Below, one piece after another: positions 1 to 47,262 of a stretch of 47,262 nt of DNA (the first letter of the stretch is position 1; each line of letters begins with the position of its first letter). The stretch spans positions 1 through 47,262 of the forward strand of contig JAAFJN010000039.1 in the NCBI GenBank assembly GCA_013298845.1. The letters run 5' to 3'. This DNA comes from Chitinophagales bacterium (lineage in GTDB: Bacteria; Bacteroidota; Bacteroidia; Chitinophagales; Saprospiraceae). The notes below the pieces were generated by a model, which searched no databases, was not told where the DNA came from, and saw only the letters and a list, made by a program, of their open reading frames with translations. A program made the position numbers and the translations under genes.

Positions 1-1742
1 CATGCATAAGTTGTAAAACCGGCTCCGGCATCCAAGGTGCCGCTGCTATTGACACAAATGACCGTCGGCCCGCTGATATTGGGTTGTGGTAAAGCCGCTA
101 CATTCAGGGTAAATGAACTGGTAGCGGTGCAACCGAAGGCATCGGTGGCGGTAACGGAATACGTGCCGCTGGCGCTCACCGTAATATCTGAACTAATTTC
201 GGTGGTGCTCCATACATACGCCGCAAACCCGGCGGTAGCGCTCAAAGTGGTATTGGTTCCGGCGCAAATAGCAGTACTTCCGTTAACGGACACGCTTGGC
301 GCGGCGGGAATATTGGCGACGGTGGTGGCGGTTCCGGTGCAGCCGGTGGCATCGGTGACGGTCACGGTGTACGTGCCGCTGGCGTTGACCGCAATTTGTT
401 GGGTATTTCCGGTGGTACTCCACGCGTAGGTGGTGTAACCTGCTCCGGCGTCTACATTCAATTGACCATTACAGGTGTACGGCGCGGTGACAATCGTGGG
501 CGAAAGACCGTTGGCCACGGCCACAATTTGGCTGTTGGTACCCGTGCAGCCCTGCGCGTTGGTAACGGTTACGGTATAAGTTCCGGCCTGCGTAACGATG
601 ATTTGCGGTGTGTTTTCAGTGGTGCTCCAGGCGTAATTGGTAAAACCGGCTCCGGCTTCCAAGGTGCCGTTGCTGTTGACACAAATGACCGTTGGGCCGC
701 TGATATTCGGCGCGGGTGCCGTTGCCGCCGTTACCACAAAATCATCCACAGTTGTGCAGCCGAAGGCATCGGTGGCGGTGACTTCGTAGGTGCCACCGGC
801 GTTGATGGTAATCGTAGGACCTACTCCGGTGGTGCTCCATACGTAGGCATTCAAACCGGCGGTGGCGCTTAATACAGCGTTAGTTCCGGCGCAAATATTG
901 GCATTTCCCGAAATGGTCACCGAGGGCGGCGGCGGAATATCCACCACGGCCTGCGCCGTACCCGAACAGCCCGTGGCGTCGGTGACGGTAACGGTGTAGG
1001 TGCCGCCGAGGGTAACGGTGGTTTGTTGTTGGTTGCCCGCATTGCTCCACGCGTACGATTGGAAACCCGATCCCGCGTCGAGGATAAATTGGTCGTTGCA
1101 GGCGTACGGCAATTCGGCAATGTTGGGTTGAAGGCTGTTGCTGACGGTCAGTACCTGGCTATCGGTTCCCGTACAACCATTGGCAGCCGTGACGGTCACC
1201 GTGTACGTTCCCGCCTGATTGACGGTAATGGAGGGTTGGTTGCTGCTGGTACTCCAAACAAAACCGGTAAAACTGCCCGGTACGTTAAAGGTCGCGCTGC
1301 CACCAGCGCAAATCTGCGATGGTCCGCTGATGGTGGGTTGGGGCGCATTTAACAAACTGACTCCAAAGGCATCCACGCTGGTGCATCCGAAGGCATCGGT
1401 GGCGGTGACTTCGTAGTTCCCGCCCGTGTTGATAGTAATCGTGGGCGTACTGCCAGTCGTGCTCCAAATATAACTTACAAAACCCGCGCTGGCCGTGAGG
1501 GTGCCGTTGGCACCGGGGCAAATGGTACTGCTGCCCGAAATCACCACCTGCGGCGTTGGGGGTGGAATATCGGCCTGGTATTCGGCCGTACCCGTGCAGC
1601 CATTTGCCGAAGTAACCGTAACGGCGTACAAATTAGATTGGGTAATGGTAATTTGGGTTTGGTTCGTGACGGTGTTGCTCCACGCTATATTGGTAAATGT
1701 CCCACCGCCAAGGGTAAGGGTCAACGTATTATTACAAGCGTA
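1..1742 (-). pseudogene. 3' part of giant Ig/PKD-like repeat adhesin, out of frame with its 5' part; runs off the window
   Basis: This stretch reads without a stop from the left edge to about 1742 on the minus strand. It continues the same repeats as the gene at 1732-3327 but in another frame, and has no start codon of its own. The repeats have the same signatures: YACN...AGxGFxSYAWS, ISGxxxICAG, GTYTVTVTxAxGCTGT and IPxPP. Such repeats form beta-sandwich stalks of secreted Bacteroidota adhesins. The complete absence of stops over 1.7 kb, with normal repeat spelling, means the frame break is either very recent or an assembly error in a repeated region. The C-terminus, where a T9SS sorting domain would be expected, lies outside the window. 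Confidence 0.75.
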
Positions 1743-3200
1743 AGGTTTGGGAATCGGTACCGGTACAACCATTGGCCGCCGTAACGGTAACGGTGTAAGT
1801 ACCGCCCTGTGTAATGGTGGTAGTGGGTTGGCCTGAGGTGCTGTTGCTCCAATCATAGTCATTAAACGTGGCCGGAACCGACAAAACCGCCGAACTGCCG
1901 TCGCAAAACTGGGTGGGGCCGGAAATCACCGGCGTTGGGGACGTTAATACCGTAAGGGTAAATGTTTCGGTATCGGAGCAGCCAAATGCATCAGTGGCGG
2001 TAACGGTGTACGTGCCGCTGGCGCTCACCGTAATTTGGGGTTGGCCGCTGTTATTGCTCCACAAATAGGTGTTAAACCCGGCGGTGGCTTGCAATACGGT
2101 ATTTTCGCCCGTACAAATTTGGTTATCACCGGTAATGTTCACCACCGGTGGCGTTGGAATGGTCACAAATAATTCATCGGTGCCCGTACAGCCACTGGCA
2201 TTGGTAACGGTGACGGTATAAGTGCCGTTTTGGGTAACGGTAATTTGCGTTTGGTTGGTTACGCTGTTGCTCCACGCGTAACTGGTAAAGCCAGCGGCGG
2301 TACTCAGGGTAAATTGCCCGTTACAAGCGTACACCGATTGGTTAATAACGGGATTTGGGGCCGGGAGCAGGCTCACATTCGCCGATGCCGTACCGGTGCA
2401 ACCGTTCGCGGCAGTGACCGTTACCGTGTAGGTTCCGGCCTGATTCACCGTCGTAGTGGCTCCGCTATTGGTACCGCCACTCCAGTCATAATTGGTAAAA
2501 GACCCGCCCGTGGCGGTCAAAATGGCCGTATTGCCAGGGCAAAGTGTTGCGTTGGCGACGCTGGGCGTTGGGTTGGGCAATGTACTCACCGTAAAAGATT
2601 CGGTGTCGGTACAGCCAAAATTATCGGTAGCCGTTACGGTGTAGGTTCCGGCAGTGCTGACGGTCGTTTGGGCCGCATTGCCCGCATTGCTCCAACTGTA
2701 TTGGTTAAACCCGGCGGTAGCGGTCAGCACATTGGCGGTGCCCGCGCAAAAACTGGCATCGCCGCTAATGGACACCACCGGCGGCGACGGAATACTGACC
2801 GTAATGGCATCGGTGCCGGTACACCCGGACCCGTCGGTGACGGTAACGGTGTATGTGCCGCCGAGGTTGACCGTTATTTGTTGTTGGTTGGCGCTGGTAC
2901 TCCAGGCGTACGAACTAAATCCGGCCCCGGCGTTGAGCGTAAATTGTCCGTTACAACTATACGCCCCCTGGCTAATGTTCGGGGAAGGGCCGCTGGACGG
3001 CGCAATATCCACCGAAGTTGTGCTGGTACAACCGGCGGCGTTGCTCACAGTCACGGTGTAAGTACCCGGCCCCGGTACGCTGGTGCTTTGGGTAGTGGCG
3101 GTAGTGCTCCACAAATAACTGCTAAAAGTTTGGTTCACCGACGCCGTACCGGTAGCGCTTGGGCAAAGGGTCGCCGGTGCATTGATGGTCGGGTTGGGGG
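1..3200 (-). repeat. Higher-order coding repeat, about 630-bp period (3 x 70-residue units)
   Basis: The YACN-type unit recurs at about 2950, 2320, 1735, 1100 and 470. The spacings are about 630, 586, 634 and 630 bp. The single short interval (2320 to 1735) is the one with the 44-base loss and frameshift. Each period holds three beta-sandwich subunits, starting YACN, ISG..ICAG and PxISGPxxIC. Confidence 0.8.
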
Positions 3201-3327
3201 CCGCCACAATGGTTAAACTAATGGATCCAAGCCCGGTGCATTGGGCTTGAAGGCTGTTTGTAATGCAAAAAATACTAAGAAAAGTGCAGGCGAAAAAACG
3301 AATGTGTGTAAAAACGTTTATTGTCAT
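1732..3327 (-). CDS. Secreted Ig/PKD-like repeat protein, N-terminal part (frameshifted at its 3' end)
   Basis: The start is placed at the ATG at 3327, because it gives a clean signal peptide (MTINVFTHIRFFACTFLSIF, cleaved after NSLQAQ); an upstream alternative at 3363 adds 12 residues before it. The mature part is a run of about 70-residue beta-sandwich units that come in sets of three, so the DNA period is about 630 bp, marked by YACN at roughly 2950, 2320, 1735, 1100 and 470. It has no catalytic motif. The likely role is a cell-surface or secreted adhesin exported by Sec and probably T9SS. The frame ends at a TAA at 1732, directly after GCTGTDSQ, where the paralogous unit continues with VLTVSNSLQPNIAELPYACN. 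The deletion therefore truncates the product to 531 residues unless it is an assembly artefact. Confidence 0.8.
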   Translation of the reverse strand: MTINVFTHIRFFACTFLSIFCITNSLQAQCTGLGSISLTIVAAPNPTINAPATLCPSATGTASVNQTFSSYLWSTTATTQSTSVPGPGTYTVTVSNAAGCTSTTSVDIAPSSGPSPNISQGAYSCNGQFTLNAGAGFSSYAWSTSANQQQITVNLGGTYTVTVTDGSGCTGTDAITVSIPSPPVVSISGDASFCAGTANVLTATAGFNQYSWSNAGNAAQTTVSTAGTYTVTATDNFGCTDTESFTVSTLPNPTPSVANATLCPGNTAILTATGGSFTNYDWSGGTNSGATTTVNQAGTYTVTVTAANGCTGTASANVSLLPAPNPVINQSVYACNGQFTLSTAAGFTSYAWSNSVTNQTQITVTQNGTYTVTVTNASGCTGTDELFVTIPTPPVVNITGDNQICTGENTVLQATAGFNTYLWSNNSGQPQITVSASGTYTVTATDAFGCSDTETFTLTVLTSPTPVISGPTQFCDGSSAVLSVPATFNDYDWSNSTSGQPTTTITQGGTYTVTVTAANGCTGTDSQTLRL

Positions 3328-3451
3328 AGCGGTTTGTTTTTGTTCTGTGTGGTGAAAGAACAAATATTTTACGCAATGGGTTTAACATACATTTGACATT
3401 CGTCTAATTTTGGCAAATTATTTGTCACGGCGGGGAATCAAAAGCCCCGTT

Positions 3452-3826
3452 CTATTTTTTTGAAAATTTGGAAATCAATGCATAATGGTCGGATAGTTGC
3501 ACTTTTCCCGATGGCGTTTCCACCATTTTTTCCTTAAAAATCACTTTAGCGTTCGTTATTTTCAAAACTTCAAGAAGTTTTGGTGAAACATAAATATGGC
3601 CAATTCTTTGCGAGATGGACCCGGAATGTGTTCCGTTTTGGTTCAGGGATATTTGTGCATCCAGGCTTATTTCAGGCGTGATTTGATTTATTTGACAGAC
3701 ATAAAAAATAGATAATAATATTTGGAGCATCTTGTTGGTGCAAAAATCCACTTGATTACCGTTCCGCAAAACTTCGGCCGGTTTTATACCACCGAGAATG
3801 AGAACGGATTGCCCAAAACGGCCCAA
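3452..3826 (-). pseudogene. C-terminal remnant of an endonuclease/exonuclease/phosphatase (EEP) family protein
   Basis: The end of this frame carries the EEP C-terminal signature: NGTHSG, then RIGHIYVSP (family form RIDYIFVS) and finally LSDHYAL, the SDH motif with the catalytic histidine. An EEP enzyme is normally about 250-300 residues. Here only about 60 residues are recognisable, the upstream part does not look like the family, and the only start is a TTG at 3826. The IS66-derived element lies directly upstream. I infer a truncated, non-functional remnant. The assignment rests on the C-terminal motifs only. Confidence 0.45.
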
Positions 3827-3850
3827 AAGTGTGAATGATGTAATTATTTT

Positions 3851-4241
3851 GTAAAAACTTATCCAGCCTGGAAAACGATAGATTTTCTATCGAGAACATT
3901 GATCAGGTTGAGGAATACGTTCATTGAATGTTTGCGTAAAGTTGAGGTGAATGACTGGATTCGTGCATAGTGCTGTGCACCTTTGAAGGTTTGGAGCTTT
4001 TTGGACAGTCCATCGGAGGACGGCGGTTTGTGGCTGTTCTTACTGTTCAGGTTCAAGCGCGAACGCAAATCTGCATTCTCCGCCCGCAGGGCAGCGTTCT
4101 CTGATTCCAATGCCTCAACCTTGGCCAGCAAGGCATGCACCAAATCCTTTAGTAACTTTATGTCGTTCGATAATTCCATGAACCAGATGATTACTCTAAA
4201 ACAAATTTACGTAGACTTGGGATATGTGCCTAAGTTTTTAC
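3851..4241 (-). mobile_element. 391-bp IS66-derived non-autonomous element with perfect IRs and 8-bp TSD
   Basis: The element begins GTAAAAACTTA (3851-3861) and ends with its exact reverse complement TAAGTTTTTAC (4231-4241). It is flanked on both sides by ATTATTTT (3843-3850 and 4242-4249), a perfect 8-bp target duplication. IS66-family elements characteristically start with GTAA and make 8-bp duplications. The only coding content is a fused head-and-tail remnant of the IS66 transposase. The element has both ends but no DDE domain, so it could move only if a complete relative supplied transposase. Confidence 0.85.
3859..4179 (-). pseudogene. IS66 transposase (TnpC) with catalytic domain deleted in frame
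   Basis: This is a 106-residue product. Residues 1-67 are the IS66 TnpC N-terminus: a leucine-zipper-like coiled coil (ALESENAALRAENADLRSRL) followed by the hallmark NSKNSHKPPSSDG. From about residue 68 it changes to the IS66 C-terminal tail (ARIQSFTSTLRKHSMNVF). A full TnpC is about 500 residues, so roughly 400 residues, including the zinc-finger and DDE domain, are missing although the frame is kept. It cannot be an active transposase. The residual coiled-coil product could in principle interfere with full-length TnpC, but nothing here shows that it is expressed. Confidence 0.8.
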
Positions 4242-4337
4242 ATTATTTTAAAATATTGTGTAACATTATGGGACAGCATCGCGTGTAATTTTGTCTCCTG
4301 ATAAAGATTGTAATTCACAAGCCCAAAAACACTCCTC

Positions 4338-5336
4338 ATGAAAAGGTTGGAAAAAAAAGTCGCTATCCGGGCAACGGCGGTTGAAGCGGCACCCCGAACA
4401 ATCAGGGTGAACACGGTTCATCCATCGCCCGTTCATACAACCAATCCTGCCACAAACAAAGTCATTCAATCATTTGAAGAAATGACCGATGAGGCAGTTG
4501 ATACCGCGATTGGACAAGCCGCCAAAGCCTTTGAAACCTGGAAAAAAACCAGTTTTCAACAACGCAAAACCTTACTCCACAAGGTCGCTGATTTGCTGCG
4601 TTCAAAAAAAGAAGTATTCGCCAAAATGGTTACTTTGGAAATGGGTAAACTCATTGCTCAGGCCGAGGGGGAGATACTTTTGAGTGCTGATATTTTTGAT
4701 TATTACGCCAATTATGGTGAAAAATTTCTTGCCGATACACCCCTCTATCCCGAATACGGAGAAGCATATATTCAATACAAACCAATCGGGGTGTTGTTGG
4801 GGGTTGAACCCTGGAATTTTCCATTTTACCAAGTGGCGCGTTTTGCAGCACCCAACATCATGGCCGGCAATACGATATTGGTCAAACACGCTTCCATTGT
4901 GGCACAATGTGGTATTGCTATCGAAGATTTGTTCAAAGAAGCGGGCGCGCCAAGGGGAGTTTACACCAACCTGTTAATTTCAGGTAAACGATCGTCTGCT
5001 TTGGTATCCGATGTGAGAATTAAGGGGGTTTCGCTCACCGGCAGTGAGGCTGCGGGCGCAAGTATAGCCTCCGAAGCGGGGAAATACCTAAAAAAATCAG
5101 TGTTAGAGTTGGGTGGCTGCGATGCCTTCATCATACTTGAAGATGCTGATATGGACAAAACCGTGGATTGGGCGGTCATTGGAAGAATGAACAACAATGG
5201 TGAGTGCTGCATAGCGTCCAAACGGTTTGGTGGCACAAAAGGGTCGGGTTATGGCAGAGAATTATCTGAATTGGGGATGACTGAATTTGTCAATAAAAAA
5301 CTTATTCGCATTAGTAAACTAACTGACCCTTTTTGA
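4338..5336 (+). pseudogene. Chimeric, internally deleted aldehyde dehydrogenase (succinate-semialdehyde dehydrogenase-like) with SDR leader
   Basis: Three pieces are joined in one open frame. Residues about 8-34 match the C-terminal third of a short-chain dehydrogenase (RATAVEAAP..IRVNTVHPSPV). Residues about 35-296 are an ALDH from its N-terminus (NPATNKVI) through EPWNFPFYQV, the catalytic-Glu motif LELGG and the catalytic-Cys segment NNNGECCIASKRF. At about 5221-5231 the frame jumps to the family's extreme C-terminus, FGGTKGSGYGRELSELG..EFVNKK. Roughly 140 residues of the catalytic and oligomerisation domain are absent (usual length about 455). The ATG at 4338 lies in the SDR remnant. The product is very unlikely to be an active dehydrogenase. 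Its nearest relatives appear to be the GabD/Sad type. Confidence 0.8.
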
Positions 5337-5421
5337 GAAACGGTCTGTCATCATGACGCAGTTCATATCGGAGGGTGCTTCAATATTTAAAATTAACTCA
5401 ACTAAATAAAAATAATTCAAT

Positions 5422-5871
5422 ATGAAAAATGAAAAAACGATTGAAGTGTTAAACACACTCGTTCAAATCAATAACGACCGCATCGAAGGCTACGAAACCG
5501 CCTTCAAGGAAACAGAAGAGCCAGATTTGAAAGCGCATTTCAGCCAGTTCATGCTGACAAGCCAAAAATGCAAACAAGAATTGGTAAACGAAGTGACCCG
5601 TTTGGGCGGCGAACCAACCGATAGCACCAGAGTATCGGGGAAATTCTTTCGGGTCTGGATGGATGTAAAAGCCGCCATTACGGGCAAAGACCGCAAAGCA
5701 ATTCTCGGTTCGTGCGAGTACGGTGAGAACGCCGCCGATGAAACCTACCATGATATACTGAAAAATGAGTTGGAATATTTAATGGCCCCGCAACAATCAA
5801 TGATTAATGCTCAACATGCGCTGTTAAAAGCCGACCGTGACGTGATAAAATCAATGCACGACGCGAATTAG
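5422..5871 (+). CDS. PA2169 family four-helix-bundle protein (DUF2383)
   Basis: This 149-residue protein is full length for the family. The N-terminus EKTIEVLNTLVQINNDRIEGYETAF is diagnostic of the PA2169/DUF2383 group (only part of the motif is needed: NNDRIEGYE). The group forms ferritin-like four-helix bundles, often found among stress-response genes in Bacteroidota; its biochemical role is not established. The helical heptad pattern and conserved acidic residues run through to the C-terminus LLKADRDVIKSMHD. There is no signal peptide, so it is cytoplasmic. It sits next to redox and stress-type genes. The frame ends at a TAG, after which a pterin dehydratase fragment follows in the same frame. 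Confidence 0.85.
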   Translation: MKNEKTIEVLNTLVQINNDRIEGYETAFKETEEPDLKAHFSQFMLTSQKCKQELVNEVTRLGGEPTDSTRVSGKFFRVWMDVKAAITGKDRKAILGSCEYGENAADETYHDILKNELEYLMAPQQSMINAQHALLKADRDVIKSMHDAN

Positions 5872-5976
5872 CCAAATAAGGTCGAAATAGCCCTTTTCAC
5901 GCACGATGCCCATGATAGTATCACGGAAAAAGACCGCAAACTTTCGGCGGAAATTGATAAAATATTCAAAAAATAG
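5872..5976 (+). pseudogene. C-terminal fragment of pterin-4a-carbinolamine dehydratase
   Basis: Directly after the TAG of the PA2169 gene, and in the same frame, the sequence reads about 34 residues ending in a TAG at 5974. The piece VEIALFTHDAHDSITEKD followed by RKLSAEIDKIF fits the C-terminus of PhhB/PCD enzymes (family form VxVxLxTHDxGGLTEKDFxLAxxID). PCD proteins are about 95-115 residues, so about two thirds are missing, including the catalytic histidine cluster. There is no start codon. I infer a deletion that removed the front of the gene and fused its tail behind the PA2169 gene. Confidence 0.6.
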
Positions 5977-6010
5977 TCGGTTTTTTTTCAAAAAACAACA
6001 AAACAAACAA

Positions 6011-6565
6011 ATGGCACATATTTCAATCATTTCTTCCTGTATCCGGCCCGACCGAAAAAGCCACAATGTTGCGCTATATTTCAACAATTATTTGACCAAT
6101 CATGATTTAGCGAAGGTTGACATTTTGGATTTGAAGGAATATAATTTTCCGCTTTTTGACAATACGTTGAAAAACCAAAAAAATCCGTCGCCGCAATTAC
6201 TTGACTTTGCTAAAAAAGTAAAAACAACCGATGGTATCATCATCGTAACGCCCGAATACAACGGTGGCATTCCGGCAAGTTTGAAAAATGCAATTGACGT
6301 TTTATATGACGAATGGCATGGCAAACCGATTTCAATCGTCACTGTATCCGGCGGCATTTTTGGCGGTACACAAGCCTTGGTATCGCTGCAATTTACACTG
6401 TGGAAAATAGGGGCGTGGACGGTTACCAATATGTTTCACGTTGCAAAAGTGCAAGAAGCGTATGACGTATCCGGGCTCGCTATGGACAAATCGACAACGG
6501 ATAAATTAACCGATGTCTTTGTTAAAGAACTTTTAGATGCCGTTGAAGCCAATAAAAAAGGCTAA
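6011..6565 (+). CDS. NADPH-dependent FMN reductase family protein
   Basis: This is a 184-residue flavodoxin-fold protein. The start at 6011 is chosen because MAHISIISSCIRPDRKS begins the first beta strand and phosphate-binding loop; the frame is open 35 codons further upstream but that extension is lysine-rich and unrelated. Diagnostic segments are TPEYNGGIPASLKNAIDVL (the TPEYN flavin-binding loop) and SGGIFGGTQA. Members reduce FMN, quinones or azo compounds with NAD(P)H and are often linked to oxidative or quinone stress. The exact substrate cannot be told from sequence. It is cytoplasmic, and lies between remnants and the fasciclin genes. Confidence 0.85.
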   Translation: MAHISIISSCIRPDRKSHNVALYFNNYLTNHDLAKVDILDLKEYNFPLFDNTLKNQKNPSPQLLDFAKKVKTTDGIIIVTPEYNGGIPASLKNAIDVLYDEWHGKPISIVTVSGGIFGGTQALVSLQFTLWKIGAWTVTNMFHVAKVQEAYDVSGLAMDKSTTDKLTDVFVKELLDAVEANKKG

Positions 6566-6584
6566 AACGTTCTATCACAACTGC

Positions 6585-6599
6585 CCTGCCAGTTGCAGG
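6585..6599. promoter_or_regulatory. Palindrome CCTGCCAGTTGCAGG upstream of FAS1 gene
   Basis: An imperfect dyad (CCTG..CAGG), 27 bases before the ATG at 6627. A related dyad, CCTGACAGTATCAGG, lies 16 bases before the second fasciclin gene. The flanks are also alike (CACANCTG before, GAAA after). It could be a shared operator, or residual homology from duplication of the gene with its leader. Confidence 0.4.
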
Positions 6600-6626
6600 A
6601 AATCATTAGATTAAATCGAAATTATT

Positions 6627-7058
6627 ATGACACATTCAACTGACAATAAGTCCCAAAAAGACATCGTTAGCATCGCCTCTACAAGCGCCAAAACGCTCGC
6701 CGCCGCCGTTACCGCCGCTGGTTTAGTCGAAACGCTGCAAGGCAATGGCCCATTCACGGTTTTTGCACCGACGGATGCCGCTTTTTCGGCCATCCAATCG
6801 GATGTAAACACCTTGTTGAAGCCCGAAAACAAGGCCAAATTGGTCAATATCCTGACCTATCACGTCGTGCCTGGCAAGGCAATGGCAGCCGACCTCAAAG
6901 ACGGCCAAGAACTCACTACCGTGCAGGGTGGTAAACTGAAAGTCTCCATCAAAGACAAGAAAGTAATGATTAACGGCGCGCACGTCATTTCGGCGGACGT
7001 GCACGCATCGAACGGCGTTGTCCATGTGATTGACAAAGTTATTTTGCCAAAAGCGTAA
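6627..7058 (+). CDS. Single-domain fasciclin (FAS1) protein
   Basis: This 143-residue protein consists almost entirely of one FAS1 domain. It has the H1 box GPFTVFAPTDAAFSAIQ, the central ILTYHVVPGKAM (YH motif) and the terminal H2 box NGVVHVIDKVILP. FAS1 domains mediate adhesion and are usually exported; this copy has no recognisable signal peptide (N-terminus MTHSTDNKSQKDIV), unlike its neighbour, so it may be cytoplasmic or may have lost its leader. The product is about 75-80% alike to each FAS1 domain of the gene at 7272, so the three domains derive from recent duplication. Confidence 0.9.
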   Translation: MTHSTDNKSQKDIVSIASTSAKTLAAAVTAAGLVETLQGNGPFTVFAPTDAAFSAIQSDVNTLLKPENKAKLVNILTYHVVPGKAMAADLKDGQELTTVQGGKLKVSIKDKKVMINGAHVISADVHASNGVVHVIDKVILPKA

Positions 7059-7240
7059 AAACCGCCCTTGCAAAAACAGAAAAACACCCAAAATCACTAC
7101 CTCGATATTTACCAATACAATGGGAATGTTTTGCGTGTTTTTCTGTCTTTTTGTGTTCATCCATGATGGTAAAATAGTCACCCCAATCCCCAAAAACCAA
7201 ATAATAAATGTCCTCCTCGTGAAATTTTTTTCACATCTGT

Positions 7241-7255
7241 CCTGACAGTATCAGG
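7241..7255. promoter_or_regulatory. Palindrome CCTGACAGTATCAGG upstream of tandem FAS1 gene
   Basis: A dyad 16 bases before the ATG at 7272, related to the one at 6585-6599. It may be an operator or a translation-modulating hairpin near the start. Its function is not known. Confidence 0.4.
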
Positions 7256-7271
7256 AAAATATCCAATTAAA

Positions 7272-8171
7272 ATGGAAAAAATAACAAAACTGCCTTTATT
7301 AGGCACATTGCTTTTGGCAGTTGTTCTATCAAATTCTTTTTGTGCAACCAATAAAAAAGACATCGTCGGTGTCACTTCCGACAATGCCAAAACACTAACA
7401 GCCGCCGTCACCGCTGCGGGGCTGGCCGAAACCCTCAAAGGCCCCGGACCGTTCACGGTTTTTGCGCCCACGGATGCCGCTTTTGCCGCCATCCAATCGG
7501 ACGTGGATAACCTGATGAAACCCGAAAACAAGGCCGAACTGGCTAAAGTGCTCACTTGCCACGTCGTCAGTGGCAAAAAAATGGCTTCCGATCTTAAAGA
7601 CGGACAACAATTGACCGCACTGGATGGCAGCAAATTGATGGTGAAAATCAGTAACGGCAAAGTGATGGTTAATGATGCCACCGTTACAACCGTAAATTTG
7701 GAAGCATCAAACGGCGTGGTTCACCTGATTAGCCGGGTGATTTTGCCCGCCAAACCGAAAGAAAAAGCAATGGACATTGTGGCCGTTGCCTCCGAAAGTG
7801 CCAAAACACTGGCCGCCGCCGTTACCGCTGCGGGGTTGGTCGACATCTTGCAAGGCAACGGGCCATTCACGGTTTTTGCGCCCACGGATGCCGCTTTTGC
7901 CGCCATCCAATCGGACGTGGACAACCTGATGAAACCAGAAAACAAGGCCAAATTGTCCAATATTCTGACCTATCACGTTGTGGCTGGAAAAATAATGGCC
8001 GCCGATTTGGCGGACGGACAAGAACTGAACAGTTTACAGGGTACTAAACTGAAAGTGTCCGTCAAAAACGGAAAAGTGATGATCAACGGCGCGAATGTTG
8101 TCTCGGTGGATATTCCCGCATCGAACGGCGTGATCCATGTGATTGACAAAGTGGTGATGCCGAAAATGTAA
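7272..8171 (+). CDS. Exported tandem fasciclin (2 x FAS1) protein
   Basis: A 299-residue protein. Residues 1-25 (MEKITKLPLLGTLLLAVVLS) form a signal peptide; a cysteine at the cleavage region (NSFCA) could be a weak lipobox. FAS1 domain 1 spans about residues 28-158 and domain 2 about 165-299. Both have GPFTVFAPTDAAFAAIQ and an NGV[VI]H[LV]I..V terminal box; domain 1 has CHVVSGKKM and domain 2 YHVVAGKIM. The DNA at 7452-7535 and 7866-7949 (84 bp) differs at only about two positions, which shows recent internal duplication. The likely role is adhesion at the cell envelope or in the biofilm matrix. A hairpin terminator follows. Confidence 0.9.
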   Translation: MEKITKLPLLGTLLLAVVLSNSFCATNKKDIVGVTSDNAKTLTAAVTAAGLAETLKGPGPFTVFAPTDAAFAAIQSDVDNLMKPENKAELAKVLTCHVVSGKKMASDLKDGQQLTALDGSKLMVKISNGKVMVNDATVTTVNLEASNGVVHLISRVILPAKPKEKAMDIVAVASESAKTLAAAVTAAGLVDILQGNGPFTVFAPTDAAFAAIQSDVDNLMKPENKAKLSNILTYHVVAGKIMAADLADGQELNSLQGTKLKVSVKNGKVMINGANVVSVDIPASNGVIHVIDKVVMPKM

Positions 8172-8193
8172 AATACTGTTTTTTTCTATTGTA

Positions 8194-8231
8194 AAACCCT
8201 TCAACCGTTTAGAGCGATTGGAGGGTTTTTG
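8194..8231 (+). terminator. Rho-independent-type terminator after tandem FAS1 gene
   Basis: The 14-base left arm 8194-8207 (AAACCCTTCAACCG) pairs with 8215-8228 (CGATTGGAGGGTTT); the two non-Watson-Crick positions are G-U pairs. The loop is 7 bases and the arm runs into a short T run. It lies 22 bases after the stop at 8171. Confidence 0.7.
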
Positions 8232-8391
8232 TATCCGTTTGGCAACGGTAACCAATATTGACACGGAAAAAAACAAAGTGGAAACAACCGGCGGCGATGT
8301 AGACTACGATTATCTGGTAATTGCCACGGGCGCAACCACCAATTATTTTGGCAACAAAGCCATTGAAGCACTGACTTTACCCATCAGCAAT
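8224..8391 (+). pseudogene. Internal fragment of type II NADH dehydrogenase (NDH-2)
   Basis: About 55 residues match the NDH-2 / pyridine nucleotide-disulfide oxidoreductase family just before and through the first Rossmann ATG motif: VTNIDTEKNKVETTGGDVDY and then DYLVIATGATTNYFGNK. NDH-2 enzymes are about 420-450 residues. The FAD-binding N-terminus is missing and, after ALTLPIS, the frame reads unrelated sequence. It is a fragment with no plausible function, bounded by the FAS1 terminator and the promoter of the next gene. Confidence 0.75.
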
Positions 8392-8553
8392 CCCTTTCGC
8401 TGTTTTTTGAGCCGTTGCGGCGGAAAAAAATGTAAAAGCGGCGATCCCGTTCTTCAATTGTGTGCCAAACGGGCTTTATCAAATACCCAACGGCATCACT
8501 CATCCGTCAAAAACGGCCATTTAATAAATTTAATCCGTTTGCGGATTGGCGAC

Positions 8554-8585
8554 ATTGGGTAATTCTCAGGTGTGTATTACATTTG
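8554..8585 (+). promoter_or_regulatory. Bacteroidota-type promoter (ATTG / TACATTTG)
   Basis: TACATTTG at 8578-8585 matches the -7 consensus TAnnTTTG. ATTG at 8554-8557 is a -33 candidate with a 20-base spacer. The ATG of the T9SS protein follows 18 bases later, at 8604. This position supports starting that gene at 8604 and not at earlier in-frame codons. Confidence 0.65.
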
Positions 8586-8603
8586 CAAAAAAACAATTAC
8601 ACT

Positions 8604-11423
8604 ATGAAAAAAACGGGTTACATCTTCTGGTGCCTTTTCTTGTCTCCATGTTTGATTTGGGCGCAGGATGCTTGGACCATTAATCTGAATACGAGTAGTT
8701 CTTTTGCTCCCTTTACCACCGTCGAACTCAGGGATAATTTGTACGAAATTACCACCGGTAATTTCCACCTGCTTATTGACCAAACGGGCACCATTCGGCA
8801 CAAAGCCAGTTTTTCGGTCCCTAGTTTCACGTTCACGGAGGCCATTTACCGGGATGACGAACCAGGTTATTTTCAATCCTGGCGATTGGGTAACGAGTGC
8901 CAATTAATCTACCGTACACCAGCCGAAAAAGAGGTGCATACGCTGAGGATTCAGGGCGATCCGTTAAATTATCCCATACGCACTTATTTGCCCGATGTAA
9001 AAGCAATCACCGATTCCACTTTGTTGCTATTTGGCCGAAAATACTACTATAAATTTGCTTTCAATCCCGAAACGGGTTTTAGCCGGATATGGCGAAAACC
9101 ATTTAAAAATCCTTGCGTAGGGGTGGCGCAATCGGGCAATCATTTTATCACTTCCGATACTTTGGGTCACCTTATGGCGTTTGACGGCGAAGGAAATGCC
9201 CTTTGGGAAATTGCCGATCCCGGTTATGTTTTTACCAAAATTATTACTTTTCCCGATGGTTTTATCGGAGTCAGGCGGGTAAATGGAGCGAATTTTGGTG
9301 ATCATTTGTATCGTTTTGATGCCATTGGGCGGTTGTTGTGGCAAAAGTTTTTTCCCCAACGCCTTATCACTACCGGTGCCGGGACCAAAGAAGGTAATGT
9401 ATTCGTGGCTATACCACATTCCGGGCAAACCGAACTGCTTTATTACGATGTCAACGGAGATACCCTTCAAATTCAAACGTACGTAGGTTCGGTTTCCGCC
9501 ATGTTCGTTGACGAAGAAAAACAACGCTATTTTTTGGTTCAGGACGTGGGTGGAAAAACATACGCCACACAAGCCGGTTTTTATCACAACGGTCCAATTG
9601 TCGAAATACCCAACGAAGAAAGCACCCGAATTTTAGAAAATGAACAACTCAAAATCGCTTTTAATCCGCGATCGGTCTTTTTTAGCAATGATAATGATGA
9701 ACTAGGCGGCTTAATCGTAAAATCCGATACCGCAGCCACCATCCGCGGCGGCGGGTTCTTTTTTGGGGGCAAAGACCAATACCAGCAACTGCGCGTTGCT
9801 AATACCAGCCTTTGGCACAGCAACAATATAATAAACCGAGATTTTAGAATGGGTACGCACCATACCCACGCCGCCGATTTTCAACGCGCCTGGATTGTTG
9901 ACCAAGAGGACATCCGTCAATTACAAACGGACTTTGCCACCAACCAATCCATTGACGGCGAAGTGCCTTTTGATATTTTGACTTGGCCGGGAAAAGGGAA
10001 TCCGCATTTTCGGTTTCGGTACAATTATTGGTCCATTACCAGCGATAAAATGAACTTTCCCGCCCCATTTTACGACAACAATGGCGATGGGCTGTACAAT
10101 GTTTACGATGGAGATTACCCACTGGTGAAAGGGGAGCGCACCGCCTGGTGGGTATTTACCGACAGTACCCAGCACAAGTATAGCCAGGGAAATATGGTCG
10201 GGATTGATGTAATGGCTCAAATGTATTTATTACCCGAATGTACGGCCAATTCCATTTTGCAAAAAACGGTTTTTCTTGATCTGGAGATGATTAATTTTGA
10301 TACATCCGCCTACGAAGAAACCAATTTTACCTGGTTGACTCATTTTCAGTTGGGCTGCAAATATAACGACCGATACGGCCGTGATACTATTGCGCATACT
10401 TCTTATGCATTTACCCACAAGGAGTCCAATGTGGCAAATTGTGGGGATGGACGACCTTTTGTGCACCAACCACCTGTTCAAACCGTTACGTTACTTGATG
10501 CTCCCATGAGTTCAGGTTTTGATTGTTTGTATGATGGCCTATTCTATCATGGCCATCTTCATTTTTATCTTGGGATGACGGATAGTGAAATTTGGAACCA
10601 CCTAAACGGAAAATGGCGCAATGGTGCCCCTTTGACCCAGGGATGGACGGGTACTTACCCGCCTGATTCAACCCGGCCCGTGGTGCAGTTTACCCAACCC
10701 GGCAACCCCAGTGATCCTTCTTTCTGGTCGTATTGTGAAAACGATAGTTGGTTGTGGATTACACCTGCGGGCTATGCGTCCCTGATGAATCAACCGTCCT
10801 TCGCGTTCATGCCCGGCGATACCTTCCGAACGCGGTTGCAGTTTTCTACTTTTGATGAATTGACAACTACCTTTTGCCCCGATTTTTACGGCGAAGTACG
10901 GCCGCAATTGCTACAAATCCGCGATTGGAACCAAAAAGGTTATCTGGATGCGCGGTTAAATTTGGGGGCCGTAAAAACCATAAAAGCCGGTGAAACAACG
11001 GTGCAATTGGGCCATCCTTCCCTCTCGGATGCCGCGTGGAACTGGTCTAATGGCATGAATACGCCCACCATCGCGGTAGCGGTACCGGGTACCTACACGG
11101 TCACGGTAACATTACCCAATGGCTGTTCACTGACCGATCAGGTGCAGGTACTGTCCGAACAAACCACGCCGGAAACGGCGTTTTTGTTGGTTTTAACGCC
11201 TAATCCCGGCAGTGGATGGGTGAAATTGCAATATCCGGCGGCGTTTACGGAGATTCAGTTGGAGGTGTTTAGTACCACGGGCCAGTTGGTGCGTACTGTT
11301 TCTATTGCGCAGTCGGGAGGAACGTTTGATATGAATGTGAGCCATTTGCCCAATGGTATCTATTTTTTTGCCGCCCGTACCCCGGATGGCAGGTATGCGG
11401 TGCGGCGATATGTGAAAATGTAG
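8604..11423 (+). CDS. Large T9SS-secreted protein with type A C-terminal sorting domain
   Basis: This is a 939-residue product. It starts with a signal peptide (MKKTGYIFWCLFLSPCLIWA, cleaved near AQ-DA). Residues about 130-350 have propeller-like strands (FDGEGNALWEI, FDAIGRLLWQK). A calcium-loop-like DNNGDGLYNVYDGDYPL follows mid-protein. Near the C-terminus there is one PKD/Ig-like unit (GTYTVTVTLPNGC). The last 75 residues form a T9SS type A sorting domain: TPNPGSGWVKLQYP, then LPNGIYFFAARTPDG and a basic end. It should cross the outer membrane by T9SS and be released or anchored. Its function is unknown. The start codon is fixed by the promoter at 8578 and the signal peptide. Confidence 0.85.
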   Translation: MKKTGYIFWCLFLSPCLIWAQDAWTINLNTSSSFAPFTTVELRDNLYEITTGNFHLLIDQTGTIRHKASFSVPSFTFTEAIYRDDEPGYFQSWRLGNECQLIYRTPAEKEVHTLRIQGDPLNYPIRTYLPDVKAITDSTLLLFGRKYYYKFAFNPETGFSRIWRKPFKNPCVGVAQSGNHFITSDTLGHLMAFDGEGNALWEIADPGYVFTKIITFPDGFIGVRRVNGANFGDHLYRFDAIGRLLWQKFFPQRLITTGAGTKEGNVFVAIPHSGQTELLYYDVNGDTLQIQTYVGSVSAMFVDEEKQRYFLVQDVGGKTYATQAGFYHNGPIVEIPNEESTRILENEQLKIAFNPRSVFFSNDNDELGGLIVKSDTAATIRGGGFFFGGKDQYQQLRVANTSLWHSNNIINRDFRMGTHHTHAADFQRAWIVDQEDIRQLQTDFATNQSIDGEVPFDILTWPGKGNPHFRFRYNYWSITSDKMNFPAPFYDNNGDGLYNVYDGDYPLVKGERTAWWVFTDSTQHKYSQGNMVGIDVMAQMYLLPECTANSILQKTVFLDLEMINFDTSAYEETNFTWLTHFQLGCKYNDRYGRDTIAHTSYAFTHKESNVANCGDGRPFVHQPPVQTVTLLDAPMSSGFDCLYDGLFYHGHLHFYLGMTDSEIWNHLNGKWRNGAPLTQGWTGTYPPDSTRPVVQFTQPGNPSDPSFWSYCENDSWLWITPAGYASLMNQPSFAFMPGDTFRTRLQFSTFDELTTTFCPDFYGEVRPQLLQIRDWNQKGYLDARLNLGAVKTIKAGETTVQLGHPSLSDAAWNWSNGMNTPTIAVAVPGTYTVTVTLPNGCSLTDQVQVLSEQTTPETAFLLVLTPNPGSGWVKLQYPAAFTEIQLEVFSTTGQLVRTVSIAQSGGTFDMNVSHLPNGIYFFAARTPDGRYAVRRYVKM

Positions 11424-11609
11424 TGTTTTTTCGGGGGGGGGCGCTAAACGGGCGCTCACCGGGGTCTGTGGTGCCTTCGGCGCATATTTCCGGCTGAAAT
11501 CTACCAAATCTGTAAGATTTGGCAGATTATTTCACCTGGGTTTTGTGGGGTGTATTCACTTTTCTTTTCCTGAAAAATTTGGCATTTTTCGGCGGTAAGA
11601 AGTAGCCCC

Positions 11610-11713
11610 GCCCGCTGGGTGCATTGTTGCCGCCGTGTGGCTTTGTCATTCAGTAGGAATCTATGGGATTGAAATAGCGCATAAATAACCGCTACTTCTT
11701 TGTCAATTACTGC
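11610..11713 (+). repeat. 104-bp dispersed repeat, copy 1 (left flank of EPS locus)
   Basis: Nearly identical (about four differences by eye) and in the same orientation as 33128-33231. It includes the segment GTGTGGCTTTGTCATTCAG and ends CTTCTTTGTCAATTAC. The two copies lie just outside the two ends of the EPS locus. Confidence 0.9.
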
Positions 11714-11807
11714 CAAGAATAGCCTTTTGATGATCATTTGGGGTTTTTCCGCTTTTTTTCACCAATGGCAAGCCCGTAGATTCCTGCTGAATGACAAAGC
11801 CACACGG
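11633..11807. repeat. 175-bp element with 35-bp inverted arms
   Basis: Arm 11633-11667 and the reverse complement of 11773-11807 agree at 33 of 35 positions; both differences can form G-U pairs. The 105-bp interior has no coding signal. A related inverted pair occurs at 32468-32667, with different interior sequence. Confidence 0.85.
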
Positions 11808-11873
11808 CGTTTTTTATATGCTCAAGTGATGCGGCACACTTTTAAATCTATACTATATGTGGTAAAATACCCA

Positions 11874-13145
11874 CTACAAAGTCATACCTCCAACCGCACT
11901 TTTTACCCGCATGCCCGGTCGAAACGAAATGTACATAATCAGCAATTGATAAAATAAAATTCCGTAGTTGGATTCCCCAAAAATGCCAAATTCGGTAAAA
12001 GAATTGATCACAATGGGAATCAACAAACACAACAACATGAGTTTTTTTTCGGCCTCTTCCAGAAAAATGCCCCGAAAAGTAAATAACAATTGAAATAGTA
12101 CAATCGTAATGCCCACCAATCCAAGATTCATCAATACCTGCATAAAGGTGTTGTGGGTCATTTTGCCCGGATAGGTGTGGGTACTTTGGAAATACTCTTT
12201 GTAGTCTATGCGCATAAATCCGAAACCTAACCACGGTTCGCGCGGCAGCCCTTCGTTCACTAAGGCCTGCCAAAAAGGAAGCCGCCCGGTTAGGGTCAAT
12301 ACTTCTTCCATGCGTTCGGGGTCGCCGTCTTTTAAGACCACCTTGTATATGGCCACCGGGGCCACCATCGCCATGACCACAATGGCGGCAATGGCAAATT
12401 TTTTCTGCTTCGATTGTAATACGTGGAAACCAATAATCAACAATGCGCCAATTAAGGAGGAGCGGGAACCGGTGGCGAATAACCCGTAAAACAAAATAAG
12501 CAGTTTGAATATCGTCCACCCGCGCCGGTAGTTTCTGCGGATATCGAACATCAAACCGGCAACGCCTACGCCGGCCAGCATTCCTAACTCATTGGGGTTC
12601 ATCAAATATCCCCCCAGCCGCGCTTCCTCGCCGCCGTGCGTCAGCCGAAAAAAAGCATCGGGATTGACCCACATGCCGACCACAAAAACCAAGATCAAAA
12701 TAAAGGCGCTGTTGCCCAATAAATTGTACAATCGGATGGGGTGATTGGGGAAAAACTGATCCAACAGGTACAAACTTTTGATAAAAAAAAAGCAAAATAC
12801 CAGCGTTTGTGAGGTCATAAACCACTGCAAGGCGCTGTACCCAACGTTGGTACTCCATAAAAAAGAAGCAAACCCCAATAAAAGGTACAATCCATAAAAA
12901 ATGATGGACAACACATTGTTCGTTTTCAGGTAATCGGTTGCGCCGTATTGAATAATACTTTTGTACACCCGCCAGGACGCAAACAACATACCCATGCGCC
13001 CAATCACTTTAATGACCCGGGTGATGGCTACGTTTTCGCTCCACGTAAAAAAACAGGCCACCATCAACAATATGATGAGCAGTAATTGCCCGTTTATTTT
13101 TTTCAAAAACGGGGTGTGGTCTTTTTCGGTAAAAAGGCGTTTCAT
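11874..13145 (-). CDS. O-antigen ligase/polymerase family protein (Wzy-like)
   Basis: A 423-residue polytopic membrane protein with about ten to twelve hydrophobic segments and one large periplasmic loop in the C-terminal half. That loop holds TGRLPFWQALV, PWLGFGFMRID and the family histidine region MTHNTFMQVLMNLGLVG, as in the Wzy_C/RfaL superfamily. In a cluster with Wzx and Wzz-like proteins it is most likely the polymerase that joins lipid-linked repeat units at the periplasmic face. It is the last gene of operon A; its ATG at 13145 is one base past the stop of the upstream glycosyltransferase gene. A ligase role cannot be excluded from sequence alone. Confidence 0.8.
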   Translation of the reverse strand: MKRLFTEKDHTPFLKKINGQLLLIILLMVACFFTWSENVAITRVIKVIGRMGMLFASWRVYKSIIQYGATDYLKTNNVLSIIFYGLYLLLGFASFLWSTNVGYSALQWFMTSQTLVFCFFFIKSLYLLDQFFPNHPIRLYNLLGNSAFILILVFVVGMWVNPDAFFRLTHGGEEARLGGYLMNPNELGMLAGVGVAGLMFDIRRNYRRGWTIFKLLILFYGLFATGSRSSLIGALLIIGFHVLQSKQKKFAIAAIVVMAMVAPVAIYKVVLKDGDPERMEEVLTLTGRLPFWQALVNEGLPREPWLGFGFMRIDYKEYFQSTHTYPGKMTHNTFMQVLMNLGLVGITIVLFQLLFTFRGIFLEEAEKKLMLLCLLIPIVINSFTEFGIFGESNYGILFYQLLIMYISFRPGMRVKSAVGGMTL

Positions 13146-13146
13146 T

Positions 13147-14244
13147 TTATTGGTACAATTGGTCGTATTGGTGCACTAATGTTGGCCATGCAAATACTTC
13201 TTTTAACATTTGTCGGGAACCCTCGGTGTAGGTATGCGCCTCGTTTTTCAGGTACTTGGCGTACACCAGACGCAGAGCCATTTCCAACTCTACAACGTGG
13301 TTATCGGGGATGGCCACACCGGCTCCAAATTGCTTGATGTATTCGGCGATATTGGTGGCTTGGGTAACAATGGTGGGCACGCCCATTGCGGCGGCTTCCA
13401 AAACGGCGGTGGGTAGCCCTTCGTTCCTCGACGGATGGGCAAATACGTGCATTTGGGCCATCAATTCGTCTTTTTCGCGGCCAAATTTTTTGCCCCACAA
13501 CGTCACGTGGCGTACGTTTTTTTCCAAAATAAATTGCTCCATTTGGGTTTTGCCGGGACCATCGCCCACAATCCACAATTGGGCATCGGGGTGGGTGCGT
13601 TGGAAACGGGCAAATGCCTCCACCAGCAGATCGAGTCCTTTGGTGTGGATATCCAAACGGCCCACAAAACCAACGGTAAATGCGGCATTTTTTGCGCCAA
13701 TGGTTGTCTCCGGTGTTCCGTCAAAACCATAGGGTAATAACACCGATTTACGGTTGGGAAACCAGCCGTTTAACCCCGTTACTTCGCTGTTGCCAATGGC
13801 GTGTATTTTGTGCGCCCGTTGTAATAGCGTTTTTTCAAATAAATAAAAGTATAGTTTCTTTTTCCAAAAACTGCGCTGCATGGCTACGGTATTGTACGCG
13901 CCGTGTGGTGTCAGCACAAATGTTACCCGGTGGCGGGCAAACAGGCGGGCCAGGCCGGAAAACAGCGGAATCCAGCCGCCGTGAAGGTGAAATACTGCGT
14001 TTTTATGTTCAACAATGGCCGCTTTTAACGCCCGGTTGACCCGGTACGATGGTACCTGAGCCTGAAACAATACCGTCGTAAAATTGCGTTCGGGATAATT
14101 GTGGTGCGTATCCGAACTGATGCCCCACACCTGTACTTTTTTCCCGGCCTTGGTTTGTTCGGTGGCCAAATTATAGACCACTTTGTTGACCCCGTTCAGG
14201 CGGTCGGGATTGGCTTTTCCTAAAACGATATGAATGATTTCCAT
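13147..14244 (-). CDS. Family 4 glycosyltransferase
   Basis: This is a 365-residue GT-B fold protein. The N-terminal half has the glycine-rich start (VLGKANPDRLNGVNKVVYNL) and HLHGGWIPLFSGLARL. The C-terminal nucleotide-sugar half has VGFVGRLDIHTKGLDLLVEA, VGDGPGKTQME and the EX7E retaining motif in HPSRNEGLPTAVLEA. It should add one sugar to the undecaprenyl-linked repeat unit in the cytoplasm; donor and acceptor cannot be read from sequence. Its start overlaps the end of the flippase gene by 25 bases, a typical operon arrangement. Confidence 0.85.
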   Translation of the reverse strand: MEIIHIVLGKANPDRLNGVNKVVYNLATEQTKAGKKVQVWGISSDTHHNYPERNFTTVLFQAQVPSYRVNRALKAAIVEHKNAVFHLHGGWIPLFSGLARLFARHRVTFVLTPHGAYNTVAMQRSFWKKKLYFYLFEKTLLQRAHKIHAIGNSEVTGLNGWFPNRKSVLLPYGFDGTPETTIGAKNAAFTVGFVGRLDIHTKGLDLLVEAFARFQRTHPDAQLWIVGDGPGKTQMEQFILEKNVRHVTLWGKKFGREKDELMAQMHVFAHPSRNEGLPTAVLEAAAMGVPTIVTQATNIAEYIKQFGAGVAIPDNHVVELEMALRLVYAKYLKNEAHTYTEGSRQMLKEVFAWPTLVHQYDQLYQ

Positions 14245-15434
14245 GAAATTTTGTTGTTAGTGTGTAAAATAATTCCCCAATAAATAATTAATATAATCTG
14301 CGAAATAATTAATCCCGCCAACACGCCAGGTAACCCAAACTGCCGAATGAGTGGTTGCGAAAAGCACAGCGCAAACCCCAAAGTCATCAGATAACCCCGG
14401 AAAAACACGGAATGGAGTTCTAATGACCGGATCATGCATCGGACCGGCTGACCAATTCCCACGAACACGTACAATACACTCAAACCTTGCAAAACGTAGG
14501 CATATCCCGCATATTCCGAACCGCCCGCCAGCATCAGTATGTTGTCGGCACCCACATAAATGAGCAACAACAACGGGAAGTACACCGCCGCGCCCCTGAG
14601 ACTGGTCTTTTTTAAATAGTCCAGACCGGCGGCGAAATTTTGGTTGATTTTTGAAGCGGTTTGGGGTAAAATGTAGTTTTCAAAAGTTTGCAACAGCATA
14701 TTAAGTACCCCAAACAACGACTGCGACAGCCGCAAGGCACCCAACGCAACCGGCCCCAGTAGCGCACCCGATGCCACCACCAACAAATTGCCCGCCCACC
14801 ATTGGCTAATGGCCGTGAGGAAATACCATTTGCCCTGCCGGATATGGTACTGGAAATAGGTTTTGAATGCCGTTGAATCGAAGGCAAAAGGCCGAATGAG
14901 GGCCACCGAAAGGATAAAAACGAACGCGTAAACGGCACCCAAACCGGCCATGACCGGCGCTACGTGTGGGTTGCCCACGACCAGCAATACGCAACCCGTT
15001 AATATGCCGGATAGCAGGTCAATGATCAACGTCATTCCGGGGCGATTTTGGGCCAATAAGATCTTTCTGATTCCATCGTATAACACAAAGCCAAGGCCAA
15101 AAAACAACGGTGCCACCACCTCCGGGCAATGCAATGCCCATAGTACGACCGCCGCCCCAAGTACACCGGCAAAGGCCAATGCAACGTGCCCCCAAAACAC
15201 AAAACTGGCGTACGTACGAGGGCTTGAAACCCGCCCCGCGTGCACCTGAAAAGGTTGTACACTCCAGGCCCCAATGGCGCATACGGCCAGATAAATCCCC
15301 AATAACCACACCGAATACTGCCCAAAACCGGCGGGATCGAGTTGGCGCGCCAGCACAATGGTGGTTGCAAAACTGGTGCCGCTAAACACCACCTGATCGG
15401 CAATGGCCCCATATTTTTTAACTTTTATGGTCAT
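14220..15434 (-). CDS. Polysaccharide flippase (Wzx / oligosaccharide translocase family)
   Basis: A 404-residue protein with about twelve predicted membrane segments and no large loop. The N-terminus VFSGTSFATTIVLARQLDPA followed by GFGQYSV matches the polysaccharide_synt/MATE-like N-terminal signature (xxFxxxxxxAR.L.P.xFG.y). It should flip undecaprenyl-linked repeat units to the periplasm. The ATG at 15434 overlaps the end of the Wzz/Wzc-like gene by 17 bases. The position between chain-length regulator and glycosyltransferase fits a Wzx/Wzy pathway. Confidence 0.8.
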   Translation of the reverse strand: MTIKVKKYGAIADQVVFSGTSFATTIVLARQLDPAGFGQYSVWLLGIYLAVCAIGAWSVQPFQVHAGRVSSPRTYASFVFWGHVALAFAGVLGAAVVLWALHCPEVVAPLFFGLGFVLYDGIRKILLAQNRPGMTLIIDLLSGILTGCVLLVVGNPHVAPVMAGLGAVYAFVFILSVALIRPFAFDSTAFKTYFQYHIRQGKWYFLTAISQWWAGNLLVVASGALLGPVALGALRLSQSLFGVLNMLLQTFENYILPQTASKINQNFAAGLDYLKKTSLRGAAVYFPLLLLIYVGADNILMLAGGSEYAGYAYVLQGLSVLYVFVGIGQPVRCMIRSLELHSVFFRGYLMTLGFALCFSQPLIRQFGLPGVLAGLIISQIILIIYWGIILHTNNKISWKSFISF

Positions 15435-17649
15435 GGGAAACGGCGTTTTTAGGGTTTTTTAAAAAATAGGTCTTCTGGATTTTCCGAATCACCGACCGGA
15501 TAAAGCCGGGATTATAGCCGTCCCGGTTGAGGACGAAAAACGGGGCGGGAATCTGGTATTCCTGCACCACCAAATCGGCGGCGGCGATACATTTGGCCGG
15601 GGTCAGGCGGGTATCCACACAAATCAGATTCAGGGTGGCGACCTGCATCATGGCGAGGGTGAAATTTTCGTTGAATATTGAATTGATTAAAATCGTTTGA
15701 TCAAAGCGTTGGCTTTGTTCCTGTATCATTTGCTGCACCTGTTCCACGGGCACCTGTTTCATGGCATCGGTGAATAGGTCAATGTGCGTTTCGTGGTCGT
15801 TTTCGAGGGTAATTTGGTGGTAATGGGTGAAATGAGTGTCGTTTTTTAAGGTAATGACCCCTATTTTTTTACCTTGAATTTTTAGGGTATTGATGACGTG
15901 GGTGCTGATAAACGTTTGGCCCTGCGCGGGTGAAAAACCCGTAAAACACAAGATGCCACGCGGTTGTAGCATGTTTTTCACCTGCCATTGGGTGAGCATT
16001 CGGATAAAATGATTTTGGGTTTGGGCCGGGTTTTTGAGTTTGGGAACCGTTGCGGCTATCGGGATGGAACTATCCGTGACGATGGTATCGGCACTGTTCA
16101 CGCGGGCTTTTAAACTGTGCACCGTAAAAATCAAAATAATGGCGGCAATTAACCCCAAAATAACCGACACCCCTTTGATAATGGCATAATTGGGCGAAAC
16201 GGGCGTTTTGCTCACCGATGCGGGGGTAATAATTCGGTGAAACGCCATTTTGGCGGCTTTGGCAATTTCGGCTTCTATTTGTTTTTGGTTAAGAAAATTA
16301 TACGACTGCTGATAAATGTCAAATTCGCGGTTCAAAATAGCCATGACCCGTTCTTTTTCGGGCACGGGAATAAATGTTTGTTCGGCTACCGAAATATCGT
16401 CCAACAGGTTGTCGTATTTGGTTTGCAGGTTTTTTCGGGTGTTTTTAATACTTTCGGTCAGGTAAGAAGTGAGGTCGGCGATTTTTTCATCCACCACTTT
16501 TACCCGGTCGTCTTTGGGGGTGTATTCCAGCAACAAATCCCTTTTTTCGGCTTGCAACTGTTTGATTTTTTTAATCATTTCGGTCGAAAGCAAATCGGTA
16601 AATGCCTCAAAGTTGGGGGCGAGATCGAGAAAATCACCTTTGCCTTTTTCCACGTAATACTCCAGTTCCCGAATGGCATCCAAGTTCATTTTCAGGTTGG
16701 TTTGCTGAATTTGAAGTTGGGATATTTTGCGCAAATCGGTTTCGGTTTCCTGCCTCAAATTGGTGATGCCCTTGGCTTCGCGGTAGTTTAAAATGGCCAA
16801 TTCCGCCTCCGACAGTTTGCCGCTGATTTCTTTTATTCGGCCTTCCAGGAACCCGGAGGTTAAGTTCGCCGCTCCGAATTTGGTTTCGATATAATCTTCA
16901 ATGTAGGCTTCCGCCAGGGCATTGGGAAACTGCGCGGCTTTTTCCGGGTGACCACATTTATAACTGATCCGAATTACCGGCACGTCTTTATCCACCGAGG
17001 TTACATCGAGGTTCCGCAGCACTTCGGCCAACAGTCGGTCTTCGCTGTGGATCGTTACCTCGTATTGGTCGCTCCATTGCGCGTCTTTTTTGGCATCGAG
17101 CAGGGTTTTGTTCAGGCAAACGACCAATTTTGTTTCCCCCAAGGTGAGGGTATCGGTCAGGCGGCCGCTTTTTTGCTCGGCGTTGGGCGCAACAACAGTG
17201 TAAGTGCTGTCGGCTTTTACCGAAACCAAAAACGGTTTATTGTAGTGCCGGGCATCCATCGCAACAAACGAAATGGTGATGGGCGCATCGGGGAAAAGTT
17301 CGGTTTTTTTGAGGCTGCCCACCCGTTGAATCACTTGCGCAAAGGGTAGTTTTTGCAGTGCTTTTTTGAGCAGCGCGTGCGATTGCAACAGTTCTATTTC
17401 GGCCTGTATTTTTTGGGTATTGGCAAATACATCCAAATCTTTGTACAGGTTGCTGTTGGGCACGCCTTCGTTGTGGTCGGCCAGCCTTAGTTTGGCCGTG
17501 CTTTCGTACATGGGCGACACGTACGACAAATAATTGGACGCCATGAGGTAAGCCAGTACCATACTGCCCACGATAATGGTCCATCCCCGGAGGTATGGCC
17601 GGATAAAATGCAATTGTGAATTCATTGTATCGTTGTAATGCTTGCTCAA
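15418..17649 (-). CDS. Wzz/Wzc-type polysaccharide co-polymerase with degenerate tyrosine-kinase domain
   Basis: This is a 743-residue protein. A Wzz domain with an N-terminal TM (about residues 22-42) is followed by a long coiled coil (about 270-420), a GNVR-like segment and a second TM (about 505-525). The C-terminal about 170 residues align with BY-kinases, but the Walker A is PAQGQTFIS instead of GxGKT/S, so the ATP-binding lysine is missing. The Walker A' aspartates and a C-terminal tyrosine cluster are also not seen. It is probably a structural PCP/Wzz partner of Wza without kinase activity. The first codon is TTG (17649), overlapping the Wza stop by 4 bases; an ATG at 17625 is an alternative. 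Confidence 0.8.
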   Translation of the reverse strand: MSKHYNDTMNSQLHFIRPYLRGWTIIVGSMVLAYLMASNYLSYVSPMYESTAKLRLADHNEGVPNSNLYKDLDVFANTQKIQAEIELLQSHALLKKALQKLPFAQVIQRVGSLKKTELFPDAPITISFVAMDARHYNKPFLVSVKADSTYTVVAPNAEQKSGRLTDTLTLGETKLVVCLNKTLLDAKKDAQWSDQYEVTIHSEDRLLAEVLRNLDVTSVDKDVPVIRISYKCGHPEKAAQFPNALAEAYIEDYIETKFGAANLTSGFLEGRIKEISGKLSEAELAILNYREAKGITNLRQETETDLRKISQLQIQQTNLKMNLDAIRELEYYVEKGKGDFLDLAPNFEAFTDLLSTEMIKKIKQLQAEKRDLLLEYTPKDDRVKVVDEKIADLTSYLTESIKNTRKNLQTKYDNLLDDISVAEQTFIPVPEKERVMAILNREFDIYQQSYNFLNQKQIEAEIAKAAKMAFHRIITPASVSKTPVSPNYAIIKGVSVILGLIAAIILIFTVHSLKARVNSADTIVTDSSIPIAATVPKLKNPAQTQNHFIRMLTQWQVKNMLQPRGILCFTGFSPAQGQTFISTHVINTLKIQGKKIGVITLKNDTHFTHYHQITLENDHETHIDLFTDAMKQVPVEQVQQMIQEQSQRFDQTILINSIFNENFTLAMMQVATLNLICVDTRLTPAKCIAAADLVVQEYQIPAPFFVLNRDGYNPGFIRSVIRKIQKTYFLKNPKNAVSHDHKS

Positions 17650-18389
17650 AAAAGCCCCATAAAAACCGCTGCGGAGGTTAATGTGGTGGTAAATGGAATA
17701 ATGGTAGACACCCGTTTGTCAAATTCTTTGTACTTTTTGGAGGGCACTACCACGACATCGCCCGGGTGCAGGTTGATGTTTTTTTTGTGCCAATCGCCGT
17801 TTTTGCTGAGGTCAATGTTGGCAACGTACACGTGTTGGCCCACCTGCCGGAATACTTTGATGTACTTGGGGTTGGCGTAAAACTCCAGCCCTTTGCACCG
17901 GGTAATCATTTCCAGCAGGGTATTTTGCTCTTTATCCACGTTAATCACTTGCGGGTCGCGCACTTCGCCCAACACGGTAATTTCCCGATTTAACACTTTA
18001 ATATCCACCACGGGGACTTTTATCCATTCGCTGTATATAGATTTCAGGGTATCTTTCAACTGGATAATATTTTTGTTTTCCACGTGTAGAGTGCCAATTT
18101 TGGGTATTTCGACGTTGCCCTGGGCATCTACCATCAACCATTTTCCGTACACTTCGTTGGAGTTATAAATGCCGTAGGTGGACCCCACACTAATGTCATC
18201 CTGGCCCCAGACGCTGATGGTAATTTTGTCGTCTTTTCTAATTTGGTATTGGTATTCCTGGTTATTCCAAAAAATACTGTCCAACGCCGATACATCATTG
18301 TCGGCGGCGGAATCCACCAAAAGATTGGTCGTTTTGCAGGCCCCCAATAACCCGATAACCACCACGGAGAGCAGTAAAGGATATTTCAT
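17646..18389 (-). CDS. Polysaccharide export outer-membrane lipoprotein (Wza-like)
   Basis: A 247-residue protein. The signal peptide ends in the lipobox LLGAC (Cys 18), so it is lipid-anchored. The Poly_export domain begins YQIRKDDKITISVWGQDDIS, followed by SLBB/beta-grasp segments (VPVVDIKVLNREITVLGEV and HPGDVVVVPSKK). It should form the outer-membrane channel for the EPS, gated by the Wzz/Wzc-like partner encoded next. A C-terminal hydrophobic stretch (TIIPFTTTLTSAAVFMGLF) resembles the membrane-spanning helix of Wza-type proteins. It is three bases downstream of the lone response regulator gene. Confidence 0.88.
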   Translation of the reverse strand: MKYPLLLSVVVIGLLGACKTTNLLVDSAADNDVSALDSIFWNNQEYQYQIRKDDKITISVWGQDDISVGSTYGIYNSNEVYGKWLMVDAQGNVEIPKIGTLHVENKNIIQLKDTLKSIYSEWIKVPVVDIKVLNREITVLGEVRDPQVINVDKEQNTLLEMITRCKGLEFYANPKYIKVFRQVGQHVYVANIDLSKNGDWHKKNINLHPGDVVVVPSKKYKEFDKRVSTIIPFTTTLTSAAVFMGLF

Positions 18390-18392
18390 GGC

Positions 18393-18824
18393 CTACAAAA
18401 ATTTGAAAAGTGATTTTAACAGAGAAGGCTTTTGGGCCTGAATTAACGCCTGAATTTCTTCTATTTTGGCCAATACCGCTTTGATATTGGCGGGCAGGTG
18501 GAGGTCTTTGCGAATGTAATCGAAAGCGCCGTATTTGAGGGTGGCTACGGCGGTATCAATGTCTTCCTGGGCCGAAACCATCACCACAAAAATATCGGGG
18601 TTATACCTTTTTATTTTTTTGAGGGTTTCGTAACCCGAATACTCGTCCATCTGGTGGTCGAGAAAAACAATATCGGGGTTTTGGTGAATTTCGTGCAGGC
18701 AGTCTACACCACTGGTAAACGTGGTGAAGGTGTTTAAACCCTCGTCGGTGAGCAATTGCTGCATGATTTCGAGGTGAAATGTATCGTCGTCCACGATAAA
18801 AACTGACTTTTGTGCTTTTTGCAT
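18393..18824 (-). CDS. Stand-alone receiver (REC) protein at the head of EPS operon A
   Basis: A 143-residue protein. The start at 18824 (MQKAQKSVFIVDDD) is preferred over an upstream in-frame start at 18926, because that extension overlaps the terminator hairpin and has no REC similarity. The acidic pocket is VDDD, the phosphoacceptor lies in IVFLDHQMD, and the switch residues are MVSAQ and DYIRKD. There is no DNA-binding or enzymatic output domain; the C-terminal 25 residues are a basic helix. The SAQE...DYI.KD segment is very like that in the NtrC-type regulator at 22904, so both may take phosphate from the same HPt. It is the first gene of the EPS export operon. Confidence 0.85.
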   Translation of the reverse strand: MQKAQKSVFIVDDDTFHLEIMQQLLTDEGLNTFTTFTSGVDCLHEIHQNPDIVFLDHQMDEYSGYETLKKIKRYNPDIFVVMVSAQEDIDTAVATLKYGAFDYIRKDLHLPANIKAVLAKIEEIQALIQAQKPSLLKSLFKFL

Positions 18825-18854
18825 ATTACTGTTTGAATAGTTCAAAACACTATA

Positions 18855-18860
18855 TGCCAA
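18855..18860 (-). promoter_or_regulatory. TTGGCA box of operon A (candidate sigma54 -24 element)
   Basis: On the minus strand this reads TTTTTGGCA, 30 bases before the ATG at 18824. The same TTGGCA precedes the first genes of operons B and C. A canonical -12 GC is not at the expected distance, so the sigma54 reading is tentative. If it holds, the 5' leader is only about 9 bases. Confidence 0.4.
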
Positions 18861-18913
18861 AAAGAAGCCATTTTTACAAATGCTTGTTAAACAGCGAATT
18901 ACACAAAAATAAA

Positions 18914-18952
18914 AATCGCATACCATTCCACATTATGGAATAATATGCGATT
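18914..18952 (-). terminator. Hairpin terminator of the regulatory operon, containing the operon A upstream site
   Basis: On the minus strand AATCGCATA (18952-18944) pairs with TATGCGATT (18922-18914), and inside it ATTCCA pairs with TGGAAT. A T-rich tail follows (18913-18904). It lies 40 bases after the stop of the hybrid kinase gene at 18993. The loop region is the TTCCA-N5-TGGAA dyad, so one sequence may serve as both terminator and activator site. Confidence 0.65.
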
Positions 18953-18961
18953 GTGGAAATG
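18926..18961. promoter_or_regulatory. EPS upstream site A: TTCCACATTATGGAA plus half-site
   Basis: Near-palindrome TTCCA-N5-TGGAA at 18926-18940, then 8 bases later GATTGTGGAAA. There are exactly 65 bases between the dyad and the TTGGCA box. The same two-part arrangement occurs at 26718 and 32240. It is a candidate enhancer for the NtrC-family activator encoded in the locus. Confidence 0.65.
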
Positions 18962-18992
18962 GCAAACCCGTTGTTAACGATCGTCCAATAAC

Positions 18993-21900
18993 TCAATCGG
19001 CGGTTTGGGCCGCTTGGTTTTCGAGGGCTTCGACTACCCGTTTCAATACCTCGGCGATGGTGCGGGCCATGCCCACAAACGCCTCGTAGGGTGGGGTAGT
19101 GAGGTCGTATTGTTCTGCCGCACGGACCACCTCTTTCAAATCACCAATTCCCATTTGGTCAATGCTGGGTTTAATTTTATGGGCAATTTTTTTTATCGTT
19201 TCAAAATCCTCCGTGAGCAGGCATTTTTCAATGGTTGCAATGTTTTCCTTGGCCAGTTCAATAAAAAGCGCGACCAATTTTTCCACAAAAGTCTCGTTGC
19301 CACGGCTCATTTGCCGCAGTATCTCCAAGTCGTAGAGTGGGGTAGTGCTTTCCTGGGTAACCGGCGGTTGGGTCTCGCGCCCGGAAGCCAACGTAGAGAG
19401 GCTCAAAACGTGTTGGACTTTGTGAAAAAAGTCTTGTTCGTCGTAGGGTTTGGTAATAAAATCGTTCATGCCCTTGGTGAGGTACAAATCAATATCGTGT
19501 TTGAAGGCATTGGCCGTGAGCGCAATAACCGGCGTTTCGATGTGCAGGGTTTCGCGCAGGAAAATGGTGGCTTCCACCCCATCCATGACGGGCATTTGAA
19601 TGTCCATTAAAATAATGTCGAACTGGTTTTTTTGCAGCAATTCGGTGGCTACTTTGCCATTTTCGGCTTCGGTGACGGCAAATCCCAAAAAATCGAGGCT
19701 TTGGCTGGCGATAAAACGGTTCATTTCGTTGTCTTCAACGAGTAATGCTTTCCGCCCGGCAAAAGCACCTTCTTTAATTTGTTCACTTTTTGACACCAAT
19801 TGATTGGATGCCCCCACCGACAAGGTGAGTTCAAAACGAATGGCCGTGCCTTCGTTTTTGGTACTCTGCACCTCCATGATGCCGCCCATGAGATGCACCA
19901 AATCGTAGGAAATGGCCATGCCCAGCCCGGTGCCTTCATATTTGCGGTTCGATTCGTTTTGTTCCTGCGAAAATTTATCAAAAATGCGCGATACAAAGTT
20001 GTCGGACATGCCAATTCCGGTATCCACTACTTCCAAAACGATGGTTTGTTGGTGCGCATCTTCGTTTTTAACGGCGGCATTGAGCATAATGGACCCTTCC
20101 CGCGTAAATTTGATGGCGTTGCCAATCAGGTTGATTAACACCTGTCGCAGGCGGGTTTCATCACCAATTAGGACCGGTTTTACATCGGGGCTGACGTTTA
20201 TTTTGAAGTCGAGATTTTTGTCTTTTGCCTGCGAGTACATGATCGAATGCACGTTGTACAACAGCGAACTTGGGCTAAAGGGCTTTTCCACAATTTCCAT
20301 GTCACCCGACTCAATTTTGGCCACGTCGAGTACATTGTTGAGAATGGTGAGCAAATGTTTCGCCGAACTTTCCGACTGTTGCACGTAAAAACGCTGGTCG
20401 TGGGTGAGGTTTTCTTTGGTCAGTTGCCGAATCATGCCAATAATGACGTTGAGGGGCGTTCTGATTTCGTGGCTCATATTGGCCAAAAAAAGTTCTTTGG
20501 CTTTGGCCGCCGCTTCGGCAAAGGATTTGGCCCGGGCCAATTCGGCTTCGAGGCGTTTTTGTTCCGTAATATCCAGGTGAATCCCGATGCTCCCGATCTG
20601 TTGCCCTTTGTCGTTGTAATTGGGGGCACCGCTAATAAACCACCACCTTTTTCCGCCTTGTTTATTGGTCACTTCTATCTCATAACTATCGGATTTATCC
20701 TCAAGCCGGATCGCATTTTTTTCGTAAATGACATTTTTTTTCTTTTCATCCACGAACAAATTCGTAGCGTGTTGGCCTTTTAATTCGTCGAGGGAATAAC
20801 CCGACATATCACAAAAACTTTGGTTGGCGTACATAATAATATCGCCAAGGTCTACTTCGAGCAGCCCCAAATTCATGTTGGCAATAATGTTGCGGTATTT
20901 TTCTTCCTGCAAACGGAGTTGGTTTTCCCATTTTTGCCGGTTGCCGATGTTAATCAGCATTTGGCCAAATAAAAACAGGAGGCGTTTTTCCTTTTCGCTG
21001 TAATCGTAGTGTTGTTTCACCGAATCGAACCCCACGAAACCAAGCAATTCCTGACCATCGAGGAGCGGTATGGCAATCAGACTTTTGATGCCTTGTGGTT
21101 CCAGAATGGCTTTTAAGCCGCCGTCGCCATCGTCGGTTAAATCCGATACATTGGGGATATAAAAGGCGTTGCCCTGTTGGTGTTGCTCGATCCACTGCGG
21201 GAAAAACGCCATGGGCACGTTTTGCAGGTTGTTGATTTCGGGAGAAATTCCTTCGTTACACCATTCGTAGGTATTGGAGGTTGTTTTTTGGTCAAAGTCA
21301 TAATCAAAAATATACGCGCGGTCGGCCGATACAAACAAACCCATTTTTTGCAGCGAAAGGTTGATAACGCTGTTCACTTCTTTTGGGTTGAGATTGATGT
21401 ACGTAGAGGCAATATCAATGAGGGCTTCTTGCAAACGCACCTCCTGATCGAGGTTTTCCTGGGCCAAAATCTGCCGTGTTTTGTCCATCACCACGCCGTC
21501 TAAGCGAATGATATTTTGGTCATCATCGAAGATATATTTGCCCTGGTTTTGTACCCATTTCGTTTTGCCGGAGGGCGTAACGACTTGGTATTCCGCGTGA
21601 AATGCGCCAGTTTCTTGCAATTCCCGGGTAATTGTGTTGTATATTGGTCGGTTATTGGCCAAAATGACGGTTTCCCAGCCCATCGGGTTGTTGACGACGT
21701 GATCGGCCATTAACTCAAAAACACTTTCTACCGACGGCGAAATAAACACAACATCCATTTCCGGGATTTTTATGGAATAAACCACATCGGTCATTTCGTT
21801 TAAAATACTTTCTAACCGTGTTTTGGCAAGGTTCAATTCGTCATTCGACTTCTTTAAGGCCGCCGATTGCGTGTCAATTTTTTTAATTAAGTCCGAAAGT

Positions 21901-22328
21901 TCATTTTTATGAATTTCCGACTGTTTTAGCACGTGGAGGTAATCAAACGTGGGATCGTACGGTGGAAAATCGGTGATGGTTATTTTGTACGGTTTCAGTT
22001 GTTCGATGTTCATCACCCAAAGGCTGGACAAAAAGACCAACGCGTCCTGTTGGGGAATCCAGCGAAATGTGCCCCGGAATATGAGACCACTTTCTTTGTG
22101 TTTGGTGTAAAACCCGTCGTGAACGGCCGATTTTATCCAATCAAAAGTGATTTGTTCAATATAAGGTCTTTCTAACGTAAAATGCTCAAAATAAGGTTGG
22201 CCAATGGCATCACCAATGATTTTGTACAAACCCTGTCCCATTTTATGGATCGAAAGTGTACGATTTAACACGATAGAATACGGGAAAACCTCTAAAAGAA
22301 GTTCGGTTTCATCTATAAATTTATCCAT
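18993..22328 (-). CDS. Hybrid sensor histidine kinase with HNOBA input domain, REC and HPt
   Basis: This is a 1111-residue protein. Residues 1-165 form an H-NOX-associated (HNOBA) domain ending in a coiled coil. A PAS domain follows (about 170-290), then GAF (about 300-460), a second PAS (about 475-590) and HisKA with H620 (FLANMSHEIRTPLN). The HATPase_c domain has the N box LINLIGNAIKFT, the G1 box DTGIGM and the G2 box GTGLGMAI. REC has D909 (IILMDIQMPVMDG) and HPt has H1050 (KKIAHKIKPS). No transmembrane segment is evident, so it is cytoplasmic. It overlaps the H-NOX gene by 16 bases, and H-NOX proteins bind HNOBA partners. Phosphate should pass from H620 to D909 to H1050, then to the receivers at 22904 and 18393. 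It is followed by a terminator. Confidence 0.9.
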   Translation of the reverse strand: MDKFIDETELLLEVFPYSIVLNRTLSIHKMGQGLYKIIGDAIGQPYFEHFTLERPYIEQITFDWIKSAVHDGFYTKHKESGLIFRGTFRWIPQQDALVFLSSLWVMNIEQLKPYKITITDFPPYDPTFDYLHVLKQSEIHKNELSDLIKKIDTQSAALKKSNDELNLAKTRLESILNEMTDVVYSIKIPEMDVVFISPSVESVFELMADHVVNNPMGWETVILANNRPIYNTITRELQETGAFHAEYQVVTPSGKTKWVQNQGKYIFDDDQNIIRLDGVVMDKTRQILAQENLDQEVRLQEALIDIASTYINLNPKEVNSVINLSLQKMGLFVSADRAYIFDYDFDQKTTSNTYEWCNEGISPEINNLQNVPMAFFPQWIEQHQQGNAFYIPNVSDLTDDGDGGLKAILEPQGIKSLIAIPLLDGQELLGFVGFDSVKQHYDYSEKEKRLLFLFGQMLINIGNRQKWENQLRLQEEKYRNIIANMNLGLLEVDLGDIIMYANQSFCDMSGYSLDELKGQHATNLFVDEKKKNVIYEKNAIRLEDKSDSYEIEVTNKQGGKRWWFISGAPNYNDKGQQIGSIGIHLDITEQKRLEAELARAKSFAEAAAKAKELFLANMSHEIRTPLNVIIGMIRQLTKENLTHDQRFYVQQSESSAKHLLTILNNVLDVAKIESGDMEIVEKPFSPSSLLYNVHSIMYSQAKDKNLDFKINVSPDVKPVLIGDETRLRQVLINLIGNAIKFTREGSIMLNAAVKNEDAHQQTIVLEVVDTGIGMSDNFVSRIFDKFSQEQNESNRKYEGTGLGMAISYDLVHLMGGIMEVQSTKNEGTAIRFELTLSVGASNQLVSKSEQIKEGAFAGRKALLVEDNEMNRFIASQSLDFLGFAVTEAENGKVATELLQKNQFDIILMDIQMPVMDGVEATIFLRETLHIETPVIALTANAFKHDIDLYLTKGMNDFITKPYDEQDFFHKVQHVLSLSTLASGRETQPPVTQESTTPLYDLEILRQMSRGNETFVEKLVALFIELAKENIATIEKCLLTEDFETIKKIAHKIKPSIDQMGIGDLKEVVRAAEQYDLTTPPYEAFVGMARTIAEVLKRVVEALENQAAQTAD

Positions 22329-22864
22329 GTTACTTTAATAATTTCGTGTGTATCAGTCCCCGGTACGGATTCGAGGTGCTCGGTGCTTACGGTTGTTCCA
22401 AAAAACGTTCCCAAACCGTGCATCAGGCCATAAACAAAGGCGGTAAGTCCTTTTCTTTTGGAATAATAATGCAAATGAAGCGTGTTTTCATTGAGGTCCG
22501 AAATTTTAAACTCCGGCGGGGTTAGTTTGGGGTACATCATCATCACCCGGTTGTGGAACGAGGGCAAATTTAACAAAAAAGACCTAAAATTATCACCGCC
22601 GCTTTCTAAAAGGTAGCCATAATGATTTTTCCCGGTGTGCAGAATCCACCATTCACCAAACGATTTAAGTACCTCATCAACGGAGGTATTCAGTTCCTCG
22701 GCGATGGTTTGGGCCAAACTAAAAGTAACATCGTCATCGTAATTTTCGCTGCTGATAAAGTATTCGATATTGATGTTGCTTTTTGCCTTTATTTCTTCCC
22801 ATTTTTCGGTTCCGTAGTTAGCCACCACTAACTCTTCGATAGATTTGTTGACAATGCCGTACAT
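22313..22864 (-). CDS. H-NOX heme-based nitric oxide sensor
   Basis: A 183-residue protein, full length for the family. The start MYGIVNKSIEELV is typical. The heme-ligating histidine is H104 (LPSFHNRVMMMYP), and the heme-propionate motif YxSxR is Y133-Y134-S135-K136-R137. By alignment to the Thermoanaerobacter protein, the position of its O2-stabilising distal tyrosine (Y140) is A142 here. This predicts NO binding with poor O2 binding; that is an inference from motif spacing. It is cytoplasmic. It is encoded 39 bases after the NtrC-type regulator and overlaps the HNOBA kinase gene. In studied H-NOX/kinase pairs, NO-bound H-NOX inhibits the kinase. Confidence 0.92.
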   Translation of the reverse strand: MYGIVNKSIEELVVANYGTEKWEEIKAKSNINIEYFISSENYDDDVTFSLAQTIAEELNTSVDEVLKSFGEWWILHTGKNHYGYLLESGGDNFRSFLLNLPSFHNRVMMMYPKLTPPEFKISDLNENTLHLHYYSKRKGLTAFVYGLMHGLGTFFGTTVSTEHLESVPGTDTHEIIKVTWINL

Positions 22865-22903
22865 GATGTTTTTTTACGTTTGTTTTTACGGGAGAGAGAC
22901 GCT

Positions 22904-24253
22904 TTATATTTTTATTTCGCCCCTTTTGAGCATGTTGTAAATTTTGGACTTGGCGATTTGGAGTTTTTCGGCGGCCTGCACTACGTTATTATCGTATTTT
23001 TGGATGTAATGCGTAATGATTTCGATTTCAAAATCTTTCAGGCTTTTTTCGTCGTCGGAGTAGGGCTTGGTGTCGCTAATTTGGTAAAAAGTGAGGTCTT
23101 GGGCTTTTATTTCGTGGCCATCGGCCATAACGCAGGCCAGATCAATGACGGCCTTTAGTTCGCGGACGTTTCCGGGCCACGTGTATTTTCGGAGTTTGAT
23201 TTTGGCCGATTCGTGCAATTGCAACACGGGTGTTTTGTTGCTTTTGGCGTAGGCTTCGATAAAATGTTTGCTCAGGATAATCACATCGTTGTCGCGTTGT
23301 CGCAGGGGCGGCAATTCGATGGGCAGGCCCACAATTCTAAAAAACAAATCTTCGCGAAAGCGACCGGCTTTTACTTCTTCCGCGAGGTTTTTATGGGTAG
23401 CGGTAATCAGCCTGATATCCACTTTGATGGGTTTATTGGCCCCCACCCGAACAATTTCGCGTTCTTGCACGGCGCGCAGCAATTTGCTTTGCAGGGTCAG
23501 GTTGAGTTCGCCGATTTCGTCCAAAAACAGGGTGCCGCCCTGGGCTTCTTCAAATTTCCCGATTTTAGTGCCGGTGGCCCCGGTAAAGGCTCCTTTTTCG
23601 TGCCCAAACAACTCGCTTTCGACCAATTCGTTGGGAATGGCGCTCATGTTTACGGCCACAAACGTTTTTTTCTTTCGGTCGCTGTTAAAATGGATGGCTT
23701 TGGCGTACACTTCTTTGCCGGTTCCGGTTTCACCGGTTAACGATACGTTGATATTGGAATTGATGGCTTTTTGAAGCAACGAAAAGGTCTTTTGAATGGC
23801 GGTACTTTGGCCAATAATCGTGTTTTCAAAGTGGAATTTTTGCCCTAATTGCTCCTTGAGGTCTTCCACCTCCTGGCGCAGGCTAATGTTTTCGCGGATT
23901 TGGATAATTGATTTCCACAGGTGCTCTTTGGTGTGTTCGTCTTTGATGATATAATCTTTGGCACCCGCTTTGAGTAAATCTACGGCAACATTAATGGCTT
24001 CCTGGGCGCTGATAATAATCACGGGAATTTGTTTGTTGCGGGCCTGTATTTCTTGCAAAAGTTTACCACCACTCATGTCCGGCAGGCCAAAATCAACGCA
24101 GACCAAATCCGGTTTTTTGTAGAGGTTGTTTAATAACGCCTCGCCCGTAGCAAACCACTCCAAGTCATAATCGGGGTTCATACCCAGATGATGTTTTAAT
24201 ATTTGACCGTACCATTGGTCATCTTCCACGATAAAAATTTTAAATGATGCCAT
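22904..24253 (-). CDS. NtrC-family sigma54-dependent response regulator
   Basis: This is a 449-residue protein. REC spans residues 1-115, with D54 (VCVDFGLPDM) and K104 in DYIIKD. The AAA+ sigma54-interaction domain spans about 145-370, with Walker A GETGTGKE (174-181), the sigma54-contacting GAFTGA (221-226), Walker B TLFLDEIGEL and a sensor II arginine region. The C-terminal Fis-type helix-turn-helix ends NNVVQAAEKLQIAKSKIYNMLKR. It should activate sigma54 promoters from upstream dyads when phosphorylated. The three TTCCA-N5-TGGAA sites before the EPS operons are the natural candidates. It is the first gene of operon R, which has its own housekeeping-type promoter. Confidence 0.92.
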   Translation of the reverse strand: MASFKIFIVEDDQWYGQILKHHLGMNPDYDLEWFATGEALLNNLYKKPDLVCVDFGLPDMSGGKLLQEIQARNKQIPVIIISAQEAINVAVDLLKAGAKDYIIKDEHTKEHLWKSIIQIRENISLRQEVEDLKEQLGQKFHFENTIIGQSTAIQKTFSLLQKAINSNINVSLTGETGTGKEVYAKAIHFNSDRKKKTFVAVNMSAIPNELVESELFGHEKGAFTGATGTKIGKFEEAQGGTLFLDEIGELNLTLQSKLLRAVQEREIVRVGANKPIKVDIRLITATHKNLAEEVKAGRFREDLFFRIVGLPIELPPLRQRDNDVIILSKHFIEAYAKSNKTPVLQLHESAKIKLRKYTWPGNVRELKAVIDLACVMADGHEIKAQDLTFYQISDTKPYSDDEKSLKDFEIEIITHYIQKYDNNVVQAAEKLQIAKSKIYNMLKRGEIKI

Positions 24254-24272
24254 ATTGCAGTGTATTCCGTCA

Positions 24273-24301
24273 CAAAGTTACCCGCATTTTTGGTACTTCA
24301 A
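24273..24301 (-). promoter_or_regulatory. Housekeeping (Bacteroidota) promoter of the regulatory operon
   Basis: On the minus strand TTG (24301-24299), an 18-base spacer, then TAACTTTG (24280-24273), a match to TAnnTTTG. The ATG of the NtrC-type gene is 20 bases downstream. No TTCCA-N5-TGGAA dyad or TTGGCA box lies here, so the regulators appear to be expressed independently of the EPS operons. Confidence 0.65.
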
Positions 24302-24310
24302 GGTATTGTT

Positions 24311-25384
24311 TTAGCGTTGCATTTCCATAAGCCTTATTTTTTGTCGCCATACAATAACCTGATGATGAAAGCCCAAGATCGAGGTGCCAGCGTAAAAAAC
24401 AAATACCATACCAATGATGGCCCAGGTTAGCCCGGCTACGTTATTGATACAAAAGCCAATCACCATAATCGCAAGCGCCGCTGCGCTTAACAACAGGCTT
24501 ACCGTTTGGTGTCGTAAACCTAAAAATAGAACCAAATGGTGCAAATGGGTTTTATCGGCGTGAAACGGACTAACTCCGGCCTTGAGCCGTTTTCTGAACA
24601 CCCGCAACGCATCAAAAACCGGGATCACCAAAATGGAAATAATACCAATCAGGATCCACGAAAAAGGCCGACCTTCTGCCCCCGTGGGCAATAAACGGAT
24701 ACTCACTACACTAATCAATAACCCCAGGGTCATGGAACCAGCATCGCCCATGAATATCTTCTGCGTTCGGCTAAAATTAAACCTCAGTAACGCCACCAAT
24801 GCCCCCGCGTACGACAACAAAAGGACAAACACGTTCTCGTGCCCCGTTTGTGCCGCAATAATGGCCAATACCACCGCCGATACCAAACTCAACCCCGCCG
24901 CGAGACCATCAATACCGTCCATCAGGTTAATGGCGTTGACAATACCGGTGATGACCAAAATTGTTGCCCAATATTGTTGCCCATAACTAAGTTCCTCAAT
25001 GCCCCAAATACCATAAAAGGTCTCGATGCGTACCCCGGCATCAAAAACACAATGGGCCAGCAGGAGTTGTACCACCAATCGGAAACTGGCGCGAATGTCG
25101 TAGCGGTCGTCGAGGGTACCAATGATGAGCAAAATGAACGATGCCACAAAAATGTTTTTGATCAACACCAGGTCTCCCCATTGGTGCATGAACAAGGCCG
25201 CCGCCAGCCACGAAGCCCCAAACATGGCAATGCCGCCCACCAACGGCACCGGCTGATGGTGTATTTTACGACGGTTGGGTTGATCCGTCAATTGAATAAC
25301 AAAGGCTATTTTTCGCATTAAAGGAATAAATAACCAGGCCAGGATACACGAAAAAAGGGGCGTTAAAAAATAAGAAACGAACAT
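24311..25384 (-). CDS. Undecaprenyl-phosphate sugar-1-phosphate transferase (MraY/WecA family)
   Basis: A 357-residue protein with about ten or eleven TM helices. The start at 25384 (MFVSYFLTPLFSCILAWLF) gives a typical first helix; an upstream start at 25495 would run into the preceding gene. Catalytic motifs are seen in order: RKIHHQPVPLVGG, GTLDDRYDI (metal-binding DD), NAINLMDGIDGLAAG, FMGDAGSMTLG and the cytoplasmic HADKTHLHH histidine loop. It should start each repeat unit by moving a HexNAc-1-phosphate (GlcNAc in WecA) to undecaprenyl phosphate at the inner membrane. It is second in operon B, 22 bases after the glycosyltransferase gene. Confidence 0.88.
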   Translation of the reverse strand: MFVSYFLTPLFSCILAWLFIPLMRKIAFVIQLTDQPNRRKIHHQPVPLVGGIAMFGASWLAAALFMHQWGDLVLIKNIFVASFILLIIGTLDDRYDIRASFRLVVQLLLAHCVFDAGVRIETFYGIWGIEELSYGQQYWATILVITGIVNAINLMDGIDGLAAGLSLVSAVVLAIIAAQTGHENVFVLLLSYAGALVALLRFNFSRTQKIFMGDAGSMTLGLLISVVSIRLLPTGAEGRPFSWILIGIISILVIPVFDALRVFRKRLKAGVSPFHADKTHLHHLVLFLGLRHQTVSLLLSAAALAIMVIGFCINNVAGLTWAIIGMVFVFYAGTSILGFHHQVIVWRQKIRLMEMQR

Positions 25385-25406
25385 AGTATGTGTGTTTTTT
25401 AGAAAA

Positions 25407-26609
25407 TTAATACCGCAGGTGCGCGGCTCCTTTTTGTAACAAATCCGGGTAGTGTAGGCGGGAAATCCGGGTAAAAACCGATGGTTTTTGCGCAATTTCC
25501 AGCGATTCGGCTACCAATTGACCGTACTTTTGCGCCACCAGCGGCCACGTGTAACGCCGCCGGGCAATACGTTCCATTTTTTGCCCAATGGTTTTGAGTT
25601 TGGCGGTGTAGATATCCGCAATCTGCCGTTTTAGTTCTTCTTTATTGTTGAAATACAAGGCTTGGTTTTCGGTCGTAACGCGGTTGTACGATACGCCGTA
25701 CGCCAACACGGGCAAACCCAAATACATGGCCTCTACCAACGACGGGTTGGTACCACCGGCCGAGTGCCCGTGAACGTACAATGCCGCATTGCTGCGCAAA
25801 ACATCTAACCGTTGTTGGTTGTAAATCGGGTCCAGAATGTGGATATTTGGGTGCTGCGAATACGTGTTTTTCAGGTCTTGCCCGTACGCGCTTTTGTCCC
25901 AGTTGCCCACAATAACGAGGGGCAATTTTGCCGCGTTGGCAAACACCTCCAAAATGAGGTGCACATTGTTTTCCGGCTCAATTCGGCACACTTTAAAGGC
26001 GTAAGGCCGGGCGAGAAACGGGTATTGTTCCGTATCCGTCGCCGTTACCGGCACTTTGAGGGTGTGGTCGGCCCCGTATTCGATAATTCGACTGAGTGAT
26101 CCGTAGCGGGCGGCGGTATAATCCTGAATCGCCTCGTTGTCGGAAATATCAATGTGCGAATACTTTACCGCTATGCTTTCGGCCCAAAACAAATACCATT
26201 TGGCCAACACATTCCATTTGTCCCTTTTCCATTCGATACCATCAATGGAGATAATAATTCTTTTGCGGGTAAACAACCGCACAAAAGGTAAGATCCAGGC
26301 TCCGGCCACCCCTAAAATCAGCAGTACATCTGCATACCATAAAGCGTGTAAAATGGACAATGTATCGTAGGGAATACTTTGGATGCCATTGGCATCGAGG
26401 GGGAGGTACCGGAGCCTGGCATTTTTGTAACTTGCCTTGCGTACATCTTTCGGATATTTTTTGCCCGAACAATATAAAGTAATGTCGTAGTGATCGGTCA
26501 TGTTTTCAATGAGGTGTTCGGCCAAGGTTTCAAAACCTCCGTAATTGGCGGGCACCCCAACCGTGCCAATAATGGCTATTCTTTTTTTCTGTGTTTTTTC
26601 CTGATTCAT
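25407..26609 (-). CDS. DUF1972-type glycosyltransferase (rhamnosyltransferase-like, GT4)
   Basis: This is a 400-residue protein. The start KKRIAIIGTVGVPANYGGFE is the DUF1972 signature found in Cps2T/WsaF-like rhamnosyltransferases. The C-terminal GT4 half has FKVCRIEPENNVHLILEVFA (donor-binding) and GHSAGGTNPSLVEAMYLGLP. It probably transfers an early sugar, perhaps rhamnose, onto the lipid-linked sugar; the sugar is an inference from family. It heads operon B, with a TTGGCA box 48 bases and an upstream dyad 108 bases before its ATG. Confidence 0.85.
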   Translation of the reverse strand: MNQEKTQKKRIAIIGTVGVPANYGGFETLAEHLIENMTDHYDITLYCSGKKYPKDVRKASYKNARLRYLPLDANGIQSIPYDTLSILHALWYADVLLILGVAGAWILPFVRLFTRKRIIISIDGIEWKRDKWNVLAKWYLFWAESIAVKYSHIDISDNEAIQDYTAARYGSLSRIIEYGADHTLKVPVTATDTEQYPFLARPYAFKVCRIEPENNVHLILEVFANAAKLPLVIVGNWDKSAYGQDLKNTYSQHPNIHILDPIYNQQRLDVLRSNAALYVHGHSAGGTNPSLVEAMYLGLPVLAYGVSYNRVTTENQALYFNNKEELKRQIADIYTAKLKTIGQKMERIARRRYTWPLVAQKYGQLVAESLEIAQKPSVFTRISRLHYPDLLQKGAAHLRY

Positions 26610-26657
26610 CTTAATTTTATTTTAACAGGTTATCGGGAATTACTAAATACAATTCGA

Positions 26658-26663
26658 TGCCAA
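26658..26663 (-). promoter_or_regulatory. TTGGCA box of operon B (candidate sigma54 -24 element)
   Basis: On the minus strand CTTTTGGCATCG, 48 bases before the ATG at 26609. A TTG follows at about the -12 distance but without the usual GC. Exactly 54 bases separate it from the upstream dyad. Confidence 0.45.
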
Positions 26664-26717
26664 AAGCGCATCTTATTGTTTATCAATTGTTTGTGAAAAA
26701 AGAAAATTGCTCGAATA

Positions 26718-26756
26718 TTCCATAATGTGGAAAAGTTGAGCGATTTGGAAAAATGC
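26718..26756. promoter_or_regulatory. EPS upstream site B: TTCCATAATGTGGAA plus half-site
   Basis: The dyad lies at 26718-26732; 9 bases later GATTTGGAAAA begins at 26742. It has the same arrangement and orientation as sites at 18926 and 32240. It sits in the gap between the ends of operons C and B, upstream of operon B. Confidence 0.65.
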
Positions 26757-26775
26757 CAATGGGTGAAAAAACTGT

Positions 26776-27855
26776 TTACAACAACGAGGAAATGTCGCGG
26801 CACATCGTTGCTTCTTCAAACAATGCGGTACGCGCTTTGGCGGCTTGGCTCATGCGTTCGTATTGGTGCTTGTTTTGCATAATTTGCCCAATGGCCTCGT
26901 TGAGTTGTTGTCGGTTTCGCGCGTCGGCAACGAGGCCGGTAACGCCTTCTTCGATCACCTCCAAAATACCGCCCACCGGGGGCACAATGGCCGGAAGCCC
27001 GTACGCCATGCCTTCAATAATGGTCAGGCCAAATGTCTCGACCCAGCCATCGGGGAGCGACAGGTTCACCACCACATCGGCCCATTGGTAAAAGGGATGG
27101 ATGTTTTTTTGCGCCGAAAACAGGATCAGGTTGGCGGGTAGTTGGCGGCTCCCGAAAAATGCCGCCATTTCCGCCTCGGTGGCGTTCAGCACCAATCGGA
27201 ATTGATACCCCGGATGGTCGCCTGCCAATTGCACAAATTCCCACACGCCTTTGTATTTTTTTAATGAACACACCATCAAAACGCGGGTGGGTTCTTCGCT
27301 CCTGTTTTTACCGGAAGCGGCTTGCAAAAAAGACGACTCCAAGGCATTGTACACCACCCGTCCGGGTACCTGCGTGAGGCAGTGCGCCGCCTGCACGTAG
27401 CGGGAAACATACACGATCTCGGCGGCGGTCAACCGGATCACCCGTTGCAAAAACCATTTCAGTAAGCGCGGTTGAATGGTGCTTTCGTGTACGTGGTAAA
27501 TCACGCGGCAACCTTTTATTTTTCCCGCTAAAGCCGCACCAAAAGGCAATACCGTGTTCACGTAAACGAGGTCGTTTTTTTGAAGTTTTAATAACAACAT
27601 CAGCATCAACATACTTTGGCTAATGGTATAAAAAACGAGGCGCAACCAGGGATTTGACCGGAATTGATACCAGGCGTGGTGATAAATAACCCCCGGAATG
27701 CCACTCAAAAAGCCATTGGTGCCGGAATTGGTACACAAGTGAATTTCCCAACGGCCTTTGAGCGCCCACGACCGCACCAATTGGCTTAATACCTTGGGGC
27801 TGCCGCTGCGGTCGTTGAGCAGGTGACAAACAAAAATTCTTTGCGGCGGCTTCAT
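26776..27855 (-). CDS. Family 4 glycosyltransferase
   Basis: A 359-residue GT-B protein. The N-terminal half has HLLNDRSGSPKVLSQLVRSW and the acceptor-side HVHESTIQPRLL. The C-terminal half has VLMVCSLKKYKGVWEFVQLA and the EX7E motif in WVETFGLTIIEGMAYGLPAI. It probably extends the EPS repeat unit in the cytoplasm; specificity is unknown. It is the last gene of operon C and its ATG overlaps the previous stop as ATGA. Confidence 0.85.
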   Translation of the reverse strand: MKPPQRIFVCHLLNDRSGSPKVLSQLVRSWALKGRWEIHLCTNSGTNGFLSGIPGVIYHHAWYQFRSNPWLRLVFYTISQSMLMLMLLLKLQKNDLVYVNTVLPFGAALAGKIKGCRVIYHVHESTIQPRLLKWFLQRVIRLTAAEIVYVSRYVQAAHCLTQVPGRVVYNALESSFLQAASGKNRSEEPTRVLMVCSLKKYKGVWEFVQLAGDHPGYQFRLVLNATEAEMAAFFGSRQLPANLILFSAQKNIHPFYQWADVVVNLSLPDGWVETFGLTIIEGMAYGLPAIVPPVGGILEVIEEGVTGLVADARNRQQLNEAIGQIMQNKHQYERMSQAAKARTALFEEATMCRDISSLL

Positions 27856-29072
27856 AATGTTGCGTAAAGTTTTTGGAGTTGCTCGCCCCTTTTATCCCAA
27901 TGAAATGCCCGCAGAAAATGCGCCCGCGCTGCCCGGCGCATGATGGCTCTTTTTTCGGTATCGCGGTACAAACCCAACAAGGCCCCGGACAAATGTTCGA
28001 CCGTTTCCGAATAGGCACCCTTGGGTACCCGGATGCCGCATTCGGGCGTGATAAACGCCCCCGGTCCTTCGTTATCCATGCACACTACCGGCAGCCCAAA
28101 CGACAAGGCCTCGGCCACCACCATACCCGCCCCTTCGTGCGAAGGAAACAACAACACCGATGCACTTTTGAACCGCTCCAGCAGTTCGGGCCGGTCAATC
28201 CACGACAATATGTCAACGTGGTACGAAAGGTTGTTTTTTTCAACCAGTTTTTTCAATTTTTGCTCTTCCGCGCCACTGCCCACCAGCACCAAACGGCATT
28301 TTTGTCTTTCGTAAAAAGGAACTTGTTCGATAAAACGGGCAAATGCCTCAATGGTGAGGTCGAAACCTTTGAGTGGCACAAATCGCCCGGCGGAAATCAC
28401 CGTAAACTCGGTCGTTGCGGCCATATCTGGCCACCACCCAAAATCCTGGGTCGCCACCGAGGGCATAATGCTGTAATTGCGGGTGAGTTTAAGTTGTTGG
28501 AGCACCCCGCTGTTCATACACAAAATATGGCTGGCCTTGGTTTTAGTTTGGTGCAGGGAAAATGAAAAATTCCAAAAATACTGTTTTACCAACCAAATCA
28601 AACGGTCTTTTAACCAATACTTCCAGCCGTACGGTGCCAGATATTGGCCCGGAATTAACGGGTGGTGCCCCACCGAACCCCAAACGAAGGGTTTGCCCGT
28701 TTTCCATAAAAACGAAGGGGTCCAGTCATTGTGAAAATTCAAATTATGCACAATGTCAAATACCAGGTTTTGTTTTTTGATAAACGAAATAACCCCGTAC
28801 TGCCACATGAGATAATACAACATGGCGCCCCGACTGCCTTTTTTCCAAAAACGCATCCAATAAGGCAAATCAAAGTACAAAAACTGAATGTTGTTGTAAA
28901 TATCGTCGGGGTTCTCCGACATGTAACGCTCAATGGCGGCGCGGTTGTTTTCGCGGGTAATGGCGATAACTTTGTGAAAACGCCCAATTTGGCGGACAAA
29001 ATTCCAGCCCATGCCGTCTTCTGAACCTTTGTACGGGTGAATGGCATACGCCGTTGCTAATATGGTTTTCAT
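27852..29072 (-). CDS. Family 4 glycosyltransferase
   Basis: A 406-residue GT-B protein. The start TILATAYAIHPYKGSEDGMG followed by WNFVRQI is a well-known GT4 subgroup opening in EPS clusters. Later motifs are SAGRFVPLKGFDLTIEAFA, LVGSGAEEQKL and SHEGAGMVVAEALSFGLPVV with the EX7E pair. It should transfer one sugar of the repeat unit. It overlaps both neighbours by 4 bases (ATGA), which shows translational coupling within operon C. Confidence 0.87.
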   Translation of the reverse strand: MKTILATAYAIHPYKGSEDGMGWNFVRQIGRFHKVIAITRENNRAAIERYMSENPDDIYNNIQFLYFDLPYWMRFWKKGSRGAMLYYLMWQYGVISFIKKQNLVFDIVHNLNFHNDWTPSFLWKTGKPFVWGSVGHHPLIPGQYLAPYGWKYWLKDRLIWLVKQYFWNFSFSLHQTKTKASHILCMNSGVLQQLKLTRNYSIMPSVATQDFGWWPDMAATTEFTVISAGRFVPLKGFDLTIEAFARFIEQVPFYERQKCRLVLVGSGAEEQKLKKLVEKNNLSYHVDILSWIDRPELLERFKSASVLLFPSHEGAGMVVAEALSFGLPVVCMDNEGPGAFITPECGIRVPKGAYSETVEHLSGALLGLYRDTEKRAIMRRAARAHFLRAFHWDKRGEQLQKLYATL

Positions 29073-29761
29073 ATTCTAGATTTTAAAATTTTTGCGGGAA
29101 CACCCCCAATTACGGAATGGCTGGGAAAAGACCGGGTCACCACCGCGCCAGCGGCAACGATGCACCCTTCGCCAATTTCCACCCCGTCCAAAATGGTTAC
29201 TTTGCTGCCAATCCAGCAGTTGTTGCCAATTTTTATCCCTTGTCGGGTAACGCCCTGGTGCCGAATGGCCGTTGAAAGATTTTGCGCAATATGATTCTCT
29301 GGGTGGCAACTAAAGTACTGGCCAATGATACAGTCGTCGCCAATCTCGAGGCCGCCCCCTCCACCGAGGTAGGCATACTCGCCAATTCCCACCTGATGCC
29401 CAATTTTGATAAATTCGCCGGGGTGCTGCAACGAAGTGGAAACCACCAATCGGCTAAAGGCCCCGATACCCACCCGATTGCCCATGTGAATACCCTGTTT
29501 CCCGAGTGCGTTCAGATAGACGTGATCGCCCAATTTCAGGAATTGGCCAAAGTGAATTTTGGGGGCGTTGTACCAGCGTACATTTTTGCCAAGCATCGCC
29601 ATTTTTGGGTTTTTTAAACACAATAACCACGAAAAACCCCGTAGCAGGCTGCAACTTGTTGCCCACGCAAACGAAAGAATGGCCACCGTATTTACTTCGT
29701 TGTTCACGTGAAAATCGGGGTTGCGCCATTGTACTGCTTTTTCGATCATGCGCCGTATCAT
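29069..29761 (-). CDS. Left-handed beta-helix (hexapeptide) acyltransferase
   Basis: A 230-residue protein. The start is placed at 29761 (MIRRMIEKAVQW), where ATGA overlaps the stop of the upstream gene; an in-frame start 18 codons earlier would overlap it by 58 bases. The C-terminal about 150 residues are hexapeptide repeats (IGIGAFSRLVV, IGDDCIIGQYF, IGNNCWIGSKVTILDGV, IGEGCIVAAGAVVT) ending in the WbbJ/LacA-type IGGVPAKIL. The catalytic histidine is probably in SCHPENH. It should O-acetylate, or otherwise acylate, a sugar of the repeat unit using an acyl-CoA. Confidence 0.85.
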   Translation of the reverse strand: MIRRMIEKAVQWRNPDFHVNNEVNTVAILSFAWATSCSLLRGFSWLLCLKNPKMAMLGKNVRWYNAPKIHFGQFLKLGDHVYLNALGKQGIHMGNRVGIGAFSRLVVSTSLQHPGEFIKIGHQVGIGEYAYLGGGGGLEIGDDCIIGQYFSCHPENHIAQNLSTAIRHQGVTRQGIKIGNNCWIGSKVTILDGVEIGEGCIVAAGAVVTRSFPSHSVIGGVPAKILKSRI

Positions 29762-32142
29762 ACCAACTTTGATTGAATTTTGCGGGTGATAAAAGTGGTG
29801 GTTTGATTCAGGCATATATTGTTGATGGTATAATATTGAGCCGGATGTTTACGACCAAGTTGTTGAAATAAATCTAAATAATTTTTTGTCAAATGTTCAA
29901 TGGTTGTTGCGTCCAATTCTTGTTTCCGGCGCAGGATTGTGGGCGCATCGGCGTACAAAAAGAAATTCAGGTGGGGGTGCAACAGCAGCGTATAACCCAT
30001 TTTGGGCAGCCATTTGGGCAATTCGATGTTGCTCCGGCGGCTATCGTGGATAAAATCAAAATAATACCGGTCGTACAACACCACTTTACCCGGCACCACG
30101 TACCGCAAATACACCCAAAATTGCCCCAAAAGATAATCGGTGTAGTAGTACAAAAACCGGAATAAAGAACTCACCCGGCTCTTGTTGGTGCCTTGTCGGG
30201 GCAAATGATCGGCGGCCACTTTTTCGGCCGCTGCTTTCCCTTTGGTCCAGGCACTCAGGATGGGCAACAAAGAGGGCCGGTGCCGGATAACCACCACTCT
30301 TTTTCGGAGTTTTTTCTCCAATTCGCGTTTGGTGGTTTCAATAATCGTTGATTTTCCCGCTCCGTCCACGCCGCTGAACGTAATCACCATGCCGCGATGG
30401 CGCAACAGTTGCAGACCCGTATCCGATAAATAAGCCAACCAATGGCGCACCCGCGAAAATCCACGGTTTTCCGGCCATTTTTGGATAATTTCTAAAAGTT
30501 GCGCTTGCCGTGGTTGACCATCGGAAAATTGTTGGTCGAGCACCTGATCTAACAATGGGTTGTCGGTTTGTACCGTGCGCGGCATTTGCCGGTATTGGTT
30601 CGGAATGTTCGCCTTGTTGAGGCCGTAAAACAAGCCGATAAACCGTTGGGTATCCGCCTCATTCACCCGCCGGATGCCATCGGTATCCGTTTCGGCCGTC
30701 TGGATCATTTGCGGTACGGACATGTACTGCACATGCCGCCGTTTGAGTTGATGAATACAATCCAAACTCAGAATTGAGTCGTCCGCCAAATGCAGCGTTA
30801 CTTTGGTCATGGCCGTTCCGCTTTGGATCTTTGTGGTGTTCACCAAAGGATGGTGTTGGCACTGGGTTAAGAGTGCGCGGGTAGCCTTTTTGGACAACAG
30901 CAAATCGAGATCGGAATAGAGCGATAATTTTTCCAGCGGACCAGCGGGGAGTTTCAAACCTGCGTATGCCTGGTGGTGTACACCATCAAATACATCCAAC
31001 ACAACAAGTTCTCGCGGCGGCATTGCCGGGCGAAGCACATCGCTCATCGCCATATTCCACGTTTCCAGCAGCCAATAAATTTGGGGATGCCACTGTGCTT
31101 GTTGTTCGTAAATTTCCAAGTAGTTGAGTACATTGGTGAACAAATACAAGGACAAGCAATGTTCCTTTTCGTCATTTTCAAAAAAAGAAGGCGCGTGGGT
31201 CTCTATTTCACGGCGTATTTGTTGCCACGGGGTACGCGTCAACAATACGCCTTTTTGCACAAAAAAATGGAAAAAATCAAATCCTTTGGGGTAGTTGTGG
31301 TGCGCCAGTTCCCAATCGTAGAGGTACAAGGCCCCCTGTTGGTTGGCGTACATATTCCAAGGGGTAAAGTCGCCGTGGGCCAGGTGCACTTCCACCGATT
31401 TTTCCCGCAAACGCTGGTATAAAAGCCCCAGTTTTTTAACGATGCCCGCCGGTGTTTTTGCCCGATTTGCGGTGAGGCGGGCCAACCGTTGATCAAGGTC
31501 CAACGCCCGATTCCACGCCTCAAAAGAAAGGGTGCGGTTACCCAATGTCCGCAAAGTCGCTAATACATCGGCGTGGTGCGGCGTAAATGTGTTCACCCGA
31601 TGAACATATTGCGGGGCTTCGGCAACCGAGAAAAACTGTGGGTCGCAGTACACCACCTGTGGATAAGCCCAGTTACCCCGAACGGAGGAATCCAATTGTT
31701 GCAATACCGAATATTCCGTTGCAATTAACGCTGCTGCCCGGTTACTAATGGCTATTTTGGTGAACACGCCTTCGCCTTTTTCATCCGCCGTGTACAATAT
31801 ATACTTTTGGTTGGGGCCGGTCGTTCCCGTGAATAACGCCCAGTTGGTGGCGCCGCCCCGATCGGTGACGAAGTTTCCAGCAACCGATACTTGCCGAAAC
31901 ACCCATGTTGGAAGGCGAAGCACAAAAACCAACTGTATGGCCCAACTAACAAGTTGAGAACGCCAGCCTTGTACGTGGTAACATTTTAGAAACAGGGGGT
32001 GTCGCGCACCGCAGGGCCAAATCCAACGGACACTGCCATCGCGGTTTTCGATGTAGTGCACGTTTACTTTGTGGCCCTTTCCGGCCGCCTCGTTCCAGCC
32101 CGTGGCGCTTATGCGGTTTATTATTTGTTGAATGTCGTTCAT
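29758..32142 (-). CDS. Fusion of aminoglycoside/choline-kinase-like, nucleotidyltransferase-like and thymidylate-kinase-like domains
   Basis: A 794-residue protein. The start at 32142 (MNDIQQIINRISATGW) is preferred to an upstream start at 32163, which would lie before the predicted transcription start. Residues about 130-350 are APH-like, with Brenner's motif HGDFTPWNMY and the metal-binding YDWELAHHN. Residues about 400-480 resemble a nucleotidyltransferase (LYSDLDLLLSKK, then SLDCIHQL). Residues about 600-794 are TMK-like, with the P-loop FSGVDGAGKST and the YDRYYFDF motif. No substrate can be assigned; such fusions occur in EPS clusters and may phosphorylate or load a sugar or lipid precursor. 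It heads operon C. Confidence 0.75.
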   Translation of the reverse strand: MNDIQQIINRISATGWNEAAGKGHKVNVHYIENRDGSVRWIWPCGARHPLFLKCYHVQGWRSQLVSWAIQLVFVLRLPTWVFRQVSVAGNFVTDRGGATNWALFTGTTGPNQKYILYTADEKGEGVFTKIAISNRAAALIATEYSVLQQLDSSVRGNWAYPQVVYCDPQFFSVAEAPQYVHRVNTFTPHHADVLATLRTLGNRTLSFEAWNRALDLDQRLARLTANRAKTPAGIVKKLGLLYQRLREKSVEVHLAHGDFTPWNMYANQQGALYLYDWELAHHNYPKGFDFFHFFVQKGVLLTRTPWQQIRREIETHAPSFFENDEKEHCLSLYLFTNVLNYLEIYEQQAQWHPQIYWLLETWNMAMSDVLRPAMPPRELVVLDVFDGVHHQAYAGLKLPAGPLEKLSLYSDLDLLLSKKATRALLTQCQHHPLVNTTKIQSGTAMTKVTLHLADDSILSLDCIHQLKRRHVQYMSVPQMIQTAETDTDGIRRVNEADTQRFIGLFYGLNKANIPNQYRQMPRTVQTDNPLLDQVLDQQFSDGQPRQAQLLEIIQKWPENRGFSRVRHWLAYLSDTGLQLLRHRGMVITFSGVDGAGKSTIIETTKRELEKKLRKRVVVIRHRPSLLPILSAWTKGKAAAEKVAADHLPRQGTNKSRVSSLFRFLYYYTDYLLGQFWVYLRYVVPGKVVLYDRYYFDFIHDSRRSNIELPKWLPKMGYTLLLHPHLNFFLYADAPTILRRKQELDATTIEHLTKNYLDLFQQLGRKHPAQYYTINNICLNQTTTFITRKIQSKLV

Positions 32143-32179
32143 CGTTTGACCGTTTGACAACACTCTAGTTCAAAACCTT

Positions 32180-32185
32180 TGCCAA
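32180..32185 (-). promoter_or_regulatory. TTGGCA box of operon C (candidate sigma54 -24 element)
   Basis: On the minus strand TTGGCAAAGGTTTTGAAC: TTG falls at the -12 distance, followed by A where GC is expected. It lies 37 bases before the ATG at 32142 and 54 bases after the dyad at 32240. Operon A shares the TTTTGAACTA that follows. Confidence 0.5.
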
Positions 32186-32239
32186 CTGTATAAATTATTG
32201 TAAATCAATTGGTTGTGAGTTTGGTAGATTGTACCGAAT

Positions 32240-32274
32240 TTCCACATTATGGAAAAAAGTAGGATTGTGGAAAG
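32240..32274. promoter_or_regulatory. EPS upstream site C: TTCCACATTATGGAA plus half-site
   Basis: The dyad 32240-32254 is identical to that of site A. Eight bases later GATTGTGGAAA follows, also identical to site A. It lies upstream of operon C. Confidence 0.65.
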
Positions 32275-32304
32275 TTGTGGGAGGGAGGGGATTGTGGGTT
32301 GTTT

Positions 32305-32415
32305 TGATATAAGAACGCCGAAATAAGATTTTTGATTTTTGAAGTTTCCCGTTATCGTGCGTCCTGCGGCGAGATGTGCATCCCGGAGGAACGGAGTGGA
32401 TGACATCTCAGAGCG
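32305..32415 (+). repeat. 110-bp repeat block, copy 1
   Basis: Begins GATATAAGAAC, contains GATTTTTGATTTTTGAA, and then CGGCGAGATGTGCATCCCGG up to GACATCTCAGAGCGG. The second copy is at about 32822-32937. The segments GAGATGTGCATCC and GGATGACATCTC are themselves inverted around the centre. Confidence 0.8.
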
Positions 32416-32467
32416 GAATACCTTAGACAGAATATTTGTCCGAAAAAGCGGCCAAAATCATCCAAAA

Positions 32468-32667
32468 ACCATCAAAAACGTCGTGTGGCTTTGTCATTCA
32501 GAAGGAATCTACGGGATTACAATATCGGGCAAAAAGTGCGGAAATAAAAGCGTGATAAAACAAATCTCATGTGCTTTAAGTACGCACGCTGCCTGTGATA
32601 TTTTATTCAAAATCCTACGCCAATAGATCCCTTCTGGATGACAAAGCCACACGACGTTTTTGATGGT
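32468..32667. repeat. 200-bp element with about 48-bp inverted arms
   Basis: Arm 32468-32515 and the reverse complement of 32620-32667 agree at all but about five positions. The arms contain ATCAAAAACGTCGTGTGGC and the CTTTGTCATTCAGAAGGA segment seen at 11633 and 33150. The interior is about 104 bp and unlike the interior of the 11633 element. Confidence 0.85.
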
Positions 32668-32689
32668 TAATTCGTGGGCTGGGCCGTTG

Positions 32690-32819
32690 TTTCGGCTATC
32701 GCTCAACACAGTGGATTTCGGCTATCGCTCAACACAGTGGATTTCGGCTATCGCTCAACACAGTGGATTTCGGCTATCGCTCAACACAATGGATTTCGGC
32801 TATCGCTCAACACAGTGGA
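32690..32819 (+). repeat. Five exact-length tandem copies of a 26-bp unit
   Basis: The unit starts TTTCGGCTATCGCTCAACAC and ends AGTGGA. Copies start at 32690, 32716, 32742, 32768 and 32794; only the fourth differs, by one base (AATGGA). There are no spacers, so it is not a CRISPR array. Confidence 0.95.
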
Positions 32820-32821
32820 TT

Positions 32822-32937
32822 TTGATATAAGAACTCCGATATAAGATTTTTGATTTTTGAAATTTTTACCCGACGTGGTGCGTCCTGCGGCGAGATGTGC
32901 ATCCCGGAGGAACGGAGTGGATGACATCTCAGAGCGG
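32822..32937 (+). repeat. 110-bp repeat block, copy 2
   Basis: Second copy of the block at 32305-32415. The central 60 bases (CTGCGGCGAGATGTGCATCC and on to GACATCTCAGAGCGG) are identical and the first 40 differ slightly. It directly follows the tandem array. Confidence 0.8.
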
Positions 32938-33127
32938 TTCGGATTGCAGGCAAAAGCCACGCTCAAAAAGTGTCCTATACCACTCAAAAAGCATCCAAGC
33001 CACTGAGCGTTGAGCGGTATTCGAGACGCGGCTTTTTTAGCGTGTTTTGTGGGTTGCGCCAGTGTGGTTTTTTGATATATGATTGATGATGTATGATAGC
33101 AGATATCAGAAGTCATCAAAGGTTTTG

Positions 33128-33231
33128 CCCGCCGGGTGCATTGTTGCCGCCGTGTGGCTTTGTCATTCAGAAGGAATCTATGGGATTGAAATAGCGCATA
33201 AATAACCGCTACTTCTTTGTCAATTACAGCC
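33128..33231 (+). repeat. 104-bp dispersed repeat, copy 2 (right flank of EPS locus)
   Basis: The same sequence and orientation as 11610-11713 with about four differences. Together the copies bracket the whole EPS locus as direct repeats 21.5 kb apart. Confidence 0.9.
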
Positions 33232-33315
33232 ACAACACTAATCGGCTATCGGAAGTGGTGCTCACGTTGAGCGATCTATATTTGATCTATTACATCATCC
33301 GACAATCATCTTCCA

Positions 33316-34398
33316 TCAATAATTCACCGTGAAAGAATGCCGCAAATGCGTGTCGACATTACCCGATTGGGAGACCGCGCAAAAATAATTGGCCACAATT
33401 GTCCTTTTTTTACTGTCCACAATCACGGTCAGCGCACCGTATTCGGAGTCATTGCCGTACACAAGCGTGCTGTCGTTGCCGCCCGTCTGTGGCCTTATCC
33501 CGCCCACGGCTACGCCTCCGGCACCGTTCACGATCATATTGTAACCGGGCGTATTGCCCATATTCGGCGTCAGGATATGCTGGAAATTGTGCGAATGCCC
33601 ACTGATGAGCAGGTCGGGCATCCTACCGGCGGTCATAAATCCGTTTTGGATACAAGCCCGGATACTGCCATTGTTGGAGCCATCAAAACAATAGGGTGGG
33701 TAATGCGTCACCACGATTAAGGCTTTGTTGGGGTCGGCATTTTTTACTTCCTCATTGTACCAGTCTTGTTGCGTTTGGGCGATACGATTATCAATATCGG
33801 CAAGCCCGATGATCGTGGCTACGGGCGTGTTCAATACCCAATAGTACCAGGGGAGGTTCATAGCCGGTCGTTGCCCTTGCTTGATGACCAATTGGGGTTG
33901 CATAAAATTGTTGGCAAAGGCCGACAAACCATCCGGGCCGTAGGAGTCGTGGTTGCCCGGAACGGCGACGATGGCGTTTCCGTAGCCGCTGTATGGCTGG
34001 TAAAACTCCTTTTCGTACAATGCATTGTCACTGCCGGGGTAAATGACATCGCCCACGTGGTAGCAGAAGCAGGGCGTTTCGGCTTGACCAAGGCCCGCTG
34101 TGCATTGGGCCTCCATCATTTCGGCCACATCGAGTCTTTTGTCGGGGCCGCCATTGTGACTGCTATCGTTGCCGGTGTCGCCGATACAATGGAACGCCAT
34201 AATGCCACTATTTTGGATCAAAGCGCCTTGTGTGGCAGTGATGATTTGGCTCAGGTCGTAATGCAGGGACTTGCCAACGGGCGCAACAGGTACCACTCGT
34301 GCCGTGTTCGGGCCAGCCTGCCAAGAGTTGGCATGAAAGGTGTTGAAGCGTTCGCCGGGAAAAAAGTTCGTGCCAGGTGAATTGTCTGGAGTGGCCAT
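33316..34398 (-). CDS. Calcineurin-like metallophosphoesterase
   Basis: A 360-residue protein. The start at 34398 (MATPDNSPGTNFF) lies 36 bases after a TATTTTTG promoter box, so the earlier in-frame start at 34437 is not used. The metallophosphoesterase motifs are in order: GDTGND, YHVGDVIYPG, VPGNHDSYG, VTHYPPY and SGHSHNFQHIL. The two-metal centre is therefore complete. There is no clear signal peptide, although distant relatives (purple acid phosphatase/Icc group) are often exported. The substrate is unknown. It stands alone between the repeat island and the DUF3667 gene. Confidence 0.85.
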   Translation of the reverse strand: MATPDNSPGTNFFPGERFNTFHANSWQAGPNTARVVPVAPVGKSLHYDLSQIITATQGALIQNSGIMAFHCIGDTGNDSSHNGGPDKRLDVAEMMEAQCTAGLGQAETPCFCYHVGDVIYPGSDNALYEKEFYQPYSGYGNAIVAVPGNHDSYGPDGLSAFANNFMQPQLVIKQGQRPAMNLPWYYWVLNTPVATIIGLADIDNRIAQTQQDWYNEEVKNADPNKALIVVTHYPPYCFDGSNNGSIRACIQNGFMTAGRMPDLLISGHSHNFQHILTPNMGNTPGYNMIVNGAGGVAVGGIRPQTGGNDSTLVYGNDSEYGALTVIVDSKKRTIVANYFCAVSQSGNVDTHLRHSFTVNY

Positions 34399-34434
34399 CG
34401 TATCGAAATTTTGGTAAAAATGAATTTTGAACGG

Positions 34435-34442
34435 CAAAAATA
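34435..34442 (-). promoter_or_regulatory. -7 promoter box TATTTTTG of metallophosphoesterase gene
   Basis: On the minus strand, TATTTTTG matches TAnnTTTG, 36 bases before the ATG at 34398. No clear -33 TTTG was found. Confidence 0.45.
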
Positions 34443-34488
34443 TGCTTTTGAATGGAGATGTTTGGTGAAATGGGATTAAATTTCCAGT

Positions 34489-35205
34489 TTAAAGCAAATC
34501 AATGATTGTTCCAATCAGCGTAGGAAGTATCCAAAAAATAATCATTCCCAAAATGTAGGCAAACAACCCTTTTATATAACTTACCGGTTTTTTCTTGTCA
34601 TAAAATTGTCCAATTGCCCAAACACTATACACTATTCCAATGGGACCGGCAATTTTCATGATGTCCAAGTGGGTTATTCCGTGAAGGAGTACAAAAGTTG
34701 AAAAAATCAAAAATGCCATTCCCTGAACAAAACAAAGCATAATCAGTGTTTCATAAAAATTGAAGTTAGACTTCCTGAAAAACAGATTTAACCATAAAGC
34801 AATGAAAATTCCCATCAGGATATTCGCATAACCATAATGATCTTTGATCCATTTTACAATTTTTCCGACAGTACTTGGGTTTTCCAGATCGGTTTCGTTG
34901 TTAATTACAAAACCGTCTTCAATATGAAATAAGCGGTTTAAAGTTGTATAAATCAAAGAAGCGATGATAATGAACAGGATAGGTTTTACCAGTCGATTTC
35001 TGTTTTCAAAAAGATAATGACGGATGCTTTGTCCTGGATGTATAGAGAGTTCACGAATGGTGTATAAAAGTCCACGTTCAACGTGTAGAATATGTTCAAT
35101 TTCGTGCGTGATGTATTTTTTGTCAATTCTTTTGAGGTTAGCGGGTTGCCCGCAGTCGGGACAAAATTTTGAATTTATTTCGGCGTTACAGTTTTTGCAA
35201 TTCAT
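34489..35205 (-). CDS. DUF3667 zinc-ribbon membrane protein
   Basis: A 238-residue protein. The N-terminal zinc ribbon is CKNCNAEINSKFCPDCGQ (CxxC-x11-CxxC). It is followed by the DUF3667 segment HILHVERGLLYTIRELSIHP and about five TM helices. The family is common in Bacteroidota and its function is unknown. The gene is preceded by a promoter-dyad module shared with two other genes of this window. Confidence 0.85.
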   Translation of the reverse strand: MNCKNCNAEINSKFCPDCGQPANLKRIDKKYITHEIEHILHVERGLLYTIRELSIHPGQSIRHYLFENRNRLVKPILFIIIASLIYTTLNRLFHIEDGFVINNETDLENPSTVGKIVKWIKDHYGYANILMGIFIALWLNLFFRKSNFNFYETLIMLCFVQGMAFLIFSTFVLLHGITHLDIMKIAGPIGIVYSVWAIGQFYDKKKPVSYIKGLFAYILGMIIFWILPTLIGTIIDLL

Positions 35206-35237
35206 TTACTATGGGCAATAGTGCATTGTGCATTTCT

Positions 35238-35271
35238 GGAATGTCATCGTGATATTCCGGCAGCAAATATA
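35238..35271 (-). promoter_or_regulatory. Promoter-dyad module, copy 1
   Basis: -7 box TATATTTG (minus strand, 35271-35264). Seven bases downstream is a dyad, AATGTCA-N3-TGATATT on the plus strand (35240-35256). Copies with the same spacing lie at 40560 and 41402. The DUF3667 ATG is 34 bases beyond the dyad. Confidence 0.55.
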
Positions 35272-35453
35272 AGACAAGTTATAGTAATGGTTGCTTGGAG
35301 AATGAGCGTTTTTCTCACGTTCCGGCAACGCGGCTGATGGCTTCTTTTTTGCCCCCCGGTATTTATTTTTAGGTGTTGTTTGTATTAGGGTCTTCATTTT
35401 AGTTACCATATACGAAGCCCGTTAAGGCGTTTTAAAACAACTTCATCCCACGC

Positions 35454-37301
35454 TTATTTTGTGACAATGACCCTAAGGCAAGCATACTGCTCGCCGTCCA
35501 TAACTTTTAAAAAGTAAACGCCGCTGCTCAATTCATGGCTACTGAAATGGAGTATGGACCGACCGGAAGGCAGCCAATCCTGACGGTTTACCAATGTTTG
35601 GCCAAGGGAATTCACTAACTTAAAATTCAATATCCTGTTGGAGGGAAGGATTATTTCCAGCGAGAAGTCACCATGATTTGGATTAGGAAAAACCTGAAAA
35701 TGGCTGATGATTCCCGCCGAACTGGTGGCAGAGGTTGGTGATACCTGAACTACTAAAGAGTCCACGTTGGTGCAATTATTGGCATCGGTGTAAGCATAAT
35801 AAATGGCGTGTTGCCCAATTCCGGCGGTACCGGGGTCGAACAGGTCTCCATCCAGGCCATCACCTGAAAAAATGCCTCCGGCAGGCGTTCCAATGAGCGA
35901 AACGGGTGGGTCGCTCTCTTTGTAATCAGAGGCTAACCCGCTTATGGAAACAAGGGGAAGTGGATTTACGGTCAGGCCAAATTCAGACGTCGAAGTACAA
36001 CCATTGCCGTCGGTAACGGTAAGTTGATAAGTCCCATTATTTGAAATACCGGCTGTGGGAATGGTAATGTTATCCCCAAAATCCGTTGTCCCATCAGGGA
36101 CAACCCACTGATAATCAATGCCAAGTCCGCCTGTCAGCACCAATGAAGTGCCTTCGCAAACGGTCGCTCCCGTAGAGGATACGATGGTCGCAGTGGGCAA
36201 TGGATACACCTCTGCCACCAATACGCCGGAATAGTTTTCGCAGCCCCAAAAATCGTTTACCAAGACCTTGTACTGTCCAGCAGCGGTCGCGGCAAATGCG
36301 GGGCTGGTTCCTGATGGTATCGGCAAATCATTAAGGTACCATTGATAGGCAGCGAGGTTGTCCGGTGTTGCCAGTAGCATAGTTGAATCACCGTCGCAAA
36401 AGTTTAATGGGCTATTGGATGCGATGCTAACCTGCGGTGGCGTGCAGGCGATCACAACTTCTTGCGTTTTATTTTGAACGCCGCAAGCGTTGGTGGCCGC
36501 AAGCGTTACCCAATAGGTTCCCGGCGCAGAAAAAAGGTGGGTCGGGTTTGTTTCTAAAGAGGTATTCGAGGCACCGGAATCGGGGTCGCCAAAGTTCCAC
36601 GTATAGGTTGTTGCATTGGTAGAATTGTTGATAAATGCTGCACTCATAGCATTTACGGTGGTTGAAAACGACGGTTGGGCCAGCGGAAGCAGTTCCACCT
36701 GAACGCCCTGCGATATGCCCATACAGCCCGCCGCATCGGACACGACCACCGTGTATTCACCGGGTACGCTTGCCGTAAAATTGGCAGCATTGCCGTTAGC
36801 AACCGGATTCCCGCCCAACAGCCATTGGTAACCCTGATAACCCGGCGTGGCGGTCAACAGGACGGATAAGCCCGGACAAATTTGCGTAGCACCACTGGCG
36901 GCGGCGGCTACGGTGAGGGTAGGGCAGGCTACCTGCACGGTTTGGGTTACGCTTCTCGAACCGCAATCATTCGTTGCCGTCAGCGTGACCGTATAATTTC
37001 CGGGCGCGGTGAATTGGTGAATTGGATTCGCTTCTGAGGAAGTGTTGGACGAGCCGGAATTAGGATTTCCAAAATCCCAGAAATACGTGAATGCGTTGAC
37101 GGATGAGTTGCTGAAAGTAGCACTCAAGCCGTTTGCAAGAAAACCGAAAGTCGCCGTCGGCTTGGGTTGTATGATTACGGGAAAAACAGTTTCGGCTACA
37201 CACGCTGATTGGGCGGTGGCAGTCTCTTTTATACACACCAAAATGGTGAACATTAACATGCAAACGTACCTGTTGTATCGTATTTTTATCTCGAAATTCA
37301 T
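35454..37301 (-). CDS. T9SS-secreted PKD/Ig-like domain protein
   Basis: This is a 615-residue product. The signal peptide is MLMFTILVCIKETATAQ, after a short basic leader. PKD domains with the YFWDFGNPNSGSSN and YTWNFGDPDSG motifs lie at about 50-130 and 215-285, and Ig-like units (YQWLLGGNPV, YQWYLNDLPI, YQWVVPDG) lie between and after them. The C-terminal about 80 residues are a T9SS type A sorting domain: FQVFPNPNHGDFSLEI, then SSGVYFLKVMDGEQ. It should be exported to the cell surface. It lies 6 bases after the DUF1501 gene and probably belongs to the same transcript. Confidence 0.88.
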   Translation of the reverse strand: MNFEIKIRYNRYVCMLMFTILVCIKETATAQSACVAETVFPVIIQPKPTATFGFLANGLSATFSNSSVNAFTYFWDFGNPNSGSSNTSSEANPIHQFTAPGNYTVTLTATNDCGSRSVTQTVQVACPTLTVAAAASGATQICPGLSVLLTATPGYQGYQWLLGGNPVANGNAANFTASVPGEYTVVVSDAAGCMGISQGVQVELLPLAQPSFSTTVNAMSAAFINNSTNATTYTWNFGDPDSGASNTSLETNPTHLFSAPGTYWVTLAATNACGVQNKTQEVVIACTPPQVSIASNSPLNFCDGDSTMLLATPDNLAAYQWYLNDLPIPSGTSPAFAATAAGQYKVLVNDFWGCENYSGVLVAEVYPLPTATIVSSTGATVCEGTSLVLTGGLGIDYQWVVPDGTTDFGDNITIPTAGISNNGTYQLTVTDGNGCTSTSEFGLTVNPLPLVSISGLASDYKESDPPVSLIGTPAGGIFSGDGLDGDLFDPGTAGIGQHAIYYAYTDANNCTNVDSLVVQVSPTSATSSAGIISHFQVFPNPNHGDFSLEIILPSNRILNFKLVNSLGQTLVNRQDWLPSGRSILHFSSHELSSGVYFLKVMDGEQYACLRVIVTK

Positions 37302-37307
37302 GTGCTT

Positions 37308-38813
37308 TTAGAAGGTTGTTTGGGTTACTTTGACGGAGCCGGCAGTGCCGTTGTTCCATTTCACTGTGATGGTATTCGTTCCTTGCCCTGTTAATATAGT
37401 GCCTCCTACCACTTCCCACTGGTAACTGGCTCCTTGTAATAAAGGTACGGAATAGGTGTTCGTCCCATCTTCGCAAACCGCCGAATTTCCGGTTACAGTG
37501 GGCGGAGGTGGGCAAGCCGTTGGCAAACAGCCCTGTTTAAATATGGGTATGGCTTGGAAATCCTGAAAAATAATGTTCTTGACATCGGTTTCGCTGGCAC
37601 CTAACCATTGTGACAATATTGTACCGTAAATGTTTCTGAAATCAAATTGCATAGGCACACCATCTTCTATCCCAACTTGTGTATCAATGACAGGATGATC
37701 GCCCATGATTTGATTTTGAATACAAGCACCAAATAAAAATACCGGTGCCGCAGTACCGTGGTCGGTACCAAGTGCAGCGTTCGAGCGAATTCTTCGGCCA
37801 AACTCAGAGTAAGTCATACCTACCACTTTATTGTCAACATGGAGTAATTTGAGATCATCTTGAAATGCACAAATGGCATCTGAAAGTTCTTTGAGTAGGT
37901 TACTGTGAATCCCCGTTGTTGTTGCTCCTCCAACTGTTTGATTATCATGGGTATCAAAACCTCCTAATTGTACTACATAAATTTTCGTTTTCAAACCACC
38001 TGAAATAAGCCGGGCAACATTTTTTAATTTTTTGGATAATTCTGTGGTCAGATTCGTCCATTTCGGCGATAGATTATTTCCTGCGTTTGCCGCTGCGCTG
38101 ATGACCGACGCAAAGGCATTGGTCTGTGAAACAGTATCGTTTACAAATGAGAGGGCATCGCCGTAGCAATTGTTAGGAATATCGCCTCCGGCACTTACTA
38201 ATGCAGTTCCGGGATTAAATGGGTCTAATAGGGATAGGCTATAGTTTGCGTTGACTCCCTGGCAGGTTTCCGATACGATTTTTCCCATCGTCAACGCAAA
38301 AGGATGTGGGTTGGCGGCGTTCGGATAACCATTCGGGTAGTCAGAATAGTCCAAATCATAAAATCTTCCAATCCAGCCTTTGGTTTCAAAATCTTCGGCA
38401 CTTGAAGCGGTATTCCAAATGTCGGTTGACCTAAAATGAGAGCGATTTTGATTAGGATAACCAACATTTTGGACAATACCCAACGCTTCCATATCCCATA
38501 CATCTTTCATGCCTTGCATGGCATTGTGAAATCCATATCCGTTATGGAAATTGAGGATGGAATTTTCGGGTATAATAATATTGTTCCTTACCGCATTCAG
38601 ATTGGCATATTGTGCAGCATGGAAAATAGTTGCCAAGCCATCATTGCCGCCCTGTAATTGAACAAGCACCAAAATTTTATCGTTCTCATCCGTTAATAAT
38701 GGGGCATTCTGACTTGAAAGACCAAACAACCGAAACCCGCCCAAAGTGAACGGGATGGAAACCATAGCGGTGGATTTGATAAAATCCCTTCTGCTAATTC
38801 CTGTTTTTTTCAT
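37308..38813 (-). CDS. DUF1501 family protein (Tat-exported) with C-terminal Ig/PKD-like extension
   Basis: A 501-residue protein. It begins with a Tat signal, SRRDFIKSTAMVSIPFTLGG (twin arginine). The DUF1501 core spans about residues 45-415: LVQLQGGNDGL, GGFDTHDNQT, MTYSEFGRRIRSN and DHGTAAPVFLFG, an alkaline-phosphatase/sulfatase-like fold. Residues about 430-501 are a PKD-like unit (CPPPPTVTGNSAVCEDG, then YQWEVVGGT) without a T9SS tail. DUF1501 and DUF1800 proteins are usually encoded together, as here; the joint function is unknown. Confidence 0.88.
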   Translation of the reverse strand: MKKTGISRRDFIKSTAMVSIPFTLGGFRLFGLSSQNAPLLTDENDKILVLVQLQGGNDGLATIFHAAQYANLNAVRNNIIIPENSILNFHNGYGFHNAMQGMKDVWDMEALGIVQNVGYPNQNRSHFRSTDIWNTASSAEDFETKGWIGRFYDLDYSDYPNGYPNAANPHPFALTMGKIVSETCQGVNANYSLSLLDPFNPGTALVSAGGDIPNNCYGDALSFVNDTVSQTNAFASVISAAANAGNNLSPKWTNLTTELSKKLKNVARLISGGLKTKIYVVQLGGFDTHDNQTVGGATTTGIHSNLLKELSDAICAFQDDLKLLHVDNKVVGMTYSEFGRRIRSNAALGTDHGTAAPVFLFGACIQNQIMGDHPVIDTQVGIEDGVPMQFDFRNIYGTILSQWLGASETDVKNIIFQDFQAIPIFKQGCLPTACPPPPTVTGNSAVCEDGTNTYSVPLLQGASYQWEVVGGTILTGQGTNTITVKWNNGTAGSVKVTQTTF

Positions 38814-38816
38814 TAT

Positions 38817-40442
38817 TTACATGATTTGAAATTCTGACATCCTGACCATGACAGAAAAAAGATTCTTTAATTTATTTTTTACCGACGTTGCAAGTGCCAA
38901 ATTGGAAGGGTCGGAAAGGTAATCGGAATATTCGACGCTCCATTCAAAATCGGGCAACCCGGGAATCAGAATATCCTTTAAACTTGTTACCTGAGCAGGG
39001 GTGATTGGATAGTTGAACAGGATCTCGGCCAAACCGTTAATGAGTATATTGGGGTCAATCGCATCAGTAATATTATTGACAATCTCCAGCACCGGTACAA
39101 GGTTAGTGATTTGATAGTTCACGTCATTATAACTGAACGTACCGCCTTCCACCATCAACTTACAAAACTGATGGCGTTTCGGTAAAAGAAGGTTGTTGAT
39201 CCATAATTTATAAAATTGAGGCTCTTGATAATAGGCTTTCCACCCGGCAACATTTGGGTGATAGAACAATGCCTGCTCTAAATCCGCACTCATGATATAA
39301 ATATTGTAAGCATGGTCGTATTCCTTTTCAACATTGCCCAGTGGCGGTTTGATGCCTAAACCTCTTGTGACCGACATCATCAGGTCAACGGGGTTTTTAA
39401 TCATACAGGCCGTTGATTGGAAAAAATGTTCCGATTTCAACAACACTTTTAATGCCGGAGCAATGTCATAATTGTTGTTCCTTAAAATTAAAGCCAGCGG
39501 TTCGATGATATTTGTTTCCACCTCATTGGAAATTTCAGCATTGACAAACCACCGATATAATTTGCGCATAATGAAGCGCGAACACTCATGCTGCTGGAAA
39601 ATTACATCAATCAAGTTTTTATACTCCTGCGCTCCATTCTCGGCAATAATGGCATTATTGAATCGGTGCGAGAGTTGTTTTGACCCAAGCGTATGTCTTG
39701 TTGCAGAAAATGTTGCTGTTAGAGGATTGGCGTTGCCAAGTGGTGGCACTTGCCATCCCGTGAGTACTTTAGCCATTTCGACGACATCTTGTTCTGTATA
39801 GTTAGTATAGTCGCCGGGAGCCACCAATGGGCCTTTTCCGATGGTAAACAGTTCCAATAACTCTCTGGAATAGTTCTCATTTGGTGCAACATTGGTGTTT
39901 TCACCGCCGCTCAGATAAATGAGCATGCTCGTATCTATGGTTATTTGTTTGGTAATTTCCCTAAAATTGCCCAGTGCCAAATTTCTGAGCAACGAATAAT
40001 AGACATATTCTCGGTGTGCAATGGTCGCATCTGCCACTACAAAATGGTTGTGCCAAAACAACGTCATTTTCTCTTTTATAGACAAATCGCTGTAGTGCAT
40101 TTGCAGCACTGTCCATGAATACAAGGATTTGCTTCTTGAGCGTAAAACCCTGTTCCGAAGCATGGGAGGATTTATATTTGGGAAAGGCGCGGCATTCACC
40201 CAGGTTTGGCCATAAGTTGCACCCGGGTCATTCAGTTGGTTATTGCCTGTTCCGTCAGGAATAGATTTTAAGGGCGGGGCAGGTGTAGCCAAGGGCGCAA
40301 ATAGTGCATCAATCGTTCCGTTTAATCCTAAATTTATAGAATTAGCTACCATTTGAAAAGAAGGCCCAAATGTAGTGCGCCTCAATAAATGTCGGGCTTG
40401 AACAGAAGTCCAGTTCCCTGAATATGCGTCTAAATACGGCAT
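38817..40442 (-). CDS. DUF1800 family protein
   Basis: A 541-residue protein. The start MPYLDAYSGNWTSVQARHLL and the segment RRTTFGPS are the typical DUF1800 opening. Further family motifs are MTLFWHNHFV, ENYSRELLELFTIGKGP, YTEQDVVEMAKVLTGW and FIMRKLYRWFV. There is no signal peptide at this start. It is cotranscribed with the DUF1501 gene, which starts three bases after its stop. The promoter is probably TATATTTG at 40584, leaving a 135-base leader. Confidence 0.88.
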   Translation of the reverse strand: MPYLDAYSGNWTSVQARHLLRRTTFGPSFQMVANSINLGLNGTIDALFAPLATPAPPLKSIPDGTGNNQLNDPGATYGQTWVNAAPFPNINPPMLRNRVLRSRSKSLYSWTVLQMHYSDLSIKEKMTLFWHNHFVVADATIAHREYVYYSLLRNLALGNFREITKQITIDTSMLIYLSGGENTNVAPNENYSRELLELFTIGKGPLVAPGDYTNYTEQDVVEMAKVLTGWQVPPLGNANPLTATFSATRHTLGSKQLSHRFNNAIIAENGAQEYKNLIDVIFQQHECSRFIMRKLYRWFVNAEISNEVETNIIEPLALILRNNNYDIAPALKVLLKSEHFFQSTACMIKNPVDLMMSVTRGLGIKPPLGNVEKEYDHAYNIYIMSADLEQALFYHPNVAGWKAYYQEPQFYKLWINNLLLPKRHQFCKLMVEGGTFSYNDVNYQITNLVPVLEIVNNITDAIDPNILINGLAEILFNYPITPAQVTSLKDILIPGLPDFEWSVEYSDYLSDPSNLALATSVKNKLKNLFSVMVRMSEFQIM

Positions 40443-40500
40443 AGCCTTGATGATTTGCTTTTTTTGTTTTTTTAGTTGGGAAGAACGTTTGCATTGCCGC

Positions 40501-40808
40501 CATTGGGCTTACGGGTTGGGTTTCGGCGGCATAGGTATACATTCTTTGTGGGTATCCGGAATGTCATCTTGACATTACAGCAGCAAATATAAAAAAAGTT
40601 TCGGTAATGGATACTTAGACGATGAAAGTTTTTCTTACGCTTGGGTAATGTGGTTATGTATCCTTGCCGTTATTTTCGTACGCAGTTGGCGTAACCAAGT
40701 GCCTTAGCGTAGGTGCCGTGAAGTGCCGGATACGAGGTTCCTGGTTAGTTTGGGATGGTGTGAACGGGTAGGGGTGGAGATGAGTCGCTGCTTTCTACTC
40801 GATTGTGC
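40501..40808 (-). repeat. 308-bp repeat with promoter-dyad module, copy 2
   Basis: Aligns over its whole length (about 80% by eye) with 41343-41651. Shared landmarks are ACGGGTTGGG, the dyad, GATGAAAGTTTTTCT, GTACGCAGTTGGCGTAACCA and the end CTTTCTACTCGATT. The module within it is the dyad AATGTCA-N3-TGACATT (40560-40576), 7 bases, then CAAATATA (40584-40591), which is TATATTTG on the minus strand. Confidence 0.85.
40560..40591 (-). promoter_or_regulatory. Promoter-dyad module, copy 2
   Basis: TATATTTG (minus strand) followed after 7 bases by the dyad AATGTCA-TCT-TGACATT. It lies upstream of the DUF1800/DUF1501/T9SS operon. Confidence 0.55.
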
Positions 40809-40822
40809 GCAGGCTTCATTTT

Positions 40823-41287
40823 TCAAATTGATTTACCAATTGCTTTTTTTCGATTCTTTTTAAATGAGAACAAGTGAAACCAAGACACAGTTTTTTCAAT
40901 ACTTACGTCTTTTTTAATTGTTTCTATTTCACTCCCACTTATTTCATCAAATTCGTAAACATATCTTTCGAGGTATCTTACTGGGTAAAATCCCAAAGTA
41001 AATAAAGTTACTGTAACTTGTGGAGTGATACATCCAATTGGGGTCGACTTCAATTCTTTCAATTTTATTTTCACATCTGCATTTGTAGAGTCTTCTATAA
41101 GGTTGTATTTTTTAGAATATTTTAAAATTTTATATTCATTTGTTAATTCGCTAAAGTTAATAACATATGCTTTTAATTTATGCTCATCAATATTCGCAGT
41201 ACTGTTTTTATTCGATAAAGTCTTGAATGACATACAAGATGAGCAAGAGATGCTTATTGTCAAAATAATCAATGCGGATGATTTCAT
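40823..41287 (-). CDS. Small putative lipoprotein of unknown function
   Basis: A 154-residue protein. The start at 41287 (MKSSALIILTISISCSSCMS) gives a short hydrophobic signal with cysteines at the lipobox position; the open frame extends 29 codons upstream into the repeat, where it reads repeat-derived sequence. I recognise no domain. The body is lysine-rich, with a central hydrophobic stretch (TPQVTVTLFTLGFYPVRYLE) and a basic end. Base composition is more AT-rich than the neighbours. It is enclosed by the two copies of the 308-bp repeat, in cassette-like fashion. Confidence 0.6.
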   Translation of the reverse strand: MKSSALIILTISISCSSCMSFKTLSNKNSTANIDEHKLKAYVINFSELTNEYKILKYSKKYNLIEDSTNADVKIKLKELKSTPIGCITPQVTVTLFTLGFYPVRYLERYVYEFDEISGSEIETIKKDVSIEKTVSWFHLFSFKKNRKKAIGKSI

Positions 41288-41342
41288 TTTTATTTTTTTC
41301 TTGTTTATGTGGAACGGGGGCATAGACGACGTGGCGGCGAGT

Positions 41343-41651
41343 GTTGGCTTTGCGGGTTGGGCTTTCGCCACCATGTGCGACCATGCGTTGTGTGTGCCCG
41401 GAATGTTATTATAACATTACAGCAGCAAAAATAGGAAAAGTAACGGCGATGGGTACTTAGGCGATGAAAGTTTTTCTCACGCTTGGGCAACGTGGTTATG
41501 TATCCTTGCTGTTATTTTCGTACGCAGTTGGCGTAACCAAGTGCCTTGGTGTAGGTTCTGTGAACCGCTGGATACGAGGTTTTCTGGTTAGTTCGGGATG
41601 GTGTGTGAGGGCTGGGGCGGGAATGGGGCGCCGCTTTCTACTCGATTCTGC
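41343..41651 (-). repeat. 308-bp repeat with promoter-dyad module, copy 3
   Basis: Second full copy of the repeat at 40501-40808, same orientation. The dyad here is AATGTTAT-T-ATAACATT (41402-41418), where paired changes preserve the palindrome. Its right edge cuts into a propeller-gene fragment. Confidence 0.85.
41402..41433 (-). promoter_or_regulatory. Promoter-dyad module, copy 3
   Basis: TATTTTTG (minus strand, 41433-41426), 7 bases, then a perfect dyad AATGTTAT/ATAACATT. It lies upstream of the small lipoprotein gene with a leader of about 130 bases. Confidence 0.55.
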
Positions 41652-41835
41652 ATTATCTGCTAAACCTTCATTAGTTGTATCGTAATTAAATGACTGCTCC
41701 TCAAAATTAGATACTCCTTTTTCCCGACTTCCAAACCAAAAATTTCCTTTGCTATCTTGGAAAATTGAATTAACTCCTGAAGTGAATTTTAGGGTATCGA
41801 GGCTTGTATTGCTTATCAATTCAGACTTGTCGAAT
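41645..41835 (-). pseudogene. Fragment of a two-component-regulator propeller protein
   Basis: About 50 residues match Reg_prop repeats of periplasmic sensor propellers: SGVNSIFQDSKGNFWFGSRE, then KGVSNFEEQSFNYDTTNEGL. The frame loses similarity exactly at the edge of the 308-bp repeat (about 41651) and a stop lies upstream in frame. It is a remnant of a large hybrid sensor or propeller protein, cut at the repeat boundary. Confidence 0.7.
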
Positions 41836-41949
41836 GACAGTCACGCAAAGTTCATGCCCATTAAATTAAGCAAATTTGCCCAAATAAAGAGAAAGAGCGA
41901 CCTTGTGAAAAATTCGGTTAATCATGCAGGCCCCCCTTTCTCCAGTTTC

Positions 41950-44900
41950 TTATGGATTTTTGACCACCAACCACTTGGCACTCCCTTTACACCAAACTTG
42001 ATAAATTCCAGCACTTGGCGCAAATATCCCATCCTTCAATTGTCCATAACTGCATAATCGACCGTTGACATCATAAATGTACCAAGGTTCAGATTCTGGG
42101 AATGAACTAATCAGGCGAATCGGTTGTCGTTCGGAGGCAGGGTTTGGAGAAATGATAAAGGACTCCTTTAAAGGGGGAGCTAGCGCTGTGCTAGAACTCA
42201 TTTCAGGTGTTCTTAAATAGGTATTTGCAATATTGGTATAAATAGGGGGATTATAGTCGAAGAATATTTGAGCGCTTCCTTGAATGGAGTCTCCAGCCAT
42301 CAGGCCATTTCGACTTGATATTTGATAAAAGATATAGCCTTGCGCACCTAGGCTGTCCTGCGATTTTGGGGGTAGTTGATAGTATGGAAATGAAAATTCC
42401 ATTCGATTCTCTCCTAAATATTTAACACTGCATGGAGCCGAGGTCGCCCCCAGTCTGAACGTTTCGGGCAAAAGCAGTGGACTCATTCGGTTTTCGACAC
42501 GAAGGAAGTCAGAAGCCAGGTTCCCGGTGTTTTCAAATCTAATTCTGTAAGTCAAGTCAAGATTCCCCATCGGGCCGAGTGAAGAGGTCAAAACCTCACC
42601 GGATGGATAAGGGGTTATATCATTCGGATCATACGAACCAACCACAACCAGGACTAAAGTATCCCTATTATTGGCCATGTTGGCATCTGAATTTGGAAAG
42701 GTCTCCAAGGTTGTATAACAGAACAACGTATCTCCAATCGGCCAAAATGTATTGAGCCGGCTACTTATCCATGCATATTGAGTTTGGAGCGGGGCTGTAC
42801 CCCGAAGTGTCAGGGTTGCCATATTTGAATTATAAGTAACGTCCAGGTATAACGAGGTGTCAGCTACGGAGACAAGCTCTATTGTGATTGGGTTAGAGCA
42901 TTCAATGTTGACTTGAACACTATCTGCTTTTATTGTCCCAAGGTTCTGAATCTCAACTAAAAAGTTACTTGGAAATCCAAACCGGGCAGGTTGCAATTCA
43001 GCCAAATTAACCCCTTCTTCTATCACGGTAGCATTTGGGACAACCCGTATATCTGCCTCTTCCACAAAGGCTTGAGCCGAATCAAGCGTAAATGATGCAG
43101 GGAGTACGTTAAAATAAGGGGATGGGGACATCACATCCGAATTAAAAGTACCAATCGGGCCTACGTACGTCTCGTACTTCCCACTAGTATCCGGAAAAGA
43201 AATAAAATTACCTGGACTGATTCTCACTGTTTGAATATAGGGATAGTCGTCCCCGTCTTTCAATCCATTATTGTTAAAATCTATAAATACTTGTCCTGAC
43301 GCCTTTTGCATAATTCCGGATAATCGCCAAAAAAAACCAGATGTATCTTGACCTACCCTGGTGATTTGACCACCGATCCCGAAAGAACCATCGGGAAGTG
43401 CCGCTACGCAACGCGCATAGGAGGATGGCGAGGGTATATCTCCATCATGCTGGCTATTAGATAATATATTACCGGCAGTATCCAGTTGGACAATCCAAAT
43501 ATGTTCTTGATCATTCGCAGTCCTAAGCCCTCCAACGATTAATAACCGGTTATTGATTGTATCAAGTTCAAAATCTCGGATTACAGATATTCCATTGGGT
43601 GGAATAATTTTTTGCTGCCAGATGGTATCGCCATTTGTTCCATTAAAACAAAAAAGTATGATTTCGTTATTAACGGTGCCTTGTGTAAAAATCCGTTCGT
43701 CACTAAATCTCATCTTTGCCCGTTCGTAATAGGGAACAAAGGAATACTTGGCCCAAACTGGCGTAGTGCTACTTCTTTTTTGTCGAAAAAGGATTCCCTC
43801 ACCTCCAGCAATAAACGTTTCTGCATCTTCAACTCTATAACAGTACCGTAGATAGCTTGATCCAAAAAAGGGCGTGTTTTTTTTTGTCCCATCTGGATTC
43901 ATAAAATATAAATTTCCACTCGAGTGGTACATGACACTTCTTCCAAAATTGACGAACGGTGGGAGCGGCTTATTTGTACCGATAGAAAATTGTGTAGGTA
44001 GTTGATATGCTTTGGTGCCTTGACTGCTAATGCTTATCATTCGGTCCTTGTTTGGAAATTCCATATTATCTCTCCAAAAAATCAAAAGCGTATCCGTGTT
44101 CAATGCCGCATGATAGAAAATATTGTCTTCTTTTCTAATGCTCCAATACTTTTTTGTACTTCCAGTTAATAAATCAAGATTAAAAATCCTTAGACTATCT
44201 GAATATTCAAAGTACGGATAGATATTGTACGGATGTGACTGATGTCTTGTTACCAACAGGAGGCTAGAATCTTTAGCAGCATAAAAACCTTCCGCTTTTG
44301 TATAAACCGCACCGCAAAACGTACGTTCCCAGTTCAGCTGATGGTTGGCAGAATACCTTGAAACAACTGTGCAATAGTCAGCTTGTTTGAGTAAGGTGTA
44401 GCCATTTATATCAGTTAATACACTGAGTGTTTTTGATACTTCGTGGTGTACCCCGAATAACATTTTTTTTGAGGTTATCTGACCGCTTTCCAAATTTAAA
44501 CCATAGATGGCAGCCACAGGATTACCCCAAATCGTCTCTGCTGAGCTCATCACCAACCCTTTATTGGCAAGGATCGGCCATATTTTAGCATTTTCAAACA
44601 AAGGGGAGTACAAACTGTTTTTTATGTGTCCAAATTGCTTATACCAAAGAGGAACCATATCAGACAATCTGATTTTCATGGCCGTTAATGCCGGCTCACC
44701 ATTCAGGTCTTGAAGATGTCCAAGTAGAAGAAGGTCTCCTTGTTGGTCCATCTCCATGTCTACTGGAGAACAGTTGGTCGTGATCGTTAAATTAGTACCG
44801 GGATCAATCACTGGGTATTTTTTCATCGACACTATCTCGCCATCACTAAACTTGACCGTTATTATGCCATATCCTCCAACAGTTAGTCCACTAAATGGCA

Positions 44901-45816
44901 TCCTGGTATTGTACATGCAAAAAGCCGTATCGCCTCTGACGGTTAAATCAACAAAATAGGTCGAGAATTGCCAGTCAGCTAGCCTGGTTGTCTTGATAGT
45001 AACGCCTGTAGTGGCATCGAGACAAATAATCCAGGGATTATCATCAAAATAATTGCTCGCTCCGAAGACCAACAAACGAGTTCCATCCGGAGATAGTTCT
45101 ATTTTTTGAATATATTTCAGATATTCATTGTTGTACGGGTAAGGAAGATCGATCCGAGTACTCCAAATTCTTTCTCCCAGATTCGTACCATTTGCATAAA
45201 CAACGGTATCCTTAACCACTAAAAATAAATTCCCTTGATTATCATTCAATATCAGTTTTTCATACGTCCATCCAGGAACGTTGCCTTCATTAACGATTGC
45301 TCCATCCGACCGATCAAAGGTAAGATGCCGCTTACCGTTGCTTCCAAGCATGAAAGTACAGATCAGTTCGTTATCATCTCGATCTTGAATCGTTTTGGGT
45401 TCATAGGAGGATGGATAAGGTATCAGTTTTTTCCAACTGATTGCCCCATTTTTCATATCGGCTTTGTATAGATATTGCCCCTCTACTTCATTGCTAAAAA
45501 AATATAAAAAACCATCCTTCGAAGCGAATAAACCAGAAAACTTTGGTGTTTGTACATTTTCAAGTGGCCACTTGAATGTATTCCAGAGCATGTTTCCTGC
45601 GGTGTCTGTGGCTATGATATATTCTTCCGAAATGCGGCTGCGATAAGGTGTTGTGGCGTGGATGATCGCTACTTCGGTATCCCTTACTACGTTTAATATA
45701 TTACCTTCAAATTTTGGGTAATTAGGCGAGAAATAAGACTCTACTAGTCCGTTTTGCCCCAAAAGGGATGAAATAGAGCAAGTTATGCTTAGTAAAATGG
45801 TCAGGAATAGTTTCAT
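41950..45816 (-). CDS. Large T9SS-secreted protein with propeller, SdrD-like and DUF7619-like domains
   Basis: This is a 1288-residue product. The signal peptide is MKLFLTILLSITCSISSLLG (cleaved near QNG). Residues about 25-830 are propeller-like repeats with PQQ/WD-type strands (LDATTGVTIKTTRLADWQ, FNGTNGDTIWQQKI). At about 835 an SdrD B-like calcium unit begins (GQVFIDFNNNGLKDGDDYPY). From about 1045 to 1205 is a DUF7619-like domain (SYDPNDITPYPSGEV, YRIRFENTGN, FFDYNPPIYTN), common in Saprospiria. The last 75 residues form a type A sorting domain (FIISPNPASERQPIRL). It is probably surface-exposed; the function is unknown. The ATG lies 82 bases after a TACCTTTG box. Confidence 0.87.
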   Translation of the reverse strand: MKLFLTILLSITCSISSLLGQNGLVESYFSPNYPKFEGNILNVVRDTEVAIIHATTPYRSRISEEYIIATDTAGNMLWNTFKWPLENVQTPKFSGLFASKDGFLYFFSNEVEGQYLYKADMKNGAISWKKLIPYPSSYEPKTIQDRDDNELICTFMLGSNGKRHLTFDRSDGAIVNEGNVPGWTYEKLILNDNQGNLFLVVKDTVVYANGTNLGERIWSTRIDLPYPYNNEYLKYIQKIELSPDGTRLLVFGASNYFDDNPWIICLDATTGVTIKTTRLADWQFSTYFVDLTVRGDTAFCMYNTRMPFSGLTVGGYGIITVKFSDGEIVSMKKYPVIDPGTNLTITTNCSPVDMEMDQQGDLLLLGHLQDLNGEPALTAMKIRLSDMVPLWYKQFGHIKNSLYSPLFENAKIWPILANKGLVMSSAETIWGNPVAAIYGLNLESGQITSKKMLFGVHHEVSKTLSVLTDINGYTLLKQADYCTVVSRYSANHQLNWERTFCGAVYTKAEGFYAAKDSSLLLVTRHQSHPYNIYPYFEYSDSLRIFNLDLLTGSTKKYWSIRKEDNIFYHAALNTDTLLIFWRDNMEFPNKDRMISISSQGTKAYQLPTQFSIGTNKPLPPFVNFGRSVMYHSSGNLYFMNPDGTKKNTPFFGSSYLRYCYRVEDAETFIAGGEGILFRQKRSSTTPVWAKYSFVPYYERAKMRFSDERIFTQGTVNNEIILFCFNGTNGDTIWQQKIIPPNGISVIRDFELDTINNRLLIVGGLRTANDQEHIWIVQLDTAGNILSNSQHDGDIPSPSSYARCVAALPDGSFGIGGQITRVGQDTSGFFWRLSGIMQKASGQVFIDFNNNGLKDGDDYPYIQTVRISPGNFISFPDTSGKYETYVGPIGTFNSDVMSPSPYFNVLPASFTLDSAQAFVEEADIRVVPNATVIEEGVNLAELQPARFGFPSNFLVEIQNLGTIKADSVQVNIECSNPITIELVSVADTSLYLDVTYNSNMATLTLRGTAPLQTQYAWISSRLNTFWPIGDTLFCYTTLETFPNSDANMANNRDTLVLVVVGSYDPNDITPYPSGEVLTSSLGPMGNLDLTYRIRFENTGNLASDFLRVENRMSPLLLPETFRLGATSAPCSVKYLGENRMEFSFPYYQLPPKSQDSLGAQGYIFYQISSRNGLMAGDSIQGSAQIFFDYNPPIYTNIANTYLRTPEMSSSTALAPPLKESFIISPNPASERQPIRLISSFPESEPWYIYDVNGRLCSYGQLKDGIFAPSAGIYQVWCKGSAKWLVVKNP

Positions 45817-46316
45817 GCGAAAGAAAAAATTTATAAATTAATTAATATGTATTTGAATTTTTTTATTATAAAATAAAAAATTAGACTTAATTTACTACAA
45901 AGGTAGCTAAGTTTAACAAAATCGAGTGTATGCCCATAAAAAATTTGGTACTCCATGATTTCATGTGGGTAGATAGTTGAAGTTCAAGTGGCACAACGTA
46001 TGATCTGCCGTGTCGTGAGATTTGGTGTCCTCATAAAATTCCAACGATTTTCCATTGCATCAGTTTGTATTGGTGTCCTTTATACTATATGGCGTTATTG
46101 CCCGAAAGAGTTGATTTTAGGCTAAGGATATCATAAGATAAAATATTCAACCAGGCGCCGACACTCAAAGATTCATGTCTCCGTTGGCGGCCAATATCTA
46201 TTATTCTTAACCAATCAATTATCTCCAAACCCATGCTCTTAGTGCAAAAGCGGATAAATGAATGTGACTTGTTTTTTATTTGCCGTTTAAAAGGCATTAA
46301 CAACTACACATCATTC
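45817..46316. other. Intergenic region
   Basis: About 500 bases, AT-rich near 45830-45900. It holds the -7 box of the T9SS gene. The short open frames seen on either strand have no recognisable domain. Nothing else is supported. Confidence 0.5.
45898..45905 (-). promoter_or_regulatory. -7 promoter box TACCTTTG of the 1288-residue T9SS gene
   Basis: On the minus strand TACCTTTG matches TAnnTTTG, 82 bases before the ATG at 45816. A -33 TTTG at the usual distance is not clear. Confidence 0.45.
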
Positions 46317-47120
46317 ATGGAACATTATTACAACCAATTCAGTACTCTGGCGGTAGCTTATCTCCCCAAAGTTCTACTCGCTTTATTAACACTAATTATC
46401 GGTTTTTGGGTAGCCAACGTTATCTCTCGTTTAGCGGCTAAAGCACTTAACCGAAATAAGGTTGATGTTACAATTATCCCTTTTCTCACTTCCATCATCA
46501 GCGTATTGCTAAAAGTCATGGTATTGATTAGCGTAGCGGGTATGTTTGGGGTAGAAACGACTTCGTTTGTCGCATTAATTGGTGCAGGCGGACTTGCTGT
46601 CGGATTAGCCCTGCAAGGTAGTTTAGCCCATTTTGCAAGTGGCGTTTTATTACTGACCTTTCGTCCCTACAAAATTGGTGATCTCATTTCCGTTGCGGGT
46701 TTTACCGGCGAGGTAGAGGCCATTCAAGTTTTTAATACCGTTTTGAAAACGTTGGATAACAAACGCATTATTGTTCCTAATGGAGCAGTTACTTCAGGTC
46801 CAATTACCAATATTTCTGGTCAGGGTACCATTCGGGTAGATATGATTTTTGCCGTTGCCGGTGACGAGGATATTGATAATGTACGGGCTTCTGTACAACG
46901 TGTGGTAGATTCAAATCCCAAAATTTTGAAATCGCCCGCTGCTGATATTTTGGTGAATAGCCATGAAGTAGGTATCATGAAATTTGATGTGCGTCCCTGG
47001 TGCGATTCGGCACATTATTGGGATGTATATTCCTTTATGCAGGAAAATATCAAAAAACAGTTTGATAAAGATGGTATTCGTGCACCAAAACCTGCAATGG
47101 ATGTGGTAGTAACGAAGTAA
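46317..47120 (+). CDS. Small-conductance mechanosensitive channel (MscS family)
   Basis: A 267-residue protein, about MscS length. The start at 46317 (MEHYYNQFSTLAVAYLPKVL) precedes TM1; the frame extends 28 codons upstream but that part is not MscS-like. Three TM helices are seen. The pore helix TM3 is GAGGLAVGLALQGSLAHFAS followed by GVLLLTF. The beta domain has YKIGDLISVAGFTGEVEAIQ, TVLKTLDNKRIIVPNG and the C-terminal vestibule. It should release small solutes on hypo-osmotic shock at the inner membrane. It stands alone. Confidence 0.9.
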   Translation: MEHYYNQFSTLAVAYLPKVLLALLTLIIGFWVANVISRLAAKALNRNKVDVTIIPFLTSIISVLLKVMVLISVAGMFGVETTSFVALIGAGGLAVGLALQGSLAHFASGVLLLTFRPYKIGDLISVAGFTGEVEAIQVFNTVLKTLDNKRIIVPNGAVTSGPITNISGQGTIRVDMIFAVAGDEDIDNVRASVQRVVDSNPKILKSPAADILVNSHEVGIMKFDVRPWCDSAHYWDVYSFMQENIKKQFDKDGIRAPKPAMDVVVTK

Positions 47121-47140
47121 TTACATAGGCGATCTCACTA

Positions 47141-47262
47141 GTGTCCGGTTAAGAAAAACAAGGTCTTTGTAATGGTTTGATTTTAAAGCACTTACAAAGG
47201 ATTTTGGTTCAAACGATTTCAAATGGAATATCTTGCTCAAAAGAGAGCAAGAATGAATAAGG
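47141..47262 (+). mobile_element. Probable left end of an IS4-family (DUF4372-type) insertion sequence, cut by the window edge
   Basis: From 47141 the sequence reads GTGTCCGGTTAAG, like the ends of IS4-type elements I know from Bacteroidota. At 47253 an ATG opens a frame reading MNKG-, the usual first residues of DUF4372-type transposases. Only 10 bases of the frame are in the window, so this is weakly supported. Confidence 0.35.

Follow-up and report, generated by a model that had tools for sequence, protein, structure and literature searches.

A putative nitric oxide-gated phosphorelay for sigma54-dependent transcription of an exopolysaccharide cluster in Bacteroidota

Nitric oxide (NO) signalling by an H-NOX protein and its histidine kinase is described for Shewanella, Vibrio and Legionella, with biofilm formation as a recurring theme, and most of the outputs treated in that account are enzymes of c-di-GMP turnover or quorum sensing (PMC8738867). 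The same source names transcriptional outputs, namely HnoC in S. oneidensis and iron genes in V. fischeri, and describes inhibition of the Vibrio kinase HqsK by NO-bound H-NOX (PMC8738867). NosP, a heme-containing FIST protein that senses NO, inhibits the kinase NosK (PMC12570481). In Proteobacteria, the PrsK/PrsR/RpoN system controls PEP-CTERM genes beside exopolysaccharide (EPS) loci; the motif of PrsR-type activators contains TTTACA and the -24/-12 site follows on average 63 nt further (PMC1569441, PMC9850573). The enhancer-binding protein DctD2 switches EPS clusters in Vibrio vulnificus (PMC9040800).

Here, we analysed a stretch of 47,262 nucleotides (the window) from a Saprospiraceae bacterium whose genome comprises 6.37 Mb and is 98% complete. 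Like the Shewanella, Vibrio and Legionella systems as they are described in the cited account, the window encodes a stand-alone H-NOX together with a histidine kinase that has response regulators as its predicted targets, but it differs from them by a sigma54 activator amid EPS genes and by a genome in which no GGDEF protein was found. It shares with PrsK/PrsR an NtrC-type activator near EPS genes and a predicted activator motif followed by a sigma54-like element; in contrast, its activator scores 366.8 bits against the TIGR02915 (PrsK/PrsR) cut-off of 502.6, PrsK is transmembrane according to these sources, and the window motif is TTCCAN5TGGAA and not of the TTTACA type. Related loci resemble NosP/NosK, as far as this pair is covered by its source, in placing a FIST gene beside the kinase in the slot of the H-NOX gene, whereas the window set contains none. 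For DctD2, dicarboxylates or a sugar-transport protein are given as the signal instead of NO. The best solved match of the window H-NOX, Alr2278, has the same heme residues, and we know of no EPS or sigma54 context for it.

No description of an EPS locus with an H-NOX or NosP circuit in Bacteroidota was found in the open-access PMC literature, outside of which most subscription papers lie. Within this literature the parts are of known kinds and the circuit with its operator appears to be undescribed. What appears to be new is that an H-NOX kinase is joined with a sigma54 activator of EPS genes and a predicted operator common to several operons, in genomes without GGDEF proteins; the novelty is confined to that join, because transcriptional outputs of H-NOX kinases are already known (HnoC, quorum sensing).

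Relay genes in the middle of an EPS cluster

The Wzx/Wzy-type EPS cluster lies on the reverse strand, as do all genes named below, and runs from position 32163 to 11874; WecA-like, Wzx, Wzy, Wza, Wzc and glycosyltransferase genes were all found in it. Its first half comprises a gene for an 801-aa protein (29758..32163), which has kinase-like parts under the Pfam cut-offs and is common to related EPS clusters, a hexapeptide transferase (29069..29815), two glycosyltransferases (27852..29072 and 26776..27855), a DUF1972/glycosyltransferase group 1 protein (GT1972, 25407..26609) and a WecA-like sugar-phosphate transferase (24311..25495). The second half encodes a Wza-like polysaccharide export protein (17646..18389), a Wzc-like co-polymerase that has lost the Walker A lysine (15418..17649), a Wzx-like flippase with a weak Pfam match slightly above the cut-off (14220..15434), a glycosyltransferase (13147..14244) and a Wzy-like polymerase of the O-antigen ligase family (11874..13145). 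The middle of the cluster thus reads WecA-like gene, activator, H-NOX, HNOBA hybrid kinase, receiver, Wza and Wzc, and domain searches bore out the earlier note, which had placed a sigma54 activator, an H-NOX, an HNOBA hybrid kinase and a lone receiver between the two halves of an EPS cluster.

The activator (22904..24253) is an NtrC-type sigma54-dependent response regulator with a receiver domain (Response_reg, D54), an AAA+ domain (Sigma54_activat, E 5e-68) carrying GAFTGA at residue 221, and a Fis-type HTH that reaches 19.4 bits against a Pfam cut-off of 22, yet can be aligned with the HTH of its relatives. Together with rpoN, which is present in the source genome, the receiver aspartate, GAFTGA and the HTH mark it as a sigma54 enhancer-binding response regulator. 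The H-NOX gene (22313..22864; PF07700, E 8e-51) is the only one detected in this genome, and its product has the HNOB domain, the proximal histidine H104 and YxSxR, which we take to be the H-NOX motif. Among solved structures, Alr2278, presumably the Nostoc H-NOX, matches best (E 2e-40), followed by guanylate cyclase beta (3e-27); 4u99 and 2kii, which we take to be Shewanella H-NOX, match only at 4e-13 and weaker. Residues H104, W73 and F143 are aligned opposite H105, W74 and M144 of Alr2278, the functional roles of which are assumed here. Because there is no tyrosine at F143, the protein is predicted to sense NO and to exclude O2; a tyrosine two residues further, Y145, at a position not conserved in more distant H-NOX proteins, calls for caution with an NO-only reading.

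The kinase gene (18993..22328) overlaps the H-NOX gene by 16 nt and encodes the order HNOBA-PAS-GAF-PAS-HisKA-HATPase-REC-HPt. The HNOBA N-terminus, the adjoining H-NOX gene and the kinase core identify it as an H-NOX-associated kinase, and the Hpt domain scores 24.6 bits, which equals its cut-off. The three relay residues claimed from the first inspection, H620 (SHEIRTP), D909 (MDIQMP) and H1050 (AHKIKPS), were all found in the sequence. The stand-alone receiver (18393..18824) likely starts at the ATG at 18824, although its listed ORF starts at 18926; since related receivers begin near this ATG, the DNA translated as residues 1-34 of that ORF is probably leader. Its phospho-acceptor position is D90, numbered on the long ORF, and its C-terminal tail is conserved.

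Related loci and an alternative sensor gene

When the GTDB species collection was scanned for the locus, by a scan that reaches close relatives only, five loci were obtained, from two Saprospiraceae metagenome bins, Aquiflexum lacus, Cognataquiflexum rubidum and C. aquatile. The order NtrC-HNOX-kinase followed by receiver-Wza-Wzc, which was sought in other Bacteroidota, is present in all five of these close loci and at a sixth (L035). In the five, receiver-Wza-Wzc lies 0.3-5 kb after NtrC-HNOX-kinase (Wzc is cut by the locus end in three) and the H-NOX proteins are 75-80% identical to that of the window; L035, from a genome of the same order as the source genome (G045), keeps the gene order at an H-NOX identity of 52%. 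This recurrence indicates that the arrangement did not come together by chance. Among 60 relatives, 36 of them of the same genus, a close H-NOX is absent from the other members of the source genus, where three matches are weak (E 1e-11 to 6e-6). At E <=1e-30, H-NOX occurs in 10 of 395 genomes of the phylum and the EPS arrangement in the source genome only: two of the ten have NtrC-HNOX-kinase with no EPS genes within the fetched stretch (L029, L030), and in the remaining seven the H-NOX gene has other neighbours, with a FIST protein in at most six. Since genus relatives lack a close H-NOX and nine of the ten H-NOX genomes lack the EPS arrangement, the cluster may have been acquired by transfer.

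These distributions bear on whether the neighbourhood is a coincidence, that is, whether an H-NOX two-component set with unrelated targets is lodged in an EPS cluster. H-NOX does occur with other kinases away from EPS genes elsewhere in the phylum (L025-L028, L031-L034), and at L029 and L030 even the NtrC-HNOX-kinase set stands without them. A coincidence is nonetheless very improbable, because the order with EPS genes is kept by the five close loci and L035, FIST-type loci retain activator, kinase, receiver and EPS genes, and a shared 15-mer, described below, ties three operons together.

A search with the receiver gave matches in 12 of the 395 genomes. At six loci from genomes of the same class (L050-L055), the order is NtrC, FIST, hybrid kinase, receiver, and in four of them (L050, L051, L052, L054) the receiver is followed by Wza, Wzc, flippase, glycosyltransferase, Wzy and the gene for the 801-aa protein. 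These four are the cluster of the window with FIST replacing H-NOX. In G426 and G442 (L094, L095), NtrC-FIST stands behind WecA as in the window, and the G442 kinase, which has no HNOBA match, is 54% identical to the window kinase over residues 169-1074; one locus, L057, has neither H-NOX nor FIST. A second set in the source genome consists of NtrC-FIST-kinase (L093), and NtrC-FIST is present in four further genomes of this genus (L114-L117). In an NCBIfam scan of nine FIST proteins, seven match NosP alone, at 24-70 bits against a cut-off of 450, and no NCBIfam match was obtained for those of L095 and L094, the latter being cut by the contig end; two of the seven (L027, L028) belong to H-NOX operons without this activator. 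The slot FIST proteins thus look distantly NosP-like, and reading them as NosP is a lead, because FIST proteins need not sense NO.

The activator search returned 30 NtrC matches in 26 of the 395 genomes. The gene that follows is H-NOX in 3 cases, FIST in 11, the kinase directly in 11 and another gene in 5, with some contigs ending early. For 19 of the 30, the fetched stretch contains no EPS gene homologue, and because activator relatives also stand apart from EPS genes, EPS control is, judged by gene neighbourhood, confined to part of this family. An activator tree with 41 rows groups the window and the five close loci in a single clade (100/100), and four changes of the H-NOX label are needed on it; the share of H-NOX in this tree is inflated, because its H-NOX rows were partly found by an H-NOX search.

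The second sensor type in this slot also matters for the identity of the ligand. The activator relay could control EPS genes in response to something other than NO, either because H-NOX senses O2, CO or redox state or because the PAS and GAF domains sense another signal that H-NOX tunes. The kinase has PAS, GAF and PAS domains besides HNOBA, neither H-NOX nor FIST was found between activator and kinase in the 11 cases of direct adjacency, and Y145 lies close to F143. We consider such a ligand unlikely, though it is the strongest of the alternatives, because the position of Alr2278 M144, in the role we assume for it, has no tyrosine, Y145 is not conserved in distant H-NOX proteins, and the same slot is occupied by a second family that includes an NO sensor (FIST, NosP-like).

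Predicted operators and sigma54-like elements

An identical 15-mer, TTCCATAATGTGGAA, precedes each of three EPS operons and was found nowhere else in the 6.37 Mb genome. As a predicted activator site it lies at 18926..18940 (given in the direction of transcription) upstream of receiver-Wza-Wzc, inverted at 26718..26732 upstream of GT1972-WecA-NtrC-HNOX-kinase, and at 32240..32254 upstream of the operon of the 801-aa gene, Hexapep, GT3 and GT2. All three palindromes have an additional half-site exactly 13 nt upstream (18954-18958, 26746-26750 and 32268-32272, respectively), and the TGGC of a -24-like element starts 55 nt downstream of each. The exact palindrome TTCCAN5TGGAA occurs at 14 places in the source genome, compared with 5 for a backwards control; nine are within ORFs and five intergenic, three of the latter being the 15-mer, which is found at none of the 11 other places. 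The remaining two intergenic palindromes are L131 and L120, and at L120 a good sigma54-like word lies 73 nt away, with no ORF called on that side. The L131 palindrome precedes a gene that, by eye, is icd-like.

Around 34 palindromes from 20 loci, which were picked because they contain this activator or EPS cluster, the half-site distance of 13 nt occurs nine times and the next commonest distance three times. Near the palindromes of the window and related loci, 13 of 27 TTGGC words lie at 52-54 nt, and at some other loci TTGGC is found at 72-84 nt or is absent. A TTGGC at 52-54 nt is missing from the second sites of L051, L052, L011 and L013, the receiver sites of L053 and L054, and both sites of L096. 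Thus, many but not all related loci have the layout of palindrome, half-site and -24-like element.

The sigma54-like elements of the window, all on the reverse strand, differ in quality. The one before the receiver gene (TGGCTTCTTTTTGGCA, 18855..18870) has a score reached in 1% of 300 shuffles and is the only one with both the -24 GG and the -12 GC (GG-N10-GC). The other two operons have the -24 side alone, with TGGCAT and no -12 GC at 26647..26662 and with GA instead of GC in TGGCAAAGGTTTTGA at 32169..32184. With scoring weights that we assumed, a sigma54-like site above 95% of 300 mononucleotide shuffles was found in 14 of 17 regions upstream of receiver genes (far off in L056), and none reached significance in this test in those of L051, L053 and L054; the exact TTCCAN5TGGAA is present in 13 of the 17. 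In a plain scan of the window, the sigma54 consensus is not enriched (42 matches, 57 expected), and palindromes with at most one mismatch are not above chance (4 versus 2.6), so that the case for the operator rests on identity, position and spacing.

A genome-wide composite (palindrome, 51-56 nt, TTGGC) matched in 51 of the 395 genomes, 14 of 26 with the activator and 37 of 369 without it (Fisher 2e-7). This value is not relied on, because nine of the 14 matches are the loci from which the motif was derived (window, L050, L051, L053, L054, L057, L094, L095, L098); when these are set aside, 5 of 26 against 37 of 369 is no clear excess and gives no independent support for the link between operator and activator. 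The five genomes concerned are G350, G343, G149, G204 and G378. The matches in G350 and G343 fall inside ORFs (L164, L165), and of the two in G149 (L162, L163) one lies about 50 nt before a 208-aa ORF and the other has no ORF close behind. By eye, the 208-aa ORF is NusG-like. The link between operator and activator is predicted from their co-occurrence.

Three further features were noted around the relay genes. By eye, a housekeeping-like promoter, TTG-N18-TAACTTTG, is seen at 24273..24301 on the reverse strand, 20 nt before the ATG of the NtrC gene, by a Bacteroidota consensus that we presume. The palindrome of the receiver gene sits in a terminator-like hairpin 3' of the kinase gene, again by eye. 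IHF-like words, according to an assumed consensus, are present in 6 of 21 linkers, compared with 0.3 in mononucleotide shuffles.

The operator layout also has to be weighed against a post-transcriptional output, in which the lone receiver would act mainly on Wza/Wzc export and the operators would serve another enhancer-binding protein. In the window and in all five close loci the receiver gene stands ahead of Wza, the receiver has a conserved C-terminal tail, and the Walker A lysine is missing from Wzc in 9 of 12 readable rows. In contrast, the operator layout accompanies the family of this activator in both H-NOX-type and FIST-type loci, and the operators lie upstream of sigma54-like elements, which makes such an output improbable as the main one.

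From NO to EPS transcription

GGDEF proteins, which would mark c-di-GMP synthesis as expected for an NO/H-NOX c-di-GMP biofilm network, were not found in the source genome by a search that was positive in 8 of 14 control genomes. Likewise, none was found in any of 16 genomes, the source and 15 related ones, of which seven have the H-NOX-type cluster (source, L009-L013, G045), eight the FIST type (G426, G442, G397, G232, G343, G366, G070, G115) and one, G200, neither sensor; completeness is given for 11 of them and amounts to 92-100%. As a candidate NO source, the copper nitrite reductase NirK was sought, and none of this copper type was found.

The earlier note had suggested that NO acts directly on EPS transcription without c-di-GMP. 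This proposal gains from the shared predicted operator with a sigma54-like element at three operons, the lack of detected GGDEF proteins and the presence of rpoN, and it loses from the missing canonical -12 GC in two of the three elements and from the part of the activator family that stands away from EPS genes. Because the same predicted activator site precedes three EPS operons, NO may switch EPS genes directly. We favour, with a probability of roughly 0.6, an NO-gated His-Asp-His-Asp phosphorelay with direct control, independent of c-di-GMP, over the sigma54-dependent transcription of a single EPS cluster. The genes, the residues, the operator sequences and their spacing, the architecture and the lack of detected GGDEF proteins are observed; NO binding, kinase control, phosphotransfer, operator binding and the sign of the response are inferred.

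In the proposed mechanism, the H-NOX, NO-selective by its pocket, would dock on the HNOBA part of the kinase and set its activity, and phosphate would pass from H620 via D909 and H1050 to D54 of the activator. The lone receiver could be a second phosphate target or sink, or could act on export. The activator would bind TTCCA-N13-TTCCA-N5-TGGAA ahead of the three EPS operons and open sigma54 promoters, each with its -24 element placed 55 nt downstream of the operator. One of the three operons leads into the sensor genes, which would provide feedback, and the housekeeping-like promoter also precedes the activator gene. Since NO-bound H-NOX inhibits HqsK and NosP inhibits NosK, NO would by analogy lower kinase activity and hence EPS transcription; this sign is a guess, at about 60:40.

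More broadly, Bacteroidota without c-di-GMP may possess a modular NO-to-EPS switch of a sigma54 activator, a three-half-site operator and a hybrid phosphorelay, in which H-NOX/HNOBA and NosP-like FIST sensors were exchanged several times, a reading that we place somewhat below even odds. An exchange of two unrelated sensor families in one slot would be a comparative argument for NO, and not a PAS/GAF signal, as the input. As a biofilm cue NO is widespread, and most of the routes known for it pass through c-di-GMP or quorum sensing. If NO does reach EPS genes by a direct transcriptional route, this would account for a possible response to NO in Bacteroidota without GGDEF proteins, and it would come with a named DNA site and with cultured hosts (Aquiflexum, Cognataquiflexum). 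The modular switch, if true, would be a form of NO-dependent EPS control that is independent of the second messenger used in the best-studied biofilm cases.

Additional putative sensor sets

In the genome that carries the window, contig C19 encodes a second activator-FIST-kinase set (L093), in which a FIST protein stands between an NtrC-type sigma54-dependent activator and a kinase. The 19.5 kb retrieved around it contain no exact copy of the predicted operator, TTCCAN5TGGAA, and homologues of the window's EPS genes were not found within this distance. A different arrangement is present in the related loci L025-L028, where consecutive genes encode a receiver, H-NOX, an HNOBA kinase, a NosP-like FIST protein, a second kinase and a regulator, whose LytTR domain was confirmed by Pfam for L027 only. 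Here, members of two NO-sensor-like families, H-NOX and NosP-like FIST, are encoded close to each other.

Surroundings of the predicted operator

TTGAT-type, IHF-like words lie between the operator and the sigma54-like -24 element at 26670-26690 and 32195-32212 of the window. Such words, defined by the IHF consensus, occur in 6 of 21 operator-to--24 linkers, compared with 0.3 in shuffled sequences. Elsewhere in the same genome, intergenic DNA of contig C2 (L120, about 71742) contains a palindrome with TGGCACATTTAGTGCA located 73-76 nt away, on the side lacking a called gene; this pair may have arisen by chance, or it may mark a further target or an RNA that is missing from the annotation.

Proteins encoded in and beside the EPS clusters

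Upstream of the window's EPS cluster, 35454-40442 consecutively encodes DUF1800, DUF1501/PKD and PKD/T9SS proteins. The 801-aa protein (29758-32163) combines thymidylate-kinase-like and choline-kinase-like parts, each below Pfam's cut-offs; its homologues share 36-42% identity in L048-L052, L054 and L056, and weaker ones occur in L035, L053 and L110.

The Walker A lysine is absent from the Wzc-like proteins of window-type clusters in 9 of 12 readable rows (window Wzc, 15418-17649, and relatives); GK(S/T) is retained in those of L035, L049 and L110. Tyrosine kinase control of export may have been lost in these clusters.

Among the close loci, L012 carries a two-gene insert (14018-15488), resembling an AbiE-type toxin-antitoxin system by eye, that separates kinase from receiver. 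In the Aquiflexum/Cognataquiflexum loci L010, L011 and L013, a 1537-aa protein is encoded at this position (about 14020-18635), with FG-GAP, DUF7619 and a T9SS tail according to Pfam (L010). A separate palindrome precedes its gene by ~107 nt, and the protein is a candidate matrix protein within the regulon of the predicted operator.
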